Origin: Anastrepha obliqua
Lineage: Eukaryota; Arthropoda; Insecta; Diptera; Tephritidae
Reading direction: 5' to 3'
Assembly (NCBI RefSeq): GCF_027943255.1
Contig: NW_026562179.1
Location: 2,978,501-3,042,500 of the forward strand
Length of the DNA stretch: 64,000 nucleotides
The position numbers and the translations under genes are program-made. The notes beneath the pieces are model-generated. The model did not search any database. It was not told the origin of the DNA and was given only the letters and a program-made list of their open reading frames with translations. Below, one piece after another: positions 1 to 64,000 of the stretch (position 1 is its first letter; every line of letters begins with the position of its first letter).

Positions 1-263
1 TAAAAAAGGCACTAACAATTTCTATATTGTATTCTCAAAAAAATGTATTATTAATGAAAATAAGGACCAAATCTATACAGAAAATAACTTTTGTGAAATT
101 GCAAGTTTTCTATCTGTTTTCAACAAAAGCTACTACTCATACCAATTAAAGAGCCCTAAGCGTGCATTTGTAGAACAACATAAAGGTGCATGCCAAAAAT
201 AGGAGGGAGAGCTCGGTCAAACACGGAATAAGCATGCAAGCGTCAATAATATGCATATATGTA
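1..263. other. AT-rich flank with a SINE-tail relic
   Basis: No gene is seen here. Bases 166-229 on the plus strand resemble the 3' half of the tRNA-derived SINE found near 42.3 and 43.9 kb. They share the order of a TTTGTGGAACAACA-like block, a GGAGGAGGAGCTCGG-like block and CCAAACAC. The Helitron begins directly after A263. Confidence 0.45.
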
Positions 264-1361
264 TCTATATATAATATATAAAAATTCAGCCGTTTTTCAC
301 GTTGTGATGAACTGTACGGAGAATGGCTCAACCGATTTTAACCAAACTTTGCCACATTGAAGAGACACATGTGGAGAAGGTTTGTAACTATGTTTGGTTA
401 AAATCTCCTTTACTTCTTCGTCAACACACAGTATACACGAGACAGCGTTCTTTTTACGCGTGTGGTTGCTATTGTAAACGGTTGCGTGGAGCGTACATTT
501 TACTCACTTATGTACAGGTTAACGCAGCAGTATTTATGCCAAAAATTTCATTCCATTACATACATTTCAATGGAATGCAAACATACATACATATACATAT
601 ATTCATACAGCAGTGGCAGGCACAGCTGTAGCTGACCACCTGCAATAATTAATCGTAACACAATGCTGCTGTGACTAACTTCACACTTTGCGTAAATACT
701 TCTTTACACCCACACTTCGGGATAACCGAAGCAAAACCATTAGCTCAACGAACCTGAACAGGTCGTCGCTAAAAAGTACTTAAGCAAGGCCGTTTTCTTA
801 GAAGATTACCAAAAGTTATCAGTAATAGTGCATAGTGAAAGTAAGTGTTAAAACTAACAAGAAAGTATTTTATTTGGTAAAGTGTTCAAGTGAAGCAGTT
901 TCCAGGCATCAACCAAAGAGATAAAAAAAGTGCGTCAGAAATATTTAAGAGAACAGATTGTTTTCACATTTTCCAACGATATTTTCACGAAAAATTTACA
1001 AAATATATATTAATTTTGCAAATGATTGATAACAAGTGAAACAGTGAATAAATGGTGTGAAAAATACACACAACAGAAATCGGCAAAAATAATTAATATT
1101 TTAGAAGTTTTTACTTAAGATATTTAAGAAAAGAGATTGTTTTCACACTTTCCGTAGATATTTTCAAGAAAAATTTCAAAAATATATATTATTTTTGCTG
1201 ATCATTTTCCATTTCTGTTCTGTGTAATTTTCATTTCAACGCGTGCTCACAGTTCAATTATATTTTTAAAAGATGGCGCTAACAGTATGTTAATTTGAAT
1301 TCCAGTTTAAAAACAAGAAAAATAGTGACATAAAGAAGACCACTTTGATTCGGTAAAAGAA

Positions 1362-2546
1362 ATGCCAAGACGTAGAAGATATGCTAACATCGGACGTAAT
1401 ACACGTGACAATAGAAATGTGCAAAATCACAGACAAAATGAAAGTGAGGAAAATCATGCTGATAGATTAAGTCAACAAAGAGATCGTACTAGGTCCCGTT
1501 CTCAAAATCGGCCAATAAATATCAATTCTGTAAATTTGAATGGTGCACCATTTCAATATAATCCACAACTTGATTATTCATCTCACAAACACGTTGTCCT
1601 TGGAAGTATGGATAAAATTTGCGGATTTTGTCAAGCATTGAAATTCAAAACTGAAACACCAGGCATGTGTTGCGCTGCAGGAAAATTTCGTTTACCAAAC
1701 ATACAATATCCGCCCGAACCATGAGCTACATTATTGTCGGGAACATCACCCAATTCCAAACATTTTCTTGAAAAAATGTCCACATATAATTCATGTTTTC
1801 AAATGACATCTTTTGGTGCTGGAAAAATTATAACCGATAACTTCATGCCAACGTTCAAGGTAATACATAAACTTCAACGTTCAACAACATTCGCTGACAC
1901 ATCTAATGAATCATTAGATTTTATAGACACAAATTATGGCTTTTTTCAGATTCAAGGGTAAGCATATCACTTAATAGGTTCATTACTACCACTACCCGAT
2001 CAAGAGTCAAAATTTTTGCAAATTTATTTCATTAATGACAACGATGATGAACTTGAAGCACGGTGTGTATTTTACAGAAATATAAACAGAGTCATTATGA
2101 GAGAGTTACAAGATTTATTACACACACACAATGTTTTGGTGCAAAGTTTTAAAACAACAGTTGAAAGATTGTCATCTGATAATCATAAAATTAAAATTGA
2201 TGCAAATAAAACGCCTGCCGGCGAACATCGTGGAAGATACAATCAACCAACTTCAAGCAACGAGGTTGCAATTGTTTTATCTGGAGATGAATTTCAACCA
2301 AGAGATATTGTTTTGCAAAGAAGAAGTGATACACTGCAACGTGTTAATGAAACGCATCGAAAATATGATGCATTACAATATCCTCTTATGTTCTGTCATG
2401 GTGAAGATGGTTATTCGATTGATATAAAACAAATAAATCCGGCAAATGGTCAAGAAACAAATAAAACTGTAAGCGCAATGAATTACTTTGCATACAGAAT
2501 CATGATAAGAGAAAATCAAGAGAATCACATTTTAAAATGTCGTTAA
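1362..2546 (+). pseudogene. Helitron Rep/helicase, N-terminal part
   Basis: This is the start of the Helitron replication protein, which nicks and copies DNA by rolling circle. The N-terminus is basic (MPRRRRYANIG) with an RS-rich stretch. It is followed by a cysteine motif, CGFC...CC, and GKFRLP, as in Helitron N-terminal domains. The Helitron-like N domain follows at 2016-2546 with RDIVLQRRS and YPLMFCHGEDGYS. All segments from 1362 to 3974 lie in one frame and are separated only by in-frame stops at about 1722, 1959 and 2544. This suggests decay largely by nonsense substitution. The start is the first ATG of that frame. Confidence 0.85.
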
Positions 2547-2570
2547 TTATTTCATCAGTATATTGTTGAC

Positions 2571-3974
2571 ATGTATGCGAAAATAGAAACAGAACGATTG
2601 AATTACTTTAGATTCAACCAAAGAAAATTACGCTGTGACGAATACATACATTTACGAGATGCAATTAACAACGATACCAACGTTAATCAAATTGGTCAAA
2701 TGGTAATATTACCTTCATCGTATACAGGCAGTCCAAGGTGGTTGATTTGGTTAAAACAAAAACTAACCACAGATAAAATTGATCATATTATATGTGCTGA
2801 AATTCCAGATATAAATGAAGATCCAGAATTACATACTACTGTAACCAAAAACATGATTTATGGACCGTGTGGTACGTTAAATCAAAATTATCCATGTATG
2901 GTTGATGGTAAATGTTCAAAACACTACGCAAGGCAATTAATTGCTGAAACAATGACTGGAAATGATGGATATCCATTGCACCGTAGAAGATCACCAGAAG
3001 ATAATGGAAAAACAGTCACTGTGCAAATAAATAATAAAGATGTGGAGATCGATAACCGTTGGATAGTTCCGTATTCCAAATTATTATCGAAAACATTTAA
3101 CGCACATATAAAGATTGAATATTGCAACTCCGTAAAATCCATCAAATACATATGCAAATATATCGATAAAGGAAGTGACGTGGCAGTATTTGGAGTTGTA
3201 AATCGAAATGATGAAATTACTAATTACCAAATGGGAAGATACATTAGTAGCAACGAAGCAGTTTGGAGAATATTATCATTTCCGATTCATGATCGCCATC
3301 CAGCTGTTATTCATGTGTCAGTCGATTTAGAAAATGAACAAAGTGTTTATTTCACTGAAAATACTGCTCAACAAATGGCCGAACGACCACTAGCAACAAC
3401 ACTAACTGCATTTTTCAACTTATGTGAAACAGATTCATTTGCAAGAACATTGCTTTATTCAAATGTTCCTAAATATTATACTTGGAATGCATCATCAAGG
3501 TTCTGGGTACGCAGGCAACGAGGAATACATGTAGATGGATATCCAGGTGTTCATTTGGGTGATGCAATCGGACGACTTTACACTGTGCATCCAAGTAAAG
3601 TGGAATGTTTCTATTTACGTTTACTCTTAGTTGATATTCCCGGCCCAAGATCATTCGAAAGTTTGAAACGAGTTAATGGTCATCTTTGTTGTACTTATCA
3701 GCAAGCATGCAAAGAATTGAATTTGCTTGAAAATGATAATCAGTGGGATGCAACTCTTATGGATGCATGTGCAACAAGTTCTCCACACCAAATAAGAACA
3801 CTATTTGCCATCATTATTGCTACATGTTTCCCAGCAAACCCAAAAGAATTGTGGAGTACTTACCAAGAATACATGACAGAAGATATCCTATATCAAGTAC
3901 GTCGCATTACTGCAAATCCAAATTTGAATTATACAGATGAATTATATAATGAAAAGGAGGAATATTCTTCTTAG
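2571..3974 (+). pseudogene. Helitron Rep domain with the HUH region deleted
   Basis: This 467-codon open stretch starts at the usual MYAKIETERL segment and keeps MVILPSSYTGSPR. It then jumps directly to WLIWLKQKL. In intact Helitrons these two blocks are separated by a long region containing FTCNPKWPEI and the HUH metal-binding motif, so the HUH half of the nuclease is missing. The two-tyrosine motif survives as IKYICKYIDKGSD. The Helitron helicase-like segment NDNQWDATLMDA follows. The deletion keeps the frame. A protein from this stretch could not perform the first strand cleavage, so the copy is non-autonomous at best. Family assignment is secure. The missing block is judged from memory of the family. 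Confidence 0.88.
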
Positions 3975-5045
3975 ATGCACCAGGTGGGACTGGAAAAACG
4001 TTTTTGTTGTCGTTAATTTTGGCCACCATTCGATCACAGAATAATATTACATTGGTTTTGGCATCATCTGGAATAGCGGCAACTTTATTGGACTGCGGTC
4101 GCACTGCACATTCTGCATTAAAGTTACCATTAAATATGCAAGTAAATGAAGAATCAACTTGCAACATTTCTAAAAATTCTGGAATGGGAAAGGTTTGACA
4201 AACATGTAAAATTATTGTATGGGATGAATGTACGATGGCTCATAAAAATTCACTGGAAGCCTTAAATAGAACACTGAAAAGATTTTCGAAATAACAAAAA
4301 CATATTTGGTGGTGCACTAATTCTATTGGCCGGTGATTTTCGACCAACTTTGCCTGTTATTCCCAAATCAACAGCAGCTGATGAATTGAGAGCGTGCCTT
4401 AAATCTTCTAATCTGTGGAGATATGTTCAAAAACTCACATTAACTACTAATGTTCGTGTGCAGTTACAGAATGATCCAACAGCTGCTGAATTTTCCGAAC
4501 ATTTGTTGCAAATTGGAAATGGACGAAAGCCAATTGATAAGGATACAGGCATGATCACACTTCCAACTAATTTTTGTACCGTAACAGAATCAAGAGTACA
4601 ATTAGTGCACAATGTATTCCCAAATATTGCACAAAACTATCGAAATCAAGATTGGCTAAGCGAGAGAGCTATATTAGCTGCCAAAAATGTCGATGTCAAT
4701 GAAATCAATGGCAGTATTTTGACTCAAATTCCAGGTGAAGTTGTCACCTATAAATCAATTGATTCAATCACTAATCCCGACGATGTAGTGAATTAACCAA
4801 ATGAATTTTTGAATTCACTTAATTTGCCTGGTTTGCCACCACATCGTTTGCAATTGAAAGTCGACGCAGTGATCATTATGTTGCGAAATATCAATCAGCC
4901 GAAACTATGCAATGGGACAAGATTAGCAGTGAAACGGACAATGAACAATGTAATTGAAGCAACAATTTTGAAAGGCAAATTTAAAGGTGAAGATGTTTTG
5001 ATTCCGCGCATTTGTGTATCAGAAGGCTTTAGAATAGGTTGTTAG
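3960..5045 (+). pseudogene. Helitron Pif1-like helicase domain, frameshifted
   Basis: This is the C-terminal 5'-3' DNA helicase of the Helitron protein. Walker A is seen as LDAPGGTGKTF at about 3971, one frame away from the Rep part. It is followed by a Q-loop-like ASSGIAATLL. The frame changes again before 4326, where LAGDFRPTLPVIP (motif III) appears. The segment at 4809-5045 holds the C-terminal block with LPPHRLQLKVDA and NGTRLAV. At least two frameshifts and stops at about 4198 and 4794 break it. The linker between Rep and Walker A also looks shortened. Confidence 0.85.
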
Positions 5046-5181
5046 TTTACAATCATTAGAGTAAGTCACTAAAATAAATAAAACATTGTTATTAGAATAA
5101 GTCACAAAATAATGGCCGAGCATGAATTAAATGATGAAACAAGAAAAAAACAAAGAACACTTTTCATTTATATTTTTCTTT

Positions 5182-5211
5182 CACCCAGCGAAGCGGGTGA
5201 GGGTCCGCTAG
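5182..5211 (+). repeat. Helitron 3' terminal hairpin and CTAG end
   Basis: CACCC and GGGTG can pair around a short GC-rich loop, followed 8 bases later by the terminal CTAG. This is the transposition termination signal of Helitrons. Confidence 0.9.
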
Positions 5212-5757
5212 TATACTATATAAGGATCCAATAGTAGTACAAGCACTGAATCCTCAGTAAATTCCTGTGAAATTAAAGAAGTACTGAAGGCACAAGGGCT
5301 TGCTGTAAAATCGATATTAAATATAATTAATAAAGATAAAGTACCGCTACCTGTGTTTACGGTTGACCTTATATCCGACTCTATGCAACTAAAAACAACA
5401 AACAAGGATGCGTTTCTCCTTTTTACAAAATTAAATATTTGTTTCCTCGAAAAATCACCTTTAAAAGAATAGCCCAGTATAATGCACTAATGTCCAATTT
5501 TTAGAGCAACATCAAGATGCATGCCAGTAATATTAGAAGGAGCTCGGCCAAATAGACAAAACGAGTGGAATGTACAAATTGCCATGAATTTGGACACACT
5601 AGATCAAACTGCGCTGTATGCACTATATACGTAACTTGCGGAGAACTTCACCACTCTTCTGCATGTAGTACAAAAAAGGAAGATTTATCATCAATGCAAT
5701 ACAGTAACTCCGGCGGTAATCACACCGAAAACTATACAGGATACCCGGTATAAAACG
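5212..5757 (+). pseudogene. Jockey-type LINE ORF1 (gag) remnant with CCHC knuckles
   Basis: The best conserved part, at 5565-5753, reads CTNCHEFGHTRSNC followed by a second degenerate cysteine array and ENYTGYPVYK. The usual Jockey-clade order is a CCHC knuckle followed by HPANYKGCPVY. These zinc knuckles bind RNA in the nucleoprotein particle. The upstream part (5212-5560) is broken by stops and frameshifts. Bases 5506-5556 also resemble the SINE tail (AACATCAAG...GGAGCTCGGCCAAA), so the fragment may be a mosaic. The Helitron's 3' end abuts it, consistent with insertion into this remnant. Confidence 0.6.
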
Positions 5758-6039
5758 ATAATGCGACTTAAAGTACATATTCTCAATTCAAAAACATACT
5801 CAATAGCTATGTTTCAATCGTCAATGTTGGGATACGGACAAAAATTGGATAACATATGTAAGCAAAGAATGTCAATAACAGTGTCTAAAACTAAAAACAT
5901 AAACCAAATGTTAGATTAAAAAAATCAGGTGGATATTTTCCGCATTACTACAAAAATGGTAATAGAATTAACCAGTACTGATCTAATAACAAATGTTAAT
6001 GTTATACTAAAATTTTGACGACAGACGTACCACAAAAAA
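5758..6039. other. No recognisable gene
   Basis: This is AT-rich sequence between two Jockey remnants. It probably represents decayed ORF1/ORF2 sequence, but I see no motif to anchor that. Confidence 0.3.
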
Positions 6040-6212
6040 TGCAACGATGTCGTTATCGTATATTTAGTCTGCCTTGCTTCTTCAAACTTTTTGAAAAGTT
6101 TCTGATATCTAAAATAAACTCCTCCCTTAATATTTATGATATAATGAAAAAACATCAATTTGGATTTCGTGTGAAACACGAAGGTATTGAACAGGTTAAA
6201 CTCATTGTTCTT
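6040..6212 (+). pseudogene. Jockey-type LINE reverse transcriptase fragment
   Basis: A short plus-strand stretch reads FSLPCFFKLFEKFLISK and then MKKHQFGFRVKHEGIEQV. This corresponds to the ISLLPxLSKLFEKLL...HQFGFRxxHSTIEQ block early in Jockey-clade RTs. The rest of the RT is gone. At about 6205 the sequence switches to the minus-strand LINE that fills the next 5 kb. Confidence 0.65.
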
Positions 6213-6700
6213 CTTGATTGGCGTGAAACCTCTTACGATTTTTACCGAGTTTAACAAAGCGCGCCAGTCGATTTTTTCGCCTGATAACCGGCGCCAGTTG
6301 GGCTCACCATACAGCACATTGTTCCATTGCCTGCGATACTCGCCGTCACCAACGTGCAAAGGTCTAAAACTCTTGCGCAGATCTCTCTCTCAAACACTCC
6401 ACGCTTCTGCGCCATACCGAACGGGCATGACGAGAGCCTTGTAGAGTGTTAGTTTTGTTCGTCGAGAAAGGACTTTACTACTCATTTGCCTGATTCTCCG
6501 ATAAATTTTACAGAGGACCATGTAATTGGTATTAATGCTGGTTCCTAGATAAACGACTTCTTAGAAATCGTAACTGTCAACAGAAATGTGAGTGGCGATA
6601 CGCGAGTGCGCGTTTTGACTGTTTATTTGATGACAGGAGTTACTTCGTTCACGACCAGACCCATTCTCTTTACTTCTTCATCTAGATTGGAATAGGAACT
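6205..6700 (-). pseudogene. LINE ORF C-terminus
   Basis: Minus-strand reading gives LYKALVMPVRYGAEAW, then HVGDGEYRRQWNN and WRALLNSVKIVRGFTPIKK. This is the end of the LINE polyprotein after the RT. Several frameshifts are present. It ends where the plus-strand Jockey fragment begins, so this marks the LINE 3' end. Confidence 0.6.
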
Positions 6701-6729
6701 AACATCGCGGTTGTTAAGACCGATGATGT

Positions 6730-7140
6730 CTATATCATCGGGACACGCCAACAATTGTACGCTCTTATAAAAAATTGTGTGCGTGAGCAGCGAGTAACTC
6801 TGCTAAACCCTCTTTTGTTATTATTTGTTGGCTCGTAGAGGTCCTTCCCAATTCGGACGGCGCTGCGGGTATTGAGCAACACAATTTTCCATAGCTGCAT
6901 TAGTTTTTCGGGGATACAAATTTCAGACATCCCGGCATGTACGCTACTTCTTTTAATGCTATCGAATACAGCCTTAAATCCGGCAATAAGATGGTATGCA
7001 CCGGTTCTCCTGACATGGGTATTTTCCATGAGTCCAAAGTGAGATTGATGTCAATATCATCGGCATACGCCAGCAATTGTACGCTCTTATAAAATATTGT
7101 GCCTGAGCGATTAAGTTCTGCGGCTCGTACGATGCTCTCC
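6730..7140 (-). pseudogene. LINE RT fragment, diverged third copy
   Basis: The reading HLIAGFKAVFDSIKRSS...VRIGKDLYEP parallels HLFVDFEAAFDSTKRSY...VRIGKDSSGP in the neighbouring copies, but with many replacements. A YADDIDI motif (RT catalytic YADD) is visible at about 7045-7080. The pieces are out of order relative to an intact RT. Confidence 0.55.
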
Positions 7141-8142
7141 AATATCAGGTTAAAGAAGTCACTCGACAGGGAGTCACCCTGTCCGTATCAAACGGCCCGG
7201 AGGAGTCCTTCCCAATTCTGACGGCGCTGCTGGTGTTGAACAACGTTATCTTGCATAGCCGTATTAGTTTTTTGGGGATACCAAATTCAGACATCGCGGC
7301 ATACAGATAACTCCTCTTCGTACTGTCGAATGCAGCTTCGAAATCGACGAAAAGATGGTGTGTGTCGATTCTCCTGTCGTGGGTCTTTTCCAAGACTTGG
7401 CGTATTGTAAATATTTGGTCGATGGTAGACTTTCCAGGTCTAAAGCCACACTGAAAGGCTTCAGCCTTTCACACAATACGCTCGCTAAAACCTTATAGGC
7501 GATATTTAAAAGACCAATCCCGCGGTAATTGGCATAGATTGCAGGATCACCCTTCTTATGGATTGGGCAGAGCACACTTAAATTCCAATCGGCAAGCATG
7601 CTTTCATCCGACCATATTTTGCATAGGAGCTGATGCATGCATCTTACCAGCTCCTCGCCGCCATGTTTGAATAGCTCAGCCGGCAGTCCGTCGGCGCCTG
7701 CGGCTTTGTTGTTCTTTAGACACCTCGTGGAACGTCAATTCCGTCGTCGTCGATTGGGGTATCGGGATCTTCACATTCTCTGTGACATGCGCAGCTGTCA
7801 CTGTTTAACAGATTCGAGAAGTGTTTCCTCCATAATTAAAGATTGCTCTGGATGTCAGTCACCACTTCGTCGTCTTTGTTCTTACAGGAAAACGCCCCGG
7901 CCTTAAAACCTTCTGTAAGCCGCCGAACTTTCTGATAGAATTTTCCGGCGTTGTTCCTGTTGGCCAGCATCTCAAGCTCCTCGCACTCACGTATTTCGGC
8001 CTCTCGTTTCTTCTGTCGGATAATACGTCTCTCTTCTTTTTTCAGCTCTCTGTAGCGATCCCACATGGCTCGCGTTGCGCCCGATCGCAGCGTAGCTCTA
8101 TAGGCGGCTTCCTTTCTTTCTGCGGCAGCATGACATTCCTCG
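7088..8142 (-). repeat. Tandem duplication, unit A (LINE RT block)
   Basis: The 1055-bp unit starts at TATAAAATATTG and ends at GACATTCCTCG. It is repeated immediately as unit B with only a handful of base changes and one 13-bp difference: unit A lacks 13 bases near 7182 that unit B keeps. Inside are an RT N-terminal part (SVLCPIHKKGDPAIYANYRG, 7638-7400), the fingers/palm start (LFVDFEAAFDS) and an upstream linker (7836-8066). The 13-bp loss shifts the frame in unit A after IGKDSSGPF. Confidence 0.85.
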
Positions 8143-9210
8143 TATAAAATATTGTGCCTGAGCGATTAAGTTCTGCGGCTCGTACGATGCTCTCCAATAT
8201 CAGGTTAAAGAAGTCACTCGACAGGGAGTCACCCTGTCTGAAACCTCGTTTGGTATCAAACGGCCCGGAGGAGTCCTTCCCAATTCTGACGGCGCTGCTG
8301 GTGTTGAGCAACGTTATCTTGCATAGCCGTATTAGTTTTTTGGGGATACCAAATTCAGACATCGCGGCATACAGATAACTCCTCTTCGTACTGTCGAATG
8401 CAGCTTCGAAATCGACGAAAAGATGGTGTGTGTCGATTCTCCTGTCGTGGGTCTTTTCCAAGACTTGGCGTATTGTAAATATTTGGTCGATGGTAGACTT
8501 TCCAGGTCTAAAGCCACACTGAAAGGCTTCAGCCTTTCACACAATACGCTCGCTAAAACCTTATAGGCGATATTTAAAATACCAATCCCGCGGTAATTGG
8601 CATAGATTGCAGGATCACCCTTCTTATGGATTGGGCAGAGCACACTTAAATTCCAATCGGCAAGCATGCTTTCATCCGACCATATTTTACATAGGAGCTG
8701 ATGCATGCATCTTACCAGCTCCTCGCCGCCATGTTTGAATAGCTCAGCCGGCAGTCCGTCGGCGCCTGCGGCTTTGTTGTTCTTTAGACACCTCGTGGAA
8801 CGTCAATTCCGTCGTCGTCGATTGGGGTATCGGGATCTTCACATTCTCTGTGACATGCGCAGCTGTCACTGTTTAACAGATTCGAGAAGTGTTTCCTCCA
8901 TAATTAAAGATTGCTCTGGATGTCAGTCACCACTTCGTCGTCTTTGTTCTTACAGGAAAACGCCCCGGCCTTAAAACCTTCTGTAAGCCGCCGAACTTTC
9001 TGATAGAATTTTCCGGCGTTGTTCCTGTTGGCCAGCATCTCAAGCTCCTCGCACTCACGTATTTCGGCCTCTCGTTTCTTCTGTCGGATAATACGTCTCT
9101 CTTCTTTTTTCAGCTCTCTGTAGCGATCCTACATGGCTCGCGTTGCGCCCGATCGCAGCGTAGCTCTATAGGCGGCTTCCTTTCTTTCTGCGGCAGCATG
9201 ACATTCCTCG
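8143..9210 (-). repeat. Tandem duplication, unit B (LINE RT block)
   Basis: The 1068-bp unit is nearly identical to unit A, offset by 1055 bp before the 13-bp indel and 1068 bp after it. It retains FDTKRGFRQGDSLSSDFFN, the RT block leading to the palm. It runs on into the linker and endonuclease end at 9110-9557, whereas unit A is cut off at 8142. Unit B is therefore the original and unit A the derived copy, or the join is an assembly artefact. Confidence 0.85.
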
Positions 9211-9557
9211 TCGTACCAGTTGTTTTTTCGGGCTCGCCGGTATCCGATTTCTTCTTCGGCGGCGGTACGCAGAGAAGGAGAAATGTTGCTCCATTGCTCG
9301 TGCATGCCGGTTTGTTGGACAGTGCTCTCTGAGAGCGGGAGTGAGAGTCGAGTGGCGAATCTTCTGGCTGTCTGTTGTGATTGCAGCATTTCGATGTTGA
9401 ACATTCTTTTCGTAGGTAGATGTACGTTTTTTGCTGCATAGAGGCGGGTGCGCAGTTTGGCTGCAACAAGGTAATGATCCGAGTCGATGTTGGGTCCTCG
9501 GATCGTACATACATCTAATACACTAGAAGCGTGTCTTCCATCTAGGCATGTTTTCAC
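9110..9557 (-). pseudogene. LINE endonuclease C-terminus and linker
   Basis: Minus-strand reading gives TIRGPNIDSDHYLVAAK. SDH is the terminal catalytic motif of the apurinic-like endonuclease that nicks target DNA. It is followed by a linker with NNWYDEECHAAAERK. It is colinear with unit B to its left, so together they are one 5'-truncated copy. Sequence upstream of GRHASSVLDV is replaced by the next copy at about 9560. Confidence 0.7.
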
Positions 9558-9559
9558 CC

Positions 9560-10105
9560 GAGAAAATTTTGCAAGGATACTGATACATGCACTTTACCAG
9601 CTCCTCGCCATCATGTTTGAATAGCTTAACAGACAGCCTGTCGTCTTCCACCACGTTATCGCTCACTTCGTCTGGGTCGGGTAGCGGAACAACAGTCCCG
9701 TCTTCAACGATTGGGGTATCGGGATCTTCCCATTCCCTGTGACATGGGTAGCTGTAACTATTTTACAAGTTGAGGAAGTGTTCCCCCGTAATTGGAGCAC
9801 GATCTGGAAATCAGTCACGCCCCGGTCTTCATATCTTCTGAAAGTCGCCGAACTTTCTGGTGGTTTTTCCTATTGGCCAGCATCTAACTCTTCTCGCACT
9901 TATGTATTTCTGTATCTCGTTTCTTTCTTATGATAATACGTCTCTCTCTCTTTTTCAGTTCCTAGACGGTATCCTTTCCTTGCGCAGCAGCATGACATCC
10001 GTCGCCGTATTAACTGTTTTTACGTGCTCGCCGGAATCAGATTTCTTCTTCGGCGGCGGTACGTAGAGAACGAGAAATGTTGCTCCATTGTTCGCGCGTG
10101 CCGGT
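9560..10105 (-). pseudogene. LINE linker/RT-start fragment, second copy
   Basis: The sequence parallels 7630-8050 and 8700-9110 (CTTTACCAGCTCCTCGCC, GGGGTATCGGGATCTTC) but is much more diverged. No long frame survives. It joins the endonuclease part at 10106 and represents a second, older LINE copy. Confidence 0.55.
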
Positions 10106-11010
10106 TTACTGCGCAGTACTCTCTGAGGGCAGGACTGAGAGTCGAGTGGCGAATCTTCTGGCGGTCTGTTGTGATTTCAGCTTTTCGATGGTGAACATTC
10201 TGTTCGTATGTAGATGGACGTGTTTTGCTGCACAGAGGCGTATGCGAAGTTTTGCTGCAACAAGATAGTGATCCGAGTCAATGTTGTGTCCTCGGATCGT
10301 ACGCACAACTAATACACTAGATACATCTATCACGACATGATCGATCTGGTTTCGTGTTATTCGATCAGGAGACAGCCAGGTGGTTTGGTAAATCTTCTTA
10401 TGCTGGAATCTGGTGCTGCAGACTACCATGTTTCGGGCTCCGGCGGAGTCGAGCGGCCTCTGTTCGTTACCGGATGTTTCGTTATGCAGGCTGAATTTTC
10501 TGACTGTGGAAAAATTCCCTCCTTGCCCACCCTGGCGTTGAAGTCGCCGAGCACCATTTTTATGTCGTGGCGGGGCAGCGCTCATAGGAGCGTTCCAAGC
10601 GCTCATAGAAGGAATCTTTGGTTGCATCGTCCATCTGTTCCATCGGGGCTTGGGCGCAAATTAGCGTGATATTAAAAAAACGAGCTGAGATGCGGATTAT
10701 TGCGAGACGCTCGTCCACCGGAGTGAACGACAGTACTTAGCGACGAAGTCTCTCTCCCACAACAAATCCAACACCGTATTTGCGCTCCTTTATATGGCAG
10801 CTGTAGTAGACGTCGCAAGGTCCTATGTTTTTCTTACCTTGTCCTGTTCATCGTATCTCTTGGATGGCAGTGATGTCAGCCTTTACTCTCACGAGGACAT
10901 CAACCAGCCGGGCAGAGGCACCTTCCCCATTAATGGACCGGAAATTCTAGGTGCATGCTCTCAAATCGTATGCTTAGTGTGTTTGCAGTGGTCGTCATCA
11001 GTATAGGGAA
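10106..11010 (-). pseudogene. LINE apurinic-like endonuclease, second copy
   Basis: Fragments in several minus frames spell an almost whole endonuclease: VKADITAIQEIR (catalytic E), DVYYSCHIKERKYGVGF, APMEQMDDATKDSFYERL, TWLSPDRITRNQIDHVVID and IDSDHYLVAAK (terminal SDH). Stops and shifts at several places kill it. The start lies near 11000. Bases 11011-11240 look like the leader of the same LINE. Confidence 0.65.
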
Positions 11011-11240
11011 GTCTTATCAGGCTTTTTTAATCTTTTTATTGGGGGGCAGTTTTAAGTGACGGGTCCCAAACCCAGCGCACCAACTATTCTGGAATGCTTC
11101 TTCGAATGCTACCCAGACGATGCTTGGGCGAAACCCGGATGTTGTGAGTTGCTTGGACCATATGCAGAAGGATCGTTCTGGCTACGCCCAAGTGAATGGC
11201 GATCAGTAACTGCCCCACTTGCGTGGACTTCTACTTAGGC

Positions 11241-11380
11241 AGCCATCCTTAATCGCATTACCACTGAATTAGAAAAGGTATTTAAACAAAAAGAAATTTG
11301 CCATTAAATCTTTGTCGACGTTTCTACTACTTTCACACCCCTTTGCGTCTTTAAGTCGTACCTCTGTGACAGACAATTCA
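11241..11380. other. Short spacer, nothing recognised
   Basis: AT-rich sequence between the LINE leader and the 3' tail of LINE A. Confidence 0.3.
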
Positions 11381-13359
11381 CCCTAGGTTGGGTTAGGTTG
11401 GTATGGTTGCTCAGGGCATGAGTACACTTGGACGAAGAAAGATTCATCCTTTGTGATACCATTATGAAGGATGTGAGGTGAAAGATAAAGACCGGTGGGA
11501 TGCAGGGAGAAGGTGGGGAGAGGTGGTGTTGGGATTGTTAGGAGCGTGCGGATCACGAACGATGACTATGTTTGCGTCAGCCGCTTTGTGCTACTGATGA
11601 AATTTATCAGATTTTCAATGTCAGCACCAGCTATATCAGCAGGCGTGGCAAAGAAGTAAGAGCCAAGATCCCTGGATCTTAGCCTCGCTAGAGCAAGGCA
11701 GCTAAAGAGAGGGTGCTGAGATGATTCCACATAAAGCCAGAAGGATTTCGTGACCTTACACGATTGTGTACATGCCCAGCGCTCGCTGAGTTGGCGCGAT
11801 GCCCATATTTCCAGGAGCAGACCGCAGGTAGTCAGGGGGATCCCAATTTTCTCCTTTCGCGGGGAAATCTGTTCAAACGTTCCTTGTCTGGCCACCTCGT
11901 CCGCCTCTCAGTTTCCCGCAATGTTGCTGTGACCAGGAACCCAGATGAGGCTGATGTCAAAACATTCGGACGCAGTCGAAAGTGAGGTCAAGCATTCCTT
12001 GACCAATTCCGAATGCACCGTAATAGACCCGAGGGCCCTTATTGCTGCTTGACTGTCGAAGTAAATATTTACTTTCTTGACTCTTAGTACGCATTCGAGC
12101 AGCCTATTAGCTGCCTCCTTGATTGCGGCTACCTCTGCCTGGAACACACTGCAGTGGTCCGGTAACCTGAATTTTAGTCTGATGGGGAGCTCCTCGCAAA
12201 AAACTCCGCCGTCAGCCTTTCCTTCCAACTTCGATTCATCCGTGAACAAGTTCACCAGGTCCTGCTCCCAAGTGTAGCCCTCCGTCCACTTTTCCCTTGC
12301 CGGAATATGAGTGGAGAAGGTTGCGCTTAGACTAAACGAGGGTACACACTGATCCGTTGACAGAGGGATGAACTCGAAGTTTCTAAGGATGCTTGAGTGC
12401 CTATAAGTGAGGTTGAGCTTATAGCTTCAGCCCCTCAGTCTGATTGGGGTACGTGTAGCGGCAATTCTGCCTGCAACGTCTACGGGTACCACATTTAACA
12501 TGGCGTTGAGGGCCAGAGTAGGAGGTGTTCGAAGCGCCCCACTGATTCCAATGAGTGCCGACCTCTGAACTCTCTCCAGCTGCTTTACCAATGTCGTTTT
12601 CTCTAGTGAGTTCCACCAGACTATGACGCCATATAACAAGATAGGCTTTACAATAGTATTATAAAGCAAGAAAACAATCCTGGGCGAAAGGCCACATCTT
12701 TTGCCAATTGCGCCTTCCATCCATACAAGGCTATTGTTGCCTTCCTCACTCTTTCCTCAATATTGGGCTTCCATGTAAGATTGCTGACAAGGATAATACC
12801 TAGGTACTTCACCTTGTTAGAAAGCATCGGAGGAGCGCCCCCTAGTGAGGGAAGTTGAGCTCTGGGTATTTTATGTTTCATCGAAAATCGGACGAGCTCC
12901 ATCTTAAGAGGATTCACCGACAGGCCGCAATCTGTCGCCCATCTAACAACTACGTTCAGATATCCCTCCATCAAGTTGTACAGTTGTATCCACAAATTTT
13001 CCTCTAACGATTAATACCACGTCATCCGCGTAGGCAACCACCCTGCAGCCCCCTTTCACTTCACAATCTCTTTCACAATTGTGTGCAGGGTAGATTCCAC
13101 CGATCTGGCCTTCCAATAAGCATGTTGGGTATGCGACAACCGACCCCTATGAATTTCGCTTCTTATGTGCAGGTCAACCAGTCTCTCATGGTTTTTCAGC
13201 AAACAAGATGAGCGACTGATTGGCCTGAAATCCTTATGGGAGACATGCGAGTTCTTGCCTACCTTAGGTATAAAGGCAACCCTCACGGCCCTCCATGGTC
13301 TTGGTATATAGCCCCTGGCTACGCAGCTCGCATAAATAGGGCTCAACCAAAGGCATGAT
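11381..13359 (-). mobile_element. LINE A (LOA-like), 3' third
   Basis: This is the 3' part of an old RNase-H-bearing LINE. Minus-strand pieces run RT start (AFIPKVGKNSHVSHKDFRPIS, 13346-13056), palm/thumb (GLSVNPLKMELVRFSMKHK, 12995-12648), RT end (IVKPILLYGVIVWW, 12720-12427), RNase H (LFTDESKLEG...DSQAAIRAL...WVPGHSNIAGN, 12255-11908) and tail (11895-11566). It ends at 11381 in a TTAGG-like tract. The upstream remainder of the same element is at 18959-19362 and 44179-46150. The reading jumps across both insertions in the right order. Confidence 0.8.
11566..13346 (-). pseudogene. LINE A ORF2, RT to RNase H and C-terminal tail
   Basis: This encodes the reverse transcriptase and RNase H that copy LINE RNA at a nicked target. 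The RNase H motif TDES replaces the more usual TDGS, which LINE B keeps. The palm YADD region falls in a disrupted stretch around 13000-13050, where TTTCACTTC and GCATACGCGG-like remnants are seen but no open frame. At least four frames are used. Compared with LINE B the block order is the same, so this is a degraded relative, not a rearranged one. Confidence 0.7.
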
Positions 13360-13381
13360 AGGTTAGGTTAGGTTAGGTTGA
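13360..13381 (-). repeat. CCTAA/TTAGG tract at the LINE B 3' terminus
   Basis: About four TTAGG-like units on the plus strand sit exactly at the LINE B 3' junction. LINE A has a shorter degenerate version at 11381-11405, so the tract is a feature of this LINE family's tail and not telomeric DNA. Confidence 0.75.
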
Positions 13382-13456
13382 AGCGGTTGTCCTGTGGGAC
13401 ACACTCAGGCTCATAGCCCATTGTGATGCCGCGTGGGGAGCTTGTCCCTATCTCTC

Positions 13457-16400
13457 CTAAAACCAGTGTGTGTTTTTCAAAAATTTTAAAATATCTCTGA
13501 TTTCTATAGTACTGAGGTCTTCTAGCTCATTAAAAAATTGTCTACACAGAATAGTAAACCTGCGTCTGGATAGAACAGCGCAGTGGCATAGTAGGTGCGA
13601 GATTGTCTCTTCCTCGTCCTCATCTAGACAACTTCTACAGAAGTCATGTGTTTGCACACCCATCCTTTGGGCGTGTCTGCCTATTAGGCAGTGCCCCGTT
13701 ATGACTGAGATCAATGTGCTAAGACTGTGTTTATTTTGGCTTAGCAGAGATTCTGTGCGTTAAGCATTTAGTTCGTTTGCTTTCTTTACAATTCAACATC
13801 TTCAAGGATGTGTAGCTTACATGTTTGTAAGGGTATCCCTATGTCATTATCTATGTACTTGTCAGACAATTTAGTGCCGAGTCTTGCTAGTTCATCGGCT
13901 CTACAGTTATTCTCAATGTCGCGATGGCCAGGAACCCATGTTACCTTTAGGTGAAATGACTCAACCATCTCGTTAAGAGATGTGCGGCATTTCATGGCTA
14001 CCTTGGAGGTTGTCGACTGTTTTGTGAGGGATTTTATCGCCGCTTGGCTATCAGTGAAAATGTAGATATCATTTCCGGATATCGCATCACACTGTATCAA
14101 TGTCGCGGCTTTTATTATTGCCATCAGTTCAGCCTGAAAGACACTACAGTAGTCAGGGAGCCGAAAACTGAAGGATATCCCCAGATGTTCAGAATATACA
14201 CCTCCACCCACCCTGCCCTCGAGCTTTGAGCCATCTGTGTAAACATGGATGGACTCGCCCTGTCTCACGTCGTCCCGTTCCCACTCTTCCCTTGAGGGTA
14301 GGAGGGTCGTAAACGATGTAATGGCAAGTATAGGCGGGAGTGCATAGTCCACCAGTCCGGGAAGCCCCAAAGTGCCAGCCAGGATTTTAACGTGGCTATA
14401 ATCCGTGTTTGACCACTTGTTTAGAGTGTTCAGCCTTATTGCCGCACTGCGTGCGTTATATATTGCCTGCAGATCTACCGGAAGGAGGTTTAGTGTCGCA
14501 TATAATGCTTTCGATGGTGTGGTTGACATGGCGCCGGTTATCAGAACAGACGCTAGTCTTTGCACCTTGTCAAGTTTCTTGATGTTCACACCCTTCTGAA
14601 GGGCATCCCACCATATTACTATACCATAGTAGAGAATTGGCCTAACCACTGCTGTGTAGAGCCAATGTATCATTCTGGGCCAATCCCCATTTCTTCCCAA
14701 TAAACCTTCCGTAGGAATACATTGCGGTCATAGCTTTTCGTGCTCTGTCTGCGACTGTGAGCCCCCAATTTAGCTTCCTATCTAGTATAAGTCCTAGATA
14801 TTTTGCCCTTTCTATTACTCTAAGTGGTTTCCCTCCTAGGAATATTTGTTGAAGAGTAGGTGTTTTGTGTTTCCTACTAAAAAGTATCAGATCCGTTTTT
14901 TCCGGATTTACCTCTAGTCCTCGACTTTTGCACCAAAGTGATAGTCTCTTGAGAGATCTTTGTTGGGGGTCACATAATGTTGGAAGGTGTTTCCCCGAGA
15001 TTGCTATTACAATATCATCGGCATATGATATTATTTTACCTCCAATTTTTTCCAGTTCTTGAAGAAGATTGTTGACAGTTAGGTTCCACAGAAGTGGAGA
15101 AATTACCCCACCTTGGGGTGTACCCCTGATCGGAAATTTTTTAGCAAATGTGTCACCCAAATTTGCGTTTATCGTTCGCCCAGTCAGCATTCGTTCTATA
15201 AACGAGACTATTGCATTGCTTACTCCCATTTCCGTTAGCGAAGTGGTAATTGCTTCCGGATATATGTTATTGAAGGCACGATCGATGTCTAGAAAGGCAG
15301 CGAGGGTAAATTCTTTGTAGTGAAGTGATTGCTCGACTGTGTGAACTAGCTCATGGAGCGCTGTTTCTACTGATTTGCCTTTGCTGTATGCATGTTGGGA
15401 AGGTGATAGTTTGTCGCTAATCCTTCCTTTGATATGCACATCTAGCAACCGCTCTAAAGATTTTAACAAAAAGGATCATAGGCTGATTGGGCTGAAGTCC
15501 TTCGGTTTCGTATGTGTGGTTTTCTTTGGGAATGAATACCACTTTTACTTCTGCCCATTTCTTGGCGATATAGTTAAGACGTATCGCTGCCTCAAAAATT
15601 AAGGCGAGTGTAGGTGCAATCATATCCTTTGTGTGTTGCAAATCAGCAGGAATGATTCCATCAGGTCCCGGTGATTTGTAAGGTTTGAAGCTGCCAATGG
15701 CAAGTTTTATGTTGTCCTCCATTATGAAATCTGTTGGGGGGTTCTCGTAGTGAACTATAGGGTGGGTTCTACTGTCTTCGTTGCAGAGACAACCCGGAAA
15801 GTGCGTCTGAATTAGTAATTCTAGTGTTTCTTCACTGCTGGTTGTCCAGTTGCCATTCTCTCTTATGAGGTAGCTAGGGTTACTGGGACTTGTTGATACT
15901 ACTTTCCGGAGTCTACTGGTCTCCGAAACGCTTTCTATCTTTTGACAGAAGTCTCTCCAAGACGCCGTTTTTGCTGCCCTTATGGCATACTTAAATCTAC
16001 GCTGGCATTCTTTGTATCTGTACCACGAGTTGGTTCTCCTCGCTTCGTTATACATAGTTCTGCATTCCCTTCTGAGGTTTGCTATATCAGTGGACCACCA
16101 TGGAGGTTTCGGTTTTCCTCTTCTTGTTCTCTGAGGACATGCTGCTTTCGCAGCTTGTTGAAATGCTGAAGTCAGCCCATCAACAACTGAGTCGAGCTGT
16201 GGCTCGGAGTTAATTGTGTATGTCGCTGCTGGGAGATTGCTGGATAACGTGGATTCAAACATCCCCCAGTTTGTGCGTCTGCGGTTTATGACCGGCTTGA
16301 ACTGCTTAGTTGGCAATGAAATGGTGTACGTTAAGTACCTATGATCTGAGAAGGAGTTGTCTGTAGACACTCTCCAATCCTTTAAGATTTGGGACCCTCG

Positions 16401-16976
16401 TTCATCGACACACGTGATGTCTAGAACTTCACTTCTCGTAGTTGTTACAAAAGTAGAGGTATCACCTATGTTACTAATATAAAGATTGTTACACATAGTG
16501 AATTCAAAGATGTACTCACCACGTGCGTTTGTGTCTGAACTGCCCCAGACATGATGATGTGCATTAGCATCTGCTCCCAGTATGAAGGGGGTGCCACATC
16601 TCGATGCTTCATGAACTGCGTCTCTTATGAGTTGTGATGGAGGTGGTTGCTCCGCGTCGTGTGCCATATAAGATGAGGCAAGCCATATCGTCCTTCCGCA
16701 GGACTCCACTGCCGTGATTACGTTATCCGCATCGCTAAATTGTATTAGTAAATATACATTAATACATTTCTTTGCTAGTATGCACGACCTGGGCTTACCT
16801 TTGTCAGTGGCATAGACCAATTTGTACTCTCTGCTGCTCAAACCGCAAACCCGATCTTTTACAACCCATGGTCCTTGGATGAGCACGATATCCTCTTCTC
16901 TTTCTGCGAGACGGAGGATGAGTGCGGCTGAGGCCGCCTTACTGTGGTGAAGATTGATTTGTACAATCTTCACCAT
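13457..16976 (-). pseudogene. LINE B ORF2: endonuclease, RT, RNase H, cysteine tail
   Basis: Reading right to left: endonuclease (16976-15500) with QINLHHSKAA, ADANAHHHVWG and FSDHRYLTY; RT (15469-14642) with FLDIDRAFNNI, GTPQGGVISPLLWN and the catalytic SYADDIVIA; RNase H (14700-13786) with YTDGSKLEG, CSVFQAELMAI, FTDSQAAIKSL and WVPGHRDIENN; then a cysteine tail (13714-13457) with CRSCLDEDEEETISHLLCHC. Frame changes occur near 15500, 14700 and 13780. The endonuclease motif usually written LIQEPW reads LIQGPW here, which removes a catalytic glutamate. The start overlaps ORF1 by about 38 bp, a normal LINE arrangement. Confidence 0.85.
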
Positions 16977-18508
16977 CGCTATTGTAGGTTATTGAAGGGC
17001 AGCCAACCACGGTTTGGTCTGCGTTCTCTTCATCGGAAATAGGGGGGAGAGACTCCTCATCCTCCATAGCAGTGAGATCGGAGTATTCCCCCTCCATGTC
17101 CTCTAAGGTAACCCTTTCGAAGAGTTCGCCTACCATGCCGGAGTTGGAAGCCACCTCATCGTTGTCTGTGACTACCTCGTTTGCTTCCGCAGATGAAGTT
17201 GTATTTCCTGCGGAGGTGCTCTTGCTAGCTACATCCTCTCTGTGGACATGGAGAGTCAGCGTTTGGAAGCCGTAATTTATCTTCCATTTCCTGTTGGCAA
17301 GTGGGTCCAAAGATTCCTCATTGAGGATTATCACGGCCAGTCTCCTCTTGCCGCCCAATTCGCCAATCTTTGCTACCTTCCAGTCGCTGGTAGGTAGTTC
17401 GGGGGTGCCTAGCTTTATTAGATCCAGGACTTCCTCTGGATCAGAATGGAAGTCTGGTATCCAGGCTCTAGATCTTGGCCGGTTGGGAATGTCTTCTCGG
17501 CGGACCACATCAAGGCGGGCCCCCGGCCAAGGTTCCCCTATGCGATTAATCGCTAGGGTGTATAGGTCCACGGAACGTTGTTCAGCGCACTTTATTAATT
17601 TGACGCGGGATTGAAACCATCCCGCATCCGAGCAGCTGGGTGGAGGTCCTGGATTTTCTTTCAGGATGTCCCTATGCACCTTCCAGAGGCTCCTATTGAT
17701 TAAGTCCCAGTTTGCTTGAGAGATCGCACCATCATGGGAACTGCGATCAATCACTGCCCGTACATGGCTTCCTTTCGCTATTTCCGCGAAAGACCTCTTC
17801 GGCGTGACTTTGGTCAATTGAGTGGCAGACACCTTGGTTCGTTTGGCTTCAGCCGATGTCCCTTCACTCGATCTCTTCCGCTTGCCTTGTGCGGAGTCCA
17901 TTTTGGCCTTCTCCCGGTGTTCGGTAATGAAGGCTTCAGCCCACGCCTTGGAGTCTGACTGTTCCTCCGTCAGATCCTCTTCTTTAGTGTCCTTCAGTCT
18001 CTCCAGGATTCTGAAGGCCGATCGCCTGGTACGATAGTACCTTTCTGACGCACTTATTTGCTTCCGGGCGTGGGTACTACCCGGGGCAGTGATAGTGCCA
18101 GAAGGGCAGACATCGGAAGCCATTGGCTTAGCCATGTGGTCCTTTCGGAGTTCCCGTGTCACCTGGAGTGACAGGGACAGCAAGGTCTGCTTGTCTTTTG
18201 ACAGGGCAGCTCTTGCTTCCCAACGATTTTGTTGCGAGGGGGGGTCTATTGCTGGCACCAGACGTTGATGGAGTGTCATCCTCAACTTGTCTTAGGACCG
18301 GGCTGGGATTGTTGCCAGTGAGAGGTCTCGCTGCCGTAAAGGCAGTCCCTGAAGGGACGGAGCGGGAGTTAGGCCCTGGCTTGGCCACAGGCTTCACTCC
18401 GCTTACATTAGTGGTCTTCCTTATTGAAAGACCTGACCTTCCTGAGGGATTTGGTCTTGATTTGTGGGTGCCTTGGTTATCCGAGGCTAGGTTTTTTTTA
18501 GAGTTCAT
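16939..18508 (-). CDS. LINE B ORF1, DUF4780-type nucleic-acid-binding protein
   Basis: A 448-codon open frame (18285-16939) encodes the LINE RNA-binding protein. The N-terminal half is basic and helical (FRILERLKDTKEE, GKRKRSSEG). The C-terminal half has the DUF4780-like fold signature: WIPDFHSDPEEVLDLI, TSDWKVAKIGE, RLAVIILNEESLDPL and WKINYGFQTLTLHV. It ends in an acidic tail. The stretch 18508-18128, in another frame, is proline/serine-rich (RSGLSIRKTT...TPSTSGASN) and looks like the original N-terminus, so a frameshift near 18140-18280 is likely. The stop at 16939 overlaps the ORF2 start. Confidence 0.75.
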
Positions 18509-18509
18509 T

Positions 18510-18958
18510 TCATTTCATAATCGTCCGCACTGCTCAACGTGGCGAGCGTGGCGGACTAGGATTTTTTAGGGGGGAGAGGGGAAATGTCGACCTTGGCAGT
18601 CCCCTCTACCATGGCAAGGTCATTCTACCTCCTGAGGTGACCCAGTTTCAGAAGGGCGCCGTTAAAATACAGCCGGATACCCCTGACTGCAAACCATCCA
18701 TTGGGCACGGTGACGCGTAACACCCTGGACTAGGGGGGTACACGAGAGGAGATGATAGGATACCAGGTTAGGGATAGCAGTGGGGAGATCGTCGGTACGG
18801 TACTCTCCGCATGGTGATTGACTGGCCTCCGCCGTTTTCCGGATGGTTGGCCAGCCAATACCCATGTGGAGCTTCCCTCTTAGTTCGTGGTGGGTTAACC
18901 CTCATGATATGGGGGCTAAACCAGCACTTAAGCCTCATCCCCGCGGCAAGGAGACCAA
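18510..18958 (-). other. LINE B 5' leader
   Basis: This GC-rich non-coding stretch lies between ORF1 and the right CATGAT. No open frame with recognisable motifs is seen. Confidence 0.55.
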
Positions 18959-19362
18959 CATGATGAGACCAACCTCCAGAGATATCTGCAGTTATGCAGG
19001 AATGATGCCGTCAGAACCAGGCGACTTGAAGGGTCTAAAGGAGTCAATGGTTCAAGCCAGGCGGCGCTTACGCAGCAACCATCCCCGGTCCCGAATGCAA
19101 GTTGAATTGCTTTCCAGGCCGGTGCTGCTAGGCGATGGGCTCATCGGAAAATGGTCATCGAGAAGGATCTTTAGGGACTCCTCGCTGCTCATCGCCCAAC
19201 GTCCCAATTCGTCTCTTAAGTACCCCAAGAGAGCGGAACTCTTCGTGAGTACTCGTCTAAACCTGGAGGACTCATAGGGGCCCTCTACGCTCTCGCAGAA
19301 GCTTCTCCAAGAGTCCTTCTTAGCTTTCCTAGTTTCGGACTTATATATATTCCTAGCCCTGC
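18959..19362 (-). pseudogene. LINE A middle piece: EN-RT linker and RT entry
   Basis: Minus-strand reading gives ARNIYKSETRKAKKDSWRSF, ESSRFRRVLTKSSALLGY and then FRPFKSPGSDGIIPA, the start of the RT domain. LINE B's equivalent reads FKPYKSPGPDGIIPADLQ. The left edge joins 13346 across LINE B. The right edge joins 44179 across the BEL element. The BEL 5' LTR starts at 19363. Confidence 0.8.
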
Positions 19363-19549
19363 TGTTACAACGGAGTGTAATTGGGTTGTAATCAGAAACT
19401 ACTTTTTTTGGTGCTAAAAAATGCATGCAGATGCAGGGCAACTTCACGAGTTCGGTTCAAAGTAAACCGAACAAAGAAAGCTCGTTCTTTTACTTTGGAA
19501 CCATCGCCGTGTGCAGACGAGTGCGCTGAAGCACAAATGTAAGTATATA
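19363..19549 (+). repeat. BEL 5' LTR, 5' portion
   Basis: It shares TGTTACAA, CAGAAACTACTTTTTTTGG, GCTAAAAAATGCAT and TTCAAAGTAAA with 43751-43884. It is cut at 19549 by the gypsy insertion and continues after 24207 without a clear LTR end. Confidence 0.8.
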
Positions 19550-19748
19550 TGTAAGATATATATTTAGTTCTTTATACAGTAGATGAAATATAATTAAAAA
19601 GATGGTGATTAAAAAGATGAAGTTTAGTACGGCACGTCTGTTTGGGCAACTGAAAAAAACGACTTTATATTAGCAAAAGTGCGCACACGAAAATACGACT
19701 TAACTCACCGACGACTTAAGGCGAACTCCTTCTGCCTACTCTCCTACA
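19550..19748 (-). repeat. gypsy 3' LTR
   Basis: 199 bp, TG...CA ends on the plus strand. The gag-pol stop codon lies inside this LTR, about 13 bp past its edge. Confidence 0.92.
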
Positions 19749-22700
19749 TTCGGCCATTCGACAATATCATCCGTCTCGGATAGATCGGATTCATCCCGTT
19801 TCCACGGCTTCATGTAGTCACAACTCGTTGATGTTGCATTGGGGCCTTCAAAGTCTGCTGCCTTCTTTACATCGTACCTATCGTTTCGTTTGACCCTGAT
19901 CACCTCATAAGGGCCCAAGAACTCGTTGGCCAACTTTTCCCCTGCGACAAATTGTGACCGTTTGATAGCCACTAAATCTCCCAATTTGTAGATTTTTTTG
20001 CATTTACGACGTCTGTCAAAGTTTTCTTTGTATTCTTTCTGAGCGTATACGATTTGTCTTCTTACATTTTCTCTCATACTGTCACGATTAGATATTAAAA
20101 TATCGGCTGTTTCACTTTCCACCATATTATTTATGTTGACATCCATTGGCGTTTTCATTTTCACACCAAACATTATTTCAAATGGTGTGTATTTCGTTGA
20201 TTTATTGATGGTACTATTGATGACTCTTTGCACTTTGCCAACGTATTTATACCAGGCTTCTGTACGATCTGCTGACAACTTCGAAATAACATTTATAACA
20301 ACTCGGTTCAATCGTTCGACTTGGCCATTGCCTCTCGGCACACCCGTTGTTGTCAGGACGTGTTCTACTTTTTCTGTCTGACACCAGTCCTTAAACGCCG
20401 TCGATGTAAATGCTGACCCCTTATCACTGATAATGCGATGCGGTGCTCCAAATATGTTAGCCCATTCCGACATTTTTCTGATTACCTCCTCTGCAGATGT
20501 TGTTTTTGTAGGGTACAACCAAGTAAATTTGCTAAATCCATCAACAACGATTAAAATATGCTTGTACAATTTTGCTGTTGCATCTAAAGGTCCAAGGTGA
20601 TCGATGTGGATTGTCAGCAGTGGCGCATCTCCCTTATCAATGATATGCATTTCCCCTTCTTGTTTCCCAAGCTTCTTGTTGAATAAAATGCATTTGATAC
20701 AATTTTTAATATATTTTTCAACTTTTTGGCGTAAATGTGGTATAAAATACCTTTGTTGAACCGCATTAACTGTTTTATCAACCGCAAAGTGCCCTTTTTC
20801 GTGCTCTTCTCTAATAATTTGTTGCTCCATTAAACGTGGTACAGCAAGCAGTAGTAAACCATTTTGACTTTTGAACAAAATACCATTTTTAACAACGTAA
20901 TCTTCATAATCTTGCGTTTGTAAAATTTGCTTCACGGCTTTAAAGTGTTCATCGCTTGTTTGGGCTAGGCGTAGTCTAGCACTTATTTCGTCAATCATTA
21001 AAACACTCGCTGGTGCTCTACTCAAAGCATCCACGTGCTTCATCGAAGTTCCTTTACGGTGCTCTATAACATATTTATAATCTTCAAGATATAGTATCCA
21101 ACGTGTTACGGCGGGTGGTAACTCTTTTTTGGTAGTAGTGCTCTTAAACGCTTGGCAATCTGTGACTAATTTAAACTCTCGTCCCAGAAGATAGTGACGG
21201 AATTTCTGTACAGCATAATATGCAGCTTTTATTTCAAGGTAGAAGCTATGTAACTTACTTTCTTCAGCAGTATTTTTCCTACTCCAATAGTATATAGGAT
21301 GCAGCTTTCCATCGAATAATTGCAAAAGAATTCCTCCAAGACCATCCTTCGACGCATCGGTATGAAGCTCCGTTGGTGCTGACGGGCAAAATATACGCAA
21401 AACTGGTTGACTAGTTAGTATGTCTTTTACTTTTTCAATGGCTGTCATTTCTGCGGTGCCCACTACGAATTTGGCCTCCTTCTTCAATAGGTCTGTGAGT
21501 GGTTTGGTGATTACAGCATAATTTTCAACGAATTTCCTAAAGTATCCAAACAGTCCTAACATTTGTTGCAGCTGTTTCACGTTTTTAGGCACTGGGAACT
21601 TTCGTATGGCAAGACATTTCTCTGCATCAGGTGAAACACATCCGTTTTTTATTAATAATCCCAAATAAACTACATCGTGCTTTAAAAACTTGCATTTTTG
21701 CCATTTAATATGGAGACCATACTGTTCAGCCAAACTTAATACTTTCTTCAACTTCTCTATACCTTCTTCTTCATTCTTCGAGGGCACTATAACGTCATCC
21801 ATGTACATCTGCATAACATTTTCTCTAATCAAATTACGAAAGATGTGGTTGACGAAACGTAAAAACATAGCCGGTGAATTACAGAACCCAAACGGTGCTC
21901 TGTTGAATTCATAAATACCATCGCGGGTAACAAAAGCGGTGTACTTCTTCGAACTCTCTTCTATTGGTACATGAAAAAATGCATTTTCAAGGTCCAAAGT
22001 TGTAAATATGCTTGCGCCTTCTAACGCTTCAATGACCTCTTCCATGAGTGGAACTGGGAAACGATCTTTTTGCACTATTTTATTTAAGTCTCGGAAGTCT
22101 ACACACAAACGTTTTTTACCATCTGTTTTATCGACTAGCACAACTCGACTACAATATTCGGAACTCGACGGACGTATTATTTTCTTTTGCAGCCAGTCTT
22201 CAACTTGCTCGCTTACAACTTTCTGTTCTGGCAATGGTAGTCTCTTCGGTAAATGTCGAATAACTTTATCTTCTGACAACACAATTTTCATACTCATTGG
22301 GCTTGTCACTTCGGTTTTAGGTGAATACTCTTTAACAATATTTTCTATTTGATTTTTGTATATTTTTGGCACTTCTAACTCTTTATTTTCAATCGAAATA
22401 TTGTGAATCCAATTTTCATTTTCCGAAAGAAATTTTGTAAATCTATAACCACTTCTATCATAAATGTATTCGCATTTTCCGATAAAATCAAAACCTAAGA
22501 TGACCTCATACTTAGACAAATTGTCTGGTACGACCAAGAAGCTATGCGCACAAACAAGATTATCAACAGTAATATTCGCTTCACACCTGCCGATAGCAAT
22601 CACCTTTTTATTGCCATAACCCGAAAGACTGTCACTACATTTCTTTAGAGAACAATTTAATTTTTTTGCAACCGTTTGCTCAATTATAGAAATTTCTGCA

Positions 22701-23773
22701 CCGCTGTCGATTAGGCAACGAACTTTTATGTTGTTAATCTGTACAGTCTTTTGCATGTTTTGCTGCTGCTCAACTGTATGGACCAAGTTTACGTCATTAT
22801 TTTTTTGCGTACTTGATGGGCAATTTTTGGATATGTGTCCCGTTTTATTGCACCCAAAACATTTAGTTTCTTCTTTGCATTCGCTTCTTTTATGGTCAGT
22901 AGACCCGCAATTATAACAATGTTCTCGTTTGCTCTTTTTGTTTTTATTACTTTCCGTTGCACTAGAATTTCTACCATTATTTGCTTTTGCTTCTCTTTTC
23001 GTTTCTATTTGTTTTTCATAAGCTTCAAGCATTGCTTTCAAGTCGTCAAAGTTCTTGGCAGCATGTAAAAAAATTTTGTTCTCTGCTTTTTCATTTATTC
23101 CATCAATAATGTACCTAATGATCGAAGGGTCATCTACTTTGCCGAACGTTCCTAACCGTCGCATGTGTAACATATACTCATGCATACTTTCTGTACTCTT
23201 TTTGCGTCTCTCCTGCAATTGTTTGTGTATGTCGGCACTTACAAAGTCACGGCGAAATTCTCGTTCAACTTCTTTTCTAAGAGTATCATAATCAAAAACA
23301 CAAATTGAATCCACGAACAGTTTAGCCGTCTTTGTCATCTTTTTGCGAGCGAAAACATATTTTTGATTATCGCTCCATTTCAGAGCTGCTGCACATTTCT
23401 CAAAATTCTCGAACCAGCTCTCCACACGCACCGGTGATTGACCATCGAAATCTCCGATTACACTATCAACGTTTTCTGTTGAAATTGCTGCTTGCTTTGT
23501 TTTTTGCTGCTCTTCTTCCTTCTGAAACTTCAACGTTAGAAGTTTTATTAGGTCGCCAATTTCAGTCATTTCTGCTTTTATTTTATTTTCTGATGTTTCG
23601 TCGTTGGTAGCGTCGAGAAAAACTTCGTCGTCGACTTCAAACTTCTCTTTTATATTTTCTTCCAGTAAATCGATCTCTTCTGTTGCTGACCTTTTTGCCC
23701 TTGCTATTGCGCGCTGCTCTCGGCTTGTTGGTTTTGTCACTTGCAAATTGGATTCGCCTTTTTGCATAGACAT
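19736..23773 (-). CDS. gypsy Gag-Pol polyprotein, single frame, 1345 aa
   Basis: This encodes all retrotransposition functions in one frame. A gag region (residues about 1-280) has YVFARKKMTKTAKLFVDSI. Two CCHC knuckles are seen: CYNCGSTDHKRSEC and CFGCNKTGHISKNC. Aspartic protease has CLIDSGAEISII near residue 357. RT has VDFRDLNKIV, LDLENAFFHVP and catalytic YMDD near 656. RNase H has ELHTDASKDGLGG near 806. Integrase has an HHCC zinc motif, then HIDHLGPL near 1058, ISDKGSAFTS and GNGQVERLNR, giving the D,D,E set. No gag/pol frameshift is present. The start is the first ATG after the leader. The C-terminus runs into the 3' LTR, an economical layout. Confidence 0.93.
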   Translation of the reverse strand: MSMQKGESNLQVTKPTSREQRAIARAKRSATEEIDLLEENIKEKFEVDDEVFLDATNDETSENKIKAEMTEIGDLIKLLTLKFQKEEEQQKTKQAAISTENVDSVIGDFDGQSPVRVESWFENFEKCAAALKWSDNQKYVFARKKMTKTAKLFVDSICVFDYDTLRKEVEREFRRDFVSADIHKQLQERRKKSTESMHEYMLHMRRLGTFGKVDDPSIIRYIIDGINEKAENKIFLHAAKNFDDLKAMLEAYEKQIETKREAKANNGRNSSATESNKNKKSKREHCYNCGSTDHKRSECKEETKCFGCNKTGHISKNCPSSTQKNNDVNLVHTVEQQQNMQKTVQINNIKVRCLIDSGAEISIIEQTVAKKLNCSLKKCSDSLSGYGNKKVIAIGRCEANITVDNLVCAHSFLVVPDNLSKYEVILGFDFIGKCEYIYDRSGYRFTKFLSENENWIHNISIENKELEVPKIYKNQIENIVKEYSPKTEVTSPMSMKIVLSEDKVIRHLPKRLPLPEQKVVSEQVEDWLQKKIIRPSSSEYCSRVVLVDKTDGKKRLCVDFRDLNKIVQKDRFPVPLMEEVIEALEGASIFTTLDLENAFFHVPIEESSKKYTAFVTRDGIYEFNRAPFGFCNSPAMFLRFVNHIFRNLIRENVMQMYMDDVIVPSKNEEEGIEKLKKVLSLAEQYGLHIKWQKCKFLKHDVVYLGLLIKNGCVSPDAEKCLAIRKFPVPKNVKQLQQMLGLFGYFRKFVENYAVITKPLTDLLKKEAKFVVGTAEMTAIEKVKDILTSQPVLRIFCPSAPTELHTDASKDGLGGILLQLFDGKLHPIYYWSRKNTAEESKLHSFYLEIKAAYYAVQKFRHYLLGREFKLVTDCQAFKSTTTKKELPPAVTRWILYLEDYKYVIEHRKGTSMKHVDALSRAPASVLMIDEISARLRLAQTSDEHFKAVKQILQTQDYEDYVVKNGILFKSQNGLLLLAVPRLMEQQIIREEHEKGHFAVDKTVNAVQQRYFIPHLRQKVEKYIKNCIKCILFNKKLGKQEGEMHIIDKGDAPLLTIHIDHLGPLDATAKLYKHILIVVDGFSKFTWLYPTKTTSAEEVIRKMSEWANIFGAPHRIISDKGSAFTSTAFKDWCQTEKVEHVLTTTGVPRGNGQVERLNRVVINVISKLSADRTEAWYKYVGKVQRVINSTINKSTKYTPFEIMFGVKMKTPMDVNINNMVESETADILISNRDSMRENVRRQIVYAQKEYKENFDRRRKCKKIYKLGDLVAIKRSQFVAGEKLANEFLGPYEVIRVKRNDRYDVKKAADFEGPNATSTSCDYMKPWKRDESDLSETDDIVEWPNVGE

Positions 23774-24008
23774 AAATTTTACCGTTTATATTTTATATCA
23801 AAAAATATATATTCTACTTTTAGCAACTTTTATGATTTTAAGCAACTTCAACTTAACCTTCTCTTAAAGTGTTTGTTCAACTTTAAAACACAATTAGGTC
23901 GACTTTAATAAAAATTAAAACTGCACGGTATTAATTTTCCGAATTGGTTTTTTCAACTTATTAACCAAATTTTTATCAACTTTTATTCGCGACGGTTGAG
24001 CCCCCAAA

Positions 24009-24207
24009 TGTAAGATATATATTTAGTTCTTTATACAGTAGATGAAATATAATTAAAAAGATGGTGATTAAAAAGATGAAGTTTAGTACGGCACGTCTGT
24101 TTGGGCAACTGAAAAAAACGACTTTATATTAGCAAAAGCGCGCACACGAAAATACGACTTAACTCACCGACGACTTAAGGCGAACTCCTTCTGCCTACTC
24201 TCCTACA
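24009..24207 (-). repeat. gypsy 5' LTR
   Basis: 199 bp, one mismatch to the other LTR. Bases 23774-24008 are the leader, with the candidate primer-binding site beside the LTR at about 23993-24008. Confidence 0.92.
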
Positions 24208-24239
24208 TATATATATATATTTTCGTTTTCAATATTTTC

Positions 24240-25384
24240 GGACGTTCTCCGGCAAGCCACTTTTTATCACCAGCTTCGAACAATCAACTGAGCAATGCGG
24301 TTTGACAGATTCCGAGAATCTTATTCGCCTGCAGCGATGCCTGTAGGGGGTGGCACTAGAGGCAGTGTGGGGTAAATTAATGGCGCCTGCAACCGTATGG
24401 CAGGCCATTGAAACTTTACAGATGCTATGTGGGCGTCCAGACGTCATATATCATTCACTGCAACGCAAGCTATGTCAGGAGCCATTGGTAAGGTATGACA
24501 AGCTGGAAACCCTAGTTCAGTTTTCACTTGCGGTACAAAATTACTGTTGTACTCTGAAAGCCATTGGCCTCTCTTCTTATCTAAATGATCCTATGCTACT
24601 TTCTGAGCTACTTTGCAAGTTACAAAGCGACTTGAAATTAGAGTGGGGTAGATATAGGGTTTCACTGCTCCATGCTAACATAAGTGAGTTCGACTATTGG
24701 CTTTTCAAATTGGCGACGTGCGCTAGTCGAGTCTTCTCCGTTAATAGTTCCGACGATGACGTCACAGTTAACAATAATCAATTTAAGAAAAGGGTGCTCG
24801 TGCACGGCGTAGTTCACACCAACAATGCCACAAGCTCTCAACCTTATTGCCTTCAGTGCAGTAGTGATCATCGACACGAGAAATGCAAACAGTTTTGCGA
24901 TTTGTCTACCAACGACAGGTGGTACTTTGTTCGCGACAATAAGCTATGCATCAGATGCTTCAGCAAACATTTCCTGAAGAACTGGCCACTGCATAGCCGT
25001 TGTGGTATTGATGGTTGCTCAAAGCCACACCATGTTCTGCTCCATTCAAATTATTCGGTCAATCCAAGCCATAAAGAAGCTGTGATGTTACATAAAGAAG
25101 AGCACGCGACAAAGACATTGTTGCGTTACGTTCCAGTAATACTCTATGGAAAATCCAGGTGCATAAAGACATATGCGTTAATAGACGAGGAATCCCCATG
25201 TACACTCTTGAAGAAACACATTGCTGAAGAGCTTGGTTTGGATGGTCCATCAGATGAGCTGTGTCTCAGGTGGACGGGTGATATAACACAGGTAGAGTCT
25301 AAATCAAAAAATGTTACCATAGGGCTCTCTTCTACACATGGAACCTCGCCTCGGTTTAAAAAATGCTTCGCGTTTCTTAAATGA
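24240..25384 (+). pseudogene. BEL Gag and start of protease
   Basis: The gag-like reading starts before the 344-codon open stretch (24350-25384), with ENLIRLQRCL upstream of an in-frame stop at about 24336. It then has WQAIETLQMLCGRPDVIYHS and LSYLNDPMLLSELLCKL-type helices, typical of Pao gag. Cysteine-rich knuckles follow: YCLQCSSDHRHEKC and CIRCFSKHF...CGIDGCSKPHH. A retropepsin start, IKTYALIDEESPCTLL, is the DUF1758-type motif, but with DEES where DEGS is usual. The frame ends at 25384 where a large part of protease and RT is missing. Confidence 0.8.
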
Positions 25385-26502
25385 AAACCCTAGTGCGGTT
25401 GGGGCAATTCATCGGAACATGTACGTGGACGATTGGCTGCAGAGCGTAGATACGGAGAAAGAATTTATCGATTTGGCGTTGGAAGTCAAGACTATACACG
25501 GTGAAGGTGGCTTCGAGATGCGCAACTGGCTGTCAAACTCTACCAATTCGCTGCATGCAATTTCCAGGACGGCAAAGCAATCGGGTAAGCTCCTCCAAGA
25601 TCCTTTTATGACATAGGAAAAGGTTCTGGGCATATGGTGGCTGCCTTGGTCGGACGAGCTAGCTTTCTTCGCAAAATTTGATACATCCGTTTTCGGTAAC
25701 AACTGATCTGTCACAAAAAGAAGCGTTCTTCGGGTAATTATGTCTGTTTATGATCCCCTTGGCTTAATTGGGTTTTTTATGATTCAAGCAAAAATCATAA
25801 TGCAAAATATTTGGCGATCTGGCGTCAACTGGGATGCACCTGTGAAAAAAGACGAGCACGAAGCATGGCAGTCATGGGTTCGATTGTTACCACGAATACA
25901 TGACGTACATATACCACGCTGTTACCCCTTAGCCAGCTTTACTCACGACGCTCAGCTCCATATATTCTACGACGCGAGCAGTGTAGCGTACGCGGCAGCT
26001 GCTTATCTAAGAACCACCGTCAGTGGTAAGGTGAAATGTTGTTTAGTGGCTTCGAACTCGCGAGTGGCGCCACTGAAACCAGTTTCTATACCGCGGTTAG
26101 AACTGATGGGTGCCATTTTGGGCTATTAGAAATGAATTACCTTGCCTATCAGCGAGGAGGTGTACTGGAACGATTCAAAGAACATTCTTCACTGGATCCT
26201 ATCTGACACTCGAAAGTTCAGTCCATTTGTTCGCATAAGAATCGGAGAAATTTTGGAGTCATCTAGCATCAATAACTGGAGGTGGGTGCCTTTAGCCGAC
26301 AACGTTGCGACGACGCCACAAAGTTGAAGCAGTGGTCGAAGTTGGATGGAGAATCGCGTTGGTTCCAAGGTCCTCAATTCTTGACTGTGCCTTCCTTGGA
26401 GTGGCCACAGACGATTTTAGTGAACTCTGCAGAATATGAGTTAGTTCATCACATCGAGCTTAATACAACACTTAGCTTCACATCCTTTACGGAAGTTGTA
26501 CC
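25338..26502 (+). pseudogene. BEL RT end, RNase H and start of integrase region
   Basis: RT resumes at GAIHRNMYVDDWLQ (catalytic YVDD), directly after the protease, so the first half of RT is deleted. Next come SVYDPLGLIGFFMIQAKI, the Pao RNase H region with LHIFYDASSVAYAAAAY and VSIPRLELMGAILGY, then VYWNDSKNILHWI and RWFQGPQFL. Three stops or shifts (about 25616, 26129, 26327) break it. The reading runs directly into the Maverick target site TGTACC at 26497-26502 and resumes at 42238. Confidence 0.82.
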
Positions 26503-27512
26503 AGTAGTATGTATATTCCGGACTACAGGACAATGTCAAAAATGTTAAAATTTTAACATTTTTTATTATTTTAACTCAAAAATTTAACATTTTTACCATT
26601 TAACTCATTTTTTTAACTTACAGTTACTCAAAATTTTAACATCTTTTAACATTTAACTCATTTTTTTAGCTTATATTATCTCAAAAAATAAATGTTAAAA
26701 TTTTGATGTGGGTCGATGAGTCCAACCCTAAATTATAGTTACTCGTAGTTAATATTTTTGAGGTACTCGTAAGCAATATTTGGGGTGGCGCCCTAATAAG
26801 GCGCCACCCTATATTATAGTTACTCGTAGTTAATATTTTAAGGTATTTAAGATATATATTTTTGATGTACTCGTAATCAATATTTGAGGGTGGTACCTTA
26901 TTAAGGTACCAACCTTAAATTATAGTTACTCGTAGTTAATATTTTTAAGATATTAAAGATATCTATTTTTGAAGTACTCGTAATCAATATTTAGGTTGGT
27001 ACAGTTAAAATTTTGAGTTGGGTCGATGTCTATTAAGTGAAAAAATGTTAAAATATTCATTACAAAATATTTAAAGTAATCTATTCAAAAACAAACAAAC
27101 AAAAAAAAAAAGGATACATTTATTTTTTAAAGTACCTTTCAAAAAAAACGACGAACTCCACAAAACAAGAGTCTTTGAGCCAGATTTGAACTTGCAACAA
27201 AATTATTGTTATAATTCCAACTGCTTAACCAACTCATCTAAACATCATATTCTGAAGTAATGTAATTACAGCTGAGTAGTATGCAAAGCAAGTAATGTTG
27301 ATCTTATCAGCATTGCTCACAATCTATAAATAGAATAAGCTTTATTTTATATCATTGACAGAGTTAATATATCAAAGCTTTTATATCAAAGCAAGCTTAA
27401 TTGCAAGATAAGCATAATATTTGATAACACATGGTTACAAGTGCAATAAATAATTATTGCACATGCTTACAAGTGCAGTATGTATTTAGCGTTAGAAGAG
27501 GGTGGACGCAAA
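26503..27512 (+). repeat. Maverick left terminal inverted repeat
   Basis: It matches the reverse complement of 41189-42237. It includes three copies of a TACTCGTAGTTAATATTTT-type unit and three of TACTCGTAA(T/G)CAATATTT. There is a perfect 10-bp-stem hairpin GGGTGGCGCC/GGCGCCACCC at 26783-26809, a second GGTACC-centred hairpin near 26890-26915, and a tRNA-like stretch at 27171-27243. Confidence 0.92.
27171..27243 (-). other. tRNA-like sequence in the left TIR
   Basis: On the minus strand a TAGATGAGTTGGTTAAG block resembles a tRNA A box. About 40 bases on, AAGTTCAAATCTGG resembles a B box with a near-complete T arm (4 of 5 pairs). Acceptor and D stems pair poorly, so a functional tRNA is unlikely. 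An identical copy is at 41484-41556. Confidence 0.45.
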
Positions 27513-27524
27513 ATAATTGAAACT

Positions 27525-28369
27525 TTAAATTTGAACTCTTTGAAGTTCAAATTTATAAAATTTACCCAATATTGGTTCATAATTTAAATCTCTTATTAAA
27601 TATGTTATTGGATTAGAAGGATAAATTTTACTAATATAAAATATTTCTCGAGTCCAATTATTTTTATATTTGTTTTCAAATTGTTTTTTATGTGATTGAA
27701 TTCTTACTTTTTCTCCAATTTTAAAAACTGGTTTTTCTAAATTGTTTCTATTAATTTTAAAACAATTATCAAAAATTAATTGTTCATTTTTTTCATTTAC
27801 TTCACAAGGTTTCATACCAATAGTTCTATGTACATCTTTGTAATTATATTCGTATAATATTTTATCAATTACATCAATCCAATTAGTATTTTTCTGAATT
27901 TCAAATCGTATTTTTAGTTTTTCATTAATGGTTCTATTAAATCTTTCTACAATTGATGATTTCTTTTCACTAAATGTTTGATACATGTTAATATTGTATT
28001 TATCTAAAACTTCTTGAAAATGTTTATTTAAAAATTCTTTACCAGAATCTGTATGAAGTAATTTTGGGGCACAACCTGCTTTTTAATAATATTTAAAAAT
28101 GCTTCAGAAGTTGTTTTTCCATCTTTCTTTTTTAATGGCTCTATATAAGCAAATTTAGAAAATGTATCAATTACATTAAGCATATATTTGTATCCTCTAT
28201 TAATTCTAACATTAACTGTTGTCATAATTAGTAAATCTGCTGCCAATAGTTCATTTATGCCTTTAGTAATAATTTTTCTTCTTTCAAAATTTTTTCTTAC
28301 TGGTTTATGCAACTCTTTTGCTATTTTAAAATCATTATTTTTAGTATCAATAAATTCATCTTTATCCAT
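27525..28369 (-). pseudogene. Maverick retrovirus-like integrase, one frameshift
   Basis: This DDE integrase inserts the element into host DNA. N-terminal part (28369-28028): KPVRKNFERRKII, then AADLLIM (first catalytic D) and YMLNVIDTFSKFAY. C-terminal part (27986-27525): EKKSSIVERFNRTI (catalytic E) and an SH3/chromo-like tail, FKIGEKVRIQSHKKQF. The second catalytic D lies in an HTDSGKEF motif, just past the break near 28075, in the other frame. Only one frameshift is apparent. The gene ends 13 bp from the TIR edge and is divergent from the next gene with only 37 bp between start codons, so they may share a promoter. Confidence 0.88.
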
Positions 28370-28406
28370 TTCAAAAATATTTAAAATTTATTTTAATTAA
28401 ATAACA

Positions 28407-29702
28407 ATGATATCAGATAAAGTTTTAAAAGAATATATTAAAACACAAAAAGACTTAAAAAATAAACTTCAACAATATAATTTAAATAAAGTAATAAAAC
28501 AAGAAAAAATTAATGAAGATCTTCAAGCAATTATTCAACCATTAAATCAATCAGTTATTAATAATCATAATTTAAATGATAGCTTTAAAAATTTAATAGA
28601 CGATTTAAATCAATTATATAAAACTAAAACATTAGATGAACATGTTTCCTTCGGAAAACAACGTGAACATGTTGACTTCGGAAACCGTTCACAAGGTGAA
28701 CATGAAAATATTTCGAAAACGTTTGACAATGTCAAGCAAGTTTCCAAAGGAAACGACACGGAAAGTGAATATACTTCCAAAGGAAACGATTCACAACATG
28801 AATATAAACCACCTAACAATAATGTGAATTTACAAACTAATGATTTTAACGAAAAGCAACTATCACCAATTAGAAAAACAAACAAACAAAAATTAGTTGA
28901 AAGTACACCAACAACTAGCACAGGTTCACGAAGCGAACCGTTGACTCCATCAACATCAAAAGACGCTCTTTTGCGTAGTGCAAATGAAACGTTATCTACA
29001 CCAGTACAATTTATTTCAGAAAAAATTAGAAATATGGCAATGAAATATTTAAATTTAAATAATTCTGATATGAAATTATGTGACAATATTTTTGGTCTAA
29101 GATCTGAAGATGGAAAAGATTTATGGATTGGTAATACTGAAGTAAAAATTTGTAATAATGATATTATTTTAAATAATAAAACTTATAATGGAACAAAAGG
29201 GTTATGGGAATTAATAACTTTAAAAGAACCATCAACAGCTGTAACAAATAATGATTTACAAAATTATGAAGAAATTATATTATCAACATATGCTTACATG
29301 CAAAATAATGACAAAAGTTCTAAACGTATTAAATCTAGTGTTGGAAATAAATATATGAATTTTATTAGACCAATATTGATTAAAAATAAAATTATAAAAG
29401 AAAAAGTAGGATCTGGTTTAAATTCAAAAAATAATCTTTCAAAATCATTACAAAATTTTAAAATTAAAACTAGTTTACCTACTGAATATGTTCGTTTTGC
29501 GAATCGTTCACAATGTGAACGTGTTTATTGGAATGATATTAATGAATTAAAAGATAGATTAAATTTGTTGTTAGGAGAGTATAATGCAGGAAATGATAGT
29601 CCAGAAATACATAATGAAATTATGAATATTATTGAGGAACTAAGAGAAGAAAATATGTTGACTCTGTCAACGGTTTCCGAAGGAAACGTATTAACTGTTT
29701 AA
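28407..29702 (+). CDS. Maverick protein with DUF8207-like domain, 431 aa
   Basis: Function unknown. Residues 1-60 are lysine/glutamine-rich and likely coiled coil. Residues about 70-130 are a low-complexity array built from palindromic DNA modules, giving VSFGKQREH, VDFGNRSQGEH, VSKGNDTESEY and TSKGNDSQHEY. The C-terminal half has NIFGLRSEDGKDLWIGN, NNKTYNGTKGLWELIT and KYMNFIRPIL. I recognise this from uncharacterised Maverick-linked arthropod proteins labelled DUF8207. More palindromic modules sit at 28923-28954, 29506-29520 and 29657-29687. The intact frame and the 37-bp divergent spacing from integrase argue it is a real gene. Confidence 0.75.
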   Translation: MISDKVLKEYIKTQKDLKNKLQQYNLNKVIKQEKINEDLQAIIQPLNQSVINNHNLNDSFKNLIDDLNQLYKTKTLDEHVSFGKQREHVDFGNRSQGEHENISKTFDNVKQVSKGNDTESEYTSKGNDSQHEYKPPNNNVNLQTNDFNEKQLSPIRKTNKQKLVESTPTTSTGSRSEPLTPSTSKDALLRSANETLSTPVQFISEKIRNMAMKYLNLNNSDMKLCDNIFGLRSEDGKDLWIGNTEVKICNNDIILNNKTYNGTKGLWELITLKEPSTAVTNNDLQNYEEIILSTYAYMQNNDKSSKRIKSSVGNKYMNFIRPILIKNKIIKEKVGSGLNSKNNLSKSLQNFKIKTSLPTEYVRFANRSQCERVYWNDINELKDRLNLLLGEYNAGNDSPEIHNEIMNIIEELREENMLTLSTVSEGNVLTV

Positions 29703-29750
29703 TTAAATTACATATAAATTTAAATAAATTAAAAAATTTTTTTCTAATAA

Positions 29751-30296
29751 ATGGGAATTGATAAGTTTGGACAAAAATCTTTTTCAGAAATAAATTCATC
29801 TAATGAATATTCTCTTAATAGAATAATATCATTAGAAAATGAAGTTGAAGAAATTCGTTCAAATAGTGATCAAATGAAAGATATTATTAGTAAATTAATG
29901 GAATTAAATCAACTACTTCAAAATGAAGTTGAAAAACAAGAAAAAGGTAATGTGGTAGCTTTTGGTATTGTATATAAAGAAATAGAACAATTAGAAAATA
30001 ATTTAAATCATGATATTATTAACCTAACTAAACGAGTAGATTTTATAGATACACATATTGAAAATTTTAAAAACAGTTTAGAAAAACAATTGAATAGTTA
30101 TTCAGAAAAACAAATTTTAATTGATAATTATCTTAAAGATTTAGTTTTACAAAATAAAGACAATATTAATCAAAATAATAAGATTGATAAAAGTATTCAA
30201 GTAGATGAATATATAAAACAATTAAATATTGAAGAAAGTGAAACAGATATTCAAGAAAGTAAACTACAAATTGAAACAAATATAATTCAAAAATAA
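29751..30296 (+). CDS. Maverick coiled-coil protein, 181 aa, unknown
   Basis: Not recognised by family. Residues about 25-65 (ISLENEVEEIRSNSDQMKDI) and 80-140 show heptad-like spacing of I/L with E/K/N, so a long coiled coil is likely, as in virion fibre or scaffold proteins. There is no signal peptide or membrane segment. It follows the DUF8207-like gene on the same strand after 48 bp and is intact. It contains no palindromic module. A structural or assembly role is only a guess. Confidence 0.6.
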   Translation: MGIDKFGQKSFSEINSSNEYSLNRIISLENEVEEIRSNSDQMKDIISKLMELNQLLQNEVEKQEKGNVVAFGIVYKEIEQLENNLNHDIINLTKRVDFIDTHIENFKNSLEKQLNSYSEKQILIDNYLKDLVLQNKDNINQNNKIDKSIQVDEYIKQLNIEESETDIQESKLQIETNIIQK

Positions 30297-30470
30297 TTTA
30301 AAAAATTCATACATATATAAATGATAAACAAAAATAATAAATCAAAATAAAAATTCAAATATTCAACATCGTTGAAATATGTTCACATCATATTTCATTT
30401 GAAATTAAAAAAAAAACTTAATCTAATATAATTAATAATTTAATGTATAGTAAAAAGGAGGGGGTTCGTT
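30297..30470. other. Convergent intergenic gap
   Basis: AT-rich spacer between convergent genes. The poly(A)/poly(T) runs could serve transcription ends of both. Nothing else is seen. Confidence 0.35.
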
Positions 30471-33400
30471 TTAGTTACCTACATTTCTTATTTTATAATG
30501 TCCCCAGGGTAATTTGTAAGTCTTATTTAACTTATCGTTATCATTATTATTCAACTTTTTATTGAAATAAAACTTATCATCATAAGGTGTTAATCCTATT
30601 TTATTTTCTTCTGTAGTATATAGTTTCATATCATATGATCTAATATTATGAACAGTTTCATTTTTATTTTTTAAATTAATTAAACAATTCTTATAATCTT
30701 CAATTGTTAACTTTTTAATATTATTTTTCTTTATTCCTTTACAAACTTTTTTATCACAAACATCGGTCTTAAATGCATACATTTTACTTCTAAGTCCACA
30801 AAATTCTCTAATTGGTATTTCATTATATTCATCTTTAAATTTTCCTGGTACTTTTTTATTAATATTAGATTTTAAATCTTCAATTGGAAAATTATCTATA
30901 TAATCACTGGTATCATAATTATCTAGATCATCTTTCATTTCAGAATAAATATCAAAATCATCATCAATATGTTTACCTTCAAAATAAAGAATAAATGAAT
31001 CAGTATCTGTTCCTAATAATTTCATTCTATTACCATATTTAGTTTTAAGTTGTACATACATTTTAAACATTAATAATTTTGATAAATATAAAATATTTTG
31101 ACCTCCAAAGATAGGTTTATTTAATTTAATATTTGTATTTTTTCCGAACACTACACACATATTATGATCTATTATTTTTCTTGATTGATATGTATTTCTA
31201 CTTATTAGTTTTCTCATAATTTTTTCAGTTTTAACTATTCTAACATTAAATCTATTTCTAACATTTTCCATTTGCTTACCATATACACTATTATTCATAA
31301 GTTTGAAAAAATCTTTTTCAAAATCGTTTTTAGCTTCTTTTCTAAGTGTTCTATTTTTTTCAATATAATTTTTTAACCATGCTTCTTGTCTACATTTAAT
31401 ACCTTTATGAATTTTAGTTAAAATTACACCATTATTCAAATATTCTTTTAATAATCTTATATCAATTATATAATTTTTCTTTGGTAACAACGTACACATT
31501 AATTTTTTAATTTTATCATTTGGTTTACTACCAATCCCTTTATTAATTAAGTCTGTTTGATTTGGTGATAAATCTTCAAATTGTGGAACATAATGATGAG
31601 GTGCTGGAGCATAATCATTATAAAAGTTGTGTAATTCCGGAGGAATACTTATATCAACTTCTAAAGTATATCCAATATCACTATCATCAAAATTATCATT
31701 TAAAATATTATTAACATTACAAAAATATTTAATTTCATCTTCATTTAACCATTCATGATTACCAACACTTAATTTTTGTGACATAGCCCATCCATATAAG
31801 TTATTTGCATCTAAATATAAAATATAACTTGTTAATTTTTTAGAATCGTATATACCTTTAAGAGAAGCTTCCTCTTTACTTAATTTATAAACTTGTTCTA
31901 CAATATCAGCATGTTCCTTTCGGGAACCGTTGACATGGTCAACATGTTCACTCTGTGAACCGTTGACAGAGTCAACGTAATAATAACAATTATTAGCTTT
32001 AGCATAGTTATGTGCAATTTGTGATATTCCACCTCTAGTTCCACTTTCATAAAATTCATACATATCTTGATCTGTTAATAATTCTAATTTTTGTTTGGTT
32101 AATTTTAAAGCAGATGAATTACTTAAATGTGGTGAACTTATATAATGTATAGGATCTAAATTATAATTTTTAAAACATTCTTTTCTAAAATTATCAAATA
32201 CATCACTTAAAAGTATAACATCTAATTTCAAATACCAGTTATGATAGTCTCTAAATGTTTTACAATTAAAATGTTTCCAAAATTTATTTGCAAATTTATA
32301 ATCGTTAATATTAATATTTCCATTTAATGATGAATTAAAATCTTTATAATCTGGAAGTGTTGTTATATTAAATTTCTTCTTATCATCAACAAATTCATAT
32401 GGATATACACCTTTTCTAAGTAAATAACATTTATTTTTAATGATAGATTTTTAAAAATATTATTAAAGTTTTCTAAATGATCAAAATTAATAGGTTTTAT
32501 ATTTTTAGTATTACAAACTGAACAAATACTACAAGCATATATTTTATTCTCAGTATTTTTACTAACTTTATAAGATACATAATTTATATTTCTTATTTTC
32601 TTACATGTTACACAATATATATCATTAACATCTAATAAATTTTTAACAGCTTTATCTAATGAAGTATTTATAAATTCCATTGAATCTATAAATCTTAATT
32701 CTATTTTTTCGGCAACTGTATATAATTCTAAATCTGTTGATTCACATTTACAACAGGTGTCTCTTGTTATGAAATTATACTCATATTTACATTTTTTATT
32801 TTTACATTTTAAATATTTAGTTTCACCTACAATAACTGGTTTTTTAATTAGTTTAAATTTTTCAGTACTTGTTGCTAAAACACTAGTTTCAGTTTCAGGA
32901 TGAAATTCATCTAAATATTTTAGAAATAATTTTGAATCATAACCTTTTAAATTATGAATAATAATTGGTAAAAATTTTGGCATCTTTAACTTTAACAAAT
33001 TCATATGGATATACACCTTTTCTAAGTAAATAACATTTATTTTTTAATGATAGATTTTTAAAAATATTATTAAAGTTTTCTAAATGATCAAAATTAATAG
33101 GTTTTATATTTTTAGTATTACAAACTGAACAAATACTACAAGCATATATTTTATTCTCAGTATTTTTACTAACTTTATAAGATACATAATCTATATTTCT
33201 TATTTTCTTACATGTTACACAATATATATCATTAACATCTAATAAATTTTTAACAGCTTTATCTAATGAAGTATTTATAAATTCCATTGAATCTATAAAT
33301 CTTAATTCTATTTTTTCGGCAACTGTATATAATTCTAAATCTGTTGATTCACATTTACAACAGGTGTCTCTTGTTATGAAATTATACTCATATTTACATT

Positions 33401-35288
33401 TTTTATTTTTACATTTTAAATATTTAGTTTCACCTACAATAACTGGTTTTTTAATTTGTTTAAATTTTTCAGTACTTGTTGCTAAAACACTAGTTTCAGT
33501 TTCAGGATGAAATTCATCTAAATATTTTAGAAATAATTTTGAATCATAACCTTTTAAATTATGAATAATAATTGGTAAAAATTTTGGCATCTTTAACTTT
33601 AGATTACATGTATTACATAAAGCCATTCTATATTTACCAGTTGTATGGTCATGATCCCAACATTTTATAATTTCTTCAGAAAAGGAAATATCACAAATTT
33701 CACAATTGTTAGTATTATCAAACTTTAGTATCGATTCTTTATCCTGAATTATATTATTCAATTTTCTTACTTCATAATAATCTTTAGCATATTTTATTAA
33801 ATTATCTAAGAATGATTTCAATAGCACTTTTCTATTAGAAGTATTCTTTGAAATATATTGTTTGTTATAAGTGTTATAAATACCATAACTATTTGGAATG
33901 TGTTCATGAAGTAATATTGTATTTTTACATTTGTCAGATTTTTTTTTATTAATTTTTTCCAAAGTACATTCAAAATCAGCATATAAAGTATATGGATGAA
34001 ATAGTTCTGCTCCAATAGATTTATATTTTAAAATATTTTCACCCTCTTTAGGTAACTTTATATTTTGTATTATATTATTATCATCTTTTAATAAATAACA
34101 TGTTTTTATATGTTCTTCTAATTCATCAGATTTTTCAAAATGTTTAAAACATTTATTACAAATATGTAGATGTTCATGCTGATGATGAATTTTACCACTT
34201 AAAAATCCAGATAAATTTGTAAGTAGTACAAAGTGAGATTTGTATGTTTCTTCTGTAATATTTTTTTCTATATATATAATATTAACATGTTTTTTTGGCA
34301 AACCATTAACGAAATAACGAAAAGAGTTACTTTTATACATTAATTGAATTTGGTAATATTCATCATCATTTTTTTCTGAATCATAATGATAAAAATTCAT
34401 GGTAATATTAAAATAATCTTCTAATATTTTAACATTTTCTTCATTAATTATAAATGGAAATTCTAAATTTAGATTTTTAAATTTATCATCATTTTCTAAA
34501 TCTTCAAGATATTTTTTATATTTTGTTGGTCTTTCTGGATGAATTTTTAACACATCTTGATAAATAGAATATAAGATACAATATAAAATACATTTATTAT
34601 CAGTATTTTTAATATTAACACAATTTCTATTAGTAAATGGAATATATGATCCAGCAAGAATTTGAGACTTATCTCTACTAATATGTGTTTTTACTATTCT
34701 AACAAAGCTAGCTGTAGATCCTTTTGTACATTTTTCTGAGAATTTATTATTTATTTCCTCTATCATTAAATAAAATTCTTTTGTATAGTTTAATTTATTA
34801 ACATAATGTATTTCTGATCTATACCAATATTCATAACTTTCTTTAATTTTATTAGTTTTTTTATCAATAATCACAATATTTACCGCTGTTGCTAAAGACA
34901 CTTTAAAATTACTATATTTTTTAAAACCTTCGAAAAAATATTTGAAACAATTTCTTTTTATTAATTCTAAATGTCTTTTAATATTAAATTCTTGATTATT
35001 TGTAAACTCTAAATCAGCAACCATATTGTTAAAACATGAACTATTTTTAATTTGTTTTTCTTGAATATCAATAATATCAAAATCATAATCATCAAAATTT
35101 AGAAATATATTTTGAATAACATCATTATTATGCTTTTCTATTAAAACATTTATTATGTTTAATAAACTATTTTTATTTTTATTATACCAATATTTTGGCA
35201 ATTGAAAAATATGTTTATTTGCTCTAATATATTTTTTTAAATTTTTTAAATTTTTAGATTTCAATTCTTTAATATTAAATGGATTCAT
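30471..35288 (-). pseudogene. Maverick protein-primed DNA polymerase B, disrupted by an internal duplication
   Basis: This polymerase replicates the element from a terminal protein primer. From the start at 35288: an N-terminal helical region; a C2HC finger (CNKCFKHFEKSDELEEHIKTC-type); exonuclease I motif YADFECTLEKI; an endonuclease-VII-like zinc site WDHDHTTGKYRMALCNTC; Exo II with IIHNLKGYDSKLFLKY; Exo III YLKLDVILLSDVF at about 32235; Pol A DANNLYGWAMS; Pol B KLMNNSVYGKQ; Pol C LLGTDTDSFILYF. A 606/607-bp tandem duplication (32388-33600) ends the first frame at 32952, and a 1-base difference shifts the second copy. Palindromic modules at 31913-31976 add VDSVNGSQSEH before Pol A. Confidence 0.9.
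32388..33600 (-). repeat. Tandem duplication of about 607 bp inside PolB
   Basis: Units 32388-32993 (606 bp) and 32994-33600 (607 bp) differ by one indel in a T run and a few substitutions. The unit covers Exo II through a cysteine-rich stretch (CKNKKCKYEYNF...CCKCES). It introduces a premature end. Confidence 0.9.
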
Positions 35289-35443
35289 TTTTATTTGGTT
35301 GATATTTTTACTTAATTTTTCCTTATTTATATAGAAAATTTTTTTTTTAAATAAATTAACTTCTCGTCTTTATACAATATAAAATTATAATACTTTAAAG
35401 TGTGATGTAAATACCAATTAATTTTATTAAACTTAATTGGATA

Positions 35444-35826
35444 TTAATTTTTATCATTAATTTTTTCATTATTTTCTTTATTGTTAATAAATTTAATATG
35501 AAATTGAGATTTTAAATGACGTTGTTTATTTGATAAAGTATAATTTACACCACATTCACGCTCTATTTTTTTATTTCTACTTGGTAATGTGTTACGATAT
35601 GCAAATTTTTGATTGTAACATTTTTTACAATACCCCTTATTCAAATTAGAAATATTTGTTTCTTCCAAACATGAAAAACATATTTTTTTACCATCTATAA
35701 TAGATAAACATATTTTTCACCATTTACTATTTTATGATATAATCTTTGTTTTGGTATGTTTCCTTCGGAAACTGTTTCCTGCAGAATCATAATTTCACTC
35801 ATTATTTCCAATTTATTAACAAACAT
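35444..35826 (-). pseudogene. Maverick small zinc-binding protein, one frameshift
   Basis: Start near 35826 (MFVNKLEIMSE...). A palindromic module at 35758-35772 encodes VSEGN. A frame change near 35700 leads into the 35668-35444 stretch. That stretch has paired cysteines CFSCLEE...GYCKKCYNQK, then CGVNYTLSNKQRHLKSQFH, suggesting a zinc ribbon followed by a C2H2-like finger. Function unknown; DNA binding is plausible. It lies between polB and penton on the same strand. Confidence 0.6.
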
Positions 35827-35843
35827 TTTTTTTTAAATTTATA

Positions 35844-36566
35844 TCAATTTACATTTCTAATATTTAATCTTATACTAATTTTTTCTTTTTTAAAATCAAT
35901 TAAATTATTATCCTGATCAACTATATAAATAGTTATATTTCTAATAGTATTTGTATTTACTGGATAGTATATTAAATTTCTAGGTATTTCATTTATTTTT
36001 TCACCAGGTTTATCGTTAATGAAAAATTCATGAATAATAGTTGTTTGTTTATTATTTTCATAACTACCTCCTACAATATTACATTTTATTCTAATAGAAT
36101 TAACATTCATAATATTTACTGGTAAATCAGATGATACTAATGTATTAGGTTGAATAATTTGTTCACTAAATCCTAGTAATGAAGCTATGGAATTTTTTTG
36201 TGTAAAATCAATAATATAATTACTTTTAATTTCAACTTTTAATGTTGTCATATTTGGTTTAATAGTAATACCCTTTATTTTCTCTTTTATAAAATTGTTT
36301 ATATCATTTATTTCATATGAACCAGTTGGGAATGTAATTATTTTGTTAACACTGTTAATTGTATGTAAATTATCTTGTGAATCATTTCCATCGGAAACAT
36401 AATGTAAAATATTATTTTTTAATTTTTCAGATATATTCGGTATAGAATTATAAGTAGAAAAATTAAGCAAACACATTTCAAAATCATGTTTATTATCTAA
36501 AATTATTGGTTCATCAAAATTACATGAAATTATTGAAGTATTTCCATCTAATGATATAGTTGGCAT
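35844..36566 (-). CDS. Maverick minor capsid (penton) protein, 240 aa
   Basis: This is the single-jelly-roll penton protein that fills the capsid vertices. Recognisable Polinton blocks: TFPTGSYEINDINNFIKE, NMTTLKVEIKS, DFTQKNSIASLLGF, RIKCNIVGGSYENN and RNLIYYPVNTNTIRN followed by IYIVDQDNNLIDF. The frame is intact. A degenerate palindromic module at 36384-36398 encodes VSDGNDSQ in an early loop. The stop lies 18 bp from the zinc gene start, and the start lies 3 bp from the protease stop, so the genes form a tight co-directional cluster. Confidence 0.88.
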   Translation of the reverse strand: MPTISLDGNTSIISCNFDEPIILDNKHDFEMCLLNFSTYNSIPNISEKLKNNILHYVSDGNDSQDNLHTINSVNKIITFPTGSYEINDINNFIKEKIKGITIKPNMTTLKVEIKSNYIIDFTQKNSIASLLGFSEQIIQPNTLVSSDLPVNIMNVNSIRIKCNIVGGSYENNKQTTIIHEFFINDKPGEKINEIPRNLIYYPVNTNTIRNITIYIVDQDNNLIDFKKEKISIRLNIRNVN

Positions 36567-36569
36567 TAT

Positions 36570-36905
36570 TTAATTAAGTAAAAATTTTAAACATAGGTGA
36601 CCACAAATTATTTCATTTACAGTATTTTCATTAGTTTTGAAATATTTTTCTATTAATATTGGTAATTTATTTATAGCAAAGGAATCATAGTAAAAAATAT
36701 GATTATTATATTTTTTATATGCTACCCAGTGTGTACCATTACCATCATTATTATCTAAATTTATTATTCCACATTCTATATCTTTTATCTTTTCTGGTAA
36801 TCTATCTTTCATGAATACACCCCTAAAATTTGCTATATTAAATATTCTAATATAGCATATTTTTTTAAATCATAATTACTTAATGGTTTAATTGGAATTA
36901 ATTCA
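36570..36905 (-). pseudogene. Maverick adenain-like cysteine protease, frameshifted
   Basis: This protease matures capsid proteins. The 80-codon open part (36812-36570) holds the catalytic triad in family order: GTHWVAY (His), YYDSF (Asp) and CGHLCLKFL (Cys). The usual N-terminal segment (KPLSNYDLKKYAILEYL) is seen upstream at about 36840-36905 in another frame, ending in a stop. One frameshift near 36835 therefore separates it from the catalytic part. Length is otherwise normal, about 110 aa. It overlaps the end of the PLA2 gene slightly. Confidence 0.82.
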
Positions 36906-37854
36906 AAATCAAATTTTTTTTAAGTAACATACCATTACCAGATTTTTTAAGTAACATACCATTACCAGATTTTATATTTTTTTCTTCTAATGCTTTATTA
37001 TGACGTATTTTTTCTTCTAATAATTTATCGTTAGTTTTTTTATCATTATATGCTCTATATAATGTTGTTCCTGCAGTAACTGCAGCTCCTATTGCTGGAA
37101 TAAGTGGTAATAGTGCTTGTAAAAATCCGCCAATTTTTTCATTATTAAAACTTTGTAACTGAGACATAGATAATTTTAATATAAAAATTTTAAAAGTAGT
37201 TTTATTATTATCTAAATGTTTTTTTATAGAATTAATTTGTTTTCTAGTTAATGGTAAATATGTTTCATTCATTACACTTTCTTTAGTTCTTTGTAATTGA
37301 ATTGGTTCTAATTTTATAGTAATATCTGTTTTATTTTTCATAGCATCATAAACTTGTTTTTGTTGATCTTCATTTAGTGATATTGGATATTTAATATATC
37401 GTCCACATTTTGGAATAAAATTAATTTCATTTTCATTTCTATTATGTTCACTTTGTGAACCGTTAACAGAGTCAACATTTATCAATTCTTCAGTTGATGA
37501 ATTGTGAGTTGTTAAACCCATACCCATTTTTCTTTTAAATTTCATAGCATTAGTAGTTAAATATGCATTTACTTTTTCTGATAAACTAGCATCTTTTGCT
37601 GAAACTCTTGACCATGCTTTATCTTCTAAAATTTTATCAGCTTCATGTCTTTTCTTTATATCATTACTTTTAGAATATGCAATATCGTGTTCTTTAGCTG
37701 CTTCATCTAATTTATTAATTGGATGTATATCTTTTTCAAGTTTTAATTCAAGATTAGTACCAGGTCCTAAATAATTATATCCTGGAGAATGTAATTCAAA
37801 TGGAAGATTATTTATAAGATTATTTATAATACCACTACCATAATATGGTACCAT
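36898..37854 (-). CDS. Maverick PLA2-domain / pX-like capsid-associated protein, 318 aa
   Basis: Residues about 20-60 carry a parvovirus-type phospholipase A2 signature: a YLGPGT calcium loop and the catalytic DEAAKEHDIAY helix. Such domains help particles cross membranes. That role is known from parvoviruses and only inferred here. The middle carries VDSVNGSQSEH from palindromic modules at 37446-37476. A hydrophobic, glycine-rich segment, GGFLQALLPLIPAIGAAVTAG, resembles the membrane-active region of adenovirus-like minor core proteins. The C-terminus repeats SGNGMLLKK twice (a direct DNA repeat at about 36917-36970). The frame is intact. Confidence 0.82.
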   Translation of the reverse strand: MVPYYGSGIINNLINNLPFELHSPGYNYLGPGTNLELKLEKDIHPINKLDEAAKEHDIAYSKSNDIKKRHEADKILEDKAWSRVSAKDASLSEKVNAYLTTNAMKFKRKMGMGLTTHNSSTEELINVDSVNGSQSEHNRNENEINFIPKCGRYIKYPISLNEDQQKQVYDAMKNKTDITIKLEPIQLQRTKESVMNETYLPLTRKQINSIKKHLDNNKTTFKIFILKLSMSQLQSFNNEKIGGFLQALLPLIPAIGAAVTAGTTLYRAYNDKKTNDKLLEEKIRHNKALEEKNIKSGNGMLLKKSGNGMLLKKNLILN

Positions 37855-37983
37855 TTATTATAATAGAAAATGTGATGTATTTATATTTCTTCATATATAT
37901 TTATTATATTTATTATATTTACCAAATTTTTAGAAATTTTCAGTATATACTAAGCGATTTTAGTGGAGAAAATTTAACGAATA

Positions 37984-38064
37984 TGAATGAAGTAAAAGAA
38001 TTATTATATAATATTATGTCATTAATTCAAAAAATGGAAAAAAATTATTATTTAAATGGAAGAT
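37984..38064 (+). CDS. Small Maverick ORF, 27 aa
   Basis: ATG at 37984 (MNEVKELLYNIMSL...) overlaps the next gene's start by 9 bp on the same strand. It is short and amphipathic. It may be a real micro-gene or leader of the capsid operon. Confidence 0.3.
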
Positions 38065-38238
38065 AAAATAAAATGTGATAAAAATAATCAATTATCAAAA
38101 ATAGATTTTATTATTTCAAATGGAATAGATAAAATAATGCAAAATGAATACATTTCAATGGTACTAATTATTATTCTATTAATAATGTTTTTTTATAATT
38201 TGATAAGACAATTAAATACAAGACTACAATTATTTTAA
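38056..38238 (+). CDS. Small Maverick membrane protein, 60 aa
   Basis: It has one predicted transmembrane segment, SMVLIIILLIMFFYNLI, at residues about 34-50, preceded by a charged N-terminus. Family not recognised. Position just upstream of the major capsid gene suggests a virion or assembly role, but that is inference. Confidence 0.5.
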   Translation: MEDKIKCDKNNQLSKIDFIISNGIDKIMQNEYISMVLIIILLIMFFYNLIRQLNTRLQLF

Positions 38239-38302
38239 ACATAGGTTTCGACCTAGTCAAAACATATTAGTAAATTTTTAATAATATTTTTTAGTTAAAT
38301 AA

Positions 38303-39508
38303 ATGAAAGAAGAAAAAGGTATCGAATCTTATGACTTTTATGAACATTTGCCATCTAATTCTACACTATTAAATGAATATGGAAGACCAATAGAAATAAA
38401 TATTAATAAACAAGACATTAAAACGTTACCATCAAAAAGTTTACTTAATATTAGAGGTCAAATTATTGCTAAAGATAAAGATGGTAAAATATTAGATAAA
38501 CTTAATCCTGATAAAATAAATTTTGTGAATAATGGTATAATAAATCTGTTTAGTAAAATTACATATTTTATTAATTCAGTTGAAATTGATAAAATTGAAA
38601 ATCCTGGAATAACAACAACAATTAAAGGCTTAGCATCATTTTCTAATGATTTATCATTAAATAATGCTGGTTGGCAAATTGTAAATAAAGGTAGTGTTTG
38701 TAATAAGAAAGGTTATTTTTCTGTTAGCATTCCATTATGTATATTAATTGGGTTTTTTGATGATTACAAAAATTTCATTTTTAGAATTAATCAAAAATTA
38801 GAATTAATAAGATCAAATGATGATACAAATTGTTTAATTATTGATAGTGGTTTAAGTGATCATACTTTTTCTATTGATATTAATCAAATTATATGGAGAA
38901 TGCCTCATGTTAAATTTTCAGTTGAAGTTGATCATGAAATTAATAAAAAAATTTCAAATAATACAAACTTTCAAATGTATTTTAGAAATTGGAGATATTA
39001 TTGTACTACTGCAATTCCAGCTGTAAAGACTTATACCTGGAATATAACATCATCTAGTGCTAAACCTAGATATTTTCTTATTGCATTTCAAACATTAAGA
39101 AATCAGAATAATTATAAAGACAATAGTAAATTTGACCATTGTAATTTAGAAAATGTTGTAGTTAAATTAAATACAAATAGATATCCAAACTATGATATGC
39201 AACTATCTATTAATCAAAATAAATTTGATACATTATATAATATGTTTCTAGATTTTAAAAATTCATATTATGGTTCTAGTATAAATAATTTACCAATAGT
39301 TAATTATGATACATTTTTAAAAGAATATCCAATAATATGCATTGATACATCTAAACAGAATGAGGTAATTAAAGAGGCTGCTATTGATATTAAAATTGAA
39401 TTTAAATGGACAGAAGATTTTCCATCAAATACAGTCGTTCACTGTTTAATTATTAGTGATGATAGTTATTCATATAATCCACTAACAAATCAAGTGATGC
39501 ATGTTTGA
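38303..39508 (+). CDS. Maverick major capsid protein (double jelly roll), 401 aa
   Basis: This is the hexon-like shell protein. Family landmarks: an N-terminal DFYEHLPSNSTLLNEYG, INSVEIDKIENPG, a domain boundary around SDHTFSIDINQIIWRMPHV, the paired-strand block NFQMYFRNWRYYCTT, YFLIAFQTLRN, PNYDMQLSINQNKFDTLYNMF and the C-terminal ICIDTSKQNEVIKEA. The frame is intact, with no palindromic insertions. It is shorter than the largest Polinton hexons but has both jelly-roll halves. It is followed 110 bp later by the packaging ATPase on the same strand. Confidence 0.88.
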   Translation: MKEEKGIESYDFYEHLPSNSTLLNEYGRPIEININKQDIKTLPSKSLLNIRGQIIAKDKDGKILDKLNPDKINFVNNGIINLFSKITYFINSVEIDKIENPGITTTIKGLASFSNDLSLNNAGWQIVNKGSVCNKKGYFSVSIPLCILIGFFDDYKNFIFRINQKLELIRSNDDTNCLIIDSGLSDHTFSIDINQIIWRMPHVKFSVEVDHEINKKISNNTNFQMYFRNWRYYCTTAIPAVKTYTWNITSSSAKPRYFLIAFQTLRNQNNYKDNSKFDHCNLENVVVKLNTNRYPNYDMQLSINQNKFDTLYNMFLDFKNSYYGSSINNLPIVNYDTFLKEYPIICIDTSKQNEVIKEAAIDIKIEFKWTEDFPSNTVVHCLIISDDSYSYNPLTNQVMHV

Positions 39509-39617
39509 CTTGTTTTTTTTTTTTATTTTTATAAAATTAAAATTAACTAAAAATTAATTGAAATAAATATGTAATTCATTATATTAATAATGAAAAAATG
39601 TATCTAAAATTCTAATT

Positions 39618-40325
39618 ATGGATGGTCTTTTAAAAGTTACTAAATTAGATAATAAAATTAAATTAACTATTCAAAATTTTGATACTCATAAACCAATAAA
39701 AAGATTAAATGAAATATTTCCGAATATTATTAGAGCAATTATTTGTGGACCAAGTAATTGTGGAAAAACAAATGTATTATTAAATATATTATCAAAGATT
39801 TATTATTCTGATATAATAATTTGTTCAAAAACTTGCTATCAAGAAAAATATAAATTTTTGGAAGATATGATAATTCAATTCAATAAATTGTGTGTTAAAA
39901 ATGATTTGGAATCTAAAGATATAAAATGTTTATCAATTCAATCTCTACCAACACCTGAAAATATTAAACCATATTCTGTAATAATATTTGATGATATCTC
40001 TACAGAACAGCAAGATAATATTGCCAATTATTTTGCTTATGGTAGACACAATAACATTTCTTGTTTTTATTTATGTCAAACATATTCAAAAATTCTTAAA
40101 CAATTGATAAGAGATAATGCAAACTATATAATTATATTTAAACAAGACAAGACTAATCTGAAGCATATATTTAATGACCATTGTAATGATATTGATTATG
40201 ATATTTTAAAAAATATGTGTATTCAATGTTGGAAAGAACAGTTTGGATTTTTAGTAATAGATAAAGAACAAGAAACAAATGATGGTAGATACAAAAAAAT
40301 GTTTGAATTTTTCTTTACAATATAA
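39618..40325 (+). CDS. Maverick FtsK/HerA-like DNA-packaging ATPase, 235 aa
   Basis: It pumps DNA into capsids. Walker A is ICGPSNCGKTNVLL near residue 40. Walker B is VIIFDDIS near 120. A conserved ARxxxIS-type block follows as GRHNNISCFYLCQTYSK near 140, as in A32/Polinton ATPases. The C-terminus ends NDGRYKKMFEFFF. The frame is intact. Together with the capsid genes it shows the element once encoded particles. Confidence 0.92.
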   Translation: MDGLLKVTKLDNKIKLTIQNFDTHKPIKRLNEIFPNIIRAIICGPSNCGKTNVLLNILSKIYYSDIIICSKTCYQEKYKFLEDMIIQFNKLCVKNDLESKDIKCLSIQSLPTPENIKPYSVIIFDDISTEQQDNIANYFAYGRHNNISCFYLCQTYSKILKQLIRDNANYIIIFKQDKTNLKHIFNDHCNDIDYDILKNMCIQCWKEQFGFLVIDKEQETNDGRYKKMFEFFFTI

Positions 40326-40367
40326 AAAATGTTTGAATTTTTGTTTGAATAAGATTTTTATTTTTTA

Positions 40368-40940
40368 TTATTTCCATTTATTTTGGAAATCTTTATATTC
40401 TTCATTATTTACATTAAAAACTTTATCTAATATTTTTCTATATTTATATAATCCATCAGTGGTTATATCTAAATTTTGCAATTTTTGGTAATTCAATACC
40501 AAAATGCCTATATAACGTAATTTACAAGCATAGCTTTCACTTATCTTAAATTTTATATATATATCTTTCATAGTTGTATATTTACATTTTACACCAATTT
40601 TTTTATAACCTTTTTCTAATTGCAATTTTCTTGCATATTCTTCTAAAATTAATCCTATTGTAGAATTTATATAAAAAGTATTTTTCTTATTCTGTAATAA
40701 TAATTTATTAATTTCAATTAATTTTGTAATATTATCATTAATACTATCTTTTTGTAAATTTTGTATAAATTCACTATCAATTTTAAAATCTAAACCAACT
40801 GGTATAGACTCGTTTACATATTTTGATTCCAATAATTTTTTTAAATCTATGAAATCAAATTCTCTTTTATCTTTCTTATAATTTTTTTTATCTTTTTTAT
40901 CCATAAACATATCATCCAAAAAAATTTTTATATTTTTCAT
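40368..40940 (-). CDS. Unknown Maverick protein, 190 aa, possible HTH
   Basis: Not recognised. The N-terminus is lysine/aspartate-rich. The C-terminal half has a helix-turn-helix-like stretch, MKDIYIKFKISESYACKLRY, followed by a helical segment ending KVFNVNNEEYKD. It might bind DNA and regulate the element, but this is inference. The frame is intact, convergent with the ATPase, and 249 bp from the right TIR. Confidence 0.5.
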   Translation of the reverse strand: MKNIKIFLDDMFMDKKDKKNYKKDKREFDFIDLKKLLESKYVNESIPVGLDFKIDSEFIQNLQKDSINDNITKLIEINKLLLQNKKNTFYINSTIGLILEEYARKLQLEKGYKKIGVKCKYTTMKDIYIKFKISESYACKLRYIGILVLNYQKLQNLDITTDGLYKYRKILDKVFNVNNEEYKDFQNKWK

Positions 40941-40949
40941 TTTTTATTT

Positions 40950-41188
40950 TTAGGCCAATGCCTTCAAATATAATGAGCTAAAAGAAGCATTTTTTTTTAA
41001 TAAAATAAAATTACTGAAGATTACTAAATCTTCCAAAAACTCACCCCTTTCATCATCGAATCCATCCATACTTTCATCAATATCCATACTTTCTTCTGAA
41101 ACAAATAAATAAATTAATAAAAACTTAAAAAATTGCAAAAAAAAAAAAAAAAACTTACCAGCCATAGTTACAAAATCTTTTTTTTTTT
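40950..41188. other. Low-complexity spacer
   Basis: Poly(A)/poly(T) runs and short GATGGATGG-like repeats precede the right TIR. I see no credible gene. Confidence 0.4.
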
Positions 41189-42237
41189 TTTTGCATCCAT
41201 CCTCTTCAAACGCTAAATACATACTGCACTTGTAAGCATGTGCAATAATTATTTATTGCACTTGTAACCATGTGTTGATGTATAAAAGCTTAATTGAATA
41301 TTCTAGATCAAATATTATGCTTATCTTACAATTAAGCTTGCTTTGATATAAAAGCTTTGATATATTAACTCTGTCAATGGTATAAAGCTTATTCTATTTA
41401 TAGATTGTGAGCAATGTTGATAAGATCAACATTACTTGCTTTGCATACTACTCAGCTGTAATTACATTACTTCAGAATATGATGTTTAGATGAGTTGGTT
41501 AAGCAGTTGGAATTATAACAATAATTTTGTTGCAAGTTCAAATCTGGCTCAAAGACTCTTGTTTTGTGGAGTTCGTCGTTTTTTTTGAAAGGTACTTTAA
41601 AAAATAAATGTATCCTTTTTTTTTTTTGTTTGTTTGTTTTTGAATAGATTACTTTAAATATTTTGTAATGAATATTTTAACATTTTTTCACTTAATAGAC
41701 ATCGACCCAACTCAAAATTTTAACTGTACCAACCTAAATATTGATTACGAGTACTTCAAAAATAGATATCTTTAATATCTTAAAAATATTAACTACGAGT
41801 AACTATAAATATATAATATTTATAATTATCAAATATTGATTACGAGTACATCAAAAATAGATATCTTAAATACCTTAAAATATTAACTACGAGTAACTAT
41901 AATATAGGGTGGCGCCTTATTAGGGCGCCACCCCAAATATTGCTTACGAGTACCTCAAAAATATTAACTACGAGTACCTCAAAAATATTAACTACGAGTA
42001 ACTATAATTTAGGGTTGGACTCATCGACCCACATCAAAATTTTAACATTTATTTTTTGAGATAATATAAGCTAAAAAAATGAGTTAAATGTTAAAAAATG
42101 TTAAAATTTTGAGTAACTGTAAGTTAAAAAAATGAGTTAAATGGTAAAAATGTTAAATTTTTGAGTTAAAATAATAATAAATGTTAAAATTTTAACATTT
42201 TTGATATTGTCCTGTAGTCCGGAATATACATACTACT
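41189..42237 (-). repeat. Maverick right terminal inverted repeat
   Basis: It is the inverted counterpart of 26503-27512. It carries one extra TACCTCAAAAATATTAACTACGAG-type unit near 41955-41995 and has lost the GGTACC hairpin seen on the left. The GGGTGGCGCC hairpin is kept at 41907-41933. Confidence 0.92.
41484..41556 (+). other. tRNA-like sequence in the right TIR
   Basis: Exact inverted copy of 27171-27243. A-box-like and B-box-like blocks read outward toward the element end. Confidence 0.45.
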
Positions 42238-43740
42238 TGTACCTCATGTGTCGAGGTTCAGTAAATGGGAGAAGCTACGTGGTGCAACAAGATACGTTTT
42301 GCGGTTAACAAAAAAAAATATATAATTGGCGCGTACACTTCTGTTAGGTGTTTGGCCGAGCTCCTCCTCCTATTTGTGGTGTGCGTCTTGGTGTTGTTCC
42401 ACAAATGGAGGGACCTACAGTTTCAAGCCGACTCCGAACGGCAGATATTTTTATGAGGAGCTTTTTCATGGCAGAAATACACTCGGAGGTTTGCCATTGC
42501 CTGCCGAGGGGCGACCGCTATTAGAAAAATGTTTTTATTAATTTTGCTTTCACCGAGATTCGAACCGGTTCCTTCGGTTAATAAACAGGAGACCAGCTAA
42601 ATCAGAGTTCGTTCAGATGATGTTGCAGGACACCACAGTAAACAGCGCCGAAGTTTTAATTATTCTTATGTGCCAGAGTGAGACCTTCGGAGATGAAATT
42701 AAATGTCTACATCTAGGCTAACTGGTAAGTCGAAAAAGTTCGATTTTCAAATGCTCGGCTTTCATAGATGGATTTGGATTGCTCAGAATCAAAAGTCGAA
42801 TCGATTCCATAATTCCCATAATTCTACACTCACGCCCTCCAGTGACACTTCTAATAACCGATTTTTTCCATCGTAAATATCACCATCATCACAACGAAGC
42901 GTAGTCAACGAAATCCGTCAAAAATACTGGGTGAGTGGATTAAGAGCGTTGGTAGGTAGCGTCGGAAGGAAGTGTCAAGTTTGCCGAATTCGTAAAGCAG
43001 TACCACAGCCTCCTCAAATGGGTTCTCTGCCACCTGAACGACTCGCGTTGAATATGCCCCCATTTACATACACTGGGGTAGATTTATTCGGACCAATAGA
43101 CGTCGTTGTTGGTAGACATCATGAGAAACGCTGGCGTTTTATACCCCCGGCCGCATCGCATATGGGCGGAGCATGGGAGAGGATGATCCGCTTCGTAAAA
43201 TCTATTTTATCGGGCATACTTCGCACGAACATTATACAAGAGCACATACTTCGAGCAGCACTAGCAGATGCCGAAAACGTCTTGCATTCCAGACCACTGA
43301 CATACATTCCTCTGGATACAGCAAATGACGATGCACTCACTCCGAATCATTTTTTGCTTGGTGGGTCATGCGGACTACGAGAACGAAGCATTGAAGACAG
43401 CAGCGGTGCCACACTCCGAAAAAACTTTAGAGTCGCGTCACAGCTGGCAGACCAGTTTTGGAGACAGTGGGTGAGGGAATATCTGCCTAACCTCATTCGT
43501 CGCGCAAAATGGTATCAACCTCCTCCTGAACATGTCGACAACGGTGACGTGGTAATCATCGCCGATGAAACAAGTAAACGCAACACCTTGATCAAAGGAA
43601 TTGTAGTTGAAGTTGTGCGAGCAAAGGATGGCCAAGCCCGGAGCGCGTGAAAACCATGCATGGATTGATAACCCGACCTGTTGTTAAATTAGCAAAATTG
43701 GACTTATTTGGATAAACTTTGACGCCAGGCATCAAGTTTA
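42238..43740 (+). pseudogene. BEL integrase and C-terminal domain, core deleted
   Basis: After the Maverick the reading resumes with PHVSRFSKWEKLRGATRYVL, then the SINE, then NSAEVLIILMCQSETFGDEI. A zinc H2C2 region is followed by YTGVDLFGPIDVVV (first catalytic D, about 43070). It jumps from HHEKRW to PPAASHMGGAWERM. The second D and the intervening core are therefore deleted, while the E-containing block remains. The DUF5641-like tail FWRQWVREYLPNLIRRAKW...NGDVVIIADETSKRN closes it at 43650. A purine-rich PPT follows at 43741. Confidence 0.82.
42312..42564 (-). mobile_element. tRNA-derived SINE, 5'-truncated, inside BEL
   Basis: On the minus strand it begins GGTTCGAATCTCGG (Pol III B box). 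It continues TTTCTAATAGCGGTCGCC, GGCAATGGCAAACCTCC and GGAGGAGGAGCTCGGCC, and ends CGCGCCAATTATAT. It lacks the tRNA A-box head seen in the 43.9-kb copy. Confidence 0.75.
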
Positions 43741-43750
43741 AGAGGGGGAA
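43741..43750 (+). other. BEL polypurine tract
   Basis: AGAGGGGGAA lies immediately before the 3' LTR start TGTTACA. It is the primer site for plus-strand DNA synthesis. Confidence 0.8.
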
Positions 43751-43884
43751 TGTTACAATGCAGTGTAATTGCGTTCTAATCAGAAACTACTTTTTTTTGG
43801 TGCTAAAAAATGCATATTTGCCCTGTACTTCACGAGTTCAGTTCAAAGTAAAGCGAATGAAGAAAGCTCGTACTTTTACTTTGG
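43751..43884 (+). repeat. BEL 3' LTR, truncated
   Basis: It matches 19363-19500 with about 10% differences and stops at CTTTTACTTTGG, where the SINE begins. The rest of the LTR and the BEL target duplication are lost. Confidence 0.8.
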
Positions 43885-44178
43885 CACGTACACCCTTTTT
43901 GGGTGTTTGGCCGTGCTCCTCCTCCTATTTGTGGTGTGCGTCTTAATATTGTTCCACAAATGGAAGGCCTACAGTTCTAAGCCGACTCCAAACGGCAGAT
44001 ATTTTTATGAGGAGCTTTTTCATGGCAGAAATACACTCGGAGGTTTGCCATTGCCTGCCGAGGGGCGACCGCTATTAGAAAAATGTTTTTCTTTAATTTT
44101 GGTGTTTCACCGAGATTTGAACCTACGTTCTCTCTGTGAATTCCGAATAGTAGTCATGCACCAACCCATGCGGACCTA
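43885..44178 (-). mobile_element. tRNA-derived SINE, full length
   Basis: The minus-strand head GCATGGGTTGGTGCATGAC (A-box region) is followed by ATTCGGAATTCAC, AGGTTCAAATCTCGG (B box), the CTAATAGCGGTCGCC body and GGAGGAGGAGCACGGCC near the tail. It lies between the truncated BEL LTR and LINE A. Confidence 0.8.
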
Positions 44179-44828
44179 ATTCTTTAAGCCCTATTAAAAA
44201 GGCGTCTGCATTAGGCCCTAAGCTCAGAGAGCTCCGCTGTCCACCAAGGCGGGTTTTCCTTCCTGAAAAGACTTTTGTTGGACAAGAGGTTTCCCGGGCA
44301 TGGTTGCAGGCTGAGGTGAAAGTCTCCACCAGTTCGTCGATCTCTTCTTCCGATATAATCAAAAAGTGATTCACCTCTTGCATTGATGTTTGAACTTCCC
44401 CAGCAGGTGTGACGGGAGTTCGCGTCAGTGCCTATAGTAACGCCGATTTTCCTGCGTTTTGCTTCAGCCAGGGTTTTTCTTAGTTGCACCGGAAGTGGTT
44501 GCACCTCGTCGTCTTGTGCCATGTAGGCGGACATATGCCACAGCTTCCCAGAAGTGCCCTCCAGGCTCACCGTTACAATGTCTTCATTGCTGAAATTAGG
44601 CAAAAAAAATGCGTTAAGTTCCTTTCTGATGAGTATATAGGCTCTTGATTTACTTGCCCTGCTATACGCTACCAGTTTGTAGCTTCTCGTTCTGAGCCCA
44701 GAAATGCCGTTGCTGCTCAGCCATGTCTCCTGGATCAGGACTATACCAGCTCCACCTTGCTCAAGGTGGATTAATAGCTTGGCGGACGCCGCCTTGGAGT
44801 GCTGAAGATTTATCTGAAGAATAATCAT
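44179..44828 (-). pseudogene. LINE A ORF2 N-terminus: endonuclease
   Basis: From 44828: MIILQINLQHSKAASAKLL, LIQETWLSSNGISGL (catalytic E kept, unlike LINE B), LIRKELNAFFLPNFS, ATDANSRHTCWGSSNINARG (D/N pair, as TDANS) and NPPWWTAELSELRA. A large deletion has removed the later part including SDH, between YIGRRD and ERKEN-type linker residues (about 44370-44290). The piece continues at 19362 across BEL. Confidence 0.75.
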
Positions 44829-45459
44829 GCTCCACGATCCTCTCTATCACCCCAAGGACGGTATCCTCGCTCTCCGAGGCCAGAAGCCTCTCCTCCTCCG
44901 CCCTGCCGAAGAACGATCCGATGCTTATGACGGACCCCGGTAAAGAGCGAACGTCATCAGCATTGTCACAGCATTGTCCACTTCTATGTCCACACTTCTA
45001 TGTCCTCCACTGTGGCTCTTACCTCTCCCAGCACCACCGATGCTGGGCCTCTTTTCTTGGGGCATATCCTACTACTGGGAGCGTTGCCTTTTAACTCCCG
45101 AGTCCAATTGTGGCGCATTCGCTTTCCTTTCCGCTGCCCTCCTCTGCTCCTGTGATGACCTTCCTGGCCCATTCGAGTGTCGGGGAATGCTTCTCAGATA
45201 CCTGAGAGTCATTCTGCGCTCCAGGATCTTGGTAGCCATACGAAGATCAGAGAAGGACCGTTTACTCTGCCCTTGCTGCCGTTTAGGCCTAGTGGAGGGT
45301 CCCCGAAGAGATACCCCCAAAGTCACCGGAAAACTAGGGGAAAGTCCCTTGCTGGTGCTGGCTTTCCCATCCATCGCCCCTACTCTAGGAATTGCAGACC
45401 GTTCCGTCTGTACTCCGCTACCTATCAAAGGTGGATTCCCACTCTTTACCACTGATTAA
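44829..45459 (-). pseudogene. LINE A ORF1 with its DUF4780 core deleted
   Basis: The N-terminal part (45452-45072) has RSFSDLRMATKILERRMTL and RAAERKANAPQLDSGVKRQ, comparable to RSAFRILERLKD in LINE B. The C-terminal acidic part (about 45000-44842) has SVISIGSFFGRAEEERLL. The DUF4780 region between them is missing. Two frames are involved. Confidence 0.65.
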
Positions 45460-46150
45460 TACTGAAAGTCGGTTCCGACTTTCCCTCGGTGTCTCCCTTG
45501 GTTACTGCCTTACGCATCTATTCCGACGCCTTACCCCCTCTAGAAACTACCCCCCGTGGGAGGCGACTTCGCTCCACCTGTCTTGAGAGAGGTGGTTTTG
45601 GGATTCGGTTTCGGGTTCCCGCTAACTTCTTAAGCTTTATGGAGGTTTATTGTTTTGTTTGTTGTGTTGTTGTTGTTGTTGTTGTTCATTGTTGTATTGA
45701 GTGGGTCCCCACTCGAAGCCGCTACCCAAACCCGTAGTGTATAGTCGTCCTTAAAGATCCCATCTGTGCCGTAGCAGGGAAGCCATGCGAGGGTTGACGC
45801 ATGTCCTTATGTGCATGCGTTCAGAGCCAGACCGGACACAAAGACGGGAGTCATCTCAACCGCACCTACACCACCAACCCAATGGCTACGGGTTTGGAAT
45901 GTATTCCGAGGCCTGCCAAGGTTTTAGCGGGACGAGGGCAGTCACGTCACTATCCCACCAGCCATTTCTGCTGAGTTTCACCTCACCATACTCAGGTGGC
46001 AGAATGCCGCGACTACCAGCAAAGGGGCTAAAAAGTCAAGAATGTGTTGGAGGAGAATAAGTCCAAATGCGAAAGCGGGGGTCGTCATCGTTCAGGAAGG
46101 CCGTTGAGACCGCAGATCATTTAGCGCTCCCCAGGGTGCACCACGCGGAG
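45460..46150 (-). other. LINE A 5' leader (probable)
   Basis: A GC-rich stretch with a GTT microsatellite (45659-45690). No open frame with recognisable motifs. Its upstream limit is uncertain. Confidence 0.45.
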
Positions 46151-46189
46151 GCGACCTGCCCTACACCCCACAATTCACCGTAAGAGGGT

Positions 46190-46535
46190 TTACATTTATT
46201 CCAGAAGGATTTCGAATATCGGCTGATGTGCATCATGGAATCGTTCCAGATTCCACTTAATGTCTTTTATTTACATACGATATTCTGATAAATAGTCGAA
46301 ATGAACCGCTCACTCGTTGTATAAGACAGTCTAACCAATTATGCAAACATTTGGATATATTCTCTAACTCACGAGAGACTTTCAAATCAAGACTTAATCT
46401 GAAGATACACTTTTTGAATTTTACCTAATGTATCTCACAGTATTGTTTACCATAAATTATATTTAAGCTTTAATATTAGTAATCTATTTAAGTTATACTT
46501 TAATTGATGAATAAATAAATAAATAAATAAATATA
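46190..46535 (+). pseudogene. LINE RT C-terminus and AATA-repeat tail
   Basis: Plus-strand reading gives EPLTRCIRQSNQLCKHLDIF followed by SRETFKSRLNLKIHF, the usual RT end of CR1/Jockey-type LINEs (LTRxLRxxN...FKxxL). An untranslated stretch and an (AAAT)n tail at 46509-46535 close the 3' end. Everything upstream has been replaced by LINE A. Confidence 0.6.
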
Positions 46536-46980
46536 AATGTGTTAACTTCAACACAGTTTTTCTCAAACACTTCTTTCTTTTTATTTTTAACTGTGACACG
46601 TTATTGTTATTATATCTTACGTTAAAAAGAGTGGCAGCAAACATATTTTGCCGGTTGTACTAAAATTGTAAATTAAGATATATTTAGTTTTTAAGTTATA
46701 ACTTTTTTAAATTTGTTTCAAAAGTATTGAGTTATATCTATGTAGGACATGTGCGGGAATATCCTCCTGATATATATACTATTACAGCTATACGTAATCT
46801 GACCATCTGTCCATTTATTCGGGACATATCCTTGAATATTGGCGATGGTTCTAGCAGCAAATGTTCTACGAAATTAGGCAAAGTTGGATGCGGAGTCTCC
46901 TCTGACTCCCGGCGAAATTTTGTAACCTATCTTGTAAAAATTTATTGCCAAAAGCGCACCGTAATTTAAATCTGCCATTC
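46536..46980. other. AT-rich stretch, nothing recognised
   Basis: No gene, TIR or LTR identified. Confidence 0.3.
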
Positions 46981-46999
46981 CATTGCTCAGTTTCTCCAC

Positions 47000-47560
47000 C
47001 AAGAGATGCTACTGACAACTCTAACGCAAATTTTTCTTTGACCGCCAATGTGAAAAAACGCATGAAAAAATGATAGCTGTAATTAGCTCTTTGCAAAGCG
47101 ACAAGAGACGTTTAATTAAAAGAGTAGAAGATTTAGAGCTTGAAGTAAAAACCGTTCGTCACAAACTTTCTGACCTCGATGTCGCTTCTACGATTCCCGC
47201 TTTGTTTAGTGACATAAAATACCTCTGAAACAATTTCCTTGTACTGCAAGAAAATATTTCCCCAACAACAAAAAACAAGGATCGAGTACTTGATTCTAAC
47301 TCAACGCTGCCATCTTTCTCTTATGCCCTATTTACCTCTTATGTTCCTGCTGACTCTGCTGTCAACAACACTCCCGTTGTCACTATCAAACCAAATGGCA
47401 TTGCTTGCAATAAACTCTCTCTCGCTGCTGCATCTAATACAAAAATACCTAATACAGCGAGAATAGTTGCTATCACAAAGCAATCAATCAGTGCAGTCGG
47501 ATAATTTTTCTCTTGCTGATTCGCAACCAAAACGTAAAGCGGGAAACATTGTTGTTGGCT
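47000..47560 (+). pseudogene. Coiled-coil gag-like (LINE ORF1) remnant
   Basis: Plus-strand reading gives KMIAVISSLQSDKRRLIKRV and then EDLELEVKTVRHKLSDLDV, a clear coiled coil. A stop follows, then NISPTTKNKDRVLDSNS and VVTIKPNGIACNKLSLAAA. This resembles ORF1 of coiled-coil-bearing LINEs, but no knuckle or RRM is visible. The family is not certain. It stops where the GAATGTTAATGG-type repeat begins at 47597. Confidence 0.4.
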
Positions 47561-47589
47561 GCTATGCGAACCGAGAACTGCATGTAATC

Positions 47590-47830
47590 AGAAAAATGTT
47601 AATGGAATGAGAAGGAGCAAATGTTAAATGAGCTTTTTTCGAGTACTAATTTGTAGATTCATAGTAAGGGATTTTCAAATTCGACTTACCACACTAGTGG
47701 GGGATTGCATATATTTACCACTCTAGGAGAGGAATTCAGATTTTTTTCTGTGTTTACCACACTACTAAGGGATTTCATATGATTTTTCACCACAGTAGTA
47801 AGGGATTCGACGCTTTTCATGCTCACAGCG
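47590..47830 (+). repeat. Terminal-repeat family copy 1 (AATGTTAATGGAATGAG)
   Basis: It begins like the 51603 copy (AATGTTAATGGAATGAGAAG, then GAGCAAATGTTA) and then diverges. It shows several short CCACACTA(C/G)TAAGGGATT-type microrepeats. Confidence 0.55.
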
Positions 47831-48800
47831 AAGCGAATGAATTTGCGATTGGGAAAGATGCGTAAGAAGTCAATTCATGGCGAAGTTGCTAAAGTCGGCG
47901 GTATTGTTTGAATGGTGTTTGAGGCGCGTATTTAATCCAGGTTCAAGTCCTGAATAGTCATACGTTTTTCCTTTCCCCTGCACTATCTCTTTTTTACAAT
48001 TCAGTTTGGTAAAATTGTTGAGTTTAATTTAACTATAATTGCTTTAAAATACTGTTTTGGGTTTTTTTGAATTTGATATTTAGAAAATTTCTTTTCTGTA
48101 TAAAATAGTTCATACTAGATCTGATTTTTATATAAGGAAATATGTACATATAAATATGCATATACATATGTATTTAATCTCTTCAATCAAATCCAAAATA
48201 TATTGATGACAAAATATTATTCTAATATCCTTCCAGAAAGCCAAACGCGCATACACACATACATATGTATATAAATATGCTTACAAACTTTCAACGAATG
48301 CAAAATGTATGCATATAAAATAGCGAATCGAATAAATGACCGATTTAGGAAGGTAAATTAACCATTGTAGATTAGCGCAAGCATGAAAGACATTTCATAG
48401 GCGTACTATATCGTTCCGAATTGGACTCGGGTTCAAGTCCTGTACACACTTTTGATTGTTCGATATTTTTATTTAATTTTTTGTATTTGGTTTAATTATA
48501 ATTGATTTAAAATAGTGTATTCAGGTTTTTCTTATATCTGTTACTTAGAATATTGTTATTATTCATACTGCTTTTGAACTGATTTATATTTAAAACAGCC
48601 ATAAAGGTAATGCATATGAATATGTATTCATATATTTAATCTCATCAGTCAAATCTGAACCACTACTAACATACAAATACTCGTATTGATGAAAAAATAT
48701 TCTAATATCCACCCAGAAGCCAAACGCGTATACACGCATATGCGTATAAATATACATACAAACTACCACCATTCTAACAAACGCAGAACACAAGCTTCTG
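47830..48800. repeat. Diverged tandem duplication, unit about 480-490 bp
   Basis: Landmarks repeat in order: GGTTCAAGTCCTG (47938 and 48429), AATTTAACTATAATTG-like and TTTAATTATAATTG, then ATTCTAATATCC and AGCCAAACGCG (about 48220 and 48700). Identity is moderate. GGTTCAAGTCC is a B-box-like motif but no A box is convincing. Confidence 0.55.
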
Positions 48801-49065
48801 CTCACACTTGACACAGGGCATATAAAGAACAACAACCATTCGCTCGGGCCGCCTACTCCTTACCCTTCAGGAGAATATGGTACATCTACAATACATATGC
48901 GGTTGTTCGCACACGATTCGCTAAAAAGGAGTCCGCGCGATTTACGTTTTTGCCGTTAACTCGAGTTATAAAAAAAACCAAATTTGTTTCCTTTTTATTT
49001 CGTTTATTTATCAAACTCAGCAACTACTTCGATGAACGGGAGGAACAAGACTGACTTAAAACTAT

Positions 49066-49992
49066 AGGGTGTTTTTTTTAGAGGTTAGGTTTTCAAGATG
49101 AAATAAAACGTATATAATTTAATGTTATGGCCAAGAATTTAGCTTTATTATAAAGATAAGGGTTTGCCATTATGTTTTAAAAATGATTTCGGGCAAGTGG
49201 CCGCCGCGGCTGGCTCGAATAAATTCCAGCCGAGAGGCCCAATTTTCGACCACTTTTTGCAGCAATTGGGGCCGTATGTCAGCAATAACGCGCCGAATAT
49301 TCTCTTCCAAGACGTCAATCGTCTCGGGCTTATCTGCGTAGACAAGCGACTTCACATAGCCCCACAAGAAATAGTCCAGCGGTGTTATATCGCACGATCT
49401 TGGAGGCCACGCCACAGGTCCACGGCGCGAGATAATGCGCTCACCAAAAGTTTCCTTCAATAAATCGATTGTTGCGTTGGCTGTATGGCATGTAGCGCCG
49501 TCTTGTTGGAACCGAAAGGTCGTCCACATCAACATCGTCCAATTCAGGCACGAAAAAGTCATTAATCATGGCTCTATAGCGCTCTCCATTGACTGTAACA
49601 TTATGGCCGGCTTCATTTTTAAAGAAATATGGACCAATGATTCCCTCTGCCCATAGAGCACACCAAACAGTGACTTTTTGAGGATGTAACGGCGTCTCAG
49701 CAATGGCTTGTGGATTATGTTCACTCCAAATGCGACAATTTTGCTTATTGACATACCCATTCAACCAAAAGTGAGCTTCATCGCTGAACAAAATTTTCTT
49801 GTTTTTTTTTTCGAACCGAACCATTATTTTCGTAATAAATTTGCACGATTTGCAAACGTTGTTCAGGTGTAAGTCTATTCATTATGAAATGGCAAACCAA
49901 ACTGAGCATAAATCAAGTGACAGCTGTCAAAAAGACCATCTACGAAAAAAGTAGTGCCAACTTGAAAACCTAACCTCTAAAAAAAACACCCT
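49066..49992 (-). mobile_element. mariner-family transposon, internally deleted
   Basis: Ends AGGGTGTTTTTTTTAGAGG form about 33-bp inverted repeats continuing AGGTTTTCAAG. The transposase gene is on the minus strand. The 927-bp length is well below the roughly 1.2-1.3 kb of intact mariners, and the missing part is the DNA-binding region. A TA target duplication is not clear at the right side. Confidence 0.82.
49170..49881 (-). pseudogene. mariner transposase, HTH region deleted, one frameshift
   Basis: This cut-and-paste transposase starts near 49881 with NRLTPEQRLQIVQIYYENNG. It jumps directly to KKILFSDEAHFWLNG (first catalytic D), so most of the helix-turn-helix domain is gone. HNPQAIAE and VWCALWAEGIIGPYFF follow. 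A frame change near 49520 leads to FQQDGATCHTANATI (second D) and WPPRSCDITPLDYFLWGYV (third acidic residue region). It ends at 49170. The catalytic core is largely present, but binding of the ends is lost. Confidence 0.8.
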
Positions 49993-51165
49993 TTATTAAC
50001 ATTTGTGTTTTTATACGGTAATTCAACATTGCGTTTTCGTAATGGGAACGGAAATGCAATAAATGCGAATCTGGCAATATTTGTTAAAATTTATTATTTT
50101 CTTAATTCTTCTTTAAGTTAATTTTTGAAACGGTTGCAATTTTCAGAATTGCGACCGAAAAATAATAAATTAATTTTTTAATATTATTTAGTATTGCATT
50201 TACAGCGGAAGGGCAATATGTACAGATTTTATTATTGCACTTAAGGTTCAATCAAAGCTTACCTATGTGTACATATTTACTTACGTGGAATATTTTGCAA
50301 TTCTGATTTTCTTACTTGCCAAATTACATTGGTTTAATAAAATTGATGATTCTGTTTTAATAAAAAATTTGTTTATTCTTTTGAAATTTTATGGATTGCG
50401 ACATGTGCCGGAAATTGATATTTACTGCTATTGTCAATTTTATTTAAAAATTCGAATTTATCAGGTGCATTGGCTTTGAAATCAATGTAACTGTTTGTAT
50501 ATGTAACTCGCGCATTGAAAGGCACAGCATTGTGCCGAAAATTATGAATTATGAAGCGTAAACAAAACTGCCCCATAATATACTTTGATACCTTTTTAGA
50601 CCTTTTGTATGAAGTGTAACTTATTATTTGGAATATAAATACTTACATTAATGCCGAGTGCTAAGTGTTAAAGCTTTGAAATAAAAAGTACATATTGATT
50701 GAAAAATTTTGGTTAAAAAATTTGAGACATCGGTCTCTGTTGTTATGAACAATACTGCACATCAACACAACTCGCAGAAGCTTCAGTGATTTCTTCAATA
50801 TTAAATGTTTGGCACTTTGTGCTTCATGCGAAGGCTGAATGTCTGCGAAAAAGCCGCACTCTTATTTTAGAGTAAGTTTATTTCTTTGCTGATAATATGC
50901 ATATGCTTTTGTGCACCTTTTATCAATTGGAAAACCACATACGTAAAGGAATATGTTAACTTTATATATATTTCCCACGCGAGAACTAAAAATAATGGTC
51001 TAGAAATTTTCTCCAGTATCGAAATGTCCGGGCTAGAACTTTTTCATATACAACTTGTTGTTTTTTTTGTGCCTCTTACTGTAGCTTGTGCGAACTCTTG
51101 ACTCACACAAGCTGCGGCTGTCAAGCAGTTGGAAGACATGTTTACATACATATAAGGGTGCATAC
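49993..51165. other. AT-rich DNA without recognisable genes
   Basis: No transposon motifs, long frames or RNA genes seen. This is the longest stretch in the window that could be ordinary host intergenic DNA. Confidence 0.4.
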
Positions 51166-51169
51166 ATAT

Positions 51170-51340
51170 ATACGGAGCCACGGCCATTCGACATCACAAA
51201 AATTCAAGATTTACAAAATATTGGCAAATAATTTCAATTCGACACGAAATATTCCAATATTGACTATTTTCGGATGGTCGAGAAAATTGGCATATGGGCG
51301 GCTCGTTTTATGAATGAAAGTACTTTGCTCTTAGAAAGTT
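51170..51340 (+). repeat. Dispersed repeat of about 165 bp, copy 1
   Basis: Nearly identical to 55764-55930: TCGACATCACAAAAATTC, AAATATTGGCAAATAATTTC and GGCATATGGGCGGCTCG. It is non-coding and of unknown class. Confidence 0.8.
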
Positions 51341-51490
51341 ATGAATGAATTTACATTTGTTGTGATATGCAATATTTGAGACTGTTCAGCGCGTCGCGAC
51401 TAAATGAATCATGGCCGCCGCGACTGCGTATACAAATTTATTTTGTTTTTGTAGTCGCTAGGCTTAGATTTTGGCTTTCTACCCTTCGCA

Positions 51491-51642
51491 CAGTAACATT
51501 TGCTCCTTCTCATTGCATTAACATTCTCTGATGTAATTGTGGCTATTTCAACCACGCAATGACCGCTGAAGGCGTTATCGAACATGTACACAATCATACT
51601 ACCAGAGAATGTTAATGGAATGAGAAGGAGCAAATGTTACTG
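51491..51642. repeat. Long imperfect palindrome, 40-bp arms
   Basis: Arm 51491-51530 is the reverse complement of 51603-51642 with one mismatch. The loop is 72 bp. The arm is the conserved terminus (CAGAGAATGTTAATG) of a repeat family also seen at 47590 and 61100. Confidence 0.85.
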
Positions 51643-52090
51643 TTAACTTTTTTCATTACGATTGAGATTTCAAAGATTTGTAGTAAGGGATTTTAAAACA
51701 TCGACTTTATAGACACCACACTAAGTTTTGCCCACACAAAAATTGAAAATACCACATATCTTCACCTCAACACACAACACATTTCTCACCTCGACATTAA
51801 ACCAATTAGATTTTTACTAATTAAAATTTACTACACAATTTTTTTTTGGCTTGCATTAAAAAAATAATGTTGAAAAAAAAAATTAAATATTTGTAGTACG
51901 GGATTTTAGAACATCGACTTTATAGACACCACACTGAGTTTTGCCCACACAAAAATTGAAAACACCACACATCTTTCACCTCAACACACAACATACTTCT
52001 CACCTCGACATTAAACCAATTAAATTTTTATTAATTATTATTTTTATTTTTGAAATAATAAGCGAATACGTAAAATGTATTACATACATT
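51603..52090 (+). repeat. Terminal repeat, left copy (paired with 60885-61137)
   Basis: It starts CAGAGAATGTTAATGGAATG. It contains TTATAGACACCACACT, TTTGCCCACACAAAAATTG, CTCAACACACAAC and CTCACCTCGACATTAAACC. The second half (51893-52080) is a tandem repeat of the first (51665-51850). The order recurs inverted at 60885-61137. Confidence 0.75.
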
Positions 52091-52138
52091 TTTTTCAATA
52101 AAAAAAAAAACGAATTTAAAAAAAAATTAATAAAAAAA

Positions 52139-52370
52139 AAGTTGGCACCGGTAACTGATATCGAGTCTAACATGTGACGAGAAAAAATAGGCGGTGCGTT
52201 TATTTCTTCGACTGCTTATTTTTTTACTATTTTGTTACTTTTGAAATGATTAAAAAAAAAAAAATTTAAAAAAGAAAAAACAAAAAATTGGCGCCGAGAA
52301 TTGATGCCGAGTCACGTGGGGAGGATAAATACGCAGTGCGTTTATTTCTGCGCCTGCGTTGTGAATCAAG
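52139..52370 (+). repeat. Two diverged tandem units of about 145 bp
   Basis: Units begin TTGGCACCGGTAACTGAT and TTGGCGCCGAGAATTGAT and share GGTGCG/AGTGCG then TTTATTTCT. Poly(A)-rich spacers lie between. Function unknown. Confidence 0.5.
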
Positions 52371-52452
52371 GATTTGTGATGTGTACGTACTGTAAGCGTC
52401 AAAAGAAAGTGTACAAAGAATTTTGTTATAATATGGATTTTATTTCAGTCTT

Positions 52453-52873
52453 TTATAACAAAACAATATAATTTGATGTTTTTAAATTAGTATTTGATTC
52501 TCTACTTATTACTAGAAAACAACAAAAAAAAATTACAACAACAAAAGTTGTAAGACAAAAACAAAATTTAGTGCATATTTTACGCGTCAAAATAAAGTCT
52601 AAAAATACTCCTAAAGCGTATTCCCTGTACCCTAGAGATTTCTCTATAACATTAGTGAGTGTAACGCAGTGTAGATCTGGCTTTAGTATATGCATGTTGT
52701 GCCTTAGACATAAAATATGGCATCCTATTTCCTCTGATGTGTGCGTCAAGGATTTTCTGAAGCGTTTTCAGAAGAAATGAAATGAAAATAATGGGCCTAT
52801 ATTCCTTTGAGAGTATCGAGTTGTTCCTTTTGTATAAACACAACCCTTGATTCTCTCCAGATAACAGGTACAT
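52453..52873 (-). pseudogene. LOA-like LINE RT fragment
   Basis: Minus-strand pieces read EYRPIIFISFLLKTLQKILD, SKAQHAYTKARSTL and EKSLGYREYALGVFLDF. They parallel LINE B's LKSLERLLDVHI, PSQHAYSKGKSVETAL and HYKEFTLAAFLDI. Two frames are used. Only this RT entry segment survives. Confidence 0.65.
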
Positions 52874-52935
52874 AGTTCAACCTCAGACATCCTGTGTATA
52901 TCGCTTTTAGCTATGGTACCAAAAGATCATTCGCG

Positions 52936-53070
52936 GCCGCCGTAGCCGAATGGGTTGGTGCGTGACTACCATTCGGAATTCACGGCGAAACACCAAAATT
53001 AAGAAAAAGTTTTTTCTAATAGCGGTCGCCTCTCAGCAGGCATTGGCAAACCTCCGAGTGTATTTCTATT
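52936..53070 (+). mobile_element. tRNA-derived SINE fragment, B-box part deleted
   Basis: The head GTAGCCGAATGGGTTGGTGC is followed by ATTCGGAATTCACGG, then directly GAAACACCAAAATTAAG and CTAATAGCGGTCGCC. The roughly 24 bp with the B box present in the 43.9-kb copy is missing. It is cut at CCTCCGAGTGTA. Confidence 0.75.
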
Positions 53071-53279
53071 ATATTTTTTGCGTTGTAATAATTTCTTTCG
53101 AGATGTTTGCTACGCTATATCTCAACTCAAGGATTCGTGATCTAAGTAGCGCCCTGGAAAATACGTAACGACTAGATCTTGTAGTTAGGCGAATTAAATT
53201 GAGCGTCATGGGATGTTTCGATAACAGTTTCCTGAGTCTAGCCGCTTCGTGTGTACCATGATCATCTTTTGGCCATATG

Positions 53280-53515
53280 CACCGCTTTCTTTGCGGCACC
53301 TTTTTAGTCCCAGGTCCTTGTTCCATCAAATCAATACGTACATTCGCTCTTATCGACGAAGGAGCCTCCTGTACGCTAATTGAGTCTCAATTGGGGAACG
53401 AACTTGGTTTAGATAGGTCAATTGAATCATTATGTTGGACGGGAGAAGTCACTCAAAACGAGGCGAACTCCACATTTGTTAGGCTTTATGCTTCACCGAT
53501 TGTGTTACCGTCTTA
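53280..53515 (+). pseudogene. BEL/Pao protease fragment
   Basis: It reads SIRTFALIDEGASCTLIESQ followed by LGNELGLDRSIESLCWTGEV. This is the DUF1758-type retropepsin, with the DEG motif intact where the 25.2-kb copy has DEES. No other BEL domain adjoins it. Confidence 0.65.
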
Positions 53516-54202
53516 AAAATAAAAGCACACAAACATTAAGAGTCTGGCGGTTCGACCATGAAATGAAGCAAGAGCGGCTAGGATGGATGGGTTGGCTTTC
53601 CATTTCTACCACGATAAAGTTGTTTATAATGTCTAAGTGCGGGGACCGAATTTAAAATAATAACACGTAAATGTAGTCACTATATCAGCCTTTTGATTTA
53701 TAGTACTTTTTCTAAGTTACAATTAAGAATTAATAGCAATATTTAACGTTAAAAATGCTTCTTTTTTGCATAAGCTTGAAAAAATGCCCTAACGCTTACT
53801 TTACTTAAATACAAACACAGAAAAGTAACAATATTCACACTTCGATTTAAAGCTATTTTTACTAAATAATACTACAAATTATATTAAAATTCTTTTATTA
53901 CAAATGTTCTTCTAAACGTTTGCAATACCGTGCAGAATAAATGTTAGGAGCGAACTGTCAAACGAACGATGAGAGAGAGAAGAACAAAGCGAAATAAGAA
54001 AAACTCAGTCAACCAAAAGGGAACAATTCTTATATTATTATTTTTATTATTTATAGGGGCGCTTTTTTGATTTCGAATATGTATACATGTTACAAAAAAA
54101 ATCTAGGGTCTGTCAGACTCACGCACGGTAGAAGTGAAACTTCTAAGTTGGTTGTTCCATGCATGGGAGCCCCAAATGATATATTTACTTAATATATATT
54201 TA
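53516..54202. other. No recognised gene; possible LTR start
   Basis: At 53942, TGTTAGGAGCGAACTGTC resembles a BEL-type LTR start, but no second copy or LTR end is seen. Confidence 0.25.
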
Positions 54203-54307
54203 CCTTGGATTGCCATGTATTTCATCAGGCATATTGGAGACAACTATCTGTTGATGAGTCGCATCTGATGCGCAAGTTTGCGTCACATCAGTCTCACTCT
54301 GACTCAT
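54203..54307 (-). other. Short ORF with a downstream splice-donor-like site
   Basis: On the minus strand an ATG at 54307 opens MSQSETDVTQTCASDATHQQ and ends NPR, followed by AAGGTAAATAT, a good donor match. It could be a first coding exon or a retrotransposon gag start. No homologue recognised. Confidence 0.22.
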
Positions 54308-54389
54308 TTTGCCCGTAACTTAATTGTTCACCAACACACACTGAATTTCCTGTAAATAGTTACGCAATGAAGAAAAATCAATAGCCGTA

Positions 54390-55755
54390 TTACATCAGAA
54401 CCTTGCGTTATAAAACCGATACTGGTGTAAAAGAGTACAAAATAACTGGCGGAGTTCCACAAGGCTCAGTACTCGGCCCTTTGTTATGGAACGTTATGTA
54501 CGATGGAGTTCTGCGTCTCAATCTACCTCTAGGGTCACAAATTGTAGGATTTGCTGACGACATAGCTGTTGTGGTCGTGGCTAAATCACTCCATCAAGCC
54601 GAAGAACCATGCACCCAAGCATGGTAAAGGAATGGTTGTGCAACAGTGGTCTAATTCTTGCAGACCATGAAACCGAAGTAGTACTAATTAGCAGCAGGAA
54701 GATTGTGGAGTCGGCCAACATAATGGTGGGCGATCATGGCATAGGATCGATACCATTCATTAAGTACCTGGGAGTAATAATCGACCGTAGGCTTAATTTC
54801 AAAGAGCACTTGGCGTACGCGAGCAGCAGGGCAGCAGAAGCAGTAACTGCGCTAACGCGAATAATGATGAACATCAGAGGCCCTAGGCAAAACTGTAGGA
54901 GACTACTCAACTCTGTTGTCTCATCGATTATGCTGTATGCAGCTCCAGCATGGGCGGAAACCACAAATTGCACCTCATATGTGAAGTGCATGAAATCAGT
55001 GTACCGCAAAGTGTATCAGAGTGTGCTGCGCGTTTCGAACGGTATCGGAAGACGCCATTATGGTTATAGCAGGACTACTCCCAATCAACCTAATGGCAAC
55101 AGAGTATGCTGAAATATACAAAACGAAAGCTACTTCAGAACGGGTAACAATACGCAAGATAGCAAGAGAGCGTAGCCTGCGTTCATGGCAGGAGAAATGG
55201 AGCTTGTCCCCCAACGGACGCTGGACGTACCGTTTGATTCCCACAATTTCCAAATGGGTTAACCGTGAACATGGACAGTTAGATTACTATCTGACCCAAA
55301 TACTGACGGGACATGGGTGCTTTAAATCATACTTATATAGGTTTAAGCACGAAGACGACCCGTACTGTTCTCATTGTGCACCAACTGCAGAAGACGCAGA
55401 ACATGTTTTGTTTGTCTGTCCGCGATTTGCGTTAGAAAGGGAGGAACTAAGCACTAGGGTGGGGAAGCCAATAACGGCTGATAACCTAGTCGATATTATG
55501 ATAGAGTCCGAAGAATATTGGTCCGCTGTATGTAATATTGCAAACATAGTAATCTCCAAACTGCGTCGCGCTGAACAACAGCGCAGATCTTTATGAAGAG
55601 GCAATAGGCCGCTCCCCCTCCCTTGAAGTACTACTTAACGGTTGTCCCGCGGGAGGGAAACGGAGCTGGGGTGGGTTTTTAGTGGGTGAGCCGAAAGGCA
55701 AGTCTCACACTTTTCGGTTTTCAATGCTTTCTGCCACCTCCATAAAAAAAAAACA
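54390..55755 (+). mobile_element. R1-clade LINE, 5'-truncated
   Basis: It holds the RT palm to the end of ORF2 plus a 3' UTR closed by an A run at 55744-55753. 5' truncation is usual for LINEs. The dispersed 165-bp repeat follows directly. Confidence 0.78.
54395..55596 (+). pseudogene. R1-clade reverse transcriptase, C-terminal two thirds
   Basis: RT motifs: GGVPQGSVLGPLLWN and IVGFADDIAVVVV (FADD catalytic), then ADHETEVVLISSRK, IKYLGVIIDRRLNF and SSIMLYAAPAWAE. After a frame change near 55040 the tail has YLTQILTGHGCFKSYLYRF, a CSHC...H...C zinc-like motif (YCSHCAPTAEDAEHVLFVC) and a basic end. At least two frame changes (about 54615 and 55040) are present. This tail is typical of R1/Waldo-type elements. 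Confidence 0.78.
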
Positions 55756-55763
55756 TACATACC

Positions 55764-55930
55764 TACGGAGACGCGGCCACTCGACATCACAAAAATTCAA
55801 GATTTACAAAATATTGGCAAATAATTTCAATTCGACACGAAATATTCCAATACTGACTATTTTCGTATGGTCGAGAAAATTGGCATATGGGCGGCTCGTT
55901 TTATGAATGAAAGTACTTGCTCTTAGAAAT
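55764..55930 (+). repeat. Dispersed repeat of about 165 bp, copy 2
   Basis: Near-identical to 51170-51340, same orientation. It begins directly after the R1 A tail. Confidence 0.8.
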
Positions 55931-56260
55931 ATGAGCTCGAACTATAAATGAGTTTTTGAAGTGAAACTTCTTTAGCGGCGGTCTGATATTTGAGCGAGAA
56001 TGGAGAGTGAATTGGAAAAAATGTAACGTTTAGAGATTTCGTTACGCGAGAGAGAAAAAAAGATACAACGTAGAGAGAAGGAGAAAGAGAGCTATACATT
56101 TTCTATACCTAAGACATAGGCTTCGTTGTAAGACAGAGTTTACAGATATATAACATGGAGAGAAAGAGAAGGAAAGCTATACATCATATACATCAGTTTA
56201 GGCTTCCCGCGTCTCCCTTTTGTACGGTGCTAGTCCAGAGTCTAACTCGCTTGAAGGGGG
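55931..56260. other. Purine-rich GAGA tracts
   Basis: Repeated GAGAGA-type runs (56048-56095, 56155-56175). No gene seen. Confidence 0.35.
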
Positions 56261-56755
56261 AATAGTTTAGGAAGCATCGTAAGAGCAAGAGAGAGAGAGC
56301 CACGTATTCATTGAATACTAGGCATTAAAAGAAAATAAAGTATGACGCGCATGCGCGCGAGTACGTACAGCTCTGACACCATACGACAGTGGAGCAAGGG
56401 AGAGCGATTTATACACTCAGTACGAAGCAATAGAATAGGATAGCTACATTATCGCGCATGCGCGTATTATAGATGTATGGGTCAGACGCTATATATTAGT
56501 AGTTGAAACAGCACGTGTGTATACTTGATATATATATCATTGGATTTTGTTGTGATTATTTACGTTTTTTACATCTGTATTCTGTGATTATTTGATAATA
56601 TCCTTGAACCGCTATAATGTAAGTATATTTAAATTATTAAAATATTATAAATAATATTTCTAAGCCTATATTGGGCTGAAAAAATAAAAGTAGTTGATTT
56701 ACGCCACGTCTTTCATCACAGATAACTATAACGCATAACTTCCATCAGTACGTGA
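56258..56755 (+). repeat. Candidate solo or 3' LTR
   Basis: A purine tract (GAAGGGGGAAT) at about 56254-56264 is followed by AGTTTAGG. About 490 bp later, after an AATAAA signal (56684), ATAACT occurs, matching gypsy-type AGTT...AACT ends. No partner LTR or internal region is visible. Confidence 0.35.
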
Positions 56756-56788
56756 GAGAGGCATTACTTCTGCGCAATTAAGAAATAA

Positions 56789-57680
56789 CTTCTACTCAAA
56801 TATGAACGAGACGGTATCAATAAAATGGTCCGCGGATGACATATGGCAAAAATAATTTTTTTGTTTTTTGGTGGGACTGTTATAAGCTTACATGGCAAAT
56901 TTCAGCGTGATATGACACATAGTTTGTTTTCTGCGCTACTGTAAACAAGTCAAGCTCGAGTGTGTTCTTCGAATTTAACGATGGAAATTCAAAGAATTTG
57001 GTTGAAATTTTGTTATTCCAACAAAATGTCGGCTTCACACGCCTTAAAAATGTTGCAGACTATCTATGGGGACTCTGCTCTATCGCGTGCACGTGATTTG
57101 GAGTGGTACAAATTGTTCAAAGAGGGCCGTACATCAACCCAAAAAACCACGCCAAAGTCGCTCAAAAATCATGGTTATGCTAACTGTTTTTTTCGATTAC
57201 GCAAGGCCGATCGGTTAACGCTGGATATTATTTAGACGTTTTAAAGTGTTTGCGCGAGAACATTCGTCTTAAAAGGAAGGAATTGTGGGACAACAAGTCA
57301 TGGTTCTTGCATCACGATAATGCACCAGCTCACACATCACGTCTTGTTCGCGATTATTTGAACAAAAATAATGTTAATATCGTTCCGCAAGTACCGTATT
57401 CGCCTGATATGGCTCCATGTGACTTTTTCCTGTTTCCCAAGCTCAAGTTGCCGCTCCGTGGAAAACATTTTTAGACAATTGAAGTCATAAAAGAGAATTC
57501 GAAGAACACACTCGAGCTTGACTGGTTTACAGTAGCACAGAAAACAAACTATGACATATCACGCTGAAATTTGCCATGTAAGCTTATAAAAGTCCTACCA
57601 AAAAACGAAAAATTTATTTTTGCCATATGCCATCCGCGGACCGTTTTATTGATACCGTCTCGTTCATATTTGAGTAGAAG
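56789..57680 (+). mobile_element. mariner-family element with about 200-bp TIRs, internally deleted
   Basis: Arms 56789-56990 and 57490-57680 are inverted repeats (CTTCTACTCAAATATGAACG, GGTCCGCGGATG, CATGGCAAATTTCAGCGTG). The interior encodes transposase remnants. At 892 bp it is too short for an autonomous element. Confidence 0.8.
56981..57474 (+). pseudogene. mariner transposase, central part deleted
   Basis: The N-terminal part (56981-57235) reads RIWLKFCYSNKMSASHALKM with SRARDLEWYKLFKEGR, the paired HTH of SETMAR/mariner transposases. The C-terminal part, in another frame, reads HHDNAPAHTSRLVRDYL (second catalytic D) and YSPDMAPCDFFLFPKLK (third D, DD34D). The first catalytic D and surrounding region are missing. 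It is therefore a non-autonomous relic. Confidence 0.78.
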
Positions 57681-58037
57681 ATATATCTATACATCGCCGT
57701 AATACATGTAAGTAATATATACCAATTGATATATGTATATATCGCAAAACTGTTTAAATGTTCAAGTGAAATTGAGAGCGCGAACGCACACTGACGCATG
57801 TAATTATGTGTGCATACGCGCTCGGCGTGCACGCGCCAACATACACACCTATGTGCGTCAGTGAGCTTTTACATGAACCTTAGCATTACATTATGACCTT
57901 AGCATTACATTATGACTGCCGAATCCACTTGAAATTATTCTAACATTCAAAAATGCTATTTTCGAAAAAAATTCTCACCACATACAATATATTATCAAAA
58001 AACAAGTATGCTTTACATGCATTTTCCTATTTCACAG
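57681..58037. other. Spacer with a short direct repeat
   Basis: An 18-bp direct repeat, CCTTAGCATTACATTATG, occurs twice at about 57879-57915. At the right end TTTCCTATTTCACAG looks like a splice acceptor at 58037. Confidence 0.4.
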
Positions 58038-58566
58038 ATTTCACCATGACGAACGTTCCCGAGGTACCGAAGGAGAAAAAATAAAAAAAGTAAAAAAGAT
58101 AGCCAAAACGGGAGCAGAGCGGATTCGCGCATACCGTGCGCGCATAAGGGCCCTCGAGAATGTAGCCGCGGCTGCATCTATAAGCAATGTTGCTGTCCTC
58201 AGTCAACGGAGTAGCCAGAGTGATCAGGAAGCATGGAATACTCTTCGAGATTTTGTTGTTCGAGTTGATGTTCATCAACCAGATTTGCCATCGCTTTCAG
58301 ATGCTCCGTCAACGAGCAGTAATGCACAAGTTCTGCGTGGCTTATCAATGTTGGGGAGACGTGGCAAAACTCCGAAAACATCAGCAGAACGTGTTCGTGC
58401 TTATAGAGAACGGCAAAAGGCTGCAAAAAATGCTGCCAACCGGCAACACGTTGATGACATTTCTGTACTTGGTGAACCATCTCAACAAGTAATCAACACG
58501 GCAACAGCCAGCGCAAGTCAAGAATGCGCAGTCTCACTTCTACCACGTGTACGATGCGGCACATGA
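58038..58566 (+). CDS. Possible exon encoding a basic protein with duplicated AERxRAYR motif
   Basis: One frame is open from at least 58048 to the stop at 58564-58566 (about 172 codons) but has no early ATG, so a spliced exon is possible. It would follow the pyrimidine-rich CACAG acceptor at 58037. The reading has KTGAERIRAYRARIRALEN near its start and KTSAERVRAYRERQKAAKN about 90 residues later, each a basic helix like a DNA-binding basic region. Between them is WNTLRDFVVRVDVHQPDLP. Function not recognised. It could be host coding, a domesticated element, or part of a transposon. Confidence 0.4.
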
Positions 58567-59015
58567 TTTTTTGTTTTTGTTCCATATAATATTCTAAATT
58601 GTGCCTGCGCATACGAATGTATTTTGTTTTTGTAATTGCAATATTCGGAATATCGACTGGTGGTAGACAAAGGTACAGGTAAGCAAGGAGGGAGCGCTGT
58701 GCTCGCGCATATGTATATGCATGTATGTTTGAACGTGTATGGATGTAGTTACATTTATATGAATACAATTATTTTGTAGGGAATTTAGAAGGCGAATAGG
58801 TATGTATATATGAATTTATGCATGCTAGGACTTAAAGTGGGCATATATATATACACACCTACATAGACTTCAGAGCAGAATTGTTTTTGCACTTGTTAGG
58901 AAGCAACTCGTTCACTAGTGCGTATGTGTATTTGATTTCTTGTAGGGATGTGATGTGCTGTGACTTGTGAATAAATAACTCAAGGTTATTTGGGCATTCA
59001 TGCATATGTACATTA
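58567..59015. other. AT-rich spacer with ATGTATATG microsatellites
   Basis: Typical fly intergenic low-complexity DNA. Nothing else seen. Confidence 0.4.
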
Positions 59016-60642
59016 TGCAAAATTCGTATTAGTACACCCCCTTATAAATAAAAAAACCACGTATATTTTCAAATTAATTTTAAAACAAATGCTTGAAACC
59101 GTTTTATTTTATAGATAATTTACTAATATAAGGCCAAATAACAAAACCAGTCACAAATAGTATTGAATTGCAAAAAAAAAAAATAAGAAAGAAAAAAATT
59201 AACACTATTCACAGAAACAAAGTTCGTATTAGTACACATGTATTTTTAATGATTTAAAGGGTAAATAAAAGATAGTTCAGAAAATTAATATTTTGTAGGA
59301 TACCCTCGTTGCCTTAGAACAGCAGACAATCTCTTCGGCATAGATTCCACCAATTTTTTGTGAGATTTGGAGAAATCTTCTTCCACTCTGATTTGAGGAC
59401 TTTTTTTAAATGTTCTCGGTTCCTTATTTGATGATGTTTCGGTTGCTTTTTGAAAATCGACCATACATTTTCTATTTTGAGATAATTTGGACAGTTATAA
59501 AGGATCCATAACCTTATATCCAACGCCGTGTGCTTAGGGTCGTTATCTTGTTGGAATATACATTTTTTTTTGCAACCCAATTTTTTGGCACTTTTGCGTA
59601 GATTCTTTTTTAAAATATCAATATATTTCCTCGCAGTCATAATTCCATCAATAAAATGCAACTTTCCTACTCCGTTTGCCCCGAAACATCCCCATACCAT
59701 CAGAGAACCACCACCGTGCTTGAAAGAAGGCTGCAGATTTCGTTTTTGAAGGCTAGTATTACACCCTCTCCAAATTTTTATGCGTCCATCGGACATTTTT
59801 ATATTAAATTTACACTCGTCCAAAAAAATTACCCTTTTCCTAAACCGCATATATTTGTTTAAATATTTCCTGGCGAATATAACACGCTTTCTTCTACTGA
59901 CTGAGCTTACATACGGTTTTCTAACCGCAGTTCTGCTTCTAAATCCCAATTCTTTTACATAATTGCGCACTGTTTGAGGTGTAACTTTGATAGCAAAGTA
60001 TTTTTCTAGTTCTGCAGTTAGTGAAACTCCACTGGCGGTGGGATCTTTCCTAATAAGGCGTTTCAAATAAGTCTTGTACCTCTGTCCAAGCTTTGCTCTG
60101 TTCACATTTCGAAGCTTTTTGTCAATCCTTCCACTGTCTCTATAAATTTTGACTACGTTTTGTATTGTAGACACACTTTTCTGCAATGTTCTCGCAATTT
60201 CGTGTAAAGACTTTCCGTTTTTGTTCATATTTATTATTAATCTCCTAGTTTCGTTTGATAATTCACTTACTGTAGGCGACATTGCAAACTAACTCCGCGA
60301 ACTTCAACAAATGGCTACTAAAACGCAACTGCCCAAGGTTAAACATTGAATGGTTAACACAATCGTTTCGAAAATAACGGTAAATACCAACAAATTGTTT
60401 ACAAATTCAACGCATCCTAAGTGTACTAATACGAATTTTGCCTGCAGTAGAAATAGCTACACTGCTACTGAAGCTATTTTTTTTTCAATTCTATGCAAAT
60501 GTTTCGGAGTTTTTGTTATTATTCTATTTTTTTATGAATTATGCAATACCGCACTACGATTGAAATCAATTGCTTTAAAGTAAATTTGAAAATATACGTG
60601 GTATTTTTATTTGTAAGAGGGTGTACTAATACGAACTTTGCA
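59016..60642 (-). mobile_element. Tc1-family transposon with IR/DR ends, 1627 bp
   Basis: Flanked by TA at 59014-59015 and 60643-60644. TIRs of about 60 bp start TGCAAA(A/G)TTCGTATTAG. An internal copy of the GTTCGTATTAGTACAC motif lies about 200 bp inside each end (59221 and 60421), the IR/DR layout of some Tc1 elements such as Bari. The ends differ at a few bases. Confidence 0.88.
59314..60282 (-). CDS. Tc1-like transposase, 322 aa, with shortened DDE spacing
   Basis: This cut-and-paste transposase has an N-terminal paired HTH: RRLIINMNKNGKSLHEIART, and SVSTIQNVVKIYRDSGRI. A second HTH follows (TPQTVRNYVKELGF). Catalytic residues: first D in VIFLDECKFNI, second D in IFQQDNDPKHTA and E in KIENVWSIFKK. 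The spacing between the second D and E is about 24 residues instead of 34, because the PPQSPDLNP-type segment is absent. The frame is open from ATG to stop, but the active site is probably dead. The MSPTVSEL start is the only suitable ATG after the left DR. Confidence 0.88.
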   Translation of the reverse strand: MSPTVSELSNETRRLIINMNKNGKSLHEIARTLQKSVSTIQNVVKIYRDSGRIDKKLRNVNRAKLGQRYKTYLKRLIRKDPTASGVSLTAELEKYFAIKVTPQTVRNYVKELGFRSRTAVRKPYVSSVSRRKRVIFARKYLNKYMRFRKRVIFLDECKFNIKMSDGRIKIWRGCNTSLQKRNLQPSFKHGGGSLMVWGCFGANGVGKLHFIDGIMTARKYIDILKKNLRKSAKKLGCKKKCIFQQDNDPKHTALDIRLWILYNCPNYLKIENVWSIFKKQPKHHQIRNREHLKKVLKSEWKKISPNLTKNWWNLCRRDCLLF

Positions 60643-60644
60643 TA

Positions 60645-60880
60645 CTGTACATATGAAAGGAAGATGTTGTTCTTGCGCTTGTGCATTATTGTTTCTCATA
60701 TACAAATGTACATATGTACATACATATGTAATATGCCGTCGAATACATAAACTATAAATAGATATACATTATAAAATTAGTATTGGTTTATCTTTACCAT
60801 TATTTTTTTTGTGAATTCAAATACCTCCTATTGACTTGTATGTACATATTGCATATTATATTGTCATATATGTATGACAT
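60645..60880. other. AT-rich spacer
   Basis: ACATATGTA-type microsatellite DNA. No gene seen. Confidence 0.4.
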
Positions 60881-60884
60881 AAAT

Positions 60885-61137
60885 TTTACGTATTCGCTTA
60901 TTATTTCAAAAATAAAAAAATAGTAAAAATTTAATTGGTTTAATGTCGAGGTGAGAAGAATGTTGTGTGTTGAGGTAAAAGATATGTGGTGTTTTCAATT
61001 TTTGTGTGGGCAAAACTCAGTGTGGTGTCTATAAAGTCGGTGTTCTAAAATCCTTTGCTACAAATCTTTCAAATCTCAATCGTACTAAAATAAGTTAACA
61101 GTAACATTTGCTTCTTCTCATTCCATTAACATTCTGC
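60885..61137 (-). repeat. Terminal repeat, right copy (paired with 51603-52090)
   Basis: Inverted match to 51603-52080 over CTCGACATTAAACC, CTCAACACACAACA, ACACCACACTGAG, TTTATAGACACC and the outer GAATGTTAATGGAATGAG. It stops at CATTCT before GCGGTCG, slightly short of the CAGAG end. Confidence 0.75.
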
Positions 61138-61239
61138 GGTCGTAAAAAACCTAATTTTTAAACTTCTCCTGGGGGTTCTAGGAGGTTGGGACTTTCACAG
61201 TTATAATGGCTCTTTCTAATGGACGTGTTGGGCATCCTA

Positions 61240-61690
61240 CCAGAATCTATCATATGGGAGGAGGTGTTAAGAGCCATTCTAACCAACATCGAAAACATTT
61301 AAATTCAATGCCACTAATTTAAGTTCCGTTAGATTTAGCCGAAGATGAAGCTCCTACGCCAAACCAATTTATTTTCGGAAGCTCTAGTGGTATTCGGGAA
61401 CTAATAGATAATGCCAAATCTTGGTCGGCTTCCCGGCAAAACGTTTAAATTTCTAGCCAGTTGGCTTACCAATTTTGGAGGCCCTGTATTCAGGAGTATC
61501 TCACCTGTCTTACTACACGTGCAAAGTGGTATCAGCAACCGGTAAACCCGATTAAACTAAACGATGTAGTTATCATCGTAGACGAAAACTCCAAGGGAAT
61601 TTCGTGGTCGATAGGAATAGTAGTAGACATGCATTTTGGTAAAGATGGCCAAGTTCGTAGAGGAGTACTTGAGACAGGAATTAGAAAATG
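61240..61690 (+). pseudogene. BEL integrase C-terminal fragment
   Basis: It reads EEVLRAILTNIENI, VPLDLAEDEAPTPNQFIFG, AYQFWRPCIQEYL and WYQQPVNPIKLNDVVIIVDE. This matches the LTPNHFLLGG...QFWRQWVREYL...VVIIADE order of the 43-kb BEL, but the sequence is clearly different. In-frame stops are present. Confidence 0.7.
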
Positions 61691-62780
61691 AAGCCATTTA
61701 CGCTCTGTTTGAAGAAGAGTTCTTGGCGGCAGTTTTTACGTGCAATAAATTCTAGTTCTTTATATACGGCCGTCAACTTTCAATCCATAGTGATCACAAA
61801 CCGCTCGTCTCGATTATGAAAAAAGGGTTTTCTAAGATTCCGTCAGCTAGGTTTCAGCGGATGAAGCTTGCTCTAATCAAATACGACATAAACTTGATTT
61901 ACGTTCCCGGTGAAGAGCTATATATTGACATGGAAGATTTCACTGAATTCGTACACTCCCTCAACGTGACCTACAAGCGTCTTGAATCATTTAGGAAAAG
62001 TTTACGAGATGACCGCTGTCTACAACAATTGAAGCAAGTTCTGCAAACCGGATGACCTAATGAACAAAAAGCAACTAAATAAATGGTCAAATACTATTAC
62101 AAACATCGTAATGAGCTTATATTATGTATATAATGATATCATGATATTTCTAAACGACCGTATCATAGTTCCAAGTAACTTGAAAGAAAAGGTCAGTTTT
62201 CAGTTGCAAATATCACACTTGGCCGAGAATAGATGACGATATCGAAAGAGTAGAGCCTCAATGTGCGGTATGCCAGAAAAATCGACCATCGATAGGGATA
62301 TATGGGAGTACGGAAACAAAAAATATTTGATAGTAGCTAATTGCTATTCGAAATACTTAGATATAATTCCCCTTAGATCACTGACCACCAGTGAATGCAT
62401 TATTAAAAAAAATTTCCTTTTCAAACTATGGTATTTCACTGAAAATCATATGAGATAACATGCCGTTCAATTCACTTGAGTTTAGAAAATTTTGTTATTC
62501 TTTCGAAATTAAGCTTCAAACTAATACAAGCTCAGGCTACTCGCAAGAAAATGGTGTTACAGAGAAGTATGTAGGTATCGTGAAGGTATTAATTAACAAA
62601 TCTAAGAAAAGTGGTGCAGATCTTTGGTTAACATTGCTGGAATATCGGAATTCTCCATTGAAGCTCACTGATACCTCAAAAGGCCAAACTGCTAATGCAC
62701 TGCCAAAAACCAACCGGTTTTTTCAAAGAGACAAAAAATATGGTATCAAAGCAAACCGTTGGATTGGGTTGAAGCAGTGA
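61691..62780 (+). pseudogene. gypsy-type RNase H and integrase remnant
   Basis: RNase H end: SIHSDHKPLVSIMKK, FQRMKLALIKYDINLIYVPG. Integrase pieces: IVANCYSKYLDIIPL, TNTSSGYSQENGVTEKYVGI (E-containing) and LEYRNSPLKLTD. The second-D region is degenerate. Several stops. It belongs to a different gypsy family from the 19.5-24.2 kb element. Confidence 0.7.
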
Positions 62781-62829
62781 TCGTCCAGATCGTATTGAAT
62801 ATTATTATATTGAATACAACTAAAGAATG

Positions 62830-63190
62830 ATATTATACCGCAACCCACAAAACTCATACGGCTATGCAAGATGACGTTGCTCAACACCAGCAGCGCCGTC
62901 AGAATTGGGAAGGACCTCTCCGAGCCGTTTGATACCAAACGAGGTTTCAGACAGGATGACTCGCTGTCGTGTGACTTCTTTAACCTGATGTTGGAGAGAA
63001 TCGTACGAGCCGCAGAACTTAATTGCTCAGGCACAATATTTTATAAGATGATATCGATATCATCGGCCTTAACAACCACGCTGTTAGTTCTGCCTTCTCC
63101 GAACTGGATAAAGAGGCAAAGCGAATGGGTCTGGTGGTGAACGAGGACAAAACGAAGTACCTCCTGTCAACTACTTACGACATGTTCTCC
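62830..63190 (+). pseudogene. LINE RT fragment of the 6-11 kb family
   Basis: Plus-strand reading gives LLNTSSAVRIGKDLSEPFDT, KRGFRQDDSLSCDFFNLM and then YKMISISSALTTT (degenerate YADD area) and VNEDKTKYLLSTTYD. Same family as 7.1-8.5 kb, opposite orientation. Confidence 0.72.
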
Positions 63191-63312
63191 TACTATCGCA
63201 AAAGTCTACCAATTAAAACACGACCACAATTTTGAACGTAGAAACTACAACACTTTAAAAACTTCGTGTGTTCTTGCTTTCGATAGATAACGCGTACTCC
63301 TCAACTGAATGG
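63191..63312. other. Short spacer
   Basis: No feature recognised. Confidence 0.3.
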
Positions 63313-64000
63313 TCATCCACAGAGATGTATTTCAAGGTTATGGCAGCGTTGCCACATCAGATGACAGCTCGGCCACTCCTGCAGGTAAATCGCCCTCGAT
63401 TTCATCGTCGGAATCATCATCGTCAAGTGACGGTCATCAGCGGACGGTTCATTTTCAATCACGACAAGGTTGTTCTCGTTGTATGTTGACGGTTTGGCAT
63501 GTCGTTGGTCAAATCGCAATTTCCACTTAGCGCGTTCGTCGTTTATGTTAGTTACGGCTTGCTCACGTCCGTCTTCTGTTGGTATGGTATTATTTGAATC
63601 AGACAAATCATCGTGAATTGCAGCAAGCAGACGATTTTGTTGTCGCGTAGTTTAAAATCAAATACGAGCTCATTTGGACAGAATTGTGGAATTTTTTTGC
63701 GAGTTAATTGTCCATTGAAGATCTTTAATTCTTACATCCCCGTCTTTGGGGTTTTCCATAGTAGTTCGAAGAAAATTGAGAATGATTTGGTTGGCGCGCT
63801 CAACGTGGCCGTTAGCGTGCGGGGTACGTACAGCAGTTTTTGTGTTATGTATTCCGTTTTCGTTTTACTGCGAATGAATGGGCCCATATGATTGATATGG
63901 ATAACGCGGAACGGAATGGGATCGATTTGGCTGAAATGCATACTACCTGCAATTTAACCAGGGAGATTTTTTTGGTAGCAACACGGCATGCACGCGGAAA
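63313..64000 (-). pseudogene. gypsy integrase remnant, core deleted, continues past the window
   Basis: Right part: IPFRVIHINHMGPFIRSKTK (first-D region). It is followed shortly by TPHANGHVERANQII (E-containing block), so the second-D segment is deleted. Left part: NDERAKWKLRFDQRHAKPST and NENNLVVIENEPS, the usual linker to the C-terminal domain. Stops interrupt it near 63610-63720. It runs off the window end. Confidence 0.7.

What the first reader, a model, noticed from the sequence alone, without database searches (positions are those of the whole stretch)
28640..37480. In-frame palindromic protein-coding elements scattered through a Maverick
At least fifteen 15-bp palindromes of form GTTNNC-NNN-GNNAAC occur only inside the Maverick. 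Examples are 28687-28701, 28740-28754, 29506-29520, 29657-29671, 29673-29687, 31929-31943, 31946-31960, 31962-31976, 35758-35772 and 37446-37460. They often come in pairs (GTTGAC module + G + GTTCAC module). They lie inside five different genes (DUF8207-like, PolB, zinc protein, penton, PLA2 protein), mostly in one frame encoding V(D/S)xxN(G/D/R)SQxEH. This looks like a small mobile or copy-spreading palindrome that inserts without breaking frames, as Rickettsia palindromic elements do. I know of no report in Mavericks.
Basis: partly seen in the sequence, partly recalled or inferred. Interest (0 to 1): 0.9.

Follow-up and report, generated by a model that had tools for sequence, protein, structure and literature searches.

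The report
Tiny jumping hairpins in Maverick genes
Virus-like Maverick elements in this animal genome carry 31-base double-hairpin sequences that insert into their genes with a 2-base target duplication, so each such insertion adds exactly 11 amino acids without shifting the frame; similar mobile hairpins are known from bacteria and mitochondria, and I found no report of them in Mavericks.

Summary
The palindromes are real. The Maverick (26498-42242) has 13 matches to GTTNNCNNNGNNAAC, 10 of them perfect; dinucleotide shuffles average 0.05 and 0.011. In the own genome (836 Mb) the exact double pattern has 37 places, the reversed control none. All 37 lie in pieces with Maverick genes. Maverick copies with and without a unit give exact empty sites. 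The flanks overlap by 2 bp: usually AT, but AC at the PolB site. Insertions therefore add 33, 36 or 39 bp, all multiples of 3. All three frames occur. Arms change together, so the palindrome is kept rather than the peptide. Two copies on one contig, compared over about 4.4 kb, differ there only in unit clusters. Homologous proteins from other sources lack the segments. Best reading: a small mobile hairpin element confined to Mavericks, working like yeast mitochondrial GC clusters but tolerated in genes as Rickettsia palindromic elements are. The mobilising enzyme is unknown.

The parts
26498..42242 (.). Maverick/Polinton (adintovirus-like) copy that carries the units; terminal inverted repeats of about 1 kb
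   Evidence: 98% complementary arms 26498-26781/41959-42242 and further arms; DJR major capsid, A32-like ATPase, PLA2 and Endonuclease VII matches
28640..28701 (+).
   Evidence: the same cluster differs in unit content between Maverick copies
28740..28754 (+). single perfect palindrome GTTTCCAAAGGAAAC in the same gene
28924..28954 (+). partly decayed double unit GTTCACGAAGCGAAC-C-GTTGACTCCATCAAC; a perfect form GTTCGCGAAGCGAAC-G-GTTGACTCCGTCAAC stands here in L068, L073 and L121
29490..29520 (+). double unit (first half decayed) making an exact 11-codon insertion, VRFANRSQCER, between EY and VYWND of the DUF8207-like protein
   Evidence: 6 of 6 homologous proteins lack the 11 residues; coordinates checked
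29657..29687 (+). perfect double unit at the 3' end of the DUF8207-like gene, read in frame as LTLST/VSEGN; empty site seen in 9 other pieces (L068, 70, 73, 76, 86, 98, 106, 115, 121)
31913..31943 (-). second double unit in PolB (GTTGACCATGTCAAC-G-GTTCCCGAAAGGAAC on the coding strand), absent from L067 and L078
31946..31976 (-). first double unit in PolB (GTTGACTCTGTCAAC-G-GTTCACAGAGTGAAC on the coding strand); L089 has the empty site, target duplication AC in L067 and L078
35758..35772 (-). single perfect palindrome between the penton and PolB frames, with a probably decayed partner half beside it; at the same place it is perfect in L124, L126, L129 and imperfect in L074, L075, L077
36368..36398 (-). 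old decayed unit in the penton gene (GTTTCCGATGGAAATGATTCACAAGATAATT); several other copies carry further unit sequence beside it
37446..37476 (-). double unit in the PLA2-domain gene (peptide VDSVNGSQSEH), AT on both sides; L077, 84, 85, 88, 97 lack it (their flanks have diverged slightly), L066 has one, L060, 62, 65 carry four

Best explanation
These are copies of a very small non-autonomous mobile element. It is two adjacent hairpins (31 bp; longer-armed forms of 34 and 37 bp) that inserts at a short AY target (AT, sometimes AC) and duplicates those 2 bp. Shown: insertion relative to empty sites, the 2-bp duplication, presence/absence between closely similar Maverick copies, co-varying arms, confinement to Mavericks, and open frames that contain units. 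Inferred: the units move while the Maverick DNA is replicating or recombining. An activity supplied in trans cuts the target with a 2-nt stagger, a hairpin copy is joined in, and repair fills the gap. Each arm is corrected against the other through the hairpin, which keeps the palindrome while its sequence drifts. Units persist in genes because 31, 34 or 37 bp plus 2 bp is a multiple of three and an open frame exists. They then spread between copies by recombination, which also shuffles and tandemly stacks them. Which enzyme does it is unknown; the Endonuclease VII-like domain encoded in the Maverick's own PolB region is one candidate.
For: Filled and empty copies at the same site: in 34 filled unit/flank combinations the flanks overlap by exactly 2 against the copies without the unit, although overlaps of 0 to 4 were allowed; the only other value is 1, with copy L066, which has one extra A. 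Target duplication AC at the PolB site (L067, L078 against L089) and mostly AT elsewhere. The exact double pattern has 37 places in the genome and 0 in the control, all in pieces with Maverick genes. In the pieces compared, copies C1:30.16M and C1:142.3M are 100% identical over 1332 and 1632 bp and over the DUF piece except for two differences, both in units or unit clusters. Variable arm pairs are Watson-Crick in 25 of 28 (expected 34% and 51% for the two columns). Homologous proteins lack the segments. PLA2 frames are open at 318, 332, 363 and 374 aa with different unit numbers.
Against: No mobilising enzyme was found. Some targets resemble a unit: the DUF 3' site reads ATTGAC after the AT, and the L058 site follows an old decayed palindrome, so copying guided by short homology is not excluded. 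Many of the 34 combinations are nested in other units, compare units within one tandem array, are alleles of one site, or are the same event on both strands; L100-L103 repeat places already held. About seven sites are not inside a unit. At one of these (L093) the empty copies read CT where the filled copy has AT; at the first PLA2 site the duplication was read by eye from an alignment with diverged flanks. The two C1 copies are not identical throughout: their capsid proteins score differently against the window's (894.8 and 884.8 bits), so exchange with other copies could explain their unit differences. Losses also occur, so the direction of some differences is uncertain.
Confidence: 0.76

Rival explanations
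1. Template switching by the Maverick's own polymerase. A stalled strand pairs through 2 nt (AT) with the AT beside a unit elsewhere, copies one unit period and returns. No transposase-like step is needed and the 'target duplication' is only microhomology.
For: Most units are flanked by AT (AT on both sides in 23 of 39 distinct unit/flank combinations; for the two 34-bp rows the script itself required AT on one side). Tandem stacking with a 33-nt period and unit shuffling. Some targets resemble unit starts.
Against: At the PolB site both flanks are AC in L067 and L078 and the empty copy has a single AC. This needs a donor flanked by AC or a true target duplication. The exactness of one unit per event without donor flank is not explained.
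Confidence: 0.3
2. The palindromes are functional sites (packaging, transcription, RNA-binding hairpins) kept by selection in the Maverick, and only look mobile.
For: Confined to Mavericks; palindromicity kept while sequence varies; the three units folded each form two 6-bp hairpins, -9.8 to -11.4 kcal/mol.
Against: Number and position differ widely between copies, including very similar ones. They lie in non-coding DNA and in at least four genes. No Rfam family reaches its gathering score in the window's Maverick. Three pieces of much more distant, decayed Mavericks of the same genome have none.
Confidence: 0.06
3. Ordinary in-gene repeat expansion (slippage) of an 11-codon peptide repeat under protein-level selection.
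For: Tandem arrays of 11-residue units in PLA2 and PolB.
Against: Units appear at unrelated sites, also in non-coding terminal DNA (L058, L059, L072). Different frames encode different peptides. The DNA palindrome is kept while residues D..V change to S..G.
Confidence: 0.04
4. Chance or composition artefact of a 22% GC element.
For: A+T-rich DNA has many palindromes: 38 of any 6-3-6 kind against 20 expected. The loosest single form is not enriched genome-wide.
Against: The specific GC-containing ones are 10 against 0.011 expected in the Maverick; the double form is 37 against 0 genome-wide.
Confidence: 0.005

Closest known systems
Yeast mitochondrial GC clusters (e.g. the 42-nt palindromic GC42; PMC4478555, passages read)
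   Same: Short palindromic GC-richer element in a very AT-rich genome; [quoted passage not shown] presence/absence between close relatives; hairpin stems constrained; merging and shuffling of units; mobilising enzyme unknown
   Different: Mitochondrial, mostly intergenic, different flanks; here in Maverick DNA of the nuclear genome, largely inside protein genes, target AT/AC, length compatible with the reading frame
Fungal/sponge mitochondrial double-hairpin elements (DHE/RHE; PMC10085805, PMC2800124, passages read; Paquin et al. 2000 seen only as a reference)
   Same: Two adjacent hairpins as the unit, at variable positions, occasionally in genes; tandem hairpins
   Different: Mitochondrial; in the passages read rarely in protein genes, and no frame relation mentioned; sequence relationship not tested here
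Rickettsia palindromic elements (RPE) and Wolbachia/Methanocaldococcus counterparts (described in PMC2996958 passages; one original asked for and not held)
   Same: Palindromic repeats inserted in frame in assorted protein genes, typically in non-structured segments
   Different: About 100-150 bp (recalled) against 31-37 bp; bacterial/archaeal; here a 2-bp target duplication is seen and non-coding DNA is hit too
[quoted passage not shown] PMC2996958, abstract and passages read)
   Same: Protein-coding tandem repeat with dyad symmetry linked to mobile DNA
   Different: 25-residue/75-nt amphipathic repeat (DUF285); here 11 residues and dispersed single units with empty sites; amphipathicity not computed

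Membership tests
Rickettsia palindromic elements | in-frame insertion into unrelated protein-coding genes | tested here: met
   PLA2, PolB, DUF8207-like and penton genes carry units in frame; homologues or sister copies lack them
Rickettsia palindromic elements | element of about 100-150 bp with the RPE consensus, in Rickettsia (recalled) | tested here: not met
   31/34/37 bp in a eukaryote genome; the RPE consensus itself was not compared. Among 40 prokaryote stretches matching the double pattern only four are double-perfect, all with GTTACC arms
Yeast mitochondrial GC clusters | short palindromic element with a short (2-3 bp) target-like duplication and presence/absence polymorphism | tested here: met
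   2-bp duplication AT/AC; filled and empty copies
Yeast mitochondrial GC clusters | mitochondrial location and AG/ACT flanks | tested here: not met
   nuclear Maverick copies, AT/AC flanks
Double-hairpin elements (DHE) | two adjacent hairpins as one mobile unit | tested here: met
   31 bp folds as two 6-bp triloop hairpins separated by 1 nt (three examples) and is gained or lost as one block
Double-hairpin elements (DHE) | organelle genome and sequence relationship to known DHEs | tested here: not met
   nuclear Maverick location; sequence relationship to published DHEs not tested
PARCEL | 25-residue amphipathic repeat (DUF285) | tested here: not met
   11-residue unit; no Pfam match over the repeats in the window proteins scanned
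MITE of a known DNA transposon | terminal inverted repeats and target duplication of a transposase family in the genome | tested here: inconclusive
   2-bp duplication seen, but AT/AC rather than TA; the whole element is two hairpins; no autonomous partner was searched for

The most novel reading that the evidence does not exclude
A new class of eukaryotic mobile DNA: 31-37 bp double hairpins that live mostly inside the genes of a virus-like element. They are mobilised by the virus's own replication/recombination machinery (perhaps the Endonuclease VII-like domain acting on extruded hairpins, with a 2-nt staggered cut), keep their palindrome by arm-to-arm copying, and continually write new 11-13-residue segments into viral proteins.
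Probability: 0.35. Interest if true: 0.93.

Novelty: new variant of a known kind. Interest (0 to 1): 0.86.

Why it matters
In-frame mobile palindromes were described in intracellular bacteria and an archaeon, and mobile hairpins with short target duplications in mitochondria. How either moves is an old open question. Here both features occur together in what looks like a recently active system, with many similar copies in one genome. Filled and empty sites and the target sequence can therefore be read directly. If the Maverick's own proteins move the units, the mechanism becomes testable in vitro with short oligonucleotides. The units also show how viral proteins can gain short extra segments without frameshifts.

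Tried and rejected
Prokaryote and IMG/VR scans for the joined double pattern gave 11 viral and 40 prokaryote stretches, of the order I would expect by chance for 17 fixed bases (my estimate, not computed by a tool); no viral stretch is double-perfect; four prokaryote ones are (L015, L022, L024, L036), all with GTTACC arms in GC-rich genomes, and L044 has a tandem row of similar palindromes. I read these as unrelated. A protein search with the repeat peptide (residues 124-172 of the PLA2 protein of L060) scored 45 candidates and found none at E 10 or better. It would miss single 11-residue units and proteins far from 363 aa. A viral-contig search with the capsid protein found no relative. PDB search of the PolB piece: none. 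Rfam at gathering scores, window 26400-42300: none. L053 and L076 first looked like units outside Mavericks; both pieces hold Maverick genes and terminal sequence. C2:6887206 and C4:40710189, one-mismatch matches without Maverick context, look like chance (control 4). One search's 113 matches count many places on both strands, and its listing was cut, so not all were inspected. L100-L103 repeat places already held and were left out of the count.
Full report
What is there. The Maverick spans 26498-42242, with about 1 kb of terminal inverted repeat and a GC content of 22%. It encodes a double-jelly-roll capsid protein, an A32-like ATPase, a PLA2-domain protein and an Endonuclease VII-like domain; one homologue of the PLA2 protein is named as an adintovirus protein. 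The pattern GTTNNCNNNGNNAAC occurs 13 times in the Maverick, 10 times as a perfect 6-3-6 palindrome, and twice, imperfectly, elsewhere in the window. In 1000 dinucleotide shuffles of the Maverick the means were 0.051 and 0.011.

The unit. The palindromes are arranged as palindrome + 1 nt (C or G) + palindrome + 2 nt, a period of 33 nt or 11 codons. The 31-nt core folds as two hairpins with 6-bp stems and 3-nt loops, -9.8 to -11.4 kcal/mol for three examples. Longer-armed forms of 34 and 37 nt exist.

Genome-wide. In the own genome (836 Mb) the joined double pattern has 37 exact places and its reversed control has none. Four are in the window's Maverick; every fetched piece around the other 33 contains a match to Maverick proteins of the window, so 37 of 37 lie at Maverick copies. 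Two of them, in L053 and L076, lie a few hundred bases from terminal Maverick sequence rather than in a recognised gene. With one mismatch there are 113 matches, counting many places on both strands, against 4 in the control. The exact palindrome GTTTCCTTCGGAAAC has 34 places and control 0. All 34 lie at Maverick copies. The loose single form GTTSACNNNGTSAAC is not enriched (160 against 251), so single degenerate palindromes are not diagnostic. The capsid search gives 63 matches: ten copies with open frames at 98% or more identity (nine full-length and one of 378 residues) and many fragments. Three 9.9-kb pieces around much more distant, decayed Mavericks of the same genome have no unit; one imperfect single palindrome in L132 looks like chance.

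Empty and filled sites. At the 3' end of the DUF8207-like gene many copies carry a unit, and nine pieces show the site without it. At the PolB site L089 reads TATTATT-AC-GATGATATT and L067 reads TATTATT-AC-[31]-AC-GATGATATT. In the PLA2 gene, five pieces (L077, 84, 85, 88, 97) lack the unit at the first site, with slightly diverged flanks; the window and L066 have one, and L060, L062 and L065 have four. At a second PLA2 site the window and five other pieces are empty, L060 and L085 carry a 34-bp form, and L062, L065 and L084 a further 31-bp unit. In non-coding terminal DNA, L058 and L059 carry a unit that L054, L055 and L072 lack. At a second terminal site L058 and the window are empty (CAACACAT followed by AGTTACAA or GGTTACAA), L054 carries two units and L072 three, each separated by AT. 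A systematic script allowed flank overlaps of 0 to 4. Across 34 filled unit/flank combinations it found an overlap of 2 throughout, apart from L066, whose A run is one base longer. These combinations are not independent: many are nested in other units, compare units of one tandem array or are alleles of one site, and L100-L103 repeat places already held. I count about seven sites that do not lie inside another unit. At one of them (L093) the empty copies read CT where the filled copy has AT. Flanking dinucleotides over 39 distinct combinations were AT/AT 23, AC/AT 7, AC/AC 2, others 7 (the two 34-bp rows were kept only if one side was AT). AT is 14.7% of Maverick dinucleotides.

Recent activity. 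The copies at C1:30.16M and C1:142.3M are identical over 1332 bp of the PLA2 piece and 1632 bp of the PolB piece. Over the DUF piece, about 1.5 kb, they differ only in a 33-bp unit at the 3' site and in a rearranged block (51 bp net, with 12 mismatches in the BLAST alignment) within the N-terminal unit cluster. Both length changes are multiples of three. The copies are not identical everywhere: their capsid proteins score differently. Unit content thus changes faster than the sequence around it in these pieces, through insertion, loss or exchange with other copies.

What is kept. Among 14 distinct palindromes from double units, the two variable arm positions pair by Watson-Crick rules in 25 of 28 cases; independent columns would give 34% and 51%. 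These palindromes share descent, so the cases are not independent. Four arm types occur (CA/TG, GA/TC, TC/GA, CG/CG). At the same PolB site, with the same flanks, L067 and L078 differ in both arms of the first palindrome. The encoded residues change with the arms, and three frames are used (VDSVNGSQSEH, LTLSTVSEGNM and SRSERLTPSTC types). The palindrome is therefore what is kept. The longer-armed forms add matching bases to both arms, which suggests that one arm templates the other (inference).

Coding consequence. The PLA2 frame is open at 318 (window), 332 (L104, L114), 363 (L060) and 374 (L062, L065) residues in copies with different unit numbers. Of the other four pieces examined there, L066 ends at 215 residues, where tblastn shows a frame change, and L084, L085 and L097 run off the piece. 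In L069 the DUF frame is broken. Homologues of the DUF8207-like protein (6 of 6) lack the exact 11-residue segment VRFANRSQCER; the five that reach the C-terminus lack the C-terminal segment. The 16 PLA2 homologues aligned lack VDSVNGSQSEH, and none of the 126 proteins held (the best 120 of 375 PLA2 hits and 6 others) shows both halves of the peptide. The ten capsid copies with open frames align without unit-sized insertions; the gene seems not to tolerate units, or to be missed by them.

Mechanism. Shown: presence or absence of a 31/34/37-bp block with a 2-bp duplication, target mostly AT or AC, Maverick confinement, fast turnover. Inferred: a staggered 2-nt cut and joining by an activity in trans, followed by recombination among copies. 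The Endonuclease VII match (E 1.9e-8, residues 515-564 of the frame at 32952-35288) is a candidate only because T4 endonuclease VII is known to cut cruciforms (recalled). The main rival is polymerase template switching through AT microhomology. The AC duplication at PolB speaks against it but does not exclude it.

Known relatives. Yeast mitochondrial GC clusters are the nearest in behaviour: 42-nt palindromes, AG flanks, merging and shuffling (PMC4478555, passages). Fungal and sponge mitochondrial double-hairpin elements are nearest in form (PMC10085805; PMC2800124; passages). Rickettsia, Wolbachia and Methanocaldococcus coding palindromes are nearest in protein effect (as described in PMC2996958, abstract and passages; the one original asked for is not held). 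No paper on such elements in Mavericks, Polintons or adintoviruses appeared in the rows listed by searches. Several of those searches matched more papers than were listed, and that library lacks most subscription journals.

Noticed in passing
window 32380-33340: The window's PolB region is in pieces: a 300-bp identical direct repeat (32434-32733 and 33041-33340, spacing 607) splits it into overlapping frames. Described only.
   Followed up: partly
window 32952-35288 (-): Endonuclease VII-like domain (PF02945, E 1.9e-8) inside the PolB N-terminal frame; possible cruciform-cutting activity.
   Followed up: no
G000:C6:9007955-9012703: Four copies of a capsid-gene fragment spaced exactly 1479 bp apart, a tandem array made from a Maverick piece.
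   Followed up: no
G000:C6: 39 of 63 capsid matches lie on contig C6 (81 of 836 Mb), all of them partial, while none of the ten copies with open frames is there; perhaps a sex or heterochromatic chromosome (guess).
   Followed up: no
L130, L131, L132: Much more distant, decayed Mavericks in the same genome (capsid 27-42% identical in aligned pieces) without any double-hairpin unit in the pieces read.
   Followed up: partly
L058 and L059: One unit sits at the matching place in two opposite-facing stretches 14.8 kb apart (C3:32059811 and 32074572), which look like the two ends of one Maverick copy, so it was probably copied between the terminal repeats.
   Followed up: partly
L054, L072: Terminal regions contain tandem repeats of roughly 60 bp that differ between copies.
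   Followed up: no
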